Below, piece by piece: positions 1 to 48,330 of a DNA stretch of 48,330 bases. Both the position numbers and the translations under genes were made by a program. Source of the DNA: Akkermansiaceae bacterium (GTDB lineage Bacteria; Verrucomicrobiota; Verrucomicrobiia; Verrucomicrobiales; Akkermansiaceae); assembly GCA_903908495.1 (NCBI GenBank), contig CAIVSK010000336.1, positions 1-48,330 on the forward strand, in the 5' to 3' direction. Position 1 is the stretch's first letter; every line of letters starts with the position of its first letter. The notes below the pieces were generated by a model that saw only the letters and a list, made by a program, of their open reading frames with translations, was not told where the DNA came from and made no database searches.

Positions 1-97
1 AGGTGCAGTCCCTGCAAGAACGCCCGCGCCAGTGACGTAATCCAGCGGACCCAGCACCCGCGGGCTCGATTATTGGCTCCCACACCGGCGTTTTCCC

Positions 98-3000
98 ATG
101 ACTGCCTCCCTCAAACTCCTCGCCAGCATGGCCGTGCTCGCGGCTTCCGGCCTCGCCGGAGCTGCGGATGTGCCTGCACAACTCACCAGCCTGCGGCTCG
201 CCATCGACGATCTGGCAAAATCATTCGGGACCCGCTATGTCCTGGGCGAGGCGTTTGCCGCGCGGGTAGGGGAGTTGGAGCGGCAGCTGGCCGCGTCCGG
301 ATCGACTCCGGAATTCGCCGCCGCCCTGGCGCAACTGCGCAGCGACGCGCTGCTGGCCAACCCGCTACTGGACTTTGAGCGATTGCTGCTGGTCCAGCGC
401 GATGCCAGCCAGCTCGGGCTGCCGCAAAATTGGGAGGGCAACTCGAGTTTGCCCGGCGGCGGGTTCAACAATCAGCTTGTGGTGCTCTCACCCGTGAGAC
501 CCGCCGGAGAGCTGCTGCCCTTGTTCCGGCCGGAAGCCGGGCGCTTTGTCGGGGACGTCGATCTGGACTTCGACGCAAAAAAGCTGCTGTTTTCGATGCC
601 GGGTGACAACGGCCGCTGGCAGGTGTTTGAGATGGGTGCCGAGGGGGGGGCACCGCGACAATTGCCACTGATCCACGAGCCGGACGTCGACAATTACGAT
701 GCCTGCTATCTGCCCGATGGCAACGTGGTGTTTGGATCCACCGCGCCGTTCACCGGGGTCCCCTGTGTCACCGGTGCCTCGCATGTGGCCAACCTCTATC
801 GGCTGGAACGCGGCAGCGGGACGATCCGCCGCCTGACCTTCGATCAAGAGCACAACTGGTGCCCAACGGTGCTCAACGACGGCCGTCTGCTCTATCTGCG
901 TTGGGAGTACTCCGACATTCCGCATTTTGTCGCCCGCATCTTGTTTCACATGAACCCGGATGGCACGGATCAGAAGGAGTTCTATGGCAGCGGCTCATAT
1001 TGGCCCAACGCCATGTTCTACGCGCGGCCAATTCCCGGCTCCGCCACCAAGTTTGTGGCGGTCGTCGGCGGCCATCACGGCCTGCCACGAATGGGCGAAT
1101 TGGTGCTGTTTGACACCGCCCAAGGGCGCCTCGAGGCCGATGGCGCCGTCCAGCGCATTCCCGGCCGCGGCAAAAAAGTCACCCCCATCATCCTCGACCC
1201 GCTCACCGACGCGAGTTGGCCGAAATTCCTGCACCCCTGGCCACTGAGCGACAAGTATTTCCTGGTGGCGGCACAACCTGCGGCGGGCGCCAAGTGGGGC
1301 ATCTATCTGGCGGATGTGTTCGACAACATGGTGCTGGTCAAGGAAAGTGCGGACGCCAGCGCGTTGCTGGAACCCGTCCCGTTGCGGCCGACCCCGCGGC
1401 CCCGCAGCGTGCCCTCCACCGTCCAACCTAAACAAACCGAAGCCACCGTTTCCATTTTGGACATCTATGCCGGCCCCGGCCTGGCCGGAGTGCCGCGCGG
1501 CACGGTCAAACAATTGCGGGTGTTCACCTATCACTTTGCCTATCACGGCATGGGCGGCCAGACCAACCGCGTCGGCCTCGACGGCCCGTGGGACATCAAG
1601 CGGATCATCGGGACCGTGCCGGTGGAGGCCGATGGCTCGGCGTATTTCCGGGTCCCGGCCAACACTCCGATCTCTATCCAACCGCTCGATGGCGACGGCC
1701 AGGCGCTCCAACTCATGCGCAGCTGGATGAGCGCCATGCCCGGCGAAACCCTCTCCTGCGTCGGCTGCCATGACCGCCAGAACTCGACCCCGCCAGCCAC
1801 CAAAAGCCTCGCCCTGACAAAGCCGCCAACACCCATCACGCCTTGGTACGGGCCGCCGCGCGGGTTTTCCTTCATCCGCGAAGTGCAACCGGTGCTGGAC
1901 CGCTATTGCGTCGGTTGCCACGATGGGAAAACCGCGCCACCCGATCTGCGCGCCGCGCCGCCGGTACACCCGCAGGCGGGTGACCCTAACTATAACAACT
2001 CCACCCAATTCACCCCGGCCTATCTGGCACTGCGCTCGTTTGTACGCGGCCACACCATCGAGAGCGACATGCATCTTCTAACTCCTTGCGAGTTCAGCGC
2101 CGACACCACCGAGCTGATCCAGATGTTGCGCGCCGGCCACCACGGGGTGACGCCCGACGCCGAGGCGTGGGACCGTCTAACGACATGGATCGACCTCAAC
2201 ACGCCGGCCCACGGCACCTGGACGGAGATTGTGGGCGCGGACAAGGTAAACGCCCAACGCGATCGCCGCCGCGAGATGCTCAAACTCTACGCGCAGCGCG
2301 ACGAGGACCCCGAGGATGTCGGCACGGTGGCCGCAGCGGTCACTTTCCAGCCGCCGGCCACTGTCGCGGTGCCTCCGGCACCCGCCGCTGGCGAGCTTGC
2401 GGGCTGGCCGTTTGATGCGGCCGAGGCGCGGCGCCGACAGGCCGCGGCCGGCACGTTTGAGCGCCAACTCGATCTGGGCGAGGGCATCAAGCTCGACATG
2501 CTGCGCATCCCCGAGGGCGGATTTGTCAGGGCTGGATCCAACGGCGCGGCGGCGGGGCAGGGGATCATCAACGCGCCATTCTGGATGGGCCGTTGCGAGA
2601 TATCCAACGAGCAATTCGCGCGCTTCGATCCGGCCCACGACAGCCGGATCGAACGCGGCGATTTCCTCCAATTCAGCGAGACCGAGCGCGGCTATCCCGC
2701 CAACGGCCCCAAGCAACCGGTCGTGCGGGTGTCGTGGGAGGCGGCCAACGCGTTTTGCCGCTGGCTCTCCGCCAAAACCGGCGCGGCATGCACGCTGCCT
2801 AGCGAGGAGCAGTGGGAATACGCGTGCCGGGCCGGCAGCGCCACGCCGCTGTGGTTTGGTGATCTAACCGCCGACTTCGCGCCCTTTGCCAACCTGGCCG
2901 ACCACTCGCTGCGGGTCATGCCCACGTTTGGCTGGGGCTTGCCGTCGGGTGCGATTCCGCCGTGGCGTCCGGCCATCGATTCAGTCGACGACAAGTTCCG

Positions 3001-3232
3001 CATCGCCGCGCCCATCGGGTCGTTCGCGCCCAACCCGTGGGGCCTGCGCGACATGTGCGGCAACGTGTGGGAGTGGACCAGCGGCGAATTTTCGCCGGGC
3101 CACAAGGCGGTGCGCGGCGGGTCGTGGTCGGATCGTCCGGCGCAGGCGACTTCGGCGAGCCGGCTGGGCTATCGGCCGTGGCAGCAGGTCTATCACGTAG
3201 GATTTCGTATCATCTATAATGACAAACCATGA
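98..3232 (+). CDS. Secreted HzsA-related diheme protein fused to a Cys-less FGE-like domain
   Basis: 1044 residues. The ATG at 98 is chosen because it opens a signal peptide (cleavage likely near GAA-D, about residue 23). Residues about 130-480 form a TolB-like beta-propeller resembling the middle part of hydrazine synthase alpha-like proteins. Two CVGCH motifs (Cys554 and Cys604) predict two covalent c-type hemes, so the protein should act outside the cytoplasm. Residues about 810-1040 are a sulfatase-modifying-factor/FGE-like domain, with WEYACRAG, GNVWEW and RGGSW (Arg1006 onward). The Cys pair that aerobic FGEs carry just after RGGS is absent (SDRPAQ follows), so formylglycine formation is unlikely. 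The true substrate is unknown; HzsA-related proteins are common in organisms that do not make hydrazine. The stop overlaps the next start (ATGA), suggesting translational coupling. A G8 run lies in the coding sequence at 643-650. Confidence 0.85.
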   Translation: MTASLKLLASMAVLAASGLAGAADVPAQLTSLRLAIDDLAKSFGTRYVLGEAFAARVGELERQLAASGSTPEFAAALAQLRSDALLANPLLDFERLLLVQRDASQLGLPQNWEGNSSLPGGGFNNQLVVLSPVRPAGELLPLFRPEAGRFVGDVDLDFDAKKLLFSMPGDNGRWQVFEMGAEGGAPRQLPLIHEPDVDNYDACYLPDGNVVFGSTAPFTGVPCVTGASHVANLYRLERGSGTIRRLTFDQEHNWCPTVLNDGRLLYLRWEYSDIPHFVARILFHMNPDGTDQKEFYGSGSYWPNAMFYARPIPGSATKFVAVVGGHHGLPRMGELVLFDTAQGRLEADGAVQRIPGRGKKVTPIILDPLTDASWPKFLHPWPLSDKYFLVAAQPAAGAKWGIYLADVFDNMVLVKESADASALLEPVPLRPTPRPRSVPSTVQPKQTEATVSILDIYAGPGLAGVPRGTVKQLRVFTYHFAYHGMGGQTNRVGLDGPWDIKRIIGTVPVEADGSAYFRVPANTPISIQPLDGDGQALQLMRSWMSAMPGETLSCVGCHDRQNSTPPATKSLALTKPPTPITPWYGPPRGFSFIREVQPVLDRYCVGCHDGKTAPPDLRAAPPVHPQAGDPNYNNSTQFTPAYLALRSFVRGHTIESDMHLLTPCEFSADTTELIQMLRAGHHGVTPDAEAWDRLTTWIDLNTPAHGTWTEIVGADKVNAQRDRRREMLKLYAQRDEDPEDVGTVAAAVTFQPPATVAVPPAPAAGELAGWPFDAAEARRRQAAAGTFERQLDLGEGIKLDMLRIPEGGFVRAGSNGAAAGQGIINAPFWMGRCEISNEQFARFDPAHDSRIERGDFLQFSETERGYPANGPKQPVVRVSWEAANAFCRWLSAKTGAACTLPSEEQWEYACRAGSATPLWFGDLTADFAPFANLADHSLRVMPTFGWGLPSGAIPPWRPAIDSVDDKFRIAAPIGSFAPNPWGLRDMCGNVWEWTSGEFSPGHKAVRGGSWSDRPAQATSASRLGYRPWQQVYHVGFRIIYNDKP

Positions 3233-4122
3233 AAACTAACATCATATTGATTGCCCTCATGTTCGGGGCAGCGTTCGCCCGCGCAGAGGGTCACCGGTTC
3301 GTTTGTACGGACTACAGTCAGGGAAAAGTATGCATTGTCGCGGCCGACGGCAAGGTCGAGTGGGAGTATCCGGCCAAGGACAGCAATGATGTGTGGATGC
3401 TGCCCAATGGCAACCTGCTGTTCACCACCGGCCATGGCGTCAAGGAAGTCACCCCTGACAAAAAGGTGGTCTTCGACTATCAATCGAAAAGCGAGATCTA
3501 TGCCTGCCAGCGGCTGGCCAACGGCAATACGTTCGTCGGCGAGTGCACTGCAGGCCGCTTGCTCGACGTCGATCCGAGCGGCAAAATCGTCAAGGAAATC
3601 AAGTTGCTGCCGGAGGGCAAGGACGGTGGCCACTTGTATATGCGCAACGCCCGCCGCCTCGCCACCGGTGGCTATCTCGTCACCCACTACACCGACCAGA
3701 TGGTGCGCGAGTACGATGCCAAGGGCAAGGTCGTGCGTGAGATTCCGGCCGCGGGCGGGCCGCACAGTGCGATCCGTTTGGCCACCGGCAACACGCTCAT
3801 CGCGTGCGGCGATGGCAGCGGCGGGCACCGGGTGTTCGAGGTGGACCCGGCTGGCAAGACGGTGTGGGAAGTCAAGGACGGCGACTTGCCGGGCATCCAG
3901 CTGTTTTTCATGACCGGGCTGCAACGCCTGCCTAACGGTAACACCGTGATCTCCAACTGGCTCGGCCACGGCAATTTTGGCAAGGCACCGCACCTCATCG
4001 AGCTCACCCCCGACAAGAAGGTGGTGTGGACCTTTGCCGACCATCAGGCGTTCAAAACCGTGTCCAGCCTCCAATTGCTGGACGTCAAAGGCGATGTGAC
4101 CAAAAACGAGATCGCCCATTGA
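3229..4122 (+). CDS. Secreted beta-propeller protein (PQQ/NHL-like repeats)
   Basis: 297 residues starting inside the previous stop codon (ATGA), so probably co-translated with the HzsA-related gene. The N-terminus (MKTNIILIALMFGAAFARA) is a signal peptide. The rest is a set of about 40-residue blades recurring as LPNGNLLF, LANGNTFV, LATGGYLV, LATGNTLI and LPNGNTVI, each followed by a strand such as EVTPDKKVV, DVDPSGKIV or EVDPAGKTV. This is the pattern of PQQ-like or NHL-type propellers that bind ligands or partners and usually lack catalytic residues. No heme motif or catalytic triad is visible. Coupling to the diheme gene suggests a partner or substrate-binding role, which is inference. 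Confidence 0.85.
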   Translation: MKTNIILIALMFGAAFARAEGHRFVCTDYSQGKVCIVAADGKVEWEYPAKDSNDVWMLPNGNLLFTTGHGVKEVTPDKKVVFDYQSKSEIYACQRLANGNTFVGECTAGRLLDVDPSGKIVKEIKLLPEGKDGGHLYMRNARRLATGGYLVTHYTDQMVREYDAKGKVVREIPAAGGPHSAIRLATGNTLIACGDGSGGHRVFEVDPAGKTVWEVKDGDLPGIQLFFMTGLQRLPNGNTVISNWLGHGNFGKAPHLIELTPDKKVVWTFADHQAFKTVSSLQLLDVKGDVTKNEIAH

Positions 4123-4326
4123 AGCCGCTGGTTGAGCAGCTGGAGTAGGGAAGGGGAGGACGGCCGGACCTGGCGGCCCGTTGGGTTAGAGAAAAATGAG
4201 GAGTCTGAAAACCCCGGGCTGACAACCTCCCGTTGGCCCCCATGGTCCCGGGCGATGCGGCGATAACCCCTTCATTTTTCATGCCGCCATGCAAGGATGG
4301 CTGCAACGCCGTCGTAAGGCCCAGTC
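4123..4326. other. Intergenic gap before the glycosidase gene
   Basis: About 200 bases without a supportable gene. No terminator hairpin with a T-run, no clear -35/-10 pair and no Shine-Dalgarno sequence before the ATG at 4327 were seen. Confidence 0.5.
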
Positions 4327-6267
4327 ATGAGCAAGGTTCCGTTGATTCCCAATTGGCTCGCCGCAGGCTGTGCCGCCGCCATTTTCATGTTAGGAACGGC
4401 CGCCCACAGCCCGGCCGCCGCGCCGGCGCGCTGGTCCGAGGCGAAGGCCAGGGACTGGCAGTCCAGGCAAGCGTGGTTGTTTGGCTTCAACTTCGTGCCG
4501 AGCACGGCGGTGAATGACACGGAAATGTGGCAGGCCGGGAGCTTCGACCTCAAGACGATGGACCGCGAACTGGCCTGGGCGGAGGGGTTGGGCTACAACT
4601 CGTGCCGGGTGTTTGTGCAATTCATCGTTTGGCAGCAGGACCCCGCCGCTTTCAAGCAACGCTTCGGCCAGTTTCTAACACTTGCGGCAAGCCACGGGCT
4701 GTCGGTCATGCCGGTGCTGTTTGACGACTGCGCGTTTGACGCGAATCGCGACCCGTACCTCGGCCAACAGGACGCGCCGCTGCCAGGGACCTCAAATGCC
4801 CGTTGGGTGCCGAGTCCCGGCCTGAAACGGGTGGCCGATCAAGCGGCCTGGCCCGACCTTGAAAGATATGTCAAAGACCTGGTCGGCAGCTTCGGGCACG
4901 ACCGCCGCATCCTGCTGTGGGATCTGTACAACGAGCCGGGCAATTCAGGCATGGGCAACAAAAGCCTGCCGCTGGTGGAGGCGGCATTTGACTGGGCGAG
5001 ACAGGCCGCCGCAGAGCAACCGCTGACGGTGGGGGTGTGGGGCGGCACCCCGCAACTCAGCGCCAAACAACTGGAGCTGTCGGATGTGGTGAGTTATCAT
5101 TTCTATGGTGATCACGCCGGGATGCAGGCGCGCATCACCGAGTACAAGCAGCAGGGGCGGCCGCTGGTGTGCACCGAGTGGATGGCGCGGACCTTGGGCG
5201 GCAAGTACGAGACCGAGTTGCCGTTGTTCAAGCACGAGGGGGTCGGCTGTTTCAACTGGGGCCTGGTCAACGGCCGCAGCCAATGCCAGTACCCGTGGGG
5301 CTCGCCCAAAGATGCGCCGGAGCCTGAAGTCTGGTTCCACGACCTGTTGCGCCGCGATGGCTCGCCCAAGGACCCGGACGAAGTCGCCTTCATCCGTAAG
5401 TTCACCCAGGCCCCCGGAGTAACGCGCCTCAAACCGTTGTTGGATTTCCCCGTCCGCGACACCTGTGTGTGCCTCGGCCCGGATCTAACGTATTACCTCA
5501 CCGGCACCACCGGCGCGCCCGACTGGTGGAACACCAACGAGGGGATTCAAATGTGGAAATCCTCCGACTTGAAGACCTGGGCGCCGCTCGGCTTCGTCTG
5601 GTCGTTCGCCAAAAACCTGACCTGGCAGAAAAAACTCGGCGAACGCCAGGCCGTCTGGGCACCGGAAATCCATTACTTCAAAAACACGTTCTGGATCGCT
5701 TATTGCATGAATTTCCCGCAGGGCGGCACCGGCATCCTCAAAAGCACCTCCGGCAAGGCCGAGGGGCCTTATGTCGACGTCAAGCCTGACGGCCCGCTCA
5801 CCAGCGAGATCGACGCCTCGCTGTTCTGCGATGACGACGGCAAGGTGTATTTCGTCTATCAAAACGGCAAGATCGCCCGCATGAAAGACGATATGAGCGG
5901 CCTGGCCGAACCTGCCAGATTGCTCAAACCCGCCAACGCCCCCCAGGTTGGCTTCGAGGGGGCCTTCATTTTTAAAGCGAACCACCGCTATTACTTGTCG
6001 TGCGCCGACTTCATCGACGGCCGCTACCATTGCTTCGTCGCCAGTGCCGACGCGCTCGACGGACCGTATGGCGAGCGCTTCCTGGCCGTGCCTCACGGCG
6101 GCCACAACCTGTTCTTTCAAGACACCAAGCACCAATGGTGGAGCACCTTCTTCGGCAATGATGCCGATGCGCCATTCAGGGAACGCGCTGCCATCCTGCC
6201 CATTGAGTTTGGCAACGACGGCGAGCCCAGACCCCTGCGAACCGCCTTGAGCCAGCAGCATCCCTGA
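4327..6267 (+). CDS. Secreted two-domain glycoside hydrolase: GH5-like barrel plus GH43-like propeller
   Basis: 646 residues. A hydrophobic segment at about residues 10-33 is a signal peptide or anchor. Residues about 45-350 look like a clan GH-A (GH5-type) TIM barrel: the DLYNEPG motif supplies the acid/base Glu203 and the VCTEW motif supplies the nucleophile Glu284. Residues about 370-640 look like a GH43/GH117-type five-bladed propeller, with candidate base Asp378 (VRDTC), pKa modulator Asp496 (EIDASLF followed by an acidic DDDG turn) and acid Glu544 (FEGAF). Both sites appear complete, so a bifunctional enzyme attacking a backbone and side-chain sugars of a plant or algal polysaccharide is plausible. 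The exact linkages cannot be read from sequence. It stands alone with no polysaccharide-utilisation transporter nearby; a sulfatase lies two genes downstream. Confidence 0.82.
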   Translation: MSKVPLIPNWLAAGCAAAIFMLGTAAHSPAAAPARWSEAKARDWQSRQAWLFGFNFVPSTAVNDTEMWQAGSFDLKTMDRELAWAEGLGYNSCRVFVQFIVWQQDPAAFKQRFGQFLTLAASHGLSVMPVLFDDCAFDANRDPYLGQQDAPLPGTSNARWVPSPGLKRVADQAAWPDLERYVKDLVGSFGHDRRILLWDLYNEPGNSGMGNKSLPLVEAAFDWARQAAAEQPLTVGVWGGTPQLSAKQLELSDVVSYHFYGDHAGMQARITEYKQQGRPLVCTEWMARTLGGKYETELPLFKHEGVGCFNWGLVNGRSQCQYPWGSPKDAPEPEVWFHDLLRRDGSPKDPDEVAFIRKFTQAPGVTRLKPLLDFPVRDTCVCLGPDLTYYLTGTTGAPDWWNTNEGIQMWKSSDLKTWAPLGFVWSFAKNLTWQKKLGERQAVWAPEIHYFKNTFWIAYCMNFPQGGTGILKSTSGKAEGPYVDVKPDGPLTSEIDASLFCDDDGKVYFVYQNGKIARMKDDMSGLAEPARLLKPANAPQVGFEGAFIFKANHRYYLSCADFIDGRYHCFVASADALDGPYGERFLAVPHGGHNLFFQDTKHQWWSTFFGNDADAPFRERAAILPIEFGNDGEPRPLRTALSQQHP

Positions 6268-6362
6268 GCAGGTAAGGGTATTCCCACGGCCTCCAACAAC
6301 CCGCCCCGTCCAGCCCATACCCTTTTCAATTCCGCATTACATATATTGTCACAAGTTGTAAA

Positions 6363-6378
6363 GGCGGAATTGTCCGCC
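6363..6378. promoter_or_regulatory. Palindrome GGCGGA-N4-TCCGCC upstream of the S10 peptidase gene
   Basis: A perfect 6-base inverted repeat with spacer ATTG lies about 110 bases before the peptidase start. It could be an operator or a small hairpin. It contains the word GGAATTGTC, which recurs in other intergenic palindromes of this window (26540-26548 and, with one change, 34534-34542). Confidence 0.35.
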
Positions 6379-6453
6379 CCTGTGCCAGTGCTGCTGCGTG
6401 GTCAAACAGCCATCATGAATTTGAGCGCAGCAGGAACTTGCGCCTCTAGTGAC

Positions 6454-6482
6454 TCGACAAGGTCGGCCAAGCCGTCTATACT
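6454..6482 (+). promoter_or_regulatory. Sigma70-like promoter predicting a leaderless transcript
   Basis: TCGACA (6454-6459, one mismatch from TTGACA) is separated by exactly 17 bases from TATACT (6477-6482, one mismatch from TATAAT). Transcription would begin about 7-8 bases after the -10 box, at or next to the A of the ATG at 6490, so the peptidase mRNA would have essentially no 5' leader. This is predicted from sequence only. Confidence 0.5.
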
Positions 6483-6489
6483 CCGCACC

Positions 6490-8001
6490 ATGCGATTCGT
6501 TCTAGCGCTCTACCTATGCCTTGGATTCTCCGCCATTGCCGCGCCCGAGGGAGGCAAGCCTGCGGAAGCCGCCAAACCAGCGGAGGCTCCCAAAACCGAG
6601 CCCGCAGCCGACAAGCCTGCGGCACCAAAAATTCACGAGTCTTCTGTCTTGATTGGTGGGAAAACGATTCCCTACAAGGTGACGGTGGCGAAACTGCGCA
6701 TCGAGCAGGATGACGGCAAGCCGCGAGCCTCGATTTTTCACATCAGCTATGAGCGCAGCGACGTGGTGGATCCGGCGACCCGGCCAGTGCTGTTTGCCTT
6801 CAATGGCGGCCCGGGATCATCGGCCGTGTGGTTGCACTTGGGAGCCTTGGGTCCTAAGCGGGTGGAGATGCCCGGCAATGGCACCGAGGCCCCCCACCCT
6901 CCCGCCCGCGTCATCGACAACCCGCTGAGCATCTTGGACGTGTGCGATCTGGTGTTCATCGATCCGGTGTCGACCGGTTACAGCCGTGCCGAAAAGGACA
7001 ACAAGCCGGGAGATTTCCACGGCTTGAATGAGGACGTGGAATCAGTCGGCGATTTCATCCGCCGCTGGGTCACCGAACACGAACGCTGGGCGTCCCCCAA
7101 ATATTTATTAGGCGAGTCGTATGGCGGCATCCGTGCCGCCGGACTGGCGAGCCATCTGCAATCGCGCTTCGGCATGAGCCTCAACGGCGTGGTGCTGCTC
7201 TCCACGCTGCTGGATTTCTCGACCCTCGAAGGTGGCAGCGATCTCGGATACCTGGTCTATCTGCCGTCGTTCACCGGGGTGGCGCACTTCCACAAGAAAA
7301 TCAACGGCGAGCGCGACGTGCTGGTGCGGGAATGCACCGAGTTTGCGTTTGGCGAATACGCCAGCGCTTTGCTCAAAGGCAACGCGCTGGACCCGAGCGC
7401 CCGCGAGGCCATCGCCGCCAAGCTGGCTCATTTCACCGGCATTGATCCGGCCGTCTGGCTGGCCCACAATTTGCGCCTCGACGCGACGTTTTTCCGCGCC
7501 GAGTTGCTGCGCAAGGAAGGCAAAGTCATCGGCCGCTTCGACGCCCGGGTCGCGTGGGACACCGCCGACCAGGCCGCGCAGGGGCCCGATTGCGATCCAT
7601 CCTTTGAGCTGGCCTATGGGGCGTTTTCCACGGCCATGCTCGACTATCTGGGCCGTGACCTCGGCTACAAGGAGGACCGCCCGTATGAGGTGCTCACCGG
7701 GGTGGGTCCCTGGCGCGGGGACCCCGACAATGCCGTCATGAACGTCAGCCGACGCCTCGGCAACGCCTTGCGCGACAATCCCTATCTGCGGGTGCTGGTG
7801 ATGGCCGGCTACACCGATCTGGCCACCCCGCCCGAAGGCGTCGCCTACTCACTGCGCCACCTGTTAGACATGCCCGCCGCCACCCGCGGCAACATTGTGA
7901 CGGCCAGGTTCGACGGCGGCCACATGTTCTATCTCAATCCGCCGGACCTCGCCAAGGCCCGCACGGATCTGGTGAAATTCATCGAAGCCGGCAAGCGCTG
8001 A
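6490..8001 (+). CDS. Secreted S10-family serine carboxypeptidase-like protein
   Basis: 503 residues. The reading frame extends upstream to a TTG at 6346, but the ATG at 6490 is preferred: it starts a good signal peptide (MRFVLALYLCLGFSAIAA) and sits directly after a promoter. A low-complexity Pro/Ala/Glu/Lys linker (about residues 20-50) follows. The catalytic domain shows the S10 hallmarks: NGGPGSSA, GESYGG with nucleophile Ser210, Asp443 in GYTDLATPP and His478 in GGHMFY. The family removes C-terminal amino acids from peptides, usually at acidic pH; bacterial members of this subgroup are secreted. There is no Shine-Dalgarno sequence. Neighbours give no pathway context, so it is probably a stand-alone nutrient-scavenging enzyme. 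Confidence 0.88.
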   Translation: MRFVLALYLCLGFSAIAAPEGGKPAEAAKPAEAPKTEPAADKPAAPKIHESSVLIGGKTIPYKVTVAKLRIEQDDGKPRASIFHISYERSDVVDPATRPVLFAFNGGPGSSAVWLHLGALGPKRVEMPGNGTEAPHPPARVIDNPLSILDVCDLVFIDPVSTGYSRAEKDNKPGDFHGLNEDVESVGDFIRRWVTEHERWASPKYLLGESYGGIRAAGLASHLQSRFGMSLNGVVLLSTLLDFSTLEGGSDLGYLVYLPSFTGVAHFHKKINGERDVLVRECTEFAFGEYASALLKGNALDPSAREAIAAKLAHFTGIDPAVWLAHNLRLDATFFRAELLRKEGKVIGRFDARVAWDTADQAAQGPDCDPSFELAYGAFSTAMLDYLGRDLGYKEDRPYEVLTGVGPWRGDPDNAVMNVSRRLGNALRDNPYLRVLVMAGYTDLATPPEGVAYSLRHLLDMPAATRGNIVTARFDGGHMFYLNPPDLAKARTDLVKFIEAGKR

Positions 8002-8103
8002 GTGGGCTTGGATCCGGACTGGATGCCCGGACCATGGCTTGTGCGCCAGCACTTGCAAGGCTCTTGAGAATGTGCCTGATTGATTTTAACCACTGCAGCA
8101 CTG

Positions 8104-9732
8104 ATGAACCCGAAATTATTTGCGGACTTTTTGTCACTGATTCGCAGCATCGCCGTGGCCGCCGTGGCGGCTTGTGGCAGCACCGCCATGGCCGCGGCGA
8201 AACCGCCTAACATCGTGGTGATCGTCGCCGACGACATGGGATTTTCCGACCTGGGATGCTATGGCAGCGAGATCCACACGCCCAACCTCGACCGCCTCGC
8301 CAGCCACGGCCTGCGCTTCACCGAGTTCTACAACACGGCGCGCTGCTGGCCGTCGCGGGCGGCGGTTCTAACTGGTTACTACGCCCAGCAGGTGCGCCGC
8401 GACAGCCTGCCCGGTGTCGCCAACAGCGGCGGCAACGGCACGCGCCCCGCGTGGGCCCGTCTGCTGCCCGAGATGTTGCGCCCGCTGGGCTATCGCAGTT
8501 ATCACTCCGGGAAGTGGCATGTGGATGGTCTGCCGCTGGCCAACGGTTTTGACCACTCATATTCACTCAACGACCACGACCGGTATTTCAACCCGCAACA
8601 GCACACGCTCGACGACAGGCCGCTGCCGCCGGTCAAGCCCGGCGACGGCTATTATTCCACCACCGCCATTGCCCGGCATGCCATCGCGATGCTGGCCGGC
8701 CATCAGGCCGAGCATCGCGACGAGCCGTTTTTCCTCTATCTGGCATTCACCGCGCCGCACTTCCCACTGCAAGCATTGCCCGAGGACATCGCGGTCTATC
8801 GCCAGCGCTATCTGGCAGGCTGGGATGTGTTGCAGCAGGAACGCTACGCCCGCATGCAGCAGTTGGGACTCATCGATTGCGCCCTGACCAAGCCCGATGC
8901 CAGCGTCTGGCCCAGCTACAACCTATCGCTCGCCGAGATGCGCAATAAAATCGGCCCCGGCGAGGTCGGCCGCGCGCTGCCGTGGCTTGATCTAACCGAT
9001 GAACAACGGCTCTTCCAGCCCGTCAAGATGGCGATCCATGCCGCGATGATCCACCGGATGGACATTGAAATCGGCCGCGTCATCAGCCAGCTCGAGGCTG
9101 CCGGCGAACTTGACGACACAGTGATCTTTTTCGTGTCGGACAACGGTGCGAGTGCCGAGCAGATCATTCGCGGCGACGGCCACGACCCCGGCGCGCCGCC
9201 CGGCTCCGCTGCGACCTACCTCGGCCTCGGCCCGGCGTGGTCGAGCGCCTCCAACACCCCGTTGCGGTTGCAAAAAACCTGGGTCCACGAGGGCGGCATC
9301 TCCACGCCACTCATCGTCCACTGGCCTAACGGGATAGCCGCGCGCGGCGAACTCCGGCGCAACCCGGGGCATCTCATCGACCTGGCTCCCACCATCATAC
9401 AACTCGCCGGCGGCCAATGGCCCGCCACCGTGGCGGGTCATCCGGTGCCAGCCCCGCCCGGCAAGAGTCTGGTGCCGGTGTTTGCCAAGGATGGCACGGT
9501 CAACCACGATTCTTTGTGGTGGTACCACGATGGCAACCGCGCCGTGCGCGTCGGCGATTGGAAACTTGTCGCCGATCACAACAAGCCCTGGGAACTCTTC
9601 GACCTCCATCGCGACCGCTCCGAAACCCACAATCTGGCAGCCGAGCAGCCCGCACGCGTCAGCGAGCTCGAACAGGTCTGGACCCAACGCCTCGACGAGT
9701 TCCGCGCCCTCGCCACCCGGCCCGAGCCGTGA
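8104..9732 (+). CDS. Secreted Cys-type sulfatase (arylsulfatase family)
   Basis: 542 residues from the ATG at 8104. A TTG at 8080 would add eight residues ahead of the signal peptide and is less likely. The N-terminal hydrophobic stretch ending AMAAA is a signal peptide. PNIVVIVADDMG opens the alkaline-phosphatase-like fold with its metal-binding Asp pair. CWPSR (Cys81) is the C-x-P-x-R sulfatase signature, whose Cys must be converted to formylglycine. SGKWH and FVSDNG supply further active-site residues. It hydrolyses sulfate esters, probably on sulfated polysaccharides or glycans. The only FGE-like domain in the window (3' end of the first gene) lacks its catalytic Cys pair, so maturation must depend on an enzyme encoded elsewhere. 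Confidence 0.9.
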   Translation: MNPKLFADFLSLIRSIAVAAVAACGSTAMAAAKPPNIVVIVADDMGFSDLGCYGSEIHTPNLDRLASHGLRFTEFYNTARCWPSRAAVLTGYYAQQVRRDSLPGVANSGGNGTRPAWARLLPEMLRPLGYRSYHSGKWHVDGLPLANGFDHSYSLNDHDRYFNPQQHTLDDRPLPPVKPGDGYYSTTAIARHAIAMLAGHQAEHRDEPFFLYLAFTAPHFPLQALPEDIAVYRQRYLAGWDVLQQERYARMQQLGLIDCALTKPDASVWPSYNLSLAEMRNKIGPGEVGRALPWLDLTDEQRLFQPVKMAIHAAMIHRMDIEIGRVISQLEAAGELDDTVIFFVSDNGASAEQIIRGDGHDPGAPPGSAATYLGLGPAWSSASNTPLRLQKTWVHEGGISTPLIVHWPNGIAARGELRRNPGHLIDLAPTIIQLAGGQWPATVAGHPVPAPPGKSLVPVFAKDGTVNHDSLWWYHDGNRAVRVGDWKLVADHNKPWELFDLHRDRSETHNLAAEQPARVSELEQVWTQRLDEFRALATRPEP

Positions 9733-9821
9733 TGAGTCAGGCATGTGCCGGTTCATACTGTTGCGTGGCGTCGGTTCAAGGGTTCTGGCTGGTCAAGTCC
9801 GGTCGCTGGCACGGCTGCCAG

Positions 9822-9837
9822 GTGACAATTTCGTCGC
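9822..9837. promoter_or_regulatory. Imperfect palindrome GTGAC-AATTTC-GTCGC
   Basis: Lies about 60 bases upstream of the acyltransferase start. On the opposite strand it reads GCGAC-GAAATT-GTCAC, sharing 12 core bases with the perfect palindrome at 34527-34546. It is a possible operator for a shared regulator; evidence is sequence similarity only. Confidence 0.3.
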
Positions 9838-9896
9838 AAATCCTTCCTATGCTCGCAGCGCTGAATCGTGGTGACTGGCAGGTCGCAAGCAGCCGT

Positions 9897-10586
9897 ATGA
9901 ACCCACCCACCTCCTCCCGCTGGAATTTCGACCTGTCTGACGCCATCCCGCTCATGCGCGGCGGCCCCGGCCACCTGCTCAAGAAGTCTGCGGAGAACCT
10001 GCGGCCAAGGCCCTGGCGCAGGCTTGCCAAATTGCCCGGACCCACGCCGCCGGCAGGCGATCCGGCGTTGCTTGCCAGCGAGGTTGCCGCCCTGCCCGGA
10101 GATGTCCTGCTGGCTGCCCTCGGTGATCTGGAAGTTTGGCTCGCCGGTGCCGACGCGATCCCTAACGCTTTGAACGAAATCGGTCGCCAGCGGGAGTTGT
10201 TCTGCTTCCATCCATCGTTCCTGCCGAACCTCGGCCCCAGTCTTGAACTCGGCCGCTCCTTTGTCACCCCCGCCTATCAACGCACACCGTACTCGCTCTT
10301 TCTGTTATGGAAAGGCATCGGGGAAATCTCATCCCAGGCCGCCGGCTTGGAGCAGGATGCCATGGGCTTGCCGGTGCTGTTGCGGCGGTATGTGGCCCTC
10401 AATGCCACGCTGTTGAAATTCAATGTTAACCGGCAATTCAGCGATTCGTTTGACGGACTGGTGGTGGTGGATCTGCGGGCCGCCGATCCACGCATGATGA
10501 CCCGCTACATGGGGGCGGAGGGCTGGCATGAATTTTGCCAGATGCACCCTGCCCCCTGGCGCAAACCCAAAGGCAACCCGGCATGA
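9897..10586 (+). CDS. Shrunken GNAT/hemolysin-type acyltransferase (possibly decaying)
   Basis: 229 residues from the ATG at 9897; the frame is open further upstream but overlaps the sulfatase gene. Recognisable pieces of the OlsB/hemolysin-type N-acyltransferase family (often fused to PlsC) occur in order: EIGRQRE (94-100), ELGRSFV (117-123), LFLLWKGIG (about 133-141), LPVLLRRY and FDGLVVVDLRAADPR. From memory of the family, the segments between RE and ELGRS and between KGI and LPVLL are much too short here, and no PlsC domain (HX4D) is present. The gene therefore looks internally deleted yet still open. It ends in an ATGA overlap with the glycosyltransferase gene, so it may survive for coupling or as a minimal protein. 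The family name is moderately sure; activity is doubtful. Confidence 0.55.
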   Translation: MNPPTSSRWNFDLSDAIPLMRGGPGHLLKKSAENLRPRPWRRLAKLPGPTPPAGDPALLASEVAALPGDVLLAALGDLEVWLAGADAIPNALNEIGRQRELFCFHPSFLPNLGPSLELGRSFVTPAYQRTPYSLFLLWKGIGEISSQAAGLEQDAMGLPVLLRRYVALNATLLKFNVNRQFSDSFDGLVVVDLRAADPRMMTRYMGAEGWHEFCQMHPAPWRKPKGNPA

Positions 10587-12004
10587 CCTCCGCACTGCTG
10601 TGGATTGTGGCCTGTCTGGCAAGCGGACTCGTGTTGGTGGTGCTCTATCCGGACAGCTACCAGCAGGATGGCGGGCATCATTTCATCTTCGCACGCTGGG
10701 CCTGGCAGCATCCGGAGTTGTTTGTCAGTGTTTGGCAGCGCCCGTTGTTCAGCCTGGTGCATGCGGTGCCAGCTTTGGGCGGGTATGAAGTGTCGCGCTG
10801 CTGGGCAGTGCTGATCTCCACAACCGGTGCAACCCTGACCTGGCTCACGGCCAGGCGTATCGGGCTTGCCAACAGCTGGCGGTGCATTCCCTTCTATCTC
10901 TTGCAGCCAGCCCTGTTCCTGATGTGGGGCGACACAATGACCGAGCCGTTGTTTGCAACCGTGCTGTCTGCCGCCTTGCTGGCCCATTTTTCCGATCGGC
11001 AGAGGCTCGGCGCGGTACTGGCGTCGCTTTTGATAGGAGCGAGGCCGGAAGGAGCCTTCGTGGCGTTGGTATGGGGCTTGATGATGCTCGGCAACCCGGC
11101 TCTGGCCAAATCCCTCCTTAGCCGCGGGTTGTGCAGCCTGCTGCTCGCCTTAGGATTGGTTAGTTGGGTGCTCGCGGCGTGGACCATCAGCGGCGACCCG
11201 CTCTATATCATACACAATTGGCCACCGGATTGGTCGGCGGGAGCTGCGGCTTACGGCAAAGGACCGCTGTGGCAATACCTCGCGCGTTTTCCTGAGATCG
11301 CAGGTCCCCTGCTGATGATTCCGGTGGCCGCTGGATTATGGAATCTCACGCGTTCCCCCGGCCTGCGGCTGGTGGCGGCGTTGTTTCTGTTTACCTTTGC
11401 CATGCACAGCGTGATGAGGGTGTTCGGTCTGTTTGGATCGGCCGGTTATGCGAGGTATTTCTCCGCCTTCGCTCCCTGTCTTGCTATAGCCGGATGCGTG
11501 GGTTGGAACCAATTTTGCGCCCGCTGGCCGCAGGCGTGCAATGGCCGGACCTGGGCTGCCGCTGTGGTCGTGTCATTCGTCGCAAATTTCTGGTTCGTCG
11601 ATGGTGCCGCATGGAACCGGGACGCCCGCGCGGTGCAATCTGCCAAGGCATGGTTCGACCTCAATCAACCCGGCCTGCGGGTGGATCGATTCCTGTGGAG
11701 CCAGGCCGCGATGAACATTGCCTGGGACCGCGATCCGTGGGAAGAACCGACGCTCAGCGCGGCAGACCCCGCCGGGGCACTGGCAACCCTAAGGTCCATG
11801 CCCCCGCGCACGCTGATTTGCTGGGATGCGGAAACCGGCCCGGCTTTGAAAAATATTTCCATCGAGGGCATCAAGGCATCCGGATTCCGCTTGATCTATC
11901 AACAGAGCCACCAATTGCTGGGGCTGATGCCCGCCTTCAGCATGTTCAACTGGGGCGGCCCGCGCCCGCAGACGATCTACATTCTATACAAGGATCCGCA
12001 CTGA
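10583..12004 (+). CDS. GT-C type integral-membrane glycosyltransferase (mannosyltransferase-like)
   Basis: 473 residues. The ATG at 10583 overlaps the previous stop (ATGA) and opens directly into a membrane segment, so it is preferred over an upstream in-frame start. About ten hydrophobic segments are visible. The first outer loop carries DSYQQDGGHH, in the place where GT-C enzymes have their catalytic acidic residue, and a later loop has GARPEG, common in polyprenyl-phosphate-mannose-dependent transferases. The C-terminal soluble part contains LWSQAAMNIAWDRD followed by PWEEP. The likely role is adding a sugar from a lipid carrier to a glycan or lipid on the outer face of the membrane. An 81-base piece similar to its 3' part is found far away at 34562-34642. 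Confidence 0.75.
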   Translation: MTSALLWIVACLASGLVLVVLYPDSYQQDGGHHFIFARWAWQHPELFVSVWQRPLFSLVHAVPALGGYEVSRCWAVLISTTGATLTWLTARRIGLANSWRCIPFYLLQPALFLMWGDTMTEPLFATVLSAALLAHFSDRQRLGAVLASLLIGARPEGAFVALVWGLMMLGNPALAKSLLSRGLCSLLLALGLVSWVLAAWTISGDPLYIIHNWPPDWSAGAAAYGKGPLWQYLARFPEIAGPLLMIPVAAGLWNLTRSPGLRLVAALFLFTFAMHSVMRVFGLFGSAGYARYFSAFAPCLAIAGCVGWNQFCARWPQACNGRTWAAAVVVSFVANFWFVDGAAWNRDARAVQSAKAWFDLNQPGLRVDRFLWSQAAMNIAWDRDPWEEPTLSAADPAGALATLRSMPPRTLICWDAETGPALKNISIEGIKASGFRLIYQQSHQLLGLMPAFSMFNWGGPRPQTIYILYKDPH

Positions 12005-12088
12005 GGGGTGTTGTGTCAATCGCATTAGGGGACAGGGAAATTGTCCAAATACAGCCAAACCCGTTGATTTCCAGCAAGAACCCCTCAG
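12001..12088 (+). other. Nested inverted repeats at the glycosyltransferase 3' end
   Basis: CTGAGGGGT (12001-12009, overlapping the stop codon) pairs perfectly with ACCCCTCAG (12080-12088). Inside lie a second imperfect pairing (TCAATCG with CGTTGA) and a third stem, GGACA (12030-12034) with TGTCC (12041-12045). The layout would fold as a long interrupted hairpin. It has no T-run, so it is not a standard terminator; it could be a 3' stability element or part of the leader of the next gene. Confidence 0.35.
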
Positions 12089-12246
12089 GCCGAACAAGCC
12101 AGCCCCGTTGCCGGGACTATGTTGAACGTACAGGTCGGCCAAGCGCAAGCTGAGGTCTTGCCGGTGCTTTTGGAACGGACCTGTCGTCGCTGGAAGCCAT
12201 GCCGGCCACTGCCAGCCGTGGCGTCTTGCTGCCTCGGTGTTGCGGG

Positions 12247-12286
12247 CCGAATTGACACCGTATGAGATACCCGAATTGACGTCGTA
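12247..12286 (+). repeat. Tandem 24-base-spaced direct repeat CCGAATTGAC
   Basis: CCGAATTGACACCGTA (12247-12262) and CCGAATTGACGTCGTA (12271-12286) match at 14 of 16 bases and are 24 bases apart, about two helical turns. They lie about 135-170 bases before the start of the phytase/PhoD fusion gene, in an otherwise empty 415-base gap (12005-12419). The arrangement resembles paired activator sites of the kind used in phosphate regulation, but the bases do not match the E. coli Pho box. Confidence 0.35.
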
Positions 12287-12419
12287 GGTTTTTTTCACGG
12301 GATTTCCACATTGTGTCATCTTTGTTGCAATTGATTCATTGGAGAATTGGGTTGCAGGGCTAGCTTTCGGCGCTTCAGCCCATGCGTCCGGCGCAAGAAT
12401 ATCCAAAGTAAACAACCAA

Positions 12420-15400
12420 ATGAAACAACTTGATTCACTATCCGTCAGAACTGGCGCATTGTTACTCGCATTCCTCGCCTGGCTGCCCATGGCGGATTCG
12501 TCGCACGCGGCGGCCTTCACCGCCGGCAATCTGGCAGTTTATCGCGTTGGCAGCGGAATCGGTTCGCTGATCTCCACCGGCAGCCCGGTCTTTATCGATG
12601 AATACACGCCCGGCGGCATTCTGGTGCAGTCCATCGCCATGCCGACGGTGGTTAGTGGAACTAACAAGCGCCTTATCGCCAGTGGCACCGCCACCTCAGA
12701 GGGCTTGCTGGCTTGCTCCACAGACGGGCGGTACCTGGTCGCCACCGGATATGACGCCGCGATTCCGACAACCGGCCTAACTGGCACAGCCTCAACGGCT
12801 GTCAACCGGGTGATTGGCCGGATAGATAGCAACGGATCAGTTGATACCTCCACGGCGCTTAGCGACGCCGCCACAGCAAACAATGCACGCAGTGCGGTAT
12901 CGGCGGACGGTAGCGAATTCTGGTTTGCAGGAGCTGCGGGCGGCATTCGCTATGCCCCACTTGGCGCGACCACTTCCACCCAGCTTAGCACGGGGTTGGC
13001 GAACAACCGCCAGGTGAACATCTTTAACAATCAACTCTACAGTTCAGATAGTTCTGGAACGGCACTCAGACTTGCCAGCATCGGCAGCGGACTGCCAACC
13101 ACATCGGGCCAGGCAATGACCAATCTGCCGGGCTTTGCGACATCCACCGGCAGTCCCTATTCATTCTACTTCGCCGACCTCAGTCCCGCGGTCGCCGGAT
13201 TGGATACTCTCTATGTCTGTGATGATGCGGCGGGCATCCAGAAGTTCTCCTTTGATGGATCCACGTGGACTGCCAAGGGATCCGTTGGCGCGGGTGCAGA
13301 TGCCTATCGTGGTATTGCCGGCACTGTTGCAGGTTCAACAGTCACGCTATATATCACACGCAAAGGAGGATCCGCCGCTGCTGGCGGCGGAGAGATCGCC
13401 AGCCTGATCGATAGCTCGGGTTACAGTGCAACCCTCACCGCAGTTCCCACATTGCTGGCCACGGCAGCTGCGAACACCGCCTTCCGCGGGATAGCCTTCG
13501 CTCCGCTGCCCCCCCCGACAATCGCGGGCGCAGCTACAGCCACCCCATACACCACTACCTACGGCACGGCCTCAACTGCCCAGACATTCCCGATTTCAGG
13601 ATCAGGCCTGAGCACCAACCTCACGGTGACCGCACCGACAGGCATTGACGTTTCAAGTGACGGAACAACTTACGGCAGCACTGCCACTTTCACCCAGAGC
13701 AATGGCACTGCAAGCGGCTCGCTGCGCATTCGTCTCGGCGCCAACGCCGCCGTCACAGGTTCTTACAATGGCTTGAATATCCAACTGACGAGTTCCGGCG
13801 CAACCCCGGTGAACATCACCACATCGGCCGCCGGCAACGGTGTGTCTGCAAAGGGCCTGACAATCACAGCCAACAATGTGTCCAAACAATACGGAGTCAC
13901 TTTAAGCAGCCCCGTTACTGGCTCGGCTGACTTCACCAACTCCGGTCTGATCAGCCCGGAATCCATCGGTTCGGTGACTCTCAGTTATGGCAACGGCGCG
14001 GCTGCAGGCGATGCCGCTGGATCCTACCTCGGTTCAGTCAATCCATCGGCGGCAACGGGCGGCACATTCAACACATCTAACTACTCGATCCAATATGTCG
14101 CCGGTGATCTCACTGTGACGCAGCCCCCTACAATCAGCCTTACCGGCACACTCACATCAGTGGATACGATCTATGGCACGGTATCGTCCACTCCAACGGG
14201 ATTCTCGGTCACAGGTGGATCTCTAACCAGCAATCTCACGGTCACCGCGCCGGCAGGATTTGAGGTGTCCAGTGATGGGGCCTACTCCAACAGCCTGAAT
14301 CTCACGCAAACCGGTGGCGTTGTCAGCGCCACTATCAGCGTCCGATTAGCGGCTACCACTGGAGTTGGCTCATACTCGGGCAATATCCTGGTCTCCGGCG
14401 GTGGGGCCGTGACACAGAGCATCACTGTGCCACCGAGTGCGGTATCAGCCCTGAGCCTTGCGATCACCGGAGTATCCGGCATTAGCAGACCCTATGACCG
14501 CACCACACCAGCCAGCGTGAGCGGCACTCCCAATCTGATCGGTGTGCTGGCAGCTGATTCCGGCAATGTAACCGTCGGCGGCACACCAACTGCAACCTTC
14601 ATCTCGGCGAGCGCCGGCACGGCCAAGCTGATCACCGTGACGGGTTATTCCCTCGCCGGTCCGGCCGCCTCCAATTACACGGTCACACAACCCACGGGCT
14701 TGACCGCCGACATCACGCCTCTCCAACTGACCATTCAAGGCGCTGCGGTCGTCTCCAAGCCCTTTGATGGCGATACCAATGCCGTCATCACCGGCACACT
14801 CGTTGGCATCATCGATCCTGATGTTGTCACCTTCAATGGCACGGGCACCTTCGCCTCCTTGGCCATCGGCAACGACATCGCGGTCACTTCAACCAGCACC
14901 ATTGGCGGCTCAGCCGTTGCCAACTACTCACTCACGCAGCCCACTGGTTTGGTGGGCAATATCACTGCGCCGCACACCGTGGACCTCTCCCGTTACGTCC
15001 GCGTCGGGCGCTACGATTTGCCCGAGCCCAGCCGCACCACGCCGCCGACCGGCAGCCTGCTTTGCCAGGAGGCATCGAACGTGACCTATAACTGGGACAC
15101 CGACACGATTTTCCTCACCGGCGATGGCGGCACTTCCGTTGTGCAAGTAACGAAGACCGGCCAGCTGATTGATTCGATGACGCTCGCGCTCAACCCCGCC
15201 CGCCGAGCAGGCACTGAGTTCGATGACACGGAAGCCCTCGCATACACAGGCAATGGCGAATTCGTGATGACAGAGGAACGCGAGCGCACGCTGGTGAAGT
15301 TCACCTATGTGCCCAACACCACGCTGCAACGCGCCGCAACGAAGACCATGAAGCTCGGCACCACCATCGGTAATATCGGCCTCGAAGGTGTGACATGGGA

Positions 15401-18400
15401 CCCGCTCACCGGCGGCTTCATTCTCATCAAGGAAAAACAGCCCAAAGGGATCTTCCAAACCAACATCGATTGGAATGCCCTCACAGCGACCAATGGCTCA
15501 CCCACCACGGCAAATTCGACAAATCTCTTCAACCCAGATCTGCTCAACACGCTTGATCTCTCCGACCTCTTCGCCTTGTCGAATCTGCCCGCGCTCACCG
15601 GCACGCCGGAAGCCAGCCATCTCCTCGTCATCAGCCAGGAGTCCGGTCAAATCCTCAACTGCGACCGCAGCGGCAACGTGTACAGCCGCCTTACCATCGT
15701 TGCCGACCCCGGTAGTCCATTGAGCGTGCCGGCCATGACGATGGAAGGCATTTGCATGGACCGCAGCGGCAACCTCTACGTCACCAACGAAGATGGCGGA
15801 GGCGACTTCGATCATCCACAGCTCTGGGTTTATGCGCTCTCCACAGCGACGAACCTTCCGCCCACTGCGGTGACCCTGACCTCCATCGTCAGTTCACTTC
15901 CAGAACTTCCGAGAGTTGCCAACGACATTCGCGTCGCCGACATCCTCGTCGTTGATGATGGCCTCGGACCCAACGCATTGTTCATCTCCGGGGCAGACGC
16001 GGCCTCGTTCAAGATCATAGGCACTGCCTTGTTCCTCAAAGCCGGTTCCACGCTCGATGCGGCGACAAAGTCCAGCTACACGGTCAACGTCAATGTCGAT
16101 GACGCCACCGTCGGCACCAGCCCTGATGCCAGCACAACATACCATCTGACTATCGTTACCGGCGCAGGTGCCACCCCGAACCTCATCATCACTGAAGTGG
16201 CTCCTTGGTCCAGCAGCAACAGCGGCCCAGCGCTTGCCGCCGACTGGTTCGAAGTGACCAACTACGGCATCGCCACCGTGGACCTCACGGGCTGGACCGT
16301 GGATGACAACTCCAACTCGTACGCTGTCTCGCTGCCCATCTTCGGTGCCAGCGGCATCGGTCCTGGCGAGTCCGTCATTTTTATCGAAACCGGCATCGAC
16401 TCCCAAGCGAACCTCGACCTGAAGGCCGCAGCGTTCAAGACGCTTTGGTTCGGAGACAATCCACCCGCCAATCTGCACTTCTGTGGCTACTCCGGTTCAG
16501 GTGTCGGCCTCAGCACGGCGGGTGATGCAGTGAACCTCTTCGACATCGGTGGCAACTTGCAGGCGCATGTGGACTTCGGCAGCAACACGGGCACTGCTGG
16601 AATATTCTACAGCTTCGACAACGCAGCGGGTTTGAACAAAGCCACCCTCTCAAATCTCAGCGTGGTGGGAGTTAGCGGTGCCATCATTGCCGCCAATGAC
16701 GCAAATGAAATCGGCTCTCCAGGCACCGTCGGTGTAGGAGCGACCCCGCTTGTGAGCATCGTCGCCACCGACGCCAGCGCGTCCGAGACCGGCACCGATC
16801 CAGGCAGCTTCCGCATCAGCCGCAGCGGCAGCACCGCTTCCACACTCACGGCGAATTACAGCATTGCCACTGGAACCGGACAAGCCACCGCTGCTGACTA
16901 CACGCCAGCGCTCACCGGGTCGGTGACGTTTGCCGTTGGTCAGGTGTATGTGGATATCACCATTACTCCGGTGGACGACATGATCGGCGAAGGCCCTGAA
17001 ACATTGACTCTAAGCATCACCGACACCGGAAGTTACGATGTGGGCACGTCCGGCACGGCAACCATCACCATCCTGGACAACGATGCATCAAACATGGCAC
17101 CGACCGCTATCGCCCTGACCAACACGGTCGCGACGATTTCCGAAGCAGCCAACACCGCCTCTAACATCCGCGTCGCAGACATCACTGTCACCGATGATGG
17201 CCAGGGCACCAACACCTTTGGAGTCACCGGCACCGACGCCGCGTTCTTCACCGTCGCCGGCAATTCGTTGTATCTCAAGGCTGGCACCACACTAAGCAAT
17301 GCTATCAAGCCAGGCTACAGCGTCACAGTCACCGTTGACGACATCACCCTCGGCTCTACTCCAGTCGCCAGCACCAACTTCACGCTCGCCGTCGCCACCT
17401 CCGTGGCCCCGGGCAGTATCATCATCTCAGAAGTCGCCCCGTGGTCCAGCACCGCTGCCTACAGCAACAATATCGGAGCGGACTGGTTTGAAGTAACCAA
17501 CATTGGCACCAGCATTGCGAATATCACCGGTTGGAAGATGGATGACAACTCCCACTCTTACGCCAGCGCGGCTCCTCTGTTGGGAATCACCAGTATTGCA
17601 CCGGGCGAGTCCGTGATCTTCATTGAAACACCTACCACGGCTCCTGGTGATCTCGCGACGAAGGCCGAAGCCTTCCGCGGCACTTGGTTTGGAGCTAATC
17701 CTCCTGCCGGCCTGCAAATCGGCGCTTACTCTGGCAGTGGCGTCGGTCTTAGCGGCTCCTCAGGTGATGAAGTGGTGCTCTTCGATGCCAGCGGAGCCAT
17801 TGTTACCGGTGTTAGCTTCGGTGCTGCGCCTGCAGCCGCACCTTTCGCAACATTCGACAATAAGGCCGGCACAGGTGGAACCACGCTTCCACTCCCCTCA
17901 ATCGCCACTCTCAGCGGCGCTGGCACCAACGGCGCATTCAAGGCCGTTAATGACACGGGCGAGGTCGGCTCACCGGGTTCCCTCAACAGTGTGGCCGTCA
18001 CGGTGTCTGCGGGCGATGTGACGCAAAGCAGTGCGATGCTCTGGGCGCATAGCCATGCAACCGGCACGGTTGCCTTTGAGTACTCCACAAGTCCGTCCTT
18101 CGCCGCCGGGGTGACCTTGATTACCTCCACCGTAACCGACGCCGCTTTACCGGTGAAAGTACCGATCACTGGCCTTACAGCTGGAACGGCCTACTACTAT
18201 CGTGCGACGACTCTGACTAACCAAGCGAGCGGCACCTTCAAGACACCTGCAGCGGCAGGCACCCTTGGTGGTCTCCACTTCGGCATCTCCGGCGACCAGC
18301 GCGGCGATCTCGCACCCTATCCGGCGGTCAAGAACGCCGCCGCTAAGGACCTTGATTACTTCCTGCTGTTCGGCGACAACATCTATGCCGACGTGGCCTC

Positions 18401-20288
18401 GCCGGACGTACCGGCACCACAGGCCCGCACGCTCGCTGACTACCGTAGCAAGTTCAATGAAGTGTATGCCCCTCGCTACGGCATGAACACCCTAGCCGAA
18501 CTGCGCGCTGCCACGGGCGTCTTTGCGGTGATCGATGACCACGAGGTGGCCAACAACTTCTCCGGTGGTGCCCTCCGAACGTCCGACTCCCGCTTCAGTG
18601 CCGATACCGGTACTTACATCAATCAGACGGAAACCTTTGCAAATGGTGTGCAAGCCTTCAATGAGTATCATCCGCTCTCCGATCAGAGTTATGGGGCGAC
18701 CGGCGATCCAATCACCGCCAACCACGCCAAGCTCTATCGCTACTCCACGCAGGGCAAGACGGCGGCGACCTTCGTGCTCGATACACGCTCCTTCCGCAGC
18801 GCACCGCTGCCATCGGTTACCGATATCACCAACCCGCTAGAGGTCGGTGGCTTCCTCGCCGCCTCGTTCACGCCGGGACGCACTTTGCTCGGATCCCAGC
18901 AAAAAGCCGACTTCAAGGCCGATCTGCTCGCCGCCCAAGCTGCCGGAATCGTTTGGAAATTCGTCTGCTGCCCGGAGCCAATCCAGAACTTCGGCCCGCT
19001 GGGAGCCGAGGACCGCTTTGAAGGCTATGCCGCCGAGCGCACGGACCTGCTGAAGTTTATCGACGACAATCACATTTCAAATGTGGTCTTTGTCACCGCC
19101 GATTTCCATGGCACCGTCATCAACCGCTTGTCCTATCAGACCGGAGCCTTCGGCCCGCAGATCCAGACCAACTCCATCGAGATCATCACGGGTGCCATCG
19201 CCTATGACAAACCGTTCGGCCCGACCATCGTGGATCTCGCCATCGCGGCCGGACTCGCGGCGCCCGGCACCGACGCTTACTATCAATCGCTGAGCGCACC
19301 GGGCAAGGAAGCCTTGGTGATGAACAACATCATCAATCCAAGTTTGGCCGCCCTTGGTTACAATCAGATCGGCCTCGCCACCAATCCGTTGCCCTTGTGC
19401 CACCTCATCAGCGGCCTCTATACCGCCAGTAACAGCTACGGCTGGACCGAGTTCACCATCGACGCTGCTACGCAGGAATTGAACGTGAAAACCTGGGGCA
19501 TCGCGCCATACAACAAGGCTCAGCTCGATGCCGATCCCGCGGCCATCACCGGACGCACTCCGGCGGTGGTCAGTGAGTTCGCCCTTGCCCTGAAGCCCTC
19601 CTTCAATCCGGCGACCATCGCGGGCCTAACAGCTCAGAGCCACTCTGCGACGATCAATCTGGCTAGCGCTTCCGGGGCTTACCCTGCCGGTGGGACTTTC
19701 TCCGGCGCTGGCGTGACTGGTGGCCTGTTTGATCCGGCGACCGTTGCACATGGTGTCCAGACCATCACGTACAGCTACACAGACCGCTTCGGCAGCTTGC
19801 AGAGTTCGACGTTCACCGTCACTGTGTCGCCGACCCCGCTGGAGGCCTGGCGTCTGGCGAATTTCGGGACCACCTCCAACACCGGTGATGCTGCCGACAC
19901 TGCTGACTTTGACCACGACGGCATTGCGAATTTGATGAATTACGCGTTGGGCCTCAACCCTACCGTCAACGCCGGGGTGGCCGGGTTGCCAATTGCCCTC
20001 AGTGGCGATCCTGATCCACTACTCAGCGATCGTCTGGCCCTCAGCGTCGTGCTGCCCAGCCCGAATCCCTCCGACGTAACATATACCGTGCAGGCGTCCG
20101 ACGATTTGACGACATGGGCGGACGTGGCATCGAAGACGGGTGCCGGCGATTGGCAATGGCTCGGTGGCGGAGCATCCCACATTCTTAGCTCCGGCGACGG
20201 ACCGGTCACCGTCAAGATTGGCGACCTCGTTCCGGCGGACGCCGAACACCCGCACCGCATGATGCGGCTCAAGGTTGCCATACCCTAA
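12420..20288 (+). CDS. Giant secreted phytase-like / PhoD phosphatase fusion protein
   Basis: 2622 residues from the ATG at 12420; an upstream in-frame TTG at 12339 lacks signal-peptide logic. A signal peptide ends near SSHAA. In order: an N-terminal propeller-like region (about 35-390); MBG/YDG-type beta modules (about 370-847); an SdiA-regulated or esterase-like phytase propeller (about 855-1138, with FDDTEALAY, GLEGVTWD and MEGICMD); a cadherin-like module; a lamin-tail domain (about 1253-1380); a Calx-beta domain (about 1443-1553); second cadherin-like and lamin-tail modules; then a PhoD-type phosphatase (about 1859-2393). The PhoD part shows SGDQRG (Asp1959), FGDNIYAD (Asp1986), IDDHE (His2041) and TADFHG (His2230), the expected metal ligands. 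The C-terminus has FDHDGIANL and a small beta module. The likely role is extracellular release of phosphate from organic esters. No Shine-Dalgarno sequence; followed by a strong terminator. Confidence 0.85.
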   Translation: MKQLDSLSVRTGALLLAFLAWLPMADSSHAAAFTAGNLAVYRVGSGIGSLISTGSPVFIDEYTPGGILVQSIAMPTVVSGTNKRLIASGTATSEGLLACSTDGRYLVATGYDAAIPTTGLTGTASTAVNRVIGRIDSNGSVDTSTALSDAATANNARSAVSADGSEFWFAGAAGGIRYAPLGATTSTQLSTGLANNRQVNIFNNQLYSSDSSGTALRLASIGSGLPTTSGQAMTNLPGFATSTGSPYSFYFADLSPAVAGLDTLYVCDDAAGIQKFSFDGSTWTAKGSVGAGADAYRGIAGTVAGSTVTLYITRKGGSAAAGGGEIASLIDSSGYSATLTAVPTLLATAAANTAFRGIAFAPLPPPTIAGAATATPYTTTYGTASTAQTFPISGSGLSTNLTVTAPTGIDVSSDGTTYGSTATFTQSNGTASGSLRIRLGANAAVTGSYNGLNIQLTSSGATPVNITTSAAGNGVSAKGLTITANNVSKQYGVTLSSPVTGSADFTNSGLISPESIGSVTLSYGNGAAAGDAAGSYLGSVNPSAATGGTFNTSNYSIQYVAGDLTVTQPPTISLTGTLTSVDTIYGTVSSTPTGFSVTGGSLTSNLTVTAPAGFEVSSDGAYSNSLNLTQTGGVVSATISVRLAATTGVGSYSGNILVSGGGAVTQSITVPPSAVSALSLAITGVSGISRPYDRTTPASVSGTPNLIGVLAADSGNVTVGGTPTATFISASAGTAKLITVTGYSLAGPAASNYTVTQPTGLTADITPLQLTIQGAAVVSKPFDGDTNAVITGTLVGIIDPDVVTFNGTGTFASLAIGNDIAVTSTSTIGGSAVANYSLTQPTGLVGNITAPHTVDLSRYVRVGRYDLPEPSRTTPPTGSLLCQEASNVTYNWDTDTIFLTGDGGTSVVQVTKTGQLIDSMTLALNPARRAGTEFDDTEALAYTGNGEFVMTEERERTLVKFTYVPNTTLQRAATKTMKLGTTIGNIGLEGVTWDPLTGGFILIKEKQPKGIFQTNIDWNALTATNGSPTTANSTNLFNPDLLNTLDLSDLFALSNLPALTGTPEASHLLVISQESGQILNCDRSGNVYSRLTIVADPGSPLSVPAMTMEGICMDRSGNLYVTNEDGGGDFDHPQLWVYALSTATNLPPTAVTLTSIVSSLPELPRVANDIRVADILVVDDGLGPNALFISGADAASFKIIGTALFLKAGSTLDAATKSSYTVNVNVDDATVGTSPDASTTYHLTIVTGAGATPNLIITEVAPWSSSNSGPALAADWFEVTNYGIATVDLTGWTVDDNSNSYAVSLPIFGASGIGPGESVIFIETGIDSQANLDLKAAAFKTLWFGDNPPANLHFCGYSGSGVGLSTAGDAVNLFDIGGNLQAHVDFGSNTGTAGIFYSFDNAAGLNKATLSNLSVVGVSGAIIAANDANEIGSPGTVGVGATPLVSIVATDASASETGTDPGSFRISRSGSTASTLTANYSIATGTGQATAADYTPALTGSVTFAVGQVYVDITITPVDDMIGEGPETLTLSITDTGSYDVGTSGTATITILDNDASNMAPTAIALTNTVATISEAANTASNIRVADITVTDDGQGTNTFGVTGTDAAFFTVAGNSLYLKAGTTLSNAIKPGYSVTVTVDDITLGSTPVASTNFTLAVATSVAPGSIIISEVAPWSSTAAYSNNIGADWFEVTNIGTSIANITGWKMDDNSHSYASAAPLLGITSIAPGESVIFIETPTTAPGDLATKAEAFRGTWFGANPPAGLQIGAYSGSGVGLSGSSGDEVVLFDASGAIVTGVSFGAAPAAAPFATFDNKAGTGGTTLPLPSIATLSGAGTNGAFKAVNDTGEVGSPGSLNSVAVTVSAGDVTQSSAMLWAHSHATGTVAFEYSTSPSFAAGVTLITSTVTDAALPVKVPITGLTAGTAYYYRATTLTNQASGTFKTPAAAGTLGGLHFGISGDQRGDLAPYPAVKNAAAKDLDYFLLFGDNIYADVASPDVPAPQARTLADYRSKFNEVYAPRYGMNTLAELRAATGVFAVIDDHEVANNFSGGALRTSDSRFSADTGTYINQTETFANGVQAFNEYHPLSDQSYGATGDPITANHAKLYRYSTQGKTAATFVLDTRSFRSAPLPSVTDITNPLEVGGFLAASFTPGRTLLGSQQKADFKADLLAAQAAGIVWKFVCCPEPIQNFGPLGAEDRFEGYAAERTDLLKFIDDNHISNVVFVTADFHGTVINRLSYQTGAFGPQIQTNSIEIITGAIAYDKPFGPTIVDLAIAAGLAAPGTDAYYQSLSAPGKEALVMNNIINPSLAALGYNQIGLATNPLPLCHLISGLYTASNSYGWTEFTIDAATQELNVKTWGIAPYNKAQLDADPAAITGRTPAVVSEFALALKPSFNPATIAGLTAQSHSATINLASASGAYPAGGTFSGAGVTGGLFDPATVAHGVQTITYSYTDRFGSLQSSTFTVTVSPTPLEAWRLANFGTTSNTGDAADTADFDHDGIANLMNYALGLNPTVNAGVAGLPIALSGDPDPLLSDRLALSVVLPSPNPSDVTYTVQASDDLTTWADVASKTGAGDWQWLGGGASHILSSGDGPVTVKIGDLVPADAEHPHRMMRLKVAIP

Positions 20289-20298
20289 CGCGCAACAA

Positions 20299-20361
20299 TT
20301 TTCCCGGGTCTTGGGTTTTCCCCGGGAAAGGGGGCCGCTGGTGCAAACCAGCGGCCCTTTG
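20299..20361 (+). terminator. Tandem hairpin terminator after the phytase/PhoD gene
   Basis: The main hairpin is GGGCCGCTGGT (20332-20342), loop GCAA, ACCAGCGGCCC (20347-20357), then TTTGTCGTT. It is preceded by a weaker stem pairing TTTCCCGGG with CCCGGGAAA between 20299 and 20329. Eleven perfect pairs with a GNRA-type tetraloop make this the clearest terminator in the window, although the T-run is short. Confidence 0.8.
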
Positions 20362-20524
20362 TCGTTCAGCAGTGAACTGCCGACAATCGCCATCTCGGAG
20401 ATCCGTCGACCTAACAAACCGCATGTCATTGTTTGATCACGAAATTGAGCATCCATGGCGGCGTGTCGAAGTTGTCACAATCTCCAGATTCACAAATGCA
20501 CCGGATTCGACATAAGTATTGCGC

Positions 20525-21256
20525 ATGCCGATATACATCACAGAAATCCAGCTCCGCCCGCGGGAGTTTCTTACAATCACCGTTTTCATAGCAATATGTG
20601 TCGCTATTCTTGGACGGCTGGCATTCGGATCTCCGGAACAAGCCGTAATTCATGCAACAGGATGGGGCGAGCGGAAAGTCGAGACAGCGAATTGCGCGTT
20701 ATCTGCGCAAGGCACGCCGCCATCGGTCGCCGTCATCATGCCTGACCCGCGCTTCGCCCGGCAACAACCGACAGTGGTGCCAGATATTCTCTCGCCGGAG
20801 GCCCGCCAGATGGCGTTCACCATTCAAAACAAGTATCGTTGCGCCCACTGCTGCGACGGCGGAGGTACGCCGCAGTGCCTGCCCGGGCTGGGCGAGGACG
20901 GCAGCCCGGATGCCAAGGTCCTAGTTGCGGCCCTGAAAAATTCGTTGGGCACCTTACCGGACGACTGTTATGTGTCCACCGCGCTGCCCAAGGTGGTAGA
21001 TACGAAGACCCCGGCGGAGTTGATGAATGTTCTTTACGAAGATCTACTCAAGCGTCCCAATCCGATCAAGCTCAGGATGTTGTTCATCATCGCGGAAATT
21101 GCCGATCATCCGCTCGCGGCTAGTGCCCTGGCTGAGCTCCGCACGACTCTCAATCTGGACCACCAGCATGACTGGCCGCGCTGGGAGCAGGCGGTCACCC
21201 AGCAATGCGTCCACGAAGAGCGCGGCATGCGCAGCGACAACTGCCGCATCCACTGA
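20525..21256 (+). CDS. Membrane-anchored Cys-rich protein of unknown function
   Basis: 243 residues from the ATG at 20525. I do not recognise a family. A single hydrophobic segment at about residues 15-35 should anchor the protein, with the rest probably outside. The centre carries a Cys cluster, YRCAHCCDGGGTPQC, which could bind metal or form disulfides. The C-terminal half is predicted helical and ends with two further Cys. It lies between two secreted phosphate-releasing enzymes and is separated from the first by a strong terminator, so it needs its own promoter. TTGTCACAATC lies about 50 bases upstream, resembling half of the palindromes found elsewhere in the window. Confidence 0.65.
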   Translation: MPIYITEIQLRPREFLTITVFIAICVAILGRLAFGSPEQAVIHATGWGERKVETANCALSAQGTPPSVAVIMPDPRFARQQPTVVPDILSPEARQMAFTIQNKYRCAHCCDGGGTPQCLPGLGEDGSPDAKVLVAALKNSLGTLPDDCYVSTALPKVVDTKTPAELMNVLYEDLLKRPNPIKLRMLFIIAEIADHPLAASALAELRTTLNLDHQHDWPRWEQAVTQQCVHEERGMRSDNCRIH

Positions 21257-21349
21257 CGCGCCTCCACTCAATCAGCACAACAACAGACTCTCCACGCCTG
21301 ATTTGAACCCATTCAATATACCATCGATTCATCCCATCCCATTAAGTTC

Positions 21350-24300
21350 ATGAACCCTATTCTAAGATTCATTGCAAGGTCGCTCATGCCGACTGGTGCC
21401 TTGGCACTCGCCGCCGCCAGCATCGCCACAGCGTCACCTTCGAGTACCATCGTCATCAGCCAGGTTTATGGCGGCGGCGGCAACTCGGGCGCCACCTATA
21501 AGAACGATTTCATTGAACTCCATAATATCTCCTCCTCGACGGTGAGCGTGGCAGGATGGTCGGTTCAATACAATTCGGCGGCTGGGATCAACGTCTATCA
21601 AACAACCGCACTCACTGGCAGCATCCCGGCTGGCGGCTACTACCTTGTACAGGAGGCTGCCGGCACCGGCGGCACAACCGCTCTGCCGACACCGAATGTC
21701 ACTGGCGGTCTCAATTTGAGCGCGACGGTAGGCAGGGTTGCATTGGTCAGCAACACAAGCGCCTTGGCGGCAGCCAGCGTCCATAATGTGGCAGGAATTG
21801 TCGATTTCGTGGGTTTCGGCACCACTGCCGCCACCTATGAAGGCACCGGCCCGACACCGGCACCGAGCAACACGACTTCCGTGACACGCAAGGACAGCGG
21901 ATCAATGGACACGGATCAGAATGCCGCGGATTTCACCGCTGGATCCGTGGTTCCTCACAACAGCTCATCCCCTATCTACAGTCCCGGTCCTGTCGCCTCG
22001 CAAGTGCGCGTCGAGACCCTCCCGGATGGCTCGGGCCCTGTGGTTGCCACCCAAACCATCGGGGCGGGAAGTTCTATCACTGCCTACTCGGTTACCCGAA
22101 CATCCGGCAATACCTTCATGGCCAATGCTGCTGCGACTTGGTCACTGACCAACATGACTGGCTCAATAGTCGCTGGCGATCTGGTTGCGGCTGCTGACAA
22201 CAAGAGCGCTGTTTTCACTCCGCACGCGGGTTCCGCGGTGATTCACGCGACGCTTGGCACGCTCACATCGGTGGACTCGGGCGTGATTACGGCCTCTGAA
22301 GTTCCCACCAATCCGACGGCTGTCGCCGCAGCGGATTCGACCAATGTCACAGGCGGCCAGAGTGTAACGCTGAGCGTGACCGTCACGCCGGGCGCCAATC
22401 CCACCAGCAGCGGCGTTGCCGTCACTGGTGATCTCAGCTCTATCGGTGGTTCCAGCACCCAGGCTTTCACCTCGGGAGCGGGTAATACCTTCACCTACGT
22501 TGCGAGCCTACCCACCAATCTCACCGGCGGCGCCAAACTGCTGAATTTCTCGGTTGCCGATGACCAAGGACGCACAGTCACCGCCTCTCTCGCCCTCAAC
22601 CTGCGCGGCAGCCTCACGATTTTCCACACCAATGACACCCACGCCCGGGTCACACCGCACAAGTGGATCGTACCGCAGCATTCGTTCAGTACCGTGACGC
22701 AGTTTGAAGACGTTGGCGGCATCTCCTACATGGGTAGCAAAATCCTCTCTCTAACGGCAGTCACACCGGACGCGCTGGTGCTCGACGGCGGCGACATTTC
22801 GGAGGGCAATCCCATCGGCGACTGGAATGGTCCTGGATTCACGCCGGGCTCCTTCGGCAATGGCACCATCGTTGATTACTACAAGATGCTCGATACCAAG
22901 CTCAAGGCGGTTACTGGACGCGGCGGCAGGGGCTTGGACGCGATGGTGGTGGGTAATCATGACATCCGCGACATCACTTATCTCAACAACATGAAAGCGG
23001 CTTCATCGCAGTTTCCTGTTATTTCCATGAACATCTGCAACAAGGGCACCCACACGCCTTACTACAGCGCTTCCACCATCCTCAACATCAATGGCAACAG
23101 GATCGGCGTCGTCGGCTACACCACGGAATCCGCCGACTCGCCTGAGGCTGAAGTGAACAATCTCATTGATGTGGTGAAGTGCGATTGGTCGAGCACTGAC
23201 AGCGCGAAGATTCACTTCGCCGATATCGTGAATGAACTGCGCAACACCCAGGGCTGCAACATGGTCATCCTGCTCACCCACATGGGCCATAGTGGTCTCT
23301 GCACAGTCACCGGCGCCAACCCGACACCCATTCTTGTGGACAATGCCGTGGCCAAGTTGCCAGAAGTCGTCGTCAGCGGCCACTGGCACACGTATTGCGA
23401 CACGGTCTGGCAGCCGACCTCACTCAATTACAACACGATCTTCACCGAAGCAGGCAGCTTCCAACACTATGTCGGCGAGCTGAAAATCAACGGACTCGGG
23501 AAATTTGTGAGTACCAACTACTATCCGCTACGCACCAGTGACATCACGCCGGACGGTGACATTGCCGCGTACCTGCAACAGCGGAAGGACGATTACGCAG
23601 CCACCAACCCGACCTATGGAGCGGATCAAGTCATTGGTCACACGGCGGACAATCTGCTGTTGGATAACTACATGAAGTGGTGGTCGGCAGACGAATATCC
23701 ATGGAGCGGCAACAACACCGCCGGCAATTGGATCTGTGATGCCGTGCAGTGGAAGGCCACGGCACTCTTCGGAGCCTGCGACCTTTCGCTGGAGGCGGGT
23801 GGCGGGGTCCGCTCGGACATTATCGCCGGGCCGATCAAATACACCAACATATATGAGACGTTTCCGTGGGCCGACGACACGATCTACGTGGTGAGCATGA
23901 CCGGGCAGCAGATCTGGGATTTCTTCAAGGCGCATAACTGTGACGCCGCCATGTCAGAAGGCTGGCATGTGGATGCATATGATGGGGTTCCCACCGGCAT
24001 CACTTACCACGGAAATCCGATCAACCTTGCGCAAACCTACAAGGTGGCGATCAACAACTACATGTATTTGCATGACTCGGTGAACTTTGCCACCATCGAT
24101 CCGAACCCGCAAACATCGACGTATCTGGCTCGCACGGCACTGATGGAATTCACCGCGCAATTCACCCAGGCGAGTCCGTACCAGGCAGGTGCGCCCCGCT
24201 ACACGCTCAACACCGAATTTTCCGGTGGATACCGGGTGGTGGTGACCATGATGAATGACGTCGACTCGCGCGAATCCTTCAAGGACGGGTTCATCCGCTT

Positions 24301-26446
24301 CCTCGGTGCCACGCCGGAGACGCTGGCCCACCGCGGCACGCCGCAGGTTCCAGCGGATTTGGTGAATGCCGATGGCAGCATCAATCGCGCCAACCGGCTC
24401 ACCGAGAACCAGTGGTATCGCAGTTACCTGGGCTTCCGCGCAGGGGTCTTGAACCCCGGTGATATCATTGAAGTGTGGGGCAAAGGTGGGTTTTTCGGCG
24501 GAAATCCGGAGTTCATTGATCAGGAGGGAGTGCAGTCAGACGGCGTGGAATTCAAAATCGTCGGACACGATGCGAGTCTGGCCAAGCCGACGTATTTCAG
24601 CTCGATCAGCGGATTTTGGAACCAAGTGTATAAGAACCACTATGTGAAATTCATTGCACGCAAGAGCGGCGGCAGCACGGTGACGGACAAGAGCGGCACG
24701 ACTCTCACCATCCAGGATGCCACGGGTTATGCCACCAAGGCGCTACCCGGCGTCACCGGTGATTTCCTTGAGATCAGTGGCGTGGTCACCAGTGAGAGTT
24801 ATGGACTGCGGTTCCGGGCCGACAATGCCGTGCTTGCCGCCACGCCGAATTTCCCGCCGGATTCGCATGTGGATGCGCTGGCGCAGAATCAGACGAGCAG
24901 TTCTCTCGAGCTCACCGCCACGGCCAGCGTGGCCCCCGGAGCAAACCAGAACTTTTACTCGCTGGAGCCGGTGGCGGACGCCCAGGTGGAGAGCGGTGCT
25001 CCCACAGGCAACTTCAACACCACCAATCTCTATCTCCAAAGCGCCGCGTCGGGTGCCTATCAGAATGAACGGGCATGGCTGCGGTTTGATCTATCCAGCC
25101 TTCCGGCCGGTTCCGCGATTACCAGCGCGATGCTCAATCTATCGTGCTGGAAGGCCACCGGTGCAACGCTGCCTGCCGAGATCCGCGGCGGAGACAGCGA
25201 CACCTGGGGCGAGACGACCATCAACTGGAACAACCAGCCCGCTTTTGGTGCCGCCCTGGACACCCAGACGCTGGTATCGGGTGTGACCAATACCTATTAC
25301 AGCTGGGATGCCACGGCATTTGTCCAAAGCAAACTCGCCGGTAACAAATTGGTTTCACTGTTGGTCAAGCCGGTGACCGAGGATTCCCTCGACGCGACCT
25401 CTCCGAGTTATGGATTCGACTCCAAGGAATACACATCCAATCATCCCTATCTGCAAGTGACCACTCCATCCACTGGAACACCCGTAACGATGGCCCATGT
25501 CCAATTCTTTTTCCGCTATTCCGCCGACGGCAGCAGCTGGAATGCGTGGAGCCCGTTCCAAACCGTGACGGTGGCACCTTGGGATGCTTCCTTCAACTAT
25601 CCGAACGGCGACGGCCACTACGAGTTTTTCAGCGTGGCAACCGACAGCAACGGCACGGTTGAGCCGGCGCCACCGTATGCGGACAGCGCGGTGACTTATG
25701 CCTCGGGCACCGCTGTGATCGCCGTGGAACATGGGAGCACGCTGGGCAACGGTGCCACTGTGAATTTCGGCAGTGCGGAGGTCTCCACCGGCAAGCCGAT
25801 GACGTTGACCATTCGCAACACTGGCAACCAAACACTCACCGGCCTTGCCGCCACCATCGACCCGGCAAGCCCGAACGCGGCGGACTTCGCCATCACAACG
25901 GTGGCCGCAGCTTCGCTCAGCCCCGGTGACAGCACCGCGTTGCTGCTAGACTTCACCCCGCAAGCTGCCGGACCACGCGGTGGAGCGTTGCGCATTGCCA
26001 GCAGCGATCCGGCGAACAACCCCTTCACCGTGCTGCTGAACGGTGCCGGGCTGACCCACCTGGAAGCCTGGAGATTGATCAACTATGCGAGCGCCAACAA
26101 CACCGGTGACGGCGCGGACCTCGCCACGCCTCTGCGCGACGGCATTCCGAATCTAATCAAGTTCGCCACCGGCATGCCGCCCGGTTCCGCTGGCATCCAT
26201 CCGGTGAGCGTCGGCAAAGATGCTGGAGGTATGAACTTCAGCTACTCACGCGCCAAGGCAGCGGTAGCTGATGGTATTGAATTTGCGATCGAATGGAGCG
26301 ACGGCTTAAATGACGGGACATGGAGTTCCAGCGGGGTGGTGCAGCAAGCACCGGTGGATCAAGGCGACACCGAGCGCATCACGGCGGTCATTCCGGCGGG
26401 TTCGGGGGGACGTGGTTTCGTACATTTGCGCGTCAGCAGGCCCTGA
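21350..26446 (+). CDS. Giant secreted 5'-nucleotidase/UshA-type metallophosphatase fusion
   Basis: 1698 residues with a signal peptide ending near ATAS. Domains: lamin-tail domain (about 28-205); Ig-like/adhesion module (about 320-418); two-part 5'-nucleotidase (about 420-950); a region of unclear fold (about 950-1200); DNRLRE/CBM96-like module (about 1202-1374); ASH/HYDIN-like 'choice-of-anchor' domain (about 1450-1565); and a C-terminal module. Metal-binding motifs are complete: FHTNDTH (Asp429, His431), DGGD (Asp482), GNHD (Asn536, His537), LLTHMGH and SGHWH. The C-terminal nucleotidase half has the expected AGGGVRSDI-like strand. The enzyme should strip phosphate from extracellular nucleotides, with the added modules binding surfaces or glycans. 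Its C-terminal end resembles that of the 12420-20288 product, though the calcium-loop acids are degraded. Confidence 0.87.
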   Translation: MNPILRFIARSLMPTGALALAAASIATASPSSTIVISQVYGGGGNSGATYKNDFIELHNISSSTVSVAGWSVQYNSAAGINVYQTTALTGSIPAGGYYLVQEAAGTGGTTALPTPNVTGGLNLSATVGRVALVSNTSALAAASVHNVAGIVDFVGFGTTAATYEGTGPTPAPSNTTSVTRKDSGSMDTDQNAADFTAGSVVPHNSSSPIYSPGPVASQVRVETLPDGSGPVVATQTIGAGSSITAYSVTRTSGNTFMANAAATWSLTNMTGSIVAGDLVAAADNKSAVFTPHAGSAVIHATLGTLTSVDSGVITASEVPTNPTAVAAADSTNVTGGQSVTLSVTVTPGANPTSSGVAVTGDLSSIGGSSTQAFTSGAGNTFTYVASLPTNLTGGAKLLNFSVADDQGRTVTASLALNLRGSLTIFHTNDTHARVTPHKWIVPQHSFSTVTQFEDVGGISYMGSKILSLTAVTPDALVLDGGDISEGNPIGDWNGPGFTPGSFGNGTIVDYYKMLDTKLKAVTGRGGRGLDAMVVGNHDIRDITYLNNMKAASSQFPVISMNICNKGTHTPYYSASTILNINGNRIGVVGYTTESADSPEAEVNNLIDVVKCDWSSTDSAKIHFADIVNELRNTQGCNMVILLTHMGHSGLCTVTGANPTPILVDNAVAKLPEVVVSGHWHTYCDTVWQPTSLNYNTIFTEAGSFQHYVGELKINGLGKFVSTNYYPLRTSDITPDGDIAAYLQQRKDDYAATNPTYGADQVIGHTADNLLLDNYMKWWSADEYPWSGNNTAGNWICDAVQWKATALFGACDLSLEAGGGVRSDIIAGPIKYTNIYETFPWADDTIYVVSMTGQQIWDFFKAHNCDAAMSEGWHVDAYDGVPTGITYHGNPINLAQTYKVAINNYMYLHDSVNFATIDPNPQTSTYLARTALMEFTAQFTQASPYQAGAPRYTLNTEFSGGYRVVVTMMNDVDSRESFKDGFIRFLGATPETLAHRGTPQVPADLVNADGSINRANRLTENQWYRSYLGFRAGVLNPGDIIEVWGKGGFFGGNPEFIDQEGVQSDGVEFKIVGHDASLAKPTYFSSISGFWNQVYKNHYVKFIARKSGGSTVTDKSGTTLTIQDATGYATKALPGVTGDFLEISGVVTSESYGLRFRADNAVLAATPNFPPDSHVDALAQNQTSSSLELTATASVAPGANQNFYSLEPVADAQVESGAPTGNFNTTNLYLQSAASGAYQNERAWLRFDLSSLPAGSAITSAMLNLSCWKATGATLPAEIRGGDSDTWGETTINWNNQPAFGAALDTQTLVSGVTNTYYSWDATAFVQSKLAGNKLVSLLVKPVTEDSLDATSPSYGFDSKEYTSNHPYLQVTTPSTGTPVTMAHVQFFFRYSADGSSWNAWSPFQTVTVAPWDASFNYPNGDGHYEFFSVATDSNGTVEPAPPYADSAVTYASGTAVIAVEHGSTLGNGATVNFGSAEVSTGKPMTLTIRNTGNQTLTGLAATIDPASPNAADFAITTVAAASLSPGDSTALLLDFTPQAAGPRGGALRIASSDPANNPFTVLLNGAGLTHLEAWRLINYASANNTGDGADLATPLRDGIPNLIKFATGMPPGSAGIHPVSVGKDAGGMNFSYSRAKAAVADGIEFAIEWSDGLNDGTWSSSGVVQQAPVDQGDTERITAVIPAGSGGRGFVHLRVSRP

Positions 26447-26534
26447 CATTGGCGCGCTTCTCACATCACATTTTTACTGCTCAATACCTGCCACCAGCAG
26501 CGTTGGTGACTTTGTTTTCACCCAACAAACGCAG

Positions 26535-26550
26535 GTGACGGAATTGTCAC
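26535..26550. promoter_or_regulatory. Palindrome GTGAC-GGAATT-GTCAC upstream of the histidine kinase
   Basis: A perfect 5-base inverted repeat with a 6-base spacer lies 58 bases before the kinase start, where an operator would be expected. It closely matches the palindrome at 34527-34546. A G8 run (26576-26583) lies between it and the start codon. Confidence 0.4.
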
Positions 26551-26607
26551 GCATTGCGACTTGATAGCGGGCGATGGGGGGGGCAAACATTGCACCTTGT
26601 CCCGCTC

Positions 26608-28641
26608 ATGAATCTTCGCATCACCGTACTGCTGCTTATCAGCATCTTCTTTGCCGTGTTGCTGGGTATCGGGTGGTTCCAGCACGTGATCTTGATGCGG
26701 ATGCATCAAGAAAGCATCCATGAAATATTGGTGGCGTCCAAATACGAAGTGACGGCTTTGCATGCCCAAGTCGCATTCAAGAAACAGGTCCAGGAATGGA
26801 AGAACGTGCTGATCCGCGGTCACAACCCGGCCGACCGGGCGAAGTACTGGGATTCGTTCTTGGCGGAGGAGATGCGGACTCGCGGGCTGGTGGAGGAAAT
26901 TGCGCGGAGTTTTCCGTCCTCCTCGCGGATCGGTGTCGTGGCCAAGGGGTTTCTGGACGAGCACCGGAAAATGGGGAACAAGTATCGGACCGCGCTGACT
27001 GCATTCAGTGATGGCTCGGACCTAGCCTACCAGCGGTCCGACGCCTTGGTGCGGGGGCAGGATCGGAAACCGACCGATTTGTTTGATACCGTCGTGGATC
27101 TGGTAGCGGAGGAACGAGCCAAAACGATCCAACGGACCGACACGGAAATGGCGCAGAAAGAGCGGTGGTCGCGCTGGTACGCCTTTGGCACCGCTGGCAC
27201 GGCAATGCTGGTGCTCCTGCTGGCCATGTCCAAATGGATCACCAAGCCGGTCAATGAAGCCATCCGCCAGGCACGCAGTATCGCCAACGGCGATCTGGAT
27301 ATCAGGATCAAAGAAGGCCCCATCCGCGAATTGCGCAATTTGCAACATGCGCTCAACAGCATGGCGACCCAAATCAAAGCCAGTTATGCGAGCATCGCGG
27401 CGTCCAACCGGGAGTTGGTCATCGCCCGCGACAGCGCCATCGAATCGTCCCACCTCAAGAGCCAATTCCTGACGAACATGAGTCACGAAATCCGCACCCC
27501 CTTGAACGGCGTCATCGGCATGACCCATTTGTTGTTGGCCAGCTCGCTCAGCGACGAGCAGCGCAGGTATGCCCAGATGGTCCACTCCAGCGGGGAAATC
27601 CTCATCAAGCTCATCAACGACATCCTGGATCTTGCCAAAATCGAAGCCGGCAAGCTCGACTTGGAAATCCTGGACTTCAACCTGCCCGACCTGCTGCATG
27701 AACTTGATGGACTGCTGGCGCTGCATGCCCGTGGCAAGGGTCTCCAATTCAGTTGCACCGTCGCCCCGGGCACGCCGGCCCGACTGCGTGGCGATCCTAA
27801 CCGGTTGCGGCAAGTGTTGCTCAATTTGGCCGGCAATGCCATCAAATTCACCCCGCAGGGCGAGGTTGCCGTACATGCCAGCGTGGTCTCGGCCAGCGCC
27901 ACGAGCATCGTCATACGCTTTGTGGTGCGGGATACGGGCATCGGCATTCCGGCGGACAAACAGGCGTTGCTGTTCAGGAACTTCAGTCAGGTGGATGCCT
28001 CGACGACCCGGCATTACGGCGGCTCGGGTCTGGGTTTGGTCATCTCCAAACAACTCGTCGACCTCATGGACGGCGAAATCGGTGTCACGAGTGTTGTGGG
28101 TCACGGTTCGGAGTTTTGGTTCGCCGTTCGTTTTGATACCGGTAAGCAGCCCATCCAATCGTGCGAACCGCTGACATTGGCGACCAGGCACAGCCACTGG
28201 CCGCCCGTGCGGGTGTTGCTGGCCGAAGACAACCTCATCAACCAAAAGGTGGCCATTGGCCTGCTGCAACCTTTCGGGCTGCAGGTGGACGTGGTGGTCA
28301 ACGGCTCGGAAGCAGTTCAAGCCCTTGCCAGCCACTCCTATGCACTGGTTCTCATGGACATGCAGATGCCCGGGATGGGCGGCTTGGAAGCCACCCGCTT
28401 GATCCGCGGCCCGCTCTCCGCAGTGACCAACCGGCAGGTGCCGATCATCGCAATGACCGCCAATGCCATGCAAAACGACCGCCGGCATTGTATGGACGCC
28501 GGGATGAATGACTTTCTTGCCAAGCCGCTCAACCCGCACATGCTTGCAACCATGCTGCAACAATGGCTGCCCTGCGATCCCGTGGCCACGTGCGAGCCGG
28601 AAGGATTGGGGTCCACAGGGCACCCAGACGTTCAACCGTAA
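26608..28641 (+). CDS. Hybrid sensor histidine kinase with C-terminal receiver domain
   Basis: 677 residues. The ATG at 26608 begins the first membrane helix (about 5-25) and is preferred to an in-frame TTG at 26554. A helical sensor region follows (about 30-188), then a second membrane helix (about 190-211), HAMP (about 212-265), HisKA with phospho-acceptor His293 in NMSHEIRTPLNG, HATPase with DTGIGIP and GGSGLGL, and a receiver domain with LAEDN and phospho-acceptor Asp584 in LMDMQMPG. No HPt domain is present, so the phosphate must go to a separate relay protein. Its last 10 bases overlap the end of the convergent pstB2 gene. Position next to phosphate genes suggests, but does not prove, a phosphate signal. 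No cognate DNA-binding regulator is seen nearby. Confidence 0.9.
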   Translation: MNLRITVLLLISIFFAVLLGIGWFQHVILMRMHQESIHEILVASKYEVTALHAQVAFKKQVQEWKNVLIRGHNPADRAKYWDSFLAEEMRTRGLVEEIARSFPSSSRIGVVAKGFLDEHRKMGNKYRTALTAFSDGSDLAYQRSDALVRGQDRKPTDLFDTVVDLVAEERAKTIQRTDTEMAQKERWSRWYAFGTAGTAMLVLLLAMSKWITKPVNEAIRQARSIANGDLDIRIKEGPIRELRNLQHALNSMATQIKASYASIAASNRELVIARDSAIESSHLKSQFLTNMSHEIRTPLNGVIGMTHLLLASSLSDEQRRYAQMVHSSGEILIKLINDILDLAKIEAGKLDLEILDFNLPDLLHELDGLLALHARGKGLQFSCTVAPGTPARLRGDPNRLRQVLLNLAGNAIKFTPQGEVAVHASVVSASATSIVIRFVVRDTGIGIPADKQALLFRNFSQVDASTTRHYGGSGLGLVISKQLVDLMDGEIGVTSVVGHGSEFWFAVRFDTGKQPIQSCEPLTLATRHSHWPPVRVLLAEDNLINQKVAIGLLQPFGLQVDVVVNGSEAVQALASHSYALVLMDMQMPGMGGLEATRLIRGPLSAVTNRQVPIIAMTANAMQNDRRHCMDAGMNDFLAKPLNPHMLATMLQQWLPCDPVATCEPEGLGSTGHPDVQP

Positions 28642-29408
28642 CGTCCTTCGATGTATTCGGTGGTCCTCGGGTCCTTGGGGTTAACGAACAATTCCGCAGT
28701 GCGTGAGTGTTCGATGAGTTCGCCCATCAGCATGAAAATGCATTCGTCGCTGGTGCGGCGTGCCTGCGCCATGTTGTGGGTCACGATGACGATGGTGTAG
28801 CGGCCCTTGAGTGCGAACATCAACTCCTCAATGCCGCGGGTGCCCTCGACGTCGAGCGCGGAGCAAGGCTCGTCCATCAGGATGATCTCCGGCTTGAGTG
28901 GGAGCAGACGGGCGATGCAGAGCTTTTGCTGCTGCTCCAATTGCAGGCCCGTGGCACGCTGATTGAGACGATCCTTGAGGTCTTTCCAGAGCCCCACTTC
29001 GGTGAGCGCCTTTTCAACGGCTTCATCGAGCGAGGCGCGGGTCAGGCGGCTGTGTCCATTGTGAATCCTAAGGCCGAAGACCACGTTTTCGAAAATCGAA
29101 ATGGGCAGTGGATTGGGCCGCTGAAACACCATTCCAACCGACTTGCGCAGTTCCACCAACGCAACATCCGGGTCATATATGTTTTTGCCTAGCAGCTTGA
29201 TCTCGCCCTGGGTGGAGACGTAGCCATAGCGCTCGTTGACGCGGTTGAAGCAACGCAGAAGCGTGGTCTTGCCGCAACCGGACGGGCCGATGAGCGAGGT
29301 GATGAGTCCGTGCTTGATCTCGACGTTGATGTCTATGAGTGCCTGGAACTTGGCATACCAGAGGCTCAGGTTACGGGTGGTGATGCTGAATGCCGGAGAG
29401 TCGCTCAT
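28632..29408 (-). CDS. pstB: PstB-type phosphate transporter ATPase 2, with degenerate ABC signature
   Basis: 258 residues, last gene of the pst operon, 15 bases after pstB1. Walker A (GPSGCGKT, 41-48), Q-loop (Gln96 in VFQRPNP), Walker B with catalytic Glu180 (LMDEP) and switch His211 (VTHNM) are all intact. The ABC signature expected as LSGGQQQR reads LQLEQQQK (155-162), so it cannot cap the ATP site of a partner in the normal way. In an ABC dimer each ATP site combines the Walker motifs of one subunit with the signature of the other, so a PstB2 homodimer should not hydrolyse ATP well. The defect is exactly complementary to that of PstB1. The 3' end overlaps the convergent kinase gene by 10 bases. 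Confidence 0.92.
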   Translation of the reverse strand: MSDSPAFSITTRNLSLWYAKFQALIDINVEIKHGLITSLIGPSGCGKTTLLRCFNRVNERYGYVSTQGEIKLLGKNIYDPDVALVELRKSVGMVFQRPNPLPISIFENVVFGLRIHNGHSRLTRASLDEAVEKALTEVGLWKDLKDRLNQRATGLQLEQQQKLCIARLLPLKPEIILMDEPCSALDVEGTRGIEELMFALKGRYTIVIVTHNMAQARRTSDECIFMLMGELIEHSRTAELFVNPKDPRTTEYIEGRYG

Positions 29409-29423
29409 TTGCAGTTTTCTTTC

Positions 29424-30185
29424 TCAACCGAAAATCCCCAAAACGTAATCGCGCGTCCGTTGGTCCTTGGGTTGATCGCCGAATATGACGTCATTGTCGG
29501 CCAATTCGATGATTTCGCCATTCCAGAGGAACATCGTGCGGTCGGCCAAGCGCCGCGCCTGCTGGGTTAGGTTGGTGACGAGAATGATCGTCATCTCCTT
29601 GCGCAATTCCTTCAGCACTTCCTCAATGCGCATCGTGGTCACTGGGTCGATGGCGATGGAGAATTCGTCGAGACAGAGGACCTCCGGTTGGTGCGAGAGG
29701 GCGCGGGCGATGGTCAGGCGCTGTTGCTGGCCGCCGGAGAGTTTGGTGCCGAGCGAATCCAAGCGGTCCTTCACTTCATCCCACAGCGCGGACTGGCGGA
29801 GGCATTGCTCGACGATGGGGTCGAGTTCGCTCTTCTTTGTCATTCCAGCACACCGCGGAGCGAAGGCCACATTGTTGTAAATGCTGATAGGCAGCCCCAC
29901 CGGCAAGGGCGCGACCATCCCAATCTTACGGCGGAGGTTGTAGAGATCCTTCACCTTGCGCACGTCCTGGCCGTCCACCTTGATGGTGCCGGAAACCGTG
30001 GCGTCGGTGCTTTGCTCGATGGTACGATTCAAGCAGCGAAGCAACGAGGTCTTGGCGGACTGGGCCGGACCGATGACGCCAAAGATTTCGTTGCGGTGGA
30101 TATCAAACGTGACGCCGTGGATGACCTCCTTGGTTCCGAAGGCAAGGCGCAGGTCACGGACTTCGATGTGTTTGTCAGGGGTCAT
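29424..30185 (-). CDS. pstB: PstB-type phosphate transporter ATPase 1, with degenerate Walker A, Q- and H-loops
   Basis: 253 residues, starting 6 bases after the pstA stop. It aligns along its whole length with PstB. The signature is perfect (LSGGQQQR, 149-156), but the nucleotide-binding side is damaged. Walker A reads GPAQSAKT (39-46), replacing both loop glycines; the Q-loop Gln is Pro93 (MVAPLP); the switch His is Asn205 (VTNLT). Walker B keeps Glu174 (LCLDEF). All losses affect the ATP site built on this subunit, while the part it lends to the partner site is preserved. The frame is intact with no stops, so this is selected divergence rather than decay. It is predicted to be the non-catalytic half of a PstB1-PstB2 heterodimer. 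Confidence 0.92.
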   Translation of the reverse strand: MTPDKHIEVRDLRLAFGTKEVIHGVTFDIHRNEIFGVIGPAQSAKTSLLRCLNRTIEQSTDATVSGTIKVDGQDVRKVKDLYNLRRKIGMVAPLPVGLPISIYNNVAFAPRCAGMTKKSELDPIVEQCLRQSALWDEVKDRLDSLGTKLSGGQQQRLTIARALSHQPEVLCLDEFSIAIDPVTTMRIEEVLKELRKEMTIILVTNLTQQARRLADRTMFLWNGEIIELADNDVIFGDQPKDQRTRDYVLGIFG

Positions 30186-30191
30186 CGGGAG

Positions 30192-31097
30192 TTACCATTT
30201 TTTCCGGTTGCGGAGCCAGACGCGAAGGATGATGGCGGCGGCGTTGACCACCAGCACCAGGCCTAACAGAACGACCGCGGTGGCAAAAGGAATCGACTCC
30301 CTCACGCCGGGCACCTGCGTCGAGATATTGTAGAGGTGGGTGGAGAGGGCCATGCACTGCTCGTCGAGACGGTAGGGAAAGAGATCGCCTTTTTGCACGG
30401 CTTTGAAGTAGATGGCACCCGTGAACATGACCGGCGCGGTTTCACCGGCGGCGCGGCTGACTTGCAGAATCACGCCGGTGAGGATTCCGCTGATGGAATT
30501 GGGCAGGACGATGGCTCTGATGGTTTGCCAGCGGGTGGCACCGACATTCCAGCAAGCCTCGCGGAAAGTGCGCGGCACGCTGGCCAACGACTCGCGCGTG
30601 CTGGCGATGATGACCGGCAGGGTCATGATGGCCAGAGTGAGTGAGGCGGAGATGATTGAGCAGCCGAATTTGGCGGCATAGACGAACGCACCGAGGCCGA
30701 AGAGTGCGTGCACGATGCTAGGGACACCCGCCAGATTGATCACGGCAAGGTTGATGATCCGGTTGAACCAGTTCTCCTTGGCATATTCGTTGAGATAGAC
30801 GGCAGCCAGAATGCCGATCGGCGCGGATACGGCCAACGAGATGAAGACGAGATAAATGGTGCCGACGAAGGCCGGCCAGATGCCGCCATCTTTGATGCCG
30901 CGAATCGGCACGTCGAGGATGAATCCCACACTCAACGAGGGCCAGGCGCGCTGGATGAGGTAGCCGAGAATGAGCAGCAGGGGCACAATCATCGATGCCG
31001 ACATGATGCGGAAAATCCACTTGGCGATTGCTTCCTGGCAAAGCTTGCGCCGCACCATCGGGGTTTCGGTAAACCTCTTGTTAGGATCGGCGTTCAT
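30192..31097 (-). CDS. pstA: Phosphate ABC transporter permease PstA
   Basis: 301 residues. The start overlaps the pstC stop (ATGA). Six membrane helices are evident, the first at about residues 33-52. The cytoplasmic coupling loop carries FREACWNVGATRWQ, the EAA-type motif that docks on the ATPases. With PstC it forms the membrane channel for phosphate from PstS. Two different ATPase genes follow immediately; asymmetric PstA and PstC could each pair with a specific one. Confidence 0.95.
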   Translation of the reverse strand: MNADPNKRFTETPMVRRKLCQEAIAKWIFRIMSASMIVPLLLILGYLIQRAWPSLSVGFILDVPIRGIKDGGIWPAFVGTIYLVFISLAVSAPIGILAAVYLNEYAKENWFNRIINLAVINLAGVPSIVHALFGLGAFVYAAKFGCSIISASLTLAIMTLPVIIASTRESLASVPRTFREACWNVGATRWQTIRAIVLPNSISGILTGVILQVSRAAGETAPVMFTGAIYFKAVQKGDLFPYRLDEQCMALSTHLYNISTQVPGVRESIPFATAVVLLGLVLVVNAAAIILRVWLRNRKKW

Positions 31098-32041
31098 TGT
31101 TTCTTGATGCCGCGGATGGCGAGGTCGGCGGCCAGGTTGACGAAAAATGTGATGACGAAAAGCAGCACTCCGGTGAGGAAGAGCACGCGGTAATGATCGG
31201 AATCGGCGGGCGCTTCACCCAATTCGGCGGCGATGTTCGCGGTGAGTGTGCGCACCGAGTCGAGGACGCTGTGAGGGACATGCACCGCGTGGCCGGTGGC
31301 CATGAGCACGGCCATCGTCTCGCCGACGCCACGCCCCACGCCAAGCAAAACCGCGGCGAGCAGGCCGTTCTTGGCAGCGGGCAGCAGCACGCGCCACGTC
31401 AATTGCCACTTGGTCACACCCAGCGCGATGGCCGCCTCGCGATAGGAATCGGGCACGGCCTTGAGCGCATCCTCGCCGATGGACACGATGATGGGCACGC
31501 TCATTAATGCGATGATGATGCCGGCGTTGAGGACGTTGACCCCGACGGCGGCGCCCGTGAATTGCACGATGAGCTTGCTCATGACCGTGAGCCCGATGAA
31601 GCCCCACACGACCGACGGGATGGCGGCGAGCAATTCGATGACGATTTTGAGTGTTTCCTTGACTTTCGGGCCGCAGAACTCGGAGAGATAGATGGCCGCG
31701 CCCAGGCCGAAGGGAACGGCGATGAGCATTGCCACCCCGGTGACCGCAAAGGTGCCGGCGATCATGGCCAACACGCCGTAACGGACGTTCACTTCCGATG
31801 TCGGATACCACTCGGTGCTGAAAAGAAACTGACCGAGGTTGAATCTGCCGGAAAACAGGACCGGAGCCGCCTCCTTGAAGACGAAGATGAAAATGCTCAG
31901 GACGAAAATGATCGCGCTGATCCCGCACAAATAAATCAGGACAGTGAGCAACCGCTCGCCCAACACCGCCCACAGCGGGCGGGTGGCTTGGCGCACGGCG
32001 AAGCTGAAACCGGGGGATTTTCGCGGGGCAGGAACAGGCAT
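31094..32041 (-). CDS. pstC: Phosphate ABC transporter permease PstC
   Basis: 315 residues from the ATG at 32041. The frame is open to a TTG at 32101, which would add 20 residues; the later ATG gives a usual PstC N-terminus (short basic tail, then a helix at about 30-55). The large outer loop, six main helices and the coupling loop YREAAIALGVTKWQ fit PstC. The gene overlaps pstA by 4 bases. A 98-base gap separates it from pstS, the largest in the operon, and contains no terminator. Confidence 0.94.
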   Translation of the reverse strand: MPVPAPRKSPGFSFAVRQATRPLWAVLGERLLTVLIYLCGISAIIFVLSIFIFVFKEAAPVLFSGRFNLGQFLFSTEWYPTSEVNVRYGVLAMIAGTFAVTGVAMLIAVPFGLGAAIYLSEFCGPKVKETLKIVIELLAAIPSVVWGFIGLTVMSKLIVQFTGAAVGVNVLNAGIIIALMSVPIIVSIGEDALKAVPDSYREAAIALGVTKWQLTWRVLLPAAKNGLLAAVLLGVGRGVGETMAVLMATGHAVHVPHSVLDSVRTLTANIAAELGEAPADSDHYRVLFLTGVLLFVITFFVNLAADLAIRGIKKQ

Positions 32042-32139
32042 GGTAAGATCTTCGGGCGCGAATGAGTCACAATTCACCGCGCCGACAGGCATCAGAGCCA
32101 AGCGGCGCGGCGCGGGATTTCACGGCCATGGGACGCCAA

Positions 32140-33054
32140 TCACTTCTTGCGCAGTTCCGGGGCAAGTGGCACATAGCCGCTCTGCTCGACGATTTTCTGG
32201 CCGGCGTCGGTCATGGTCCAGTTGATATACTCGGCGACCTCGCCCGTCGGTTCACCCAGAGTATAGACCTGCAGGGAGCGGGCGATGGGATAGCTCTTAT
32301 TGAGTGTGTTGGCGACGCTGGGTTCGATGGCCGGGTCACCACTCTTCGTGGAAACCTTCAACATCTTGACCTTGCCGGGTTCGTTGTAGCCCATGCCGCT
32401 GTAGCCGATGGCCCCGATGGTGCCCGCAACCAGTTCCACCACTTCCTTCGAGCCGTTCATATCCCGCGAGCCTAACTTGAAGTCCTTGTTTTTGAGCACG
32501 TGCTCCCGCAGAAACTCGTAAGTGCCGGAGCTGGACTGGCGGCTGACGCGGATGATCTCGTCGCTGCCCGCTGGCATCTTGATGCCCAGGTCGGACCACT
32601 TGGTGATGGAGCCACCTTCCTTGTAAATCTCGGCGATTTGTTCGGTGGAGATTTCGTTGATCGGGTTGTCCTTGTGAACGTAGATGCCCAGCGCATCGTA
32701 GCCGATAATGAATTCCTTGGGGTCCTTGCCACTGGCCTTCTTGGCCTGCTCGATTTCCGCGGGCTTCATGTTGCGGCTGGCGTCGGCGATGTCAGTGGTT
32801 CCCTTGATGAGGGCAGCGATGCCCACGCCAGAGCCGCCGCCGGAAACTTCGATTTCCACTGCGGGTTTGACCTTTTTGTATTCCATGGCCCAGTCTCCGG
32901 CGAGGTTCACCATGGTGTCCGAGCCTTTAACCTGAATGGCGGCTTTCTTGTCCCCTGCGGATTTCCCGCCGCAACCGGTGAGCAGGAAGCTTGCCGACAG
33001 ACAGGTCACGGCACCCACGCGGGTACTCCAGTTCAAAATATGTTTCTTGGTCAT
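32140..33054 (-). CDS. pstS: Phosphate-binding lipoprotein PstS
   Basis: 304 residues. The signal peptide ends in a lipobox LLTGC with Cys28 as the lipidation site, so the protein is tethered to a membrane rather than free in the periplasm. The mature part begins with a phosphate-binding loop (KGSDTM), then SGGGSGVGI and SRQSSSGTYE, the three phosphate-contacting segments of PstS-like proteins. Its start lies inside the phoU stop (ATGA), so it is translationally coupled to phoU, an unusual order because in the best-known operons phoU is last. Confidence 0.93.
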   Translation of the reverse strand: MTKKHILNWSTRVGAVTCLSASFLLTGCGGKSAGDKKAAIQVKGSDTMVNLAGDWAMEYKKVKPAVEIEVSGGGSGVGIAALIKGTTDIADASRNMKPAEIEQAKKASGKDPKEFIIGYDALGIYVHKDNPINEISTEQIAEIYKEGGSITKWSDLGIKMPAGSDEIIRVSRQSSSGTYEFLREHVLKNKDFKLGSRDMNGSKEVVELVAGTIGAIGYSGMGYNEPGKVKMLKVSTKSGDPAIEPSVANTLNKSYPIARSLQVYTLGEPTGEVAEYINWTMTDAGQKIVEQSGYVPLAPELRKK

Positions 33055-34181
33055 TGGATGGGCTGGTTGTTGATGGTTGGTTGGTTGGTGTTCTCTCCGA
33101 GAATGGCGCCGACGAGGTCGCTGATTTGCTCGCGAATGAATTGGAAGGCGCTTGCGTAGGCGGCGCTCACTTCGGCGTGGGTTCCCTGGACCTGCGAGGG
33201 GTCACTTACGCTCCAGTCGAGGAAGACCTCCTTGCGCGGCTTGCGTGGGAAGGCTTTCCTGGCTTCCGGCGCCAGCACGACGATGACGTGATAGTGGTCC
33301 AGATTGGGCACTTGATTGAGCGCCTTGGGCACCATGCGCGCCACATCGAGCCCCTGTTCCTTCATGAAACTAACGGTCATCGGATCGATCGGCCGCGGAT
33401 CCAGGCCGGCGCTGCTGAAAATGAATTTTGGCTGGTTGAGCGAAACAGCGATGGCCTCGGCCATTTGGCTGCAGCAGGAGTTATGTTCATCGACGAACAA
33501 CATCCGAAACGCCTCCGCGCCGGCGTGTCTCACGTACTCACCAGTACACATGTAGAGCGTCTCCATGCAGATATTGCGGGCGAGGTCTGAGACACGCTCA
33601 AGCCGGCGGCTTATCATCACGAGCGGATTGAGTGCATCGAAGGGCAGCTTGTTCTCGCGGAAGAGGGCGATGAGATCGCTGTTCAACTTGCTCTTGAGCA
33701 AATCCACGGCATGCTCGATTTCAATGGTCGTGCGGGCCAGGTCAGCGTCTTGATTCACAAACGCCAGGGTCGCGTCGCGCAGCATCGGAATGGAGAGGTC
33801 GGCAATTTCCTGGAAGCGATCGATGGGAACCTCCGCAGACAGATCCAGCAGCTTGAGCGTCTGCCGCGCGATGCTCTCGGCGCAATCTCCCACGCGTTCC
33901 AGTTCGAGATTGACCTTGATGGTGGCATAGGCGAAGCGCAGGAGGCTGGCCACCGGTTGCTGGCGGACGATGAACTCCAGGCAAAGGCGGTCCACTTCCC
34001 GTTCCAACTCGTCGATGTACTGGTCGCGCAGGATGATTGCATAGGCGGTCTGGCGATTGCGCCCGGCCAGAGCCTTGACGCAATCCCTAAGGGCCTTTTC
34101 GCCGAGCACGGACATTTCGGTGAGTTTGCCGCGGATGCGGCCAACCTCACGCTGCAACGATTCCTCTAGGTGTGTTGACAT
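33051..34181 (-). CDS. phoU: PhoU fused to an ArsC/low-molecular-weight phosphatase domain with a dead active site
   Basis: 376 residues; normal PhoU is about 220-240. Residues about 1-220 contain the two PhoU repeats (LERVGDCAESIAR and LERVSDLARNI, each with the conserved E-x-x-x-D metal-binding pattern). Residues about 225-365 are an arsenate reductase/LMW-phosphatase fold: MLFVDEHNSCCSQMAEA aligns with the usual LFVCTGNSCRSQMAEA. The nucleophilic Cys is Asp231 and the phosphate-binding Arg is Cys237, so CX5R chemistry is lost while the fold and the downstream SQMAEA helix are kept. A later LDWSVSDPSQVQG matches the region that normally carries the general acid (DP). The domain may bind phosphate or arsenate as a sensor. 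First gene of the operon, overlapping pstS by 4 bases. Confidence 0.93.
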   Translation of the reverse strand: MSTHLEESLQREVGRIRGKLTEMSVLGEKALRDCVKALAGRNRQTAYAIILRDQYIDELEREVDRLCLEFIVRQQPVASLLRFAYATIKVNLELERVGDCAESIARQTLKLLDLSAEVPIDRFQEIADLSIPMLRDATLAFVNQDADLARTTIEIEHAVDLLKSKLNSDLIALFRENKLPFDALNPLVMISRRLERVSDLARNICMETLYMCTGEYVRHAGAEAFRMLFVDEHNSCCSQMAEAIAVSLNQPKFIFSSAGLDPRPIDPMTVSFMKEQGLDVARMVPKALNQVPNLDHYHVIVVLAPEARKAFPRKPRKEVFLDWSVSDPSQVQGTHAEVSAAYASAFQFIREQISDLVGAILGENTNQPTINNQPIQ

Positions 34182-34526
34182 GCTGGCATCAATTCTGTTC
34201 TGACCTGGCGTCGGGGAAGTGTGTTTACCAGGGGCGGGCTTGTTCTTTGTGGGGGCGAATGGGAAAGGAGGTGGATGAATTTTGCAATTGGGGGGGGGGT
34301 GCTAGATTCGCACCATCCCTCGCGGGGAGGCTAGCGCTCCACTCCCCATTGTCGAGATTGTTTTTGAATGCATGCCCGGGAACTTGGGTGTAAGACATGC
34401 AAAAAAGGGGGGGCCTACCGTCGTGGGCCGCTGCCAGCACATCGAAGTTTGTCTCGCCGTGAGACCGGACACCATATGCGGCAATGAGATTTCCAATCAA
34501 CCAAGGCTCGGCATCGGACTCACCCA

Positions 34527-34546
34527 ATGTGACGAAATTGTCACAT
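34527..34546. promoter_or_regulatory. Perfect palindrome ATGTGAC-GAAATT-GTCACAT
   Basis: Seven-base arms around a 6-base spacer. It resembles a CRP/FNR-type site, but with 8 rather than 6 bases between TGTGA and TCACA. It lies about 350 bases upstream of phoU and 15 bases before the glycosyltransferase relic. Related sites occur at 26535-26550 and 9822-9837. Confidence 0.45.
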
Positions 34547-34561
34547 GCGGCTCCCCAATGG

Positions 34562-34642
34562 CCCAGCCTGCTGCTGATTCGATTCCAGTGGAGCCAGGCC
34601 GTGACGAACATTGCATGGAACCGCGATTCGTGGGAAGAACCG
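34562..34642 (+). pseudogene. Relic of a second GT-C glycosyltransferase gene
   Basis: These 81 bases match 11669-11749 of the glycosyltransferase gene at 70 of 81 positions by my hand count. The frame encodes RFQWSQAVTNIAWNRDSWEEP, against RFLWSQAAMNIAWDRDPWEEP in the intact protein. No similarity to that gene was visible on either side, so this is a small surviving fragment of a deleted paralogue. Confidence 0.7.
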
Positions 34643-34675
34643 GGGAAGAGAACACCCGCGCTTGTCTGCGGTCTT

Positions 34676-35656
34676 TTAAAATTCAAACATGACCTGCGGG
34701 CTGTCTTGCTCAGCCTTCTTCGGGCGCTTCTTCCTAGGCTTCGATCCCGCCTCGTCTACGCCTGGCACCTCGTCCCCTACTGGCATCTCCTCCGCGGCTG
34801 GCTCCTCCTCCGCGGCTGGCTCCTCCTCCGCGGCTGGCTCCTCCTCCGCGGCTGGCATCTCCTCCGCGGCTGGCATCTCGTCCGCGGCTGGATCCTCGTC
34901 CGCGGCTGGCACCTCGTCCGCGGCTTGTGATGGAGTCCCTTCAAGCGCCCCGCCTTCAAGCCCCTCGCCGGCGCTCCCGATGGTCACCACCTGTCCGGCT
35001 GGCGGGCTCACCGCTCCATCGCGCAGGCCTGCCACCGCAAAGTGTAACAAACGCTGCATCGTGGAGGCCATGTCCGGCGCGCCAAGCTCCCCCAGTGACA
35101 CCCGCTCCAGGGCCTCCCCGTGGGTGAGCATGTGAACCACCGCCCCAATCACAAAATGCAAGCGCCATACCAAATCCACTTTTGCTACCGCGGGCAAGGC
35201 CTTGCCCAACGCCTGGATAAAACAATCGTTTGAAACGCCGATTTGTGCCTGGATCGCAGCTGGGACGGCATTGCCATGGGAGCCAAAAATCCTTCCCACG
35301 AGGCGATAAGATAATAGCTCTGACAGCGCGGATTTTTCCATCCGGGTGACGAGTGGCCGCACGAAGGCATTCACCACTTCCTCGAGCGGCACGGCGCGGC
35401 CCGCCCATTTCAACGTTGCCGCCTCCAAACGCGCCAACCGCTCTTCATTGACCGGTGTGAGGTAGCGGGTCATCACCACCGCCACAAGTCCTTCGCGGCT
35501 TCCAAAATGGTAATTGACGGCGGCCACATTGCCGCCTGCGGCCTGAGTGACGTCACGCACCGATACCTGTTCGAACCCGTTTTCGGCAAACAACCTTTCT
35601 GCAGCCTCGACCAAGCGCAGCTTCGGACCCCCGTTTGGAACAATCGCTCGGTTCAT
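34676..35656 (-). CDS. TetR-family regulator with a repetitive acidic C-terminal tail
   Basis: 326 residues from the ATG at 35656; a TTG at 35677 would add seven. Residues about 10-60 are a TetR helix-turn-helix (RLVEAAERLFAENGF, then VSVRDVTQAAG and VNYHFGSREGL). Residues about 80-215 form a helical ligand domain of the CecR/YbiH kind (large second domain with GAVVHMLTHGEAL). Most TetR proteins stop there; this one adds about 100 residues: a run of six-residue PAAEE-type repeats, then a basic patch (KPRKKRPKK) and the end DSPQVMFEF. The upstream region is AT-rich. TetR genes usually control neighbours, here most likely itself or the minus-strand ABC/SIMPL/outer-membrane genes upstream of it. 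Confidence 0.85.
   Translation of the reverse strand: MNRAIVPNGGPKLRLVEAAERLFAENGFEQVSVRDVTQAAGGNVAAVNYHFGSREGLVAVVMTRYLTPVNEERLARLEAATLKWAGRAVPLEEVVNAFVRPLVTRMEKSALSELLSYRLVGRIFGSHGNAVPAAIQAQIGVSNDCFIQALGKALPAVAKVDLVWRLHFVIGAVVHMLTHGEALERVSLGELGAPDMASTMQRLLHFAVAGLRDGAVSPPAGQVVTIGSAGEGLEGGALEGTPSQAADEVPAADEDPAADEMPAAEEMPAAEEEPAAEEEPAAEEEPAAEEMPVGDEVPGVDEAGSKPRKKRPKKAEQDSPQVMFEF
34783..34926 (-). repeat. Eight 18-base tandem repeats inside the TetR gene
   Basis: The plus strand repeats an 18-base unit of the form CATCTCCTCCGCGGCTGG about eight times, with two more degraded units before 34783. On the coding strand each encodes Pro-Ala-Ala-Glu/Asp-Glu-x. Several units are identical, pointing to recent expansion and to likely length variation between strains. 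Confidence 0.85.
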
Positions 35657-35715
35657 ACGTTGCGGGAACCTGCTCAAAATCCGCGGCCGATGTCAAACAA
35701 ATGATTGAATCAAAG

Positions 35716-35744
35716 AGTATAAAAACTCATCTAAATGGCTTAAA
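35716..35744 (-). promoter_or_regulatory. Candidate promoter for the TetR gene
   Basis: TATACT (35721-35716 on the minus strand) is a good -10 box; TTTAAG (35744-35739) at 17 bases is a poor -35. A small inverted repeat GAGT-ATAAAA-ACTC (35715-35728) overlaps the -10 and could be the autoregulatory site. The surrounding 90 bases are far more AT-rich than the rest of the window. Confidence 0.35.
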
Positions 35745-35775
35745 ACCAGCGTCTTAAAGCTAATTTTAAAAAATA

Positions 35776-36459
35776 TCAAGAAGCGTGCTCATGCTCGTGA
35801 ATCGAGCCATCCCGGATGACCAAGGTGCGGTCACCGGCCTTTGCGAGGTGATGGTCGTGAGTGACGACGACCAAGGTGACGCCGTGTTCGGTGGCCAGAT
35901 CGAGGAGGATTTTCATGATCTCGGCGCTATTTTTGGAATCGAGATTGCCGGTGGGTTCATCGGCGAAGAGCACTTTGGGCTCATTGACGATGGCCCTGGC
36001 GATGGCGACGCGTTGCTGCTCGCCGCCGGAGAGTTCGGCGGGAAGGTGCTCGGCGCGATCGGCCAGGCCGACGCGCTCGAGGGCGTGCATGGCGGCAGCG
36101 GTGGAATCACGGCCGGCGATGGCACCGGGGATGGCGACGTTTTCCAAGGCGGTCAACTCGGGCAGCAGGTGGTAATTTTGAAAGACGTAGCCGATCAGGG
36201 TGTTACGGAAACGTGCCTGCTCGCGGCGGCCGAGGGCGTAGAGGTCGGAACCGGCGATGTGGACACTGCCGCGCTCGGGGCGTTCGAGTCCGGCGAGGGT
36301 GTAGAGCAAGGTGGTTTTGCCGGCACCGCTGGGGCCGCAGAGGAACAAGCGTTCGCCGCGGCGGACGGACAAGTCGATGCCATGGAGCACCTCAATGGCC
36401 TTGTTGCCCACCCGGTAGCTGCGATGGAGATCCACCGTTTCGATCATGACGTTGCTCAT
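35776..36459 (-). CDS. LolD/MacB-type ABC transporter ATPase
   Basis: 227 residues from the ATG at 36459; an upstream in-frame start at 36495 is less likely. All ABC motifs are intact: Walker [11 protein letters not shown]-loop [18 protein letters not shown], signature LSGGEQQR, Walker [12 protein letters not shown] and switch VVVTHDHH. The [11 protein letters not shown] and DEPTGNLDS forms place it in the MacB/LolD/FtsE group, which drives lipoprotein release or efflux by mechanical transmission across the membrane. No FtsX-like permease gene is adjacent on either side, so its partner must be elsewhere. It lies 76 bases after the SIMPL-domain gene. Confidence 0.85.
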
Positions 36460-36535
36460 GCGGCGGAGCCTGTCGCAAGCGGCGCCGCCGCGCAAGCGCC
36501 GGAGTGGAAAATCCGCCGGGAGCTGAGGCGGCGGC

Positions 36536-37345
36536 TCACTTCACCTCGTACTCGGCGTGGACGATGGTGATGATGTCCTTGTCGCAGGAGGTGGTGTCGT
36601 TGTTGCCTTCGTTGGAAGTGCCGGTGGAGTTGGCGGCATTGATATTGATGATGCCCATGTCTGCGGTAACCAGCTTGCCGACGCTGGTGTTGCCGGCCGA
36701 GCCGAGGATGTTTTCGGCGCGGCTGCGGGCATCTTTGGCGGCTTCGGCAAGCATCTCGAGTTTGACTTCGCCCAAGCGTGTGTAGTAATAACTCGGCGAG
36801 CGGGAGGTCACGGAGACGCCCTGTTCGAGCAGGCTGGTGACCTCGCGCGAGGCTTTCTCGATGAGGGCGACATTGGCCGAACTCACGGCGACCACCTGCA
36901 TCGCGTGGAAGCCCTTGGACACGCGCTTTTCCGAGCGCAGTGCCACGTTGGTTCCCGGCAGCACCTTGTCCTCCTGCACTGCCTCGAACTCCTCGTTGAC
37001 CGAGGCGGACTGGGTTTGGATTTCCTCCGCCTTGATGCCTTGCGTCTTGAGAAAAGCGACAGTCTTGTCGGTGCCGCTCTTCAGCGCCATGTAGGCTGCA
37101 GTGCGATCCGGCGCGGTGGCCTCCACCGTCGCGGACCATTGGATCAGATCCGAGACAATGCGTTTGCGGGCCGAGCCGGTGATGCGAATGTTGTTCCTGT
37201 CAGGCCGCTTGCGGACGTCCTTCCACGTGACTGCGGCGATGAGGGTGGAAAACACCACCGCCAGCGACAGGGCGAACGCGCCCCAGCGGAAGGAGTAGGT
37301 CTTGCGCAAATTCATCGATGGTTGGGCGGCGGTGTCGTTGCTCAT
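36536..37345 (-). CDS. SIMPL-domain (DUF541) membrane-anchored protein
   Basis: 269 residues from the ATG at 37345; the frame is open further upstream but without supporting features. One membrane helix at about residues 22-42 anchors it with the bulk outside. The rest matches SIMPL/DUF541 proteins: ITGSARKRIVSDLIQW near the start, an Ala-rich helical segment, YYYTRLGEVKLEMLAEAAKDA in the conserved C-terminal half, and a terminal beta strand (IITIVHAEYEVK). The family is periplasmic or outer-membrane-associated, with roles reported in stress tolerance and signalling but no agreed biochemical activity. The gene lies between an outer-membrane barrel gene and the LolD-like ATPase gene, fitting a cell-envelope cluster. 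Confidence 0.85.
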   Translation of the reverse strand: MSNDTAAQPSMNLRKTYSFRWGAFALSLAVVFSTLIAAVTWKDVRKRPDRNNIRITGSARKRIVSDLIQWSATVEATAPDRTAAYMALKSGTDKTVAFLKTQGIKAEEIQTQSASVNEEFEAVQEDKVLPGTNVALRSEKRVSKGFHAMQVVAVSSANVALIEKASREVTSLLEQGVSVTSRSPSYYYTRLGEVKLEMLAEAAKDARSRAENILGSAGNTSVGKLVTADMGIININAANSTGTSNEGNNDTTSCDKDIITIVHAEYEVK

Positions 37346-37433
37346 GGTGTTCAAAAAATTAGAGATCCTGAGGTACGCAGTTAGCTGACTGCCGCCGGAC
37401 CGGCTTGACAAGGAAAAAACTCGGGAATAAAAC

Positions 37434-38129
37434 TCAGAATCTGTAGCGCACGCCGATTTCGAACAAGACATCGTTGTTGATGCCTGCCGAGTAAGTGGCG
37501 GCGTTGGTGACATCGATGTGCCGGTCCACATTATCCATGAAAATATATCGGGCCCCGGCGTAGACCCGCAGCGAGTCGTTCAACGCGTAGCTCAGGCCGG
37601 CAAACACGTCGCCATAGAACCGGACATCGGTCCGGTCGTCACTGCCAGCCCCTTGATTGTTAGGAGGAGCGAGCGCTTGGGACCAGCTCCAATCATAGGT
37701 GCTATCCAAGATAGCAATGCCGAGGCCGAGGCCGACATAATAACTCAGGTGCTCGGTGATGGCTGCCTCATACTTGTAATTCAGGGTGATCGGGATGATG
37801 TTCAGGTCCATGGTGGCGCTTGCCGTCCTACCGCCAGTGATGCCGGCCGGCGGAGTGTACGCATAATTGGCATCGTCCTGGGTGAAGCCGATCTCCAGAT
37901 AGACGGCGTGGGATGCCTGTGCGCCGGCGGATTTGAATTCCGCGCCGACTTGCAGGCCGTACATCGGTTGGTCCAACTGGCTGAGGTAGCCGATGGAAGC
38001 GCCGGCGAACCACTCCCAGAGGCCCGCACCGGGGGCCGCGGCCGTGATTGTCGAGGGAGTTCCTGCATTTGCAACGGTGGCAAGGCCGAACCCTGCCAAC
38101 AATAGGGATATTTTCGTTTTCATAGTCAT
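37434..38129 (-). CDS. Outer-membrane beta-barrel protein
   Basis: 231 residues; a second ATG six bases later (38123) is equally possible. A signal peptide ends at VANAG. The mature part alternates aromatic and polar residues in about eight strands (WFAGASIGYL, YGLQVGAEF, VYLEIGFTQ, YVGLGLGIAI, FYGDVFAGLSYAL, RVYAGARYIF) and ends FEIGVRYRF, the terminal-Phe signature recognised by the BAM machinery. It resembles small OmpA/OmpW-like or 'outer membrane beta-barrel domain' proteins of Verrucomicrobiota. The specific cargo or ligand is unknown. Confidence 0.85.
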   Translation of the reverse strand: MTMKTKISLLLAGFGLATVANAGTPSTITAAAPGAGLWEWFAGASIGYLSQLDQPMYGLQVGAEFKSAGAQASHAVYLEIGFTQDDANYAYTPPAGITGGRTASATMDLNIIPITLNYKYEAAITEHLSYYVGLGLGIAILDSTYDWSWSQALAPPNNQGAGSDDRTDVRFYGDVFAGLSYALNDSLRVYAGARYIFMDNVDRHIDVTNAATYSAGINNDVLFEIGVRYRF

Positions 38130-38183
38130 GGGGGTGAAATTTAACCACAGGGGCCCTGCGGCGGGCGAGCTGACGGGGATCTT

Positions 38184-41100
38184 TCAGTTAGGAGTGACGG
38201 CCAGGCGGACGAACACCGTGCCCGCGCCTGCTGGCAGGGTGTAGGTGACCGCGCCGCTGGTGTTGCTCAGATTGGCATTTCCGGATAGCACAGGCGACCA
38301 GCTGACGAGATCCGGAGACGTTTGCACAATAAACTGGCTGCCGTAATCTGCAAACGGAATGTTGCCGCCATTGGGCCAGGTGATGGTGCTGACGCCCCCG
38401 ACCGTCACCACCGACGGGTTGGCGGTGAAGCCGGTGCCTGCACCCATGAAATACGCGATGCCGTTGGCCACGCCGTCGTGGTTGAAGTCCAGGTTCGCCG
38501 GCTGGCCGCCGGCGTTGAGGGCGGCCCAGCCGCCGTAACCGCTGGCGACCACCTGCAGCATGCCGGAGCCGGTGATGCGACCGATGGTGGCCGGAGTGGA
38601 CGCCCCGTACAAGCCGGCCGGCAACGCCGAGCCATTGATGACGAGACCGGCGACGATATCGGTTACCGCGTTGGGCAGGTTGAGCACCGCGCCGGCCGCG
38701 ATGGAGACGGTGGAGGTATCCGCGAAGGTGATATTGGAGTTGGCGGCGACGATGAGCGTGCCTGAATTGACGGCGGTATTGCCGGTGTAGGTGCTCGCTC
38801 CGGTGAGGGCAATGATGCCGAGGTTGCCGGAGCTGATCTGCACGTTACCGGCCCCGCTGATGGTTCTGGCGGTGGTCGAGGTGCTGCCCACCACGGTGTT
38901 TTCCAGTGCGAGAGTGGCCCCGCTGGCTACGGTCACATTGCTGTTGAGGGGGGTGATGACCCGGTTGCCGTTGCCGGCATCCCGCAACTTCAAGGTACCG
39001 CCGTTGACGCTGAGGCCGCCCGCAAAGTCATTGTTCACATCGATGGTGGTACTGGCAATCGTCTGCGTGCCAGGGCCGTTTTTCACCAGAGCCAAGATGC
39101 CCGATTGGTTGCGAATCAAGCCTTCGAAGGTGAAATTCTGGCCCGCGGTATCGATGATGAGGGTACCGGTGCCGGTTCCCCCACCCTCTTTGTTCTGGAT
39201 GATGCCAGCCGTGCCGGTGATCCCGCCGACGGTTTCGGTGAACGACTGCAATTCCAGTTTGGCTCCCCCGCCGCCGGCACTGAACTGGCCATTGAACACC
39301 ACCACACTGGTGTTAGGAATGACCTCGTTGGCACCGATCTGGAGAGTCGCGTTGGCATTGATCTGGGTTTGGCCGCCATAGCTGTTAGCCGCCGTGAGCC
39401 TGAGGATGTCGGTGCTGCTCACGTGACCTAACACACTCAACCCGGCGGATTGATTTGAATTGAGCGCCGTGGCGAAGGTCACCGCTTGCAGGTTGGTATC
39501 GATCACGATCGGACTGCTGCTGGTGGCGCTGGCAATTTGGGAGGAAACGTCAACGCTCACCCCCGTGCTGTATTGCAAGGTGCCGCCGCTGAACACGATG
39601 GCACCTGCGCCGCCGAGCGCGGCGGAATTTCGGAGCTTGAGAGTACCTGCGGCGAGCGTGGTGACGCCACTGTAAGAATTGAGCCCGCCCAACACCAGCG
39701 TGCCCGCACCAACTTTCGTCAGACTAAAGCCGGCTCCATCAATCGAGCCACCGACGGTCAAGGTATTCGCTATCACATTGATCTGGCGGCTGCCAGCGAG
39801 AGTCACGGCACCGCTGCCGAGGTCCAGGCTGTTGCTGCCGTGGAAGACGATATCCACGTTCCAATTTTGCGGGTTGTTGCCCGTCATGATCAGATTGGCC
39901 ACCGCACTGTCGAGCGAGCCCCCGTTGACGGTTAGAGGACCGGCACCGAGCGCCGTACTGCTTCCCAGCGTCAGCATGCCCGCGTTCAGGATGGTGCCGC
40001 CTTCAAAGGTGCTGACGCCCGAAAGCGCCAACCCGCCCGGGCCGGATTTGATGATGCCGCCGGTCCCTGAAATGGGCACGGCGGCCGCCTTGTCGGTTAG
40101 ATTGAAATACGCGAGTGTGCCATTGGTGGTGATTCCGTTGGTGTCGGGCATGGAGCCGTCGGTGGTGCCATCGCCCAGTTGCAGGGTGCCGCCATTGATG
40201 GTGGTGGAGCCGGTGTAGGTGTTTGCAGTGGTGACGACGAGTGTTCCGCTGTTGTTCTTGATAAAGGCACCACTGCCCGCGATGCCGAATCCGCCGCTGC
40301 TGGTGAGCTTGTAGGTGTTGCCAGTGGTGGTGAAAATCGTGGAGGCCGGCAGCACGTTGGCTGCGGCAATATTGATGGTGCGGGCACCGGCCGCCGTGTC
40401 GTCGAACAACACGGCATCCCCATCGAGATAGTCGGTGGCCGATCCAGCGGTGTTCAATTTCCAATTTTTGGGACTGCCGAGGGAGGCAGTGGACCACGTG
40501 CCGCTGGTTAGTCCGGTCCACTTCGGATGGTCGGTTGAGACGGTGAGCACGAGATCCGATCCGGTATCCGCGATGGCCGCCGACGAGCGCGGTCCGCTGA
40601 TGATGGAGGCTTGGGTGAAGGAGCCGGTGCCGGTCTTGGAGGAATAATGGATCAAGGGGAAACTGCCGTTGGTAAGGAGGCCCAGATTCGCCAGCGAGAC
40701 CGCCACGTTGCCATTGAGTGCCAACGCGTCGATGCTCAACAAGGGGGCGCTTGGATTGGCCAGGCTGTTGCAATCCACCAGCAAGTTGCTTGTGGCGAAG
40801 TTCACGTTGGCGACCGATCCGGTTTGACCGCCGCCCTCTGAAAGAACGCCGAGGGTGGCCCCGGCCGCCACCTCCACGTTGTTCCAAGTACCTGCCCCAG
40901 GAATGAGCAAGGTACCGGCATTGATGAGGGTCGCGCCGGTGTACGATGAGGCGGGGGACAAGGTGGTGGTGCCGGTACCGGCCTGGGTGAGCGACCCGCC
41001 GCCGGAAATGGGGCCGAAATTCAGGCCCTGTATCATCGCATTGCTGCGGTTGATGGTAAGGTTCGCGTTGTCAGTGATGGCGGAGCTGGGGGCGAGGCTG

Positions 41101-43352
41101 CCGGTGGTGGCGCCGGAGCCGAGCTGGAGAGTTCCGCTGTTGATGGTCGTGGCCCCCGAGTAGGTGTTGGTGCCGGTGAGCGTGAGGGTGTTGCCGGCAC
41201 CGGCGTCGGCGACGAGGGCACCGCTGCCGCTGATGGTACCGGACAAGGATTGGGCGGCGCTGCTGGCGAATTTGAAGGTGCCGCTATTGACGATGTTGCC
41301 GGCGTAGTTGCCGCTGCCCAGCTGACCAGCCGCGTTGACCAGAAGGGTCCCTGCGGTGATCGCGGTGGCCCCCGCAAAAGTATTGACCCCGGACAGGGCC
41401 AGGCCGCCGCCGGTGCTGGCGACGAGACCACCGGCACCCGAGATGACCCCGCTGACGGTGGCGGCGCCGGCGCCGGCGAACACGGCGTCCGAATTGGCGG
41501 TGATCGCGCCCGAGAGCACGTTGCCGGTCGTATCGAAGCGGATGCCGGGAACATCCGTGCCCAATCCTGTGTTAAAGACAATGGCGTTGGCCATCGTGTT
41601 GTTGCCCACGATGTCGAAAAGGATGCCGGCATGGTCGGTGGCCACGGTGCCGAGGGTGATCGGGCCGGTGCCGTACGTGCTGGAGGTGATCGCACCGGGA
41701 GGGCCGGTGGTGGTGATAGCCGAGGAAATGCGCAGGCGGGTCCCGAAGCCGGTGAAGGTGAGCAATTTCAGGCCGCCGGAGAACGTGTTGCCCGGGTTGG
41801 TCATGAGAATGACCCCGGAATTCGGGTTGGTGATGGTGATTGCGAGCTTGTTGGTGGGGCCATCCTTGACCAGGCCGGCGAAGGTGCCGCCGGTGGTGTT
41901 GGTGAAATTCAGCGTGGCATCGGCCGTGCCATTGTTGCTGATGGTGCTCGCGGCGGGACTGCCGCCCTCTTGGTTGAACGACGCATTGAAGCCATTGAGG
42001 TCAAAACTTCCGCCGTTGAGGGTGAGTGCTCCCTTGGTGGTGAAGGCGGTGGCGCTGCCGTTTTTCAGAGTGCCCGCGCTAACGACGTTGGTGCCGGTGT
42101 ACGTGTTGGTTCCGGACAACGTCACTGTGCCGCTGGTCGTCGAGACGACGCCGCCAGCGCCGCTGATCACGCCGCTCACGATGGCGGAGCTGGCGGAGTT
42201 CGTGCCCGAGAAGGCGGCGTTGGCGTTGGCGGTGATCGCGCCGGACAAGGTGATGATGCCGGTGGCACCGAGGCGGATGCCCGGAAAATCGTTCCCCAAC
42301 GCGGTGTTTAGAATGAGGGCATTGGGCAGCGTGCAGGCCGCGTTGATGAAAATGCCGGCCCGGTCCGTGGCGAGGAGGCCGACGGTGATGGCACCGGTGC
42401 CGCAGGTGCTGGCGGTGATCGCGCCGGGGGATCCGGTGGTGCCAATGGCCGTGCTGATGACCAAGCGGGTGCCGCTGCCAGCGTTATGGAGCAGGGTCAG
42501 CCCGCCGGAGAACGTGTTGCCCCCGTTCGTCAGGAACGCGTTGCCGGTGTTGTTGTTCGAAAGGGTTACTGCGAGCTTCTTGGTCCCGTCCTTGACCAGG
42601 CCCGCGAGGACGCCACCGGTGGCGGTGGGAAACGTCAGCGTGGCATCGGCCGCGCCATTGTTGATGATGGTATTGGTGACGACGCTGCCATTCTCTTCGT
42701 TAAAGGTGGCATTGAAGCCGTTGAGATCAAAAATCCCCGTGCTGCCCGTCGCGGGGCCCAGTGTGAGTGCGCCAGTGCCGGTGAAGGTCGTCGCGCTGCC
42801 GTTCTTCAGGGTGCCTGCGCTTACAATGGTGGTGAGGGTGTAGGTGTTGGCCCCGGACAACAGCAGGGTGCCGGTACCCGACTTGGTGAGGCCACCCGCG
42901 CCACTGATCACCCCACCCAGGGTGATGTCCCCTCCTCCGGTGGCGGTGGTGACCACTCGGCCAACCAGCAAGGCGATCGGCAGGTTGCACGTCTGCATCA
43001 CAGTGCCGCTGTTTTGCATGTTGCCGCCCAGAGTGATCGGGTTGCCGCTGAGCACAAACGCGCCGGCTGCCGCCTTGAAAACAATCGAGCTGGCGGTACC
43101 GCCGGTCAGATCGTTGGTGTTGACCGTTTGCGTGCTCCCGCCAAAAGAAAGCGGGGCGATAAAGTTGTTCGCCAGGGCGACGTCCCAGTTGCCTGTCGTG
43201 CTCCAGTTGGCATTGGCACCGCCACCGGACCAGTTGGAGGTGGCGGCCTGCGCGCACTGCATGGCGAAGCCGGCAAGTGCGACGCCGCAACTCAGGATCA
43301 GGCGGGTTGGCAACGTGGCGGGGGCTAAACGATGGTTGAATCTTGGTTTCAT
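38184..43352 (-). CDS. Giant autotransporter-associated beta-strand repeat surface protein
   Basis: 1722 residues from the ATG at 43352, where a signal peptide starts (ends near CAQA); a longer in-frame start at 43418 is rejected. The protein opens with NWSGGGANANWSTTGNW, usual for this group, then many copies of the PATR-type repeat (for example GAGGLTKSGTGTLLLSGANTY), predicting a long right-handed beta-helix. No C-terminal autotransporter barrel is present. Instead it ends with LDFNHDGVANGIAYFMG and a small beta module (FIVQTSPDLVSWSPV through VFVRLAVTPN) like those ending the two phosphatase fusions. It is probably exported by another route and displayed as an adhesin or surface layer. 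Long A/T runs lie just upstream. Confidence 0.85.
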   Translation of the reverse strand: MKPRFNHRLAPATLPTRLILSCGVALAGFAMQCAQAATSNWSGGGANANWSTTGNWDVALANNFIAPLSFGGSTQTVNTNDLTGGTASSIVFKAAAGAFVLSGNPITLGGNMQNSGTVMQTCNLPIALLVGRVVTTATGGGDITLGGVISGAGGLTKSGTGTLLLSGANTYTLTTIVSAGTLKNGSATTFTGTGALTLGPATGSTGIFDLNGFNATFNEENGSVVTNTIINNGAADATLTFPTATGGVLAGLVKDGTKKLAVTLSNNNTGNAFLTNGGNTFSGGLTLLHNAGSGTRLVISTAIGTTGSPGAITASTCGTGAITVGLLATDRAGIFINAACTLPNALILNTALGNDFPGIRLGATGIITLSGAITANANAAFSGTNSASSAIVSGVISGAGGVVSTTSGTVTLSGTNTYTGTNVVSAGTLKNGSATAFTTKGALTLNGGSFDLNGFNASFNQEGGSPAASTISNNGTADATLNFTNTTGGTFAGLVKDGPTNKLAITITNPNSGVILMTNPGNTFSGGLKLLTFTGFGTRLRISSAITTTGPPGAITSSTYGTGPITLGTVATDHAGILFDIVGNNTMANAIVFNTGLGTDVPGIRFDTTGNVLSGAITANSDAVFAGAGAATVSGVISGAGGLVASTGGGLALSGVNTFAGATAITAGTLLVNAAGQLGSGNYAGNIVNSGTFKFASSAAQSLSGTISGSGALVADAGAGNTLTLTGTNTYSGATTINSGTLQLGSGATTGSLAPSSAITDNANLTINRSNAMIQGLNFGPISGGGSLTQAGTGTTTLSPASSYTGATLINAGTLLIPGAGTWNNVEVAAGATLGVLSEGGGQTGSVANVNFATSNLLVDCNSLANPSAPLLSIDALALNGNVAVSLANLGLLTNGSFPLIHYSSKTGTGSFTQASIISGPRSSAAIADTGSDLVLTVSTDHPKWTGLTSGTWSTASLGSPKNWKLNTAGSATDYLDGDAVLFDDTAAGARTINIAAANVLPASTIFTTTGNTYKLTSSGGFGIAGSGAFIKNNSGTLVVTTANTYTGSTTINGGTLQLGDGTTDGSMPDTNGITTNGTLAYFNLTDKAAAVPISGTGGIIKSGPGGLALSGVSTFEGGTILNAGMLTLGSSTALGAGPLTVNGGSLDSAVANLIMTGNNPQNWNVDIVFHGSNSLDLGSGAVTLAGSRQINVIANTLTVGGSIDGAGFSLTKVGAGTLVLGGLNSYSGVTTLAAGTLKLRNSAALGGAGAIVFSGGTLQYSTGVSVDVSSQIASATSSSPIVIDTNLQAVTFATALNSNQSAGLSVLGHVSSTDILRLTAANSYGGQTQINANATLQIGANEVIPNTSVVVFNGQFSAGGGGAKLELQSFTETVGGITGTAGIIQNKEGGGTGTGTLIIDTAGQNFTFEGLIRNQSGILALVKNGPGTQTIASTTIDVNNDFAGGLSVNGGTLKLRDAGNGNRVITPLNSNVTVASGATLALENTVVGSTSTTARTISGAGNVQISSGNLGIIALTGASTYTGNTAVNSGTLIVAANSNITFADTSTVSIAAGAVLNLPNAVTDIVAGLVINGSALPAGLYGASTPATIGRITGSGMLQVVASGYGGWAALNAGGQPANLDFNHDGVANGIAYFMGAGTGFTANPSVVTVGGVSTITWPNGGNIPFADYGSQFIVQTSPDLVSWSPVLSGNANLSNTSGAVTYTLPAGAGTVFVRLAVTPN
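41377..42856 (-). repeat. Two tandem ~740-base repeats in the beta-strand repeat gene
   Basis: The segment encoding VSAGTLKNGSAT through VSGVISGAGG occurs twice at a spacing of about 740 bases (about 247 residues). Shared landmarks are FDLNGFNA, GLVKDG, GNTFSGGL, PGAIT and SGAITAN. Protein identity looks around half to two thirds by eye, so the duplication is not recent. Confidence 0.75.
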
Positions 43353-43522
43353 GGAGACAAATTGGTTTTTTTTGCGGTTTTTTTTGGAAATACTGTTAGA
43401 AAAAAGCATTACGGGCAACCTGACGGTGTATCGGCACCTCCAGTTTTGACCCCCTGTCTAACCCAACACTACCTGAAGCAATAATGGCATCGGGGGCCCC
43501 GCGCAAGCTGGCATCGATAAGT
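43353..43522. other. Spacer between the surface-protein start and the helicase end
   Basis: Holds T-runs on the plus strand (43367-43384 region, poly-A on the coding side) directly before the surface-protein start, and a duplicated GGCATCG near 43488-43516. No terminator with clear stem and tail was identified for the helicase. Confidence 0.4.
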
Positions 43523-44749
43523 TCAAGGAAATTTCCGCTGCTCGTTCTCGCGGGTGCGTTTGCGCCAATCCCGCCGCGGCGGCTTGTCACCGGGGGTGGG
43601 AGCGGGAACCGGGGCGTGGTAGTCGAAGCCGCGCAGCCGCTTGTGCACGAGCCTCTGGCCGATGAAGAGCTCGAGCCTGTCGAGCAGATTGAGGTCTTGT
43701 TTGGGGACGAAGCTGATGGCGTCGCCCTGTGCCTCGGCGCGGCCGGTGCGGCCGATGCGGTGGACGTAATCCTCGGGGTTGACTGGAAAATCGTAGTTCA
43801 CCACGTGGCTGACCCCCTCGATATCGATGCCGCGGGCCACAATGTCGGTGGCCACCAGCACCTGCACCTTGCCGTCCTTGAAGTCCTGCAGCGCCTGTTG
43901 GCGTTGGTCCTGCGAGCGGCTGGAGTGGAGCTTGGCCACTTTCACCTGGGCAAGTTTGAGGAAATTGGTGATCCGGTTCGCCCCGTCCTTCATGCGGGCG
44001 AAAACCAGCACCCGGGTGAACTTCGGCTGCCGCAGCAATTCCAGCAGAAGGGCATTTTTCAAATGGGTCGGCACCTCATACACGCACTGGTCGACGGTCT
44101 CCGCCGGGTTCGAGCGCTTGCCGATTTGCACCATTTTCGGTTGATAGAGGAACCGCCGAGCCAGCGATTCGACCTCCTTGGAAAGGGTGGCGGAGAACAT
44201 CAATGTTTGCCGCCGCTTGGGCAGGGTGCCGACGATGGTCTCGATGTCCGCCAAAAATCCCATGTCGAGCATCCGGTCCGCCTCATCGAGAACGAGCACC
44301 TCAAGCGGCTGAAAATCGAGTTTTTGGCGGCCGAGCAGGTCGAGCAAGCGGCCCGGCGTGGCGACGAGGATATGCACGCCCTTGCGAAGCGCCTTGATTT
44401 GGGCCTCTTCATCGACGCCACCGTGAAGAGCGGCGACGCGGATCGGCAGGTGCTGGCCGTAGGCGCGGATGTTGCCCATGATCTGGAGCGCGAGTTCGCG
44501 GGTGGGGGCGAGGATGAGCGCCTTGATGCCGCGCAGCTGGCCTTGACGGTGGCACAGCGAGAGCCGCTGCAACATCGGCAGCACGAACGCCGCGGTCTTG
44601 CCCGTGCCGGTCTGGGCAATGGCGATCAAGTCGTGACCCAGCATCACTTTGGGAATGGCAGCCGCCTGCACCGGGGTCGGCCGGACGTACCCCGCCTGTT
44701 GAATGGCCCGGAGAATCTCCGCTTCAAGTCCAAAGTTGCTAAACGACAT
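43523..44749 (-). CDS. rhlE: RhlE-type DEAD-box RNA helicase
   Basis: 408 residues from the ATG at 44749; 12 further upstream residues are possible but begin before the usual SFSNFGL start. All helicase motifs are present in order: Q motif (RPTPVQ), I (AQTGTGKT), Ia (PTRELALQ), Ib (TPGRLLDLL), II (VLDEADRMLDMGF), III (FSATL), IV (VLVFARMK), V (TDIVARGIDIEGV) and VI (YVHRIGRTGR). The end is a basic tail (PPRRDWRKRTREN). Such enzymes unwind structured RNA in ribosome assembly and mRNA decay, often under cold stress. It is transcribed away from the macroglobulin gene across a 180-base shared promoter region. Confidence 0.93.
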   Translation of the reverse strand: MSFSNFGLEAEILRAIQQAGYVRPTPVQAAAIPKVMLGHDLIAIAQTGTGKTAAFVLPMLQRLSLCHRQGQLRGIKALILAPTRELALQIMGNIRAYGQHLPIRVAALHGGVDEEAQIKALRKGVHILVATPGRLLDLLGRQKLDFQPLEVLVLDEADRMLDMGFLADIETIVGTLPKRRQTLMFSATLSKEVESLARRFLYQPKMVQIGKRSNPAETVDQCVYEVPTHLKNALLLELLRQPKFTRVLVFARMKDGANRITNFLKLAQVKVAKLHSSRSQDQRQQALQDFKDGKVQVLVATDIVARGIDIEGVSHVVNYDFPVNPEDYVHRIGRTGRAEAQGDAISFVPKQDLNLLDRLELFIGQRLVHKRLRGFDYHAPVPAPTPGDKPPRRDWRKRTRENEQRKFP

Positions 44750-44929
44750 GCCCGCAGCATAATCCGCCGGATCCGGCGATGACACGCCTAAAATTGGAGC
44801 ACCTTGCCAAATGACTTTTCCAAGGAATCCTCGGCTGCGGTGTCAAATACATTGTGCGGGGAATGTGTTCCTGCCAATCTTCCGTCACTTGAAGGTCCCG
44901 CCGCTGCCATCTCACCCGTCTGCCCCGCC

Positions 44930-47900
44930 ATGAAAACTCCAAGCACCTGCCTCATCCTCGCCCTGTCCACCCTGCTCGGCTCTGCCGCCCCTCGTGACGC
45001 CGAATGGGGCCAAGTGAAGCAACACCTCGCCAAGGACTTGCCCAAGTCCGCCATCGCCGTGCTCACCACCATCGACCAACAAGCGCGCGCAGAATCCGCC
45101 TGGCCCGAGGCGTTGCGAGCCACCGCCCAGCGCGTGTTGCTGGAAGGCCGCATCGCCGAAGGCCGCGACGCCGTCGGCCGTATCAAGGGCATGGACGCCG
45201 AACTGGCCAAGGCCCCCGCCCCGATGCAGCCGATGCTCCAATCCATCCAGGCACTCTGGCTGTGGGAGTATTTCTATCAAAACCGCTGGCAGTTCATGCA
45301 GCGCACCCAGACGGCCGACAAACCGGGCGACGACATCCAGACCTGGGACCTCAAGCGGATCCTGGGCGAAATCGACGCCCGTTTCAACAAGGCCCTCGCA
45401 AACCGTGAGGAACTCCGGAAAACCGCCGTCGGCGACTATGATATCTTGCTGGCAAAAGGCACTGCGCCCGACGCCCTGCGCCCCACCCTCTATGATTTTC
45501 TGGTCCATCAAATCCTCGATTTCTACTCCATCGAGGAGCAGGTGAATGCAGCAGCGGAGGATTCGTTCAGCTTCAACAACAGCAGCCCGGCATTTGGCAC
45601 CAGCACCGAGTTCCTCGCCTGGAAACCCCTAAGCACCGATGAAAAATCGTGGAAACTCAAGGCAATCATGCTCTATCAGGAGTTGCTCGCGTTCCATCAG
45701 ACGGATCTCTCGCCGCGCATCCACGTCGATCTGCAACGCCTCGGCTGGGCCAAGAACGCGCTCACCGGCGGCGATGCCGACAAACGCCTCGAAGAGCGGC
45801 TCAACGAAATCATCAAGGCCACCGCTGGCAATGATCTCCAATCCCTCGCCCGCGCCAACCTGGCCCATCTGCTCATCGGCCAAAAACACATGACCGAGGC
45901 CCGTGAGATCGCCATCGCCGGCCGCGATGCGTTTCCCGATTCCTCCTTCAGCTCGATGTGCGTGAACGCCATCGAAACCATCGAGCGCAAGGAAATCTCG
46001 GTCTCCACCGAACTGGTGTGGAATGCCGCCAAACCACAGTTCGAACTCCAATACCGCAATCTCAACAAAATATGGTTCCGCCTCTATCCGAAAAGTTGGA
46101 GCCCCGATCACAACGACTACAGTTACTTCAATGACGACGGCAAATCCCTGAAAAAATTGCTCGCGACCCAGCCATCCAAGGAATGGTCGGTGGACCTTGC
46201 CGCCACCCCGGATTTTCTAACCAAATCCAAGTCACTGGACGCCCCCCCCGACCTCACCAAGGGCTGCTATGAGCTGGTCGCCAGCGCCTCCGCGGATTTC
46301 TCGCTGGCCAAGAACCGTCTCGAATGCACCCGCGTCTGGGTCTCGGATTTGGCCCTCGTCACCGGCTCGACCCGCGGCCGTGCCGTGGGTTATGTGAGGA
46401 ACGCGCTCACCGGCGAACCAATCAAAGGCGCCAAAGTCGAGCTGTGGACCTACAACAACAAGCCCAACGCCTGGGCGCTGAGCCAGACCATCGCAACCGA
46501 TGCCGACGGGCATTTTTCCGCCAAAGGCGAACGTCTGGTGGCACGCGTGATCTATCAAGACGACGCCCTCGCGGGCGGCCAAAGCTGGGGGTATGGTGGA
46601 GAGGAAGACCACCGGGTCAATTCGGTCTATCTGTTCACCGACCGCGCGCTGTACCGGCCGGGGCAAACGATCCGCTTCAAGGGCATCGCCGCATCCTATG
46701 ACCGCCAGAAAAATGACTATCACTCGGTCAATAACAAGAATTTCGAGGTCATTTTTCAAGATCTCAACGACAAGGACATTGCCAAACTCACGGTCAAATC
46801 CAACGACTTCGGCTCGTTCAGCGGCAGCTTCACCGCCCCCACCGACCGCGTGCTCGGCCAAGCATATCTCCGTTGCGGCAATGACACGCAAGAGCTCCGC
46901 ATCGAGGAATACAAGCGCCCGAAGTTCTACGCCGAAGTCGGCCCGGCCAAGGCCGAGCCAAAACTCGGCGACAAGGTCGTGGTCACCGCCAAAGCTCTGT
47001 CCTACACCGGCGCGGCGATCGATGGCGCCAAGGTCAAGTGGAGCGTAACGCGCCGCGCCATCTGGCCGGACTGGTGCCACTGGTGCTGGTGGTTTGTGCC
47101 GCGCGACAGCGGGGCCAAACAAATCGCCCACGGCGAACTCGTCAGCAAGCCGGACGGCACGTTTGACGTCGGGTTCGTCGCCGAGCCCGACTCCGACATC
47201 GCGCCGAGCGAGGAGCCGGTGTTTTCCTATCAGGTGAACGTGGAAGTCACCGACAGCACCGGCGAGACCCGCAGCGCCACCCGCGCCGTCAAGGCCGGCT
47301 ATGTTGGCGCGAAAGCCGCGCTCACCGCCGAAGTGTGGCAGGAAGTGGCCAAACCGGTGAAACTATCCATCATCACCACCACCATCGATGACCTGCCAGT
47401 CTCCGCCAAGGGCACGGTGACGGTGCACCGGCTGCAGCAGCCCGCCGCGGTGCTGCGCCCGCGCCTAACGATGCCATGGTATGGTCGCGCCGAGCGCAAG
47501 GATCCGGCCAACCCGAACAGCTGGGAACTGGGCGAGGTGGTGCAGAAAAATGAGTTCGCCACCGACAAGGACGGCAAGACCACCACTGAGATCAAGCTCG
47601 GCGCCGGGGAATACCGCGCCTTGCTGGAAACCGCCGATGCCGCAGGCAAGAAGGTCACCGCGCTGCTGCCCTTGCGGGTGCTCAACCCGCAGGCGGCCTC
47701 CTTCCCAGTTAGAATCCCGCACCACTTCTCGATGAAAAGCCAGAAGGTGTTGCCGGGCGAGGAATTCGTCGCCTTGTGGGGCACCGGCTATGACAAGGGC
47801 CGGGTCCATTACGAAATCGAGCAGCGCGGAAAAATCCTGCAACAAGGATGGTCCGATCCAGCCAAAACCCAGGAGTTGCTGCGCTTCCCGGTGACCGAGG

Positions 47901-48330
47901 ACCTGCGCGGCGGGTTCCAGTTGCGCGTGTTGTTTGTCCATGACAACCGCACTTACGAAGAATCCATCACCGTGGATGTGCCATGGAGCAAACACGATCT
48001 AACACTCAAGTTCGAGTCCATGCGATCGAAGCTCGAACCCGGCGCCAAGGAAACCTGGTCCGTGCTCGTCGAGGGCTCCGAGAAAAATGCGGTTGAAATG
48101 TTAGGCACGCTCTATGACGCCTCGCTGGACGCCTTCGCCAAACATCAATGGCCAACCTCGCTGAGCCGGGATTTCTATCGGGACATCAACCTGCTCCACC
48201 TGGTGAGCGTTGGCGGGTTGGTGCAGTTCCAAAATTGGGAGCGCAATTGGAACCCGCAAACCGGCTACAGCCATCTGACTTACCGGCACTTCGTCATGGA
48301 GGTGCTCAACAACTGGTTCACTCACGCCGA
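44930..48330 (+). CDS. Alpha-2-macroglobulin-like secreted protein (5' part; runs off the window)
   Basis: An open frame from the ATG at 44930 continues through the last base without a stop: 1133 full codons are visible. A signal peptide (MKTPSTCLILALSTLLGSAA) opens it. A helical TPR-like region follows (about 25-360), then macroglobulin beta modules: a carboxypeptidase-regulatory-like strand set (GRAVGYVRNALTGEPIKGAKV), the typical VYLFTDRALYRPGQTIRFKG at about residues 562-581, a Trp/Cys-rich loop (WCHWCWWFVP) and further modules. The bait region, any thioester (CxEQ) and the complement-like domain would lie beyond the window. The family traps proteases in the periplasm or on the surface. 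It should not be mistaken for non-coding sequence. Confidence 0.9.
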   Translation, partial: MKTPSTCLILALSTLLGSAAPRDAEWGQVKQHLAKDLPKSAIAVLTTIDQQARAESAWPEALRATAQRVLLEGRIAEGRDAVGRIKGMDAELAKAPAPMQPMLQSIQALWLWEYFYQNRWQFMQRTQTADKPGDDIQTWDLKRILGEIDARFNKALANREELRKTAVGDYDILLAKGTAPDALRPTLYDFLVHQILDFYSIEEQVNAAAEDSFSFNNSSPAFGTSTEFLAWKPLSTDEKSWKLKAIMLYQELLAFHQTDLSPRIHVDLQRLGWAKNALTGGDADKRLEERLNEIIKATAGNDLQSLARANLAHLLIGQKHMTEAREIAIAGRDAFPDSSFSSMCVNAIETIERKEISVSTELVWNAAKPQFELQYRNLNKIWFRLYPKSWSPDHNDYSYFNDDGKSLKKLLATQPSKEWSVDLAATPDFLTKSKSLDAPPDLTKGCYELVASASADFSLAKNRLECTRVWVSDLALVTGSTRGRAVGYVRNALTGEPIKGAKVELWTYNNKPNAWALSQTIATDADGHFSAKGERLVARVIYQDDALAGGQSWGYGGEEDHRVNSVYLFTDRALYRPGQTIRFKGIAASYDRQKNDYHSVNNKNFEVIFQDLNDKDIAKLTVKSNDFGSFSGSFTAPTDRVLGQAYLRCGNDTQELRIEEYKRPKFYAEVGPAKAEPKLGDKVVVTAKALSYTGAAIDGAKVKWSVTRRAIWPDWCHWCWWFVPRDSGAKQIAHGELVSKPDGTFDVGFVAEPDSDIAPSEEPVFSYQVNVEVTDSTGETRSATRAVKAGYVGAKAALTAEVWQEVAKPVKLSIITTTIDDLPVSAKGTVTVHRLQQPAAVLRPRLTMPWYGRAERKDPANPNSWELGEVVQKNEFATDKDGKTTTEIKLGAGEYRALLETADAAGKKVTALLPLRVLNPQAASFPVRIPHHFSMKSQKVLPGEEFVALWGTGYDKGRVHYEIEQRGKILQQGWSDPAKTQELLRFPVTEDLRGGFQLRVLFVHDNRTYEESITVDVPWSKHDLTLKFESMRSKLEPGAKETWSVLVEGSEKNAVEMLGTLYDASLDAFAKHQWPTSLSRDFYRDINLLHLVSVGGLVQFQNWERNWNPQTGYSHLTYRHFVMEVLNNWFTHA

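What the first reader, a model, noticed from the sequence alone, without database searches (positions are those of the whole stretch)
12420..20288. One polypeptide carrying both a phytase-like propeller and a PhoD phosphatase
The protein contains an SdiA-regulated/esterase-like phytase propeller and, about 700 residues later, a PhoD domain with all expected metal ligands visible, spaced by lamin-tail, cadherin-like and Calx-beta modules. Two phosphoester hydrolases in one chain could process inositol phosphates or nucleic acids stepwise on the cell surface. I do not recall a described enzyme with this combination.
Basis: partly seen in the sequence, partly recalled or inferred. Interest (0 to 1): 0.65.

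Follow-up and report, generated by a model that had tools for sequence, protein, structure and literature searches.

The report
Modular secreted phosphatase with propeller-lamin-tail cassette
A bacterium's giant, probably exported protein joins a PhoD-like phosphatase to a conserved propeller-cadherin-lamin-tail cassette that other bacteria join to different phosphate-releasing enzymes, so the propeller is more likely a docking part than a second, phytase enzyme.

Summary
The open frame is real: ATG at 12420, 2622 aa, stop at 20288. It carries a PhoD-like phosphatase (PF09423, E 7.8e-44) and an upstream propeller. The propeller is an SdiA-regulated/YjiK domain (PF06977, E 1.4e-38); its phytase-like score (PF13449, 25.3 bits) is below the curated cut-off of 27.6. 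Six of seven mutagenised PhoD metal ligands are kept; the iron-binding Cys is an Asp. A second giant phosphoesterase and a Pst/PhoU locus lie downstream.

In 80 named relatives (best of 217) a lamin tail follows the propeller after 122-127 residues in 77; the other three are cut or broken there. Record titles span seven phyla. 33 of 80 chains carry a recognised phosphoesterase, 47 none. PhoD domains of three subfamilies sit on this cassette.

Best reading: an exported phosphate-scavenging phosphatase whose propeller cassette docks to a substrate or surface. Two hydrolases in this chain are not shown, though some relatives' chains hold two or three such domains. It is a new variant of the known lamin-tail surface phosphoesterases.

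The parts
12420..20288 (+). whole gene, 2622 aa from ATG (2649 aa from an in-frame TTG at 12339)
12420..12509 (+). signal-peptide-like N-terminus (by eye; no predictor available)
   Evidence: sequence
12510..13511 (+). N-terminal domain aa 58-391, no Pfam match; AF2 model (pLDDT 79.7, pTM 0.85, 7 sequences) matches YWTD-type propellers (nidogen 1npe Z 23.4, LRP6 Z about 22)
13512..14993 (+). linker region with two YDG stretches (best aa 706-786)
14994..15818 (+). SdiA-regulated/YjiK-type propeller, aa 886-1160
   Evidence: PF06977 133 bits; YjiK 3qqz Z 26.4, rmsd 2.5, 233 aligned
15819..16181 (+). spacer between propeller and LTD, cadherin-like only by sub-cut-off hits in relatives
   Evidence: spacing 122-127 aa in 77 of 80 relatives, 3 cut or broken
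16182..16583 (+). lamin tail domain 1, aa 1282-1415
16752..17084 (+). Calx-beta domain, aa 1472-1582
17091..17417 (+). second spacer, similar by eye to the first
   Evidence: sequence, position
17418..17825 (+). lamin tail domain 2, aa 1694-1829
18003..18239 (+). PhoD N-terminal domain, aa 1889-1967
   Evidence: PF16655 41.6 bits
18288..19205 (+). PhoD-like phosphatase (Pfam span aa 1994-2289); ligand positions D1986 (in place of Cys), D2013, D2066, D2067, N2072, N2073, D2255
   Evidence: PF09423 150.6 bits
20519..21256 (+). 245-aa gene without Pfam match, with a homologue at the same place in L046 and L047
21350..26446 (+). second giant phosphoesterase: LTD, Metallophos, 5'-nucleotidase C-terminal domain, CBM96, ASH
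26554..28641 (+). hybrid histidine kinase with response-regulator domain
28632..34181 (-). Pst-like phosphate uptake locus: two ABC ATPases, two permeases, PBP_like_2 binding protein, PhoU joined to LMWPc
   Evidence: Pst names inferred from Pfam families and gene order

Best explanation
The gene encodes an exported, multi-domain phosphate-scavenging phosphatase. The PhoD-like domain would hydrolyse phosphate esters (diesters or monoesters) outside the cytoplasm, and the released phosphate would be taken up by the neighbouring Pst system. The SdiA-regulated propeller, its spacer and the lamin tail form one conserved cassette that most likely binds a substrate or surface (extracellular nucleic acid, a polyanion, or the cell envelope) and is combined in different bacteria with different phosphoester hydrolases. 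Shown here: the domains, the fixed cassette, its different catalytic partners, the Pst neighbourhood. Inferred: export, phosphatase activity, phosphate scavenging, the docking role of the cassette.
For: PhoD and PhoD_N above cut-offs; six of seven mutagenised ligands kept. A second giant phosphoesterase and Pst/PhoU genes within the same 22 kb; L046 and L047 keep PhoD giant, 245-aa gene and nucleotidase giant in that order, with a further PhoD protein and a similar kinase upstream. LTD follows the propeller after 122-127 aa in 77 of 80, the three others being cut or broken there; median identity to the window 62% propeller, 50% spacer, 55% LTD over those 77. 33 of 80 carry a recognised phosphoesterase. 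PhoD domains on the cassette fall in three places of the PhoD tree, AU p 8e-67 against one clade; the PhoD label needs six changes on the propeller tree. In Aphanizomenon (L096) the gene next door is a 2052-aa frame with GDPD and phytase-like domains. Precedent for LTD-fused surface phosphoesterases: ShfP (PMC11188070, section 6 read).
Against: 47 of 80 relatives have the cassette with no recognised phosphoesterase (five of these touch a locus end and one is broken by a stop), and in Flavobacterium L123 the five neighbours scanned are not phosphate genes, so the cassette is not tied to phosphate. PstS or PstC was found in only 2 of 92 sources (window, L053), many of them short. None of the eight other phylum giants with the propeller has PhoD. 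No Pho box better than shuffles (recalled E. coli consensus). The Cys-to-Asp change could alter metal use; the cyanobacterial cassette PhoDs (L086, L087, L096) depart at further ligand positions. ExeM without its LTD kept reduced activity in vitro and near wild-type activity on plates; Xds without its LTD kept activity and localisation (passages).
Confidence: 0.6

Rival explanations
1. Two working phosphoester hydrolases in one chain: the propeller is a metal-dependent phytase-like esterase that acts before or after PhoD.
For: Sub-cut-off PF13449 match in the window; propellers of L035-L038 pass that cut-off. 13 invariant acidic residues in 87 propellers, of which D963, E965, E980, E1016, E1032, E1136 and E1151 are also in YjiK. 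Conserved propeller with no recognised enzyme beside it in 47 of 80 chains would suit an enzyme.
Against: PF06977 is the far better match, and beta-propeller phytase (PF02333) is not among the Pfam hits at E 0.1. Profile comparison with relatives' PF13449 domains: probability 1%, E 0.05, Neff under 2. No assay of the SdiA-regulated or PF13449 domain was seen in the papers I opened. Some relatives carry a separate PF13449 domain in the same chain as the propeller.
Confidence: 0.17
2. The cassette is an adhesin or structural surface unit unrelated to phosphate, and the PhoD domain acts on an envelope or matrix polymer, for remodelling rather than nutrition.
For: 47 of 80 have no recognised enzyme; their 63 scanned pieces show binding, structural or sorting families among the 25 of 31 families listed. 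ShfP's authors propose hydrolysis of a cell-surface matrix component for a comparable protein.
Against: Pst/PhoU and a second phosphoesterase close by in the window. In the pieces scanned, recognised enzymes are phosphoesterases except one GDSL lipase in L073, though my own seeds looked for phosphoesterases first and chains with such a seed hit were not all scanned with Pfam.
Confidence: 0.18
3. The PhoD-like domain is degenerate and the chain is a binding protein.
For: Fe-ligand Cys replaced; C180A abolished activity in B. subtilis PhoD.
Against: Replacement is by Asp, which I recall purple acid phosphatases use at the equivalent place; it is shared by L046-L048, L086, L087, L096 and others, and the six other ligands are kept in the window.
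Confidence: 0.05

Closest known systems
ShfP of Bacillus subtilis and the LTD/adhesion-domain-fused calcineurin-like surface phosphoesterases (PMC11188070: section 6 read, other passages seen)
   Same: secreted multi-domain chain with LTD, Ig or cadherin modules and a calcineurin-superfamily phosphoesterase; beta-propeller fusions (PQQ type) are mentioned
   Different: ShfP's catalytic domain is another calcineurin-like clade than PhoD; no SdiA-regulated propeller with a fixed-spaced LTD is described in what I read
B. subtilis PhoD (2yeq; PMC4223295: section 17 and passages read)
   Same: PF09423 match, PhoD_N domain, six of seven mutagenised metal ligands
   Different: Fe ligand Cys180 is Asp1986 here; the propellers and LTDs are extra
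YjiK (3qqz) and CarP-type SdiA-regulated propellers (PMC10574481 and PMC1084347: passages)
   Same: propeller family and fold (Z 26.4), seven of the invariant acids
   Different: YjiK is a short protein; LTD and phosphatase are absent from the solved chain
LTD-bearing extracellular nucleases ExeM (PMC6085458), Xds (PMC6746945) and the Izemoplasma LTD nuclease (PMC8289736); passages only
   Same: signal sequence, LTD, and a phosphoester-cleaving domain in one chain
   Different: EEP or other nuclease and OB domains; no propeller or PhoD described
Psip1 with an added phytase-like domain in some cyanobacteria (PMC11098088: passages)
   Same: alkaline phosphatase with a phytase-like domain in one chain
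   Different: Psip1 is another phosphatase family

Membership tests
PhoD-like phosphatase (Pfam PF09423) | profile match above curated cut-off, with PhoD_N | tested here: met
   150.6 bits vs 27; PhoD_N 41.6 vs 30
Canonical PhoD (Fe/Ca enzyme) | Fe-ligand cysteine | tested here: not met
   Cys180 aligns with Asp1986; sequence alignment only
Canonical PhoD (Fe/Ca enzyme) | D207, D265, D266, N271, N272, D436 equivalents | tested here: met
   D2013, D2066, D2067, N2072, N2073, D2255
Canonical PhoD (Fe/Ca enzyme) | NCBIfam equivalog NF058638 cut-off | tested here: not met
   72.1 bits vs 1000
Phytase-like PF13449 | profile match above curated cut-off | tested here: not met
   25.3 bits vs 27.6; four relatives' propellers pass
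Beta-propeller phytase (PF02333) | profile match | tested here: not met
   not among Pfam hits at E 0.1
Beta-propeller phytase (PF02333) | fold match to solved phytases | tested here: inconclusive
   not among the 50 rows listed
SdiA-regulated / YjiK | profile match and fold | tested here: met
   133 bits vs 21; 3qqz Z 26.4
LTD-fused surface phosphoesterases (ShfP-like kind) | LTD and phosphoesterase in one chain | tested here: met
LTD-fused surface phosphoesterases (ShfP-like kind) | export and surface location | not testable with these tools
   signal-like N-terminus by eye only
ExeM/Xds extracellular nucleases | EEP nuclease domain | tested here: not met
   no EEP hit in the window protein; present in some cassette relatives

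The most novel reading that the evidence does not exclude
The SdiA-regulated propeller, its spacer and the lamin tail are one undescribed surface cassette, shared between distant bacterial phyla and repeatedly fitted with different phosphoester hydrolases (PhoD of three subfamilies, 5'-nucleotidase, EEP, phytase-like), sometimes two or three in a chain: a docking platform for extracellular phosphate harvest whose ligand is unknown.
Probability: 0.45. Interest if true: 0.6.

Novelty: new variant of a known kind. Interest (0 to 1): 0.42.

Why it matters
Organic phosphorus breakdown is usually counted gene by gene (phoD, phoX, phytase). Chains that join several phosphoesterases, or one with a conserved docking cassette, are labelled by one of their domains, and a 'phytase-like' or 'SdiA-regulated' label would mislead. 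A propeller with 13 invariant acidic residues in 87 copies and no known ligand, in records labelled with seven phyla, is also a concrete target for finding what the SdiA-regulated domain does.

Tried and rejected
Phytase reading of the propeller: PF13449 under cut-off in the window, little profile similarity to relatives' PF13449 domains, no phytase among the listed fold rows (absence there proves nothing). Five-bladed glutaminyl cyclases are next best in fold (Z about 21); I do not infer that activity.

Pho box upstream of the gene and its neighbours: no better than shuffled sequence, best p 0.13, at another gene; the consensus was recalled from E. coli and may not apply.

Viral collection: one weak match (28% identity) to the PhoD part of the query, not followed. 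Plasmid collection: PhoD part under 60% identity in 67 records; propeller under 60% in 293 records, the best 51% in a Comamonadaceae plasmid, the rest of the ten rows listed 25-28%; not followed.

Literature: ten library searches, of which one search was for the PhoD structure only; I saw the listed rows, not every hit. None of the listed papers is on an SdiA-regulated domain joined to PhoD. The founding paper on CarP is not held.

Limits: the relatives are the best 80 of 217, found with patterns that lie in the propeller but ranked with a query that reaches some 20 residues into the spacer. 12 of the 80 frames run off the 3' end of their locus and 3 off the 5' end (two of these both), so modules may be hidden; in the 'none' class this concerns L077, L079, L081, L082 and L115, and L063 is broken by a stop. 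The EEP count includes a 38-residue hit in L070 and one Pfam hit in L109 added by hand. Phylum labels come from record titles; several bins look misnamed. The split of records into MAG and non-MAG failed (the prefix had been stripped) and is not used. L116's phytase-like domain lies in the next frame and is not counted. The propeller tree was a quick one with 33 of 83 inner branches open. The propeller and N-terminal models rest on 9 and 7 sequences.

Full report
What is there. Pfam gives, in order, YDG stretches, SdiA-regulated (aa 910-1151, 133 bits), LTD, Calx-beta, LTD, PhoD_N and PhoD (150.6 bits); Phytase-like scores 25.3 bits against a cut-off of 27.6. NCBIfam's PhoD equivalog is far below its cut-off (72.1 against 1000 bits). 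By sequence the nearest solved chains are 9uya and 2yeq for the PhoD part and YjiK (3qqz) for the propeller. In the same genome PF06977 occurs once, here; PhoD has four matches, one of them under the cut-off.

The PhoD site. In B. subtilis PhoD, C180A, D265A, N271A, N272A and D436A abolish activity and D207A and D266A reduce it drastically (PMC4223295, section 17). The window keeps D2013, D2066, D2067, N2072, N2073 and D2255, and has Asp1986 where the cysteine sits. The same Asp is in L046-L048, L086, L087, L096 and others; L039P, L085 and L125 have Cys. L086, L087 and L096 depart from the window at the DDHE and NN positions as well. I recall that purple acid phosphatases use Asp at the cysteine's place, so activity is likely, perhaps with another metal set.

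The propeller. An AlphaFold model (pLDDT 75.0, pTM 0.79) matches YjiK best (Z 26.4, rmsd 2.5, 233 aligned), then glutaminyl cyclases (Z about 21). In 87 propellers 43 positions are invariant, 13 of them acidic, and seven of those acids are also in YjiK. None of the papers I opened gives it an enzyme activity; CarP, with the same domain, is linked to calcium homeostasis (PMC10574481, passages).

A second propeller. The N-terminal domain (aa 58-391) has no Pfam match. Its model (pLDDT 79.7, pTM 0.85) matches nidogen and LRP6 YWTD propellers (Z 22-23). It recurs in L046, L047, L092, L093, L100, L124 and L125.

Relatives in the phylum. Of 387 genomes, 27 have PF06977 and 100 have PhoD. Nine PF06977 matches lie in frames over 1000 aa, the window's included; the other matches lie in frames of 265-780 aa. 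The eight other giants were scanned: all have the propeller and LTD; L035, L036 and L042 carry choice-of-anchor I and a 5'-nucleotidase C-terminal domain; L039, L040 and L041 score 141-147 bits for PF13449 over two stretches, the best one C-terminal; L037 and L038 have no such C-terminal module. None of the eight shows PhoD at E 0.01. In L039 a separate PhoD gene lies next door.

Relatives elsewhere. A scan of named genomes with the propeller alignment found 217 relatives, of which the best 80 were kept. Their titles fall in seven phyla: Verrucomicrobiota 22, Bacteroidota 18, Cyanobacteriota 14, Pseudomonadota 11, Actinomycetota 7, Planctomycetota 5, Acidobacteriota 3. Some bins look misnamed, but records titled as strains (Nostoc, Flavobacterium, Siccirubricoccus, Patulibacter, Cerasicoccus) cover five of the seven. 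An LTD follows the propeller after 122-127 aa in 77 of 80; the other three (L063, L070, L115) are cut or broken just after the propeller. The scan's patterns lie in the propeller, so this is not built in. 33 of 80 carry a recognised phosphoesterase: 18 with 5'-nucleotidase, 9 with EEP, 8 with PhoD, 2 with phytase-like, 1 with another metallophosphoesterase, some with several. 47 carry none; a Pfam scan of 63 pieces from them showed only binding, structural and sorting families among the 25 of 31 families listed.

Exchange of modules. On the propeller tree the PhoD label needs six changes and the 5'-nucleotidase label twelve (quick method, many open forks). The PhoD domains of nine cassette chains, the window's included, need three changes among 23 PhoD domains (shuffled mean 7.4, so the label is clustered), and one clade is rejected (p-AU 8e-67). 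Long branches are present, I had already seen the motifs when I named the group, and the PhoD piece of the broken L063 was counted outside it. So PhoD joined this cassette, or was swapped on it, more than once.

Neighbourhood. Downstream lie a 245-aa orphan, a 1698-aa protein with LTD, Metallophos and 5'-nucleotidase domains, a hybrid kinase, and on the other strand two ABC ATPases, two permeases, a PBP_like_2 protein and PhoU-LMWPc. L046 and L047 (Akkermansiaceae bins, 94-95% identical propellers) keep PhoD giant, orphan and nucleotidase giant in that order; a similar kinase and a further PhoD protein lie upstream instead. In Aphanizomenon L096 the upstream neighbour is a 2052-aa frame with GDPD and phytase-like domains; in Flavobacterium L123 the five neighbours scanned are not phosphate genes. 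PstS or PstC turned up in 2 of 92 sources.

Reading. Phosphate scavenging is well supported for the window by its PhoD domain and neighbours. The cassette as a docking unit is an inference from its fixed shape and differing partners, weakened by the 47 chains without a recognised partner, for which it must do something alone. The two-hydrolase claim for this chain is not shown, and the propellers of four relatives that pass the phytase-like cut-off keep it open.

Against what is known. LTD fused to surface phosphoesterases is a published kind (ShfP, PMC11188070 section 6; ExeM and Xds, passages). In the rows listed by ten library searches I did not find the SdiA-regulated propeller cassette or its union with PhoD.

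Noticed in passing
window 33051-34181 (-): PhoU joined to a low-molecular-weight phosphotyrosine phosphatase-like (LMWPc) domain inside the Pst locus.
   Followed up: no
window 12510-13511 (+): Unannotated N-terminal domain modelled as a YWTD-type propeller, recurring in seven relatives.
   Followed up: partly
window 20519-21256 (+): 245-aa gene without Pfam match, with a homologue between the two giant phosphoesterases in L046 and L047.
   Followed up: no
L093 and L124: Choice-of-anchor I, 5'-nucleotidase and phytase-like domains behind the same propeller cassette in one chain of over 3500 aa.
   Followed up: partly
L048: PhoD and 5'-nucleotidase in one cassette chain; the window has PhoD and a different 5'-nucleotidase type in two separate genes.
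   Followed up: partly
L063 852-8336: Cyanobium record: propeller frame and LTD-plus-PhoD frame lie in the same frame, parted by a single stop codon.
   Followed up: no
L096 3578-9733 (+): 2052-aa frame with GDPD, phytase-like and RTX matches beside the propeller-PhoD gene in Aphanizomenon.
   Followed up: no
window 38184-43418 (-): 1744-aa protein with eleven passenger-associated transport repeat stretches, autotransporter-like.
   Followed up: no
window 98-3232 (+): Protein joining a hydrazine synthase alpha-type middle domain with a sulfatase-modifying-factor domain.
   Followed up: no
L083, L104, L105, L070: Record titles naming Bordetella, Akkermansia muciniphila, Bifidobacterium and Kuenenia on MAG bins look unreliable as taxon labels.
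   Followed up: no
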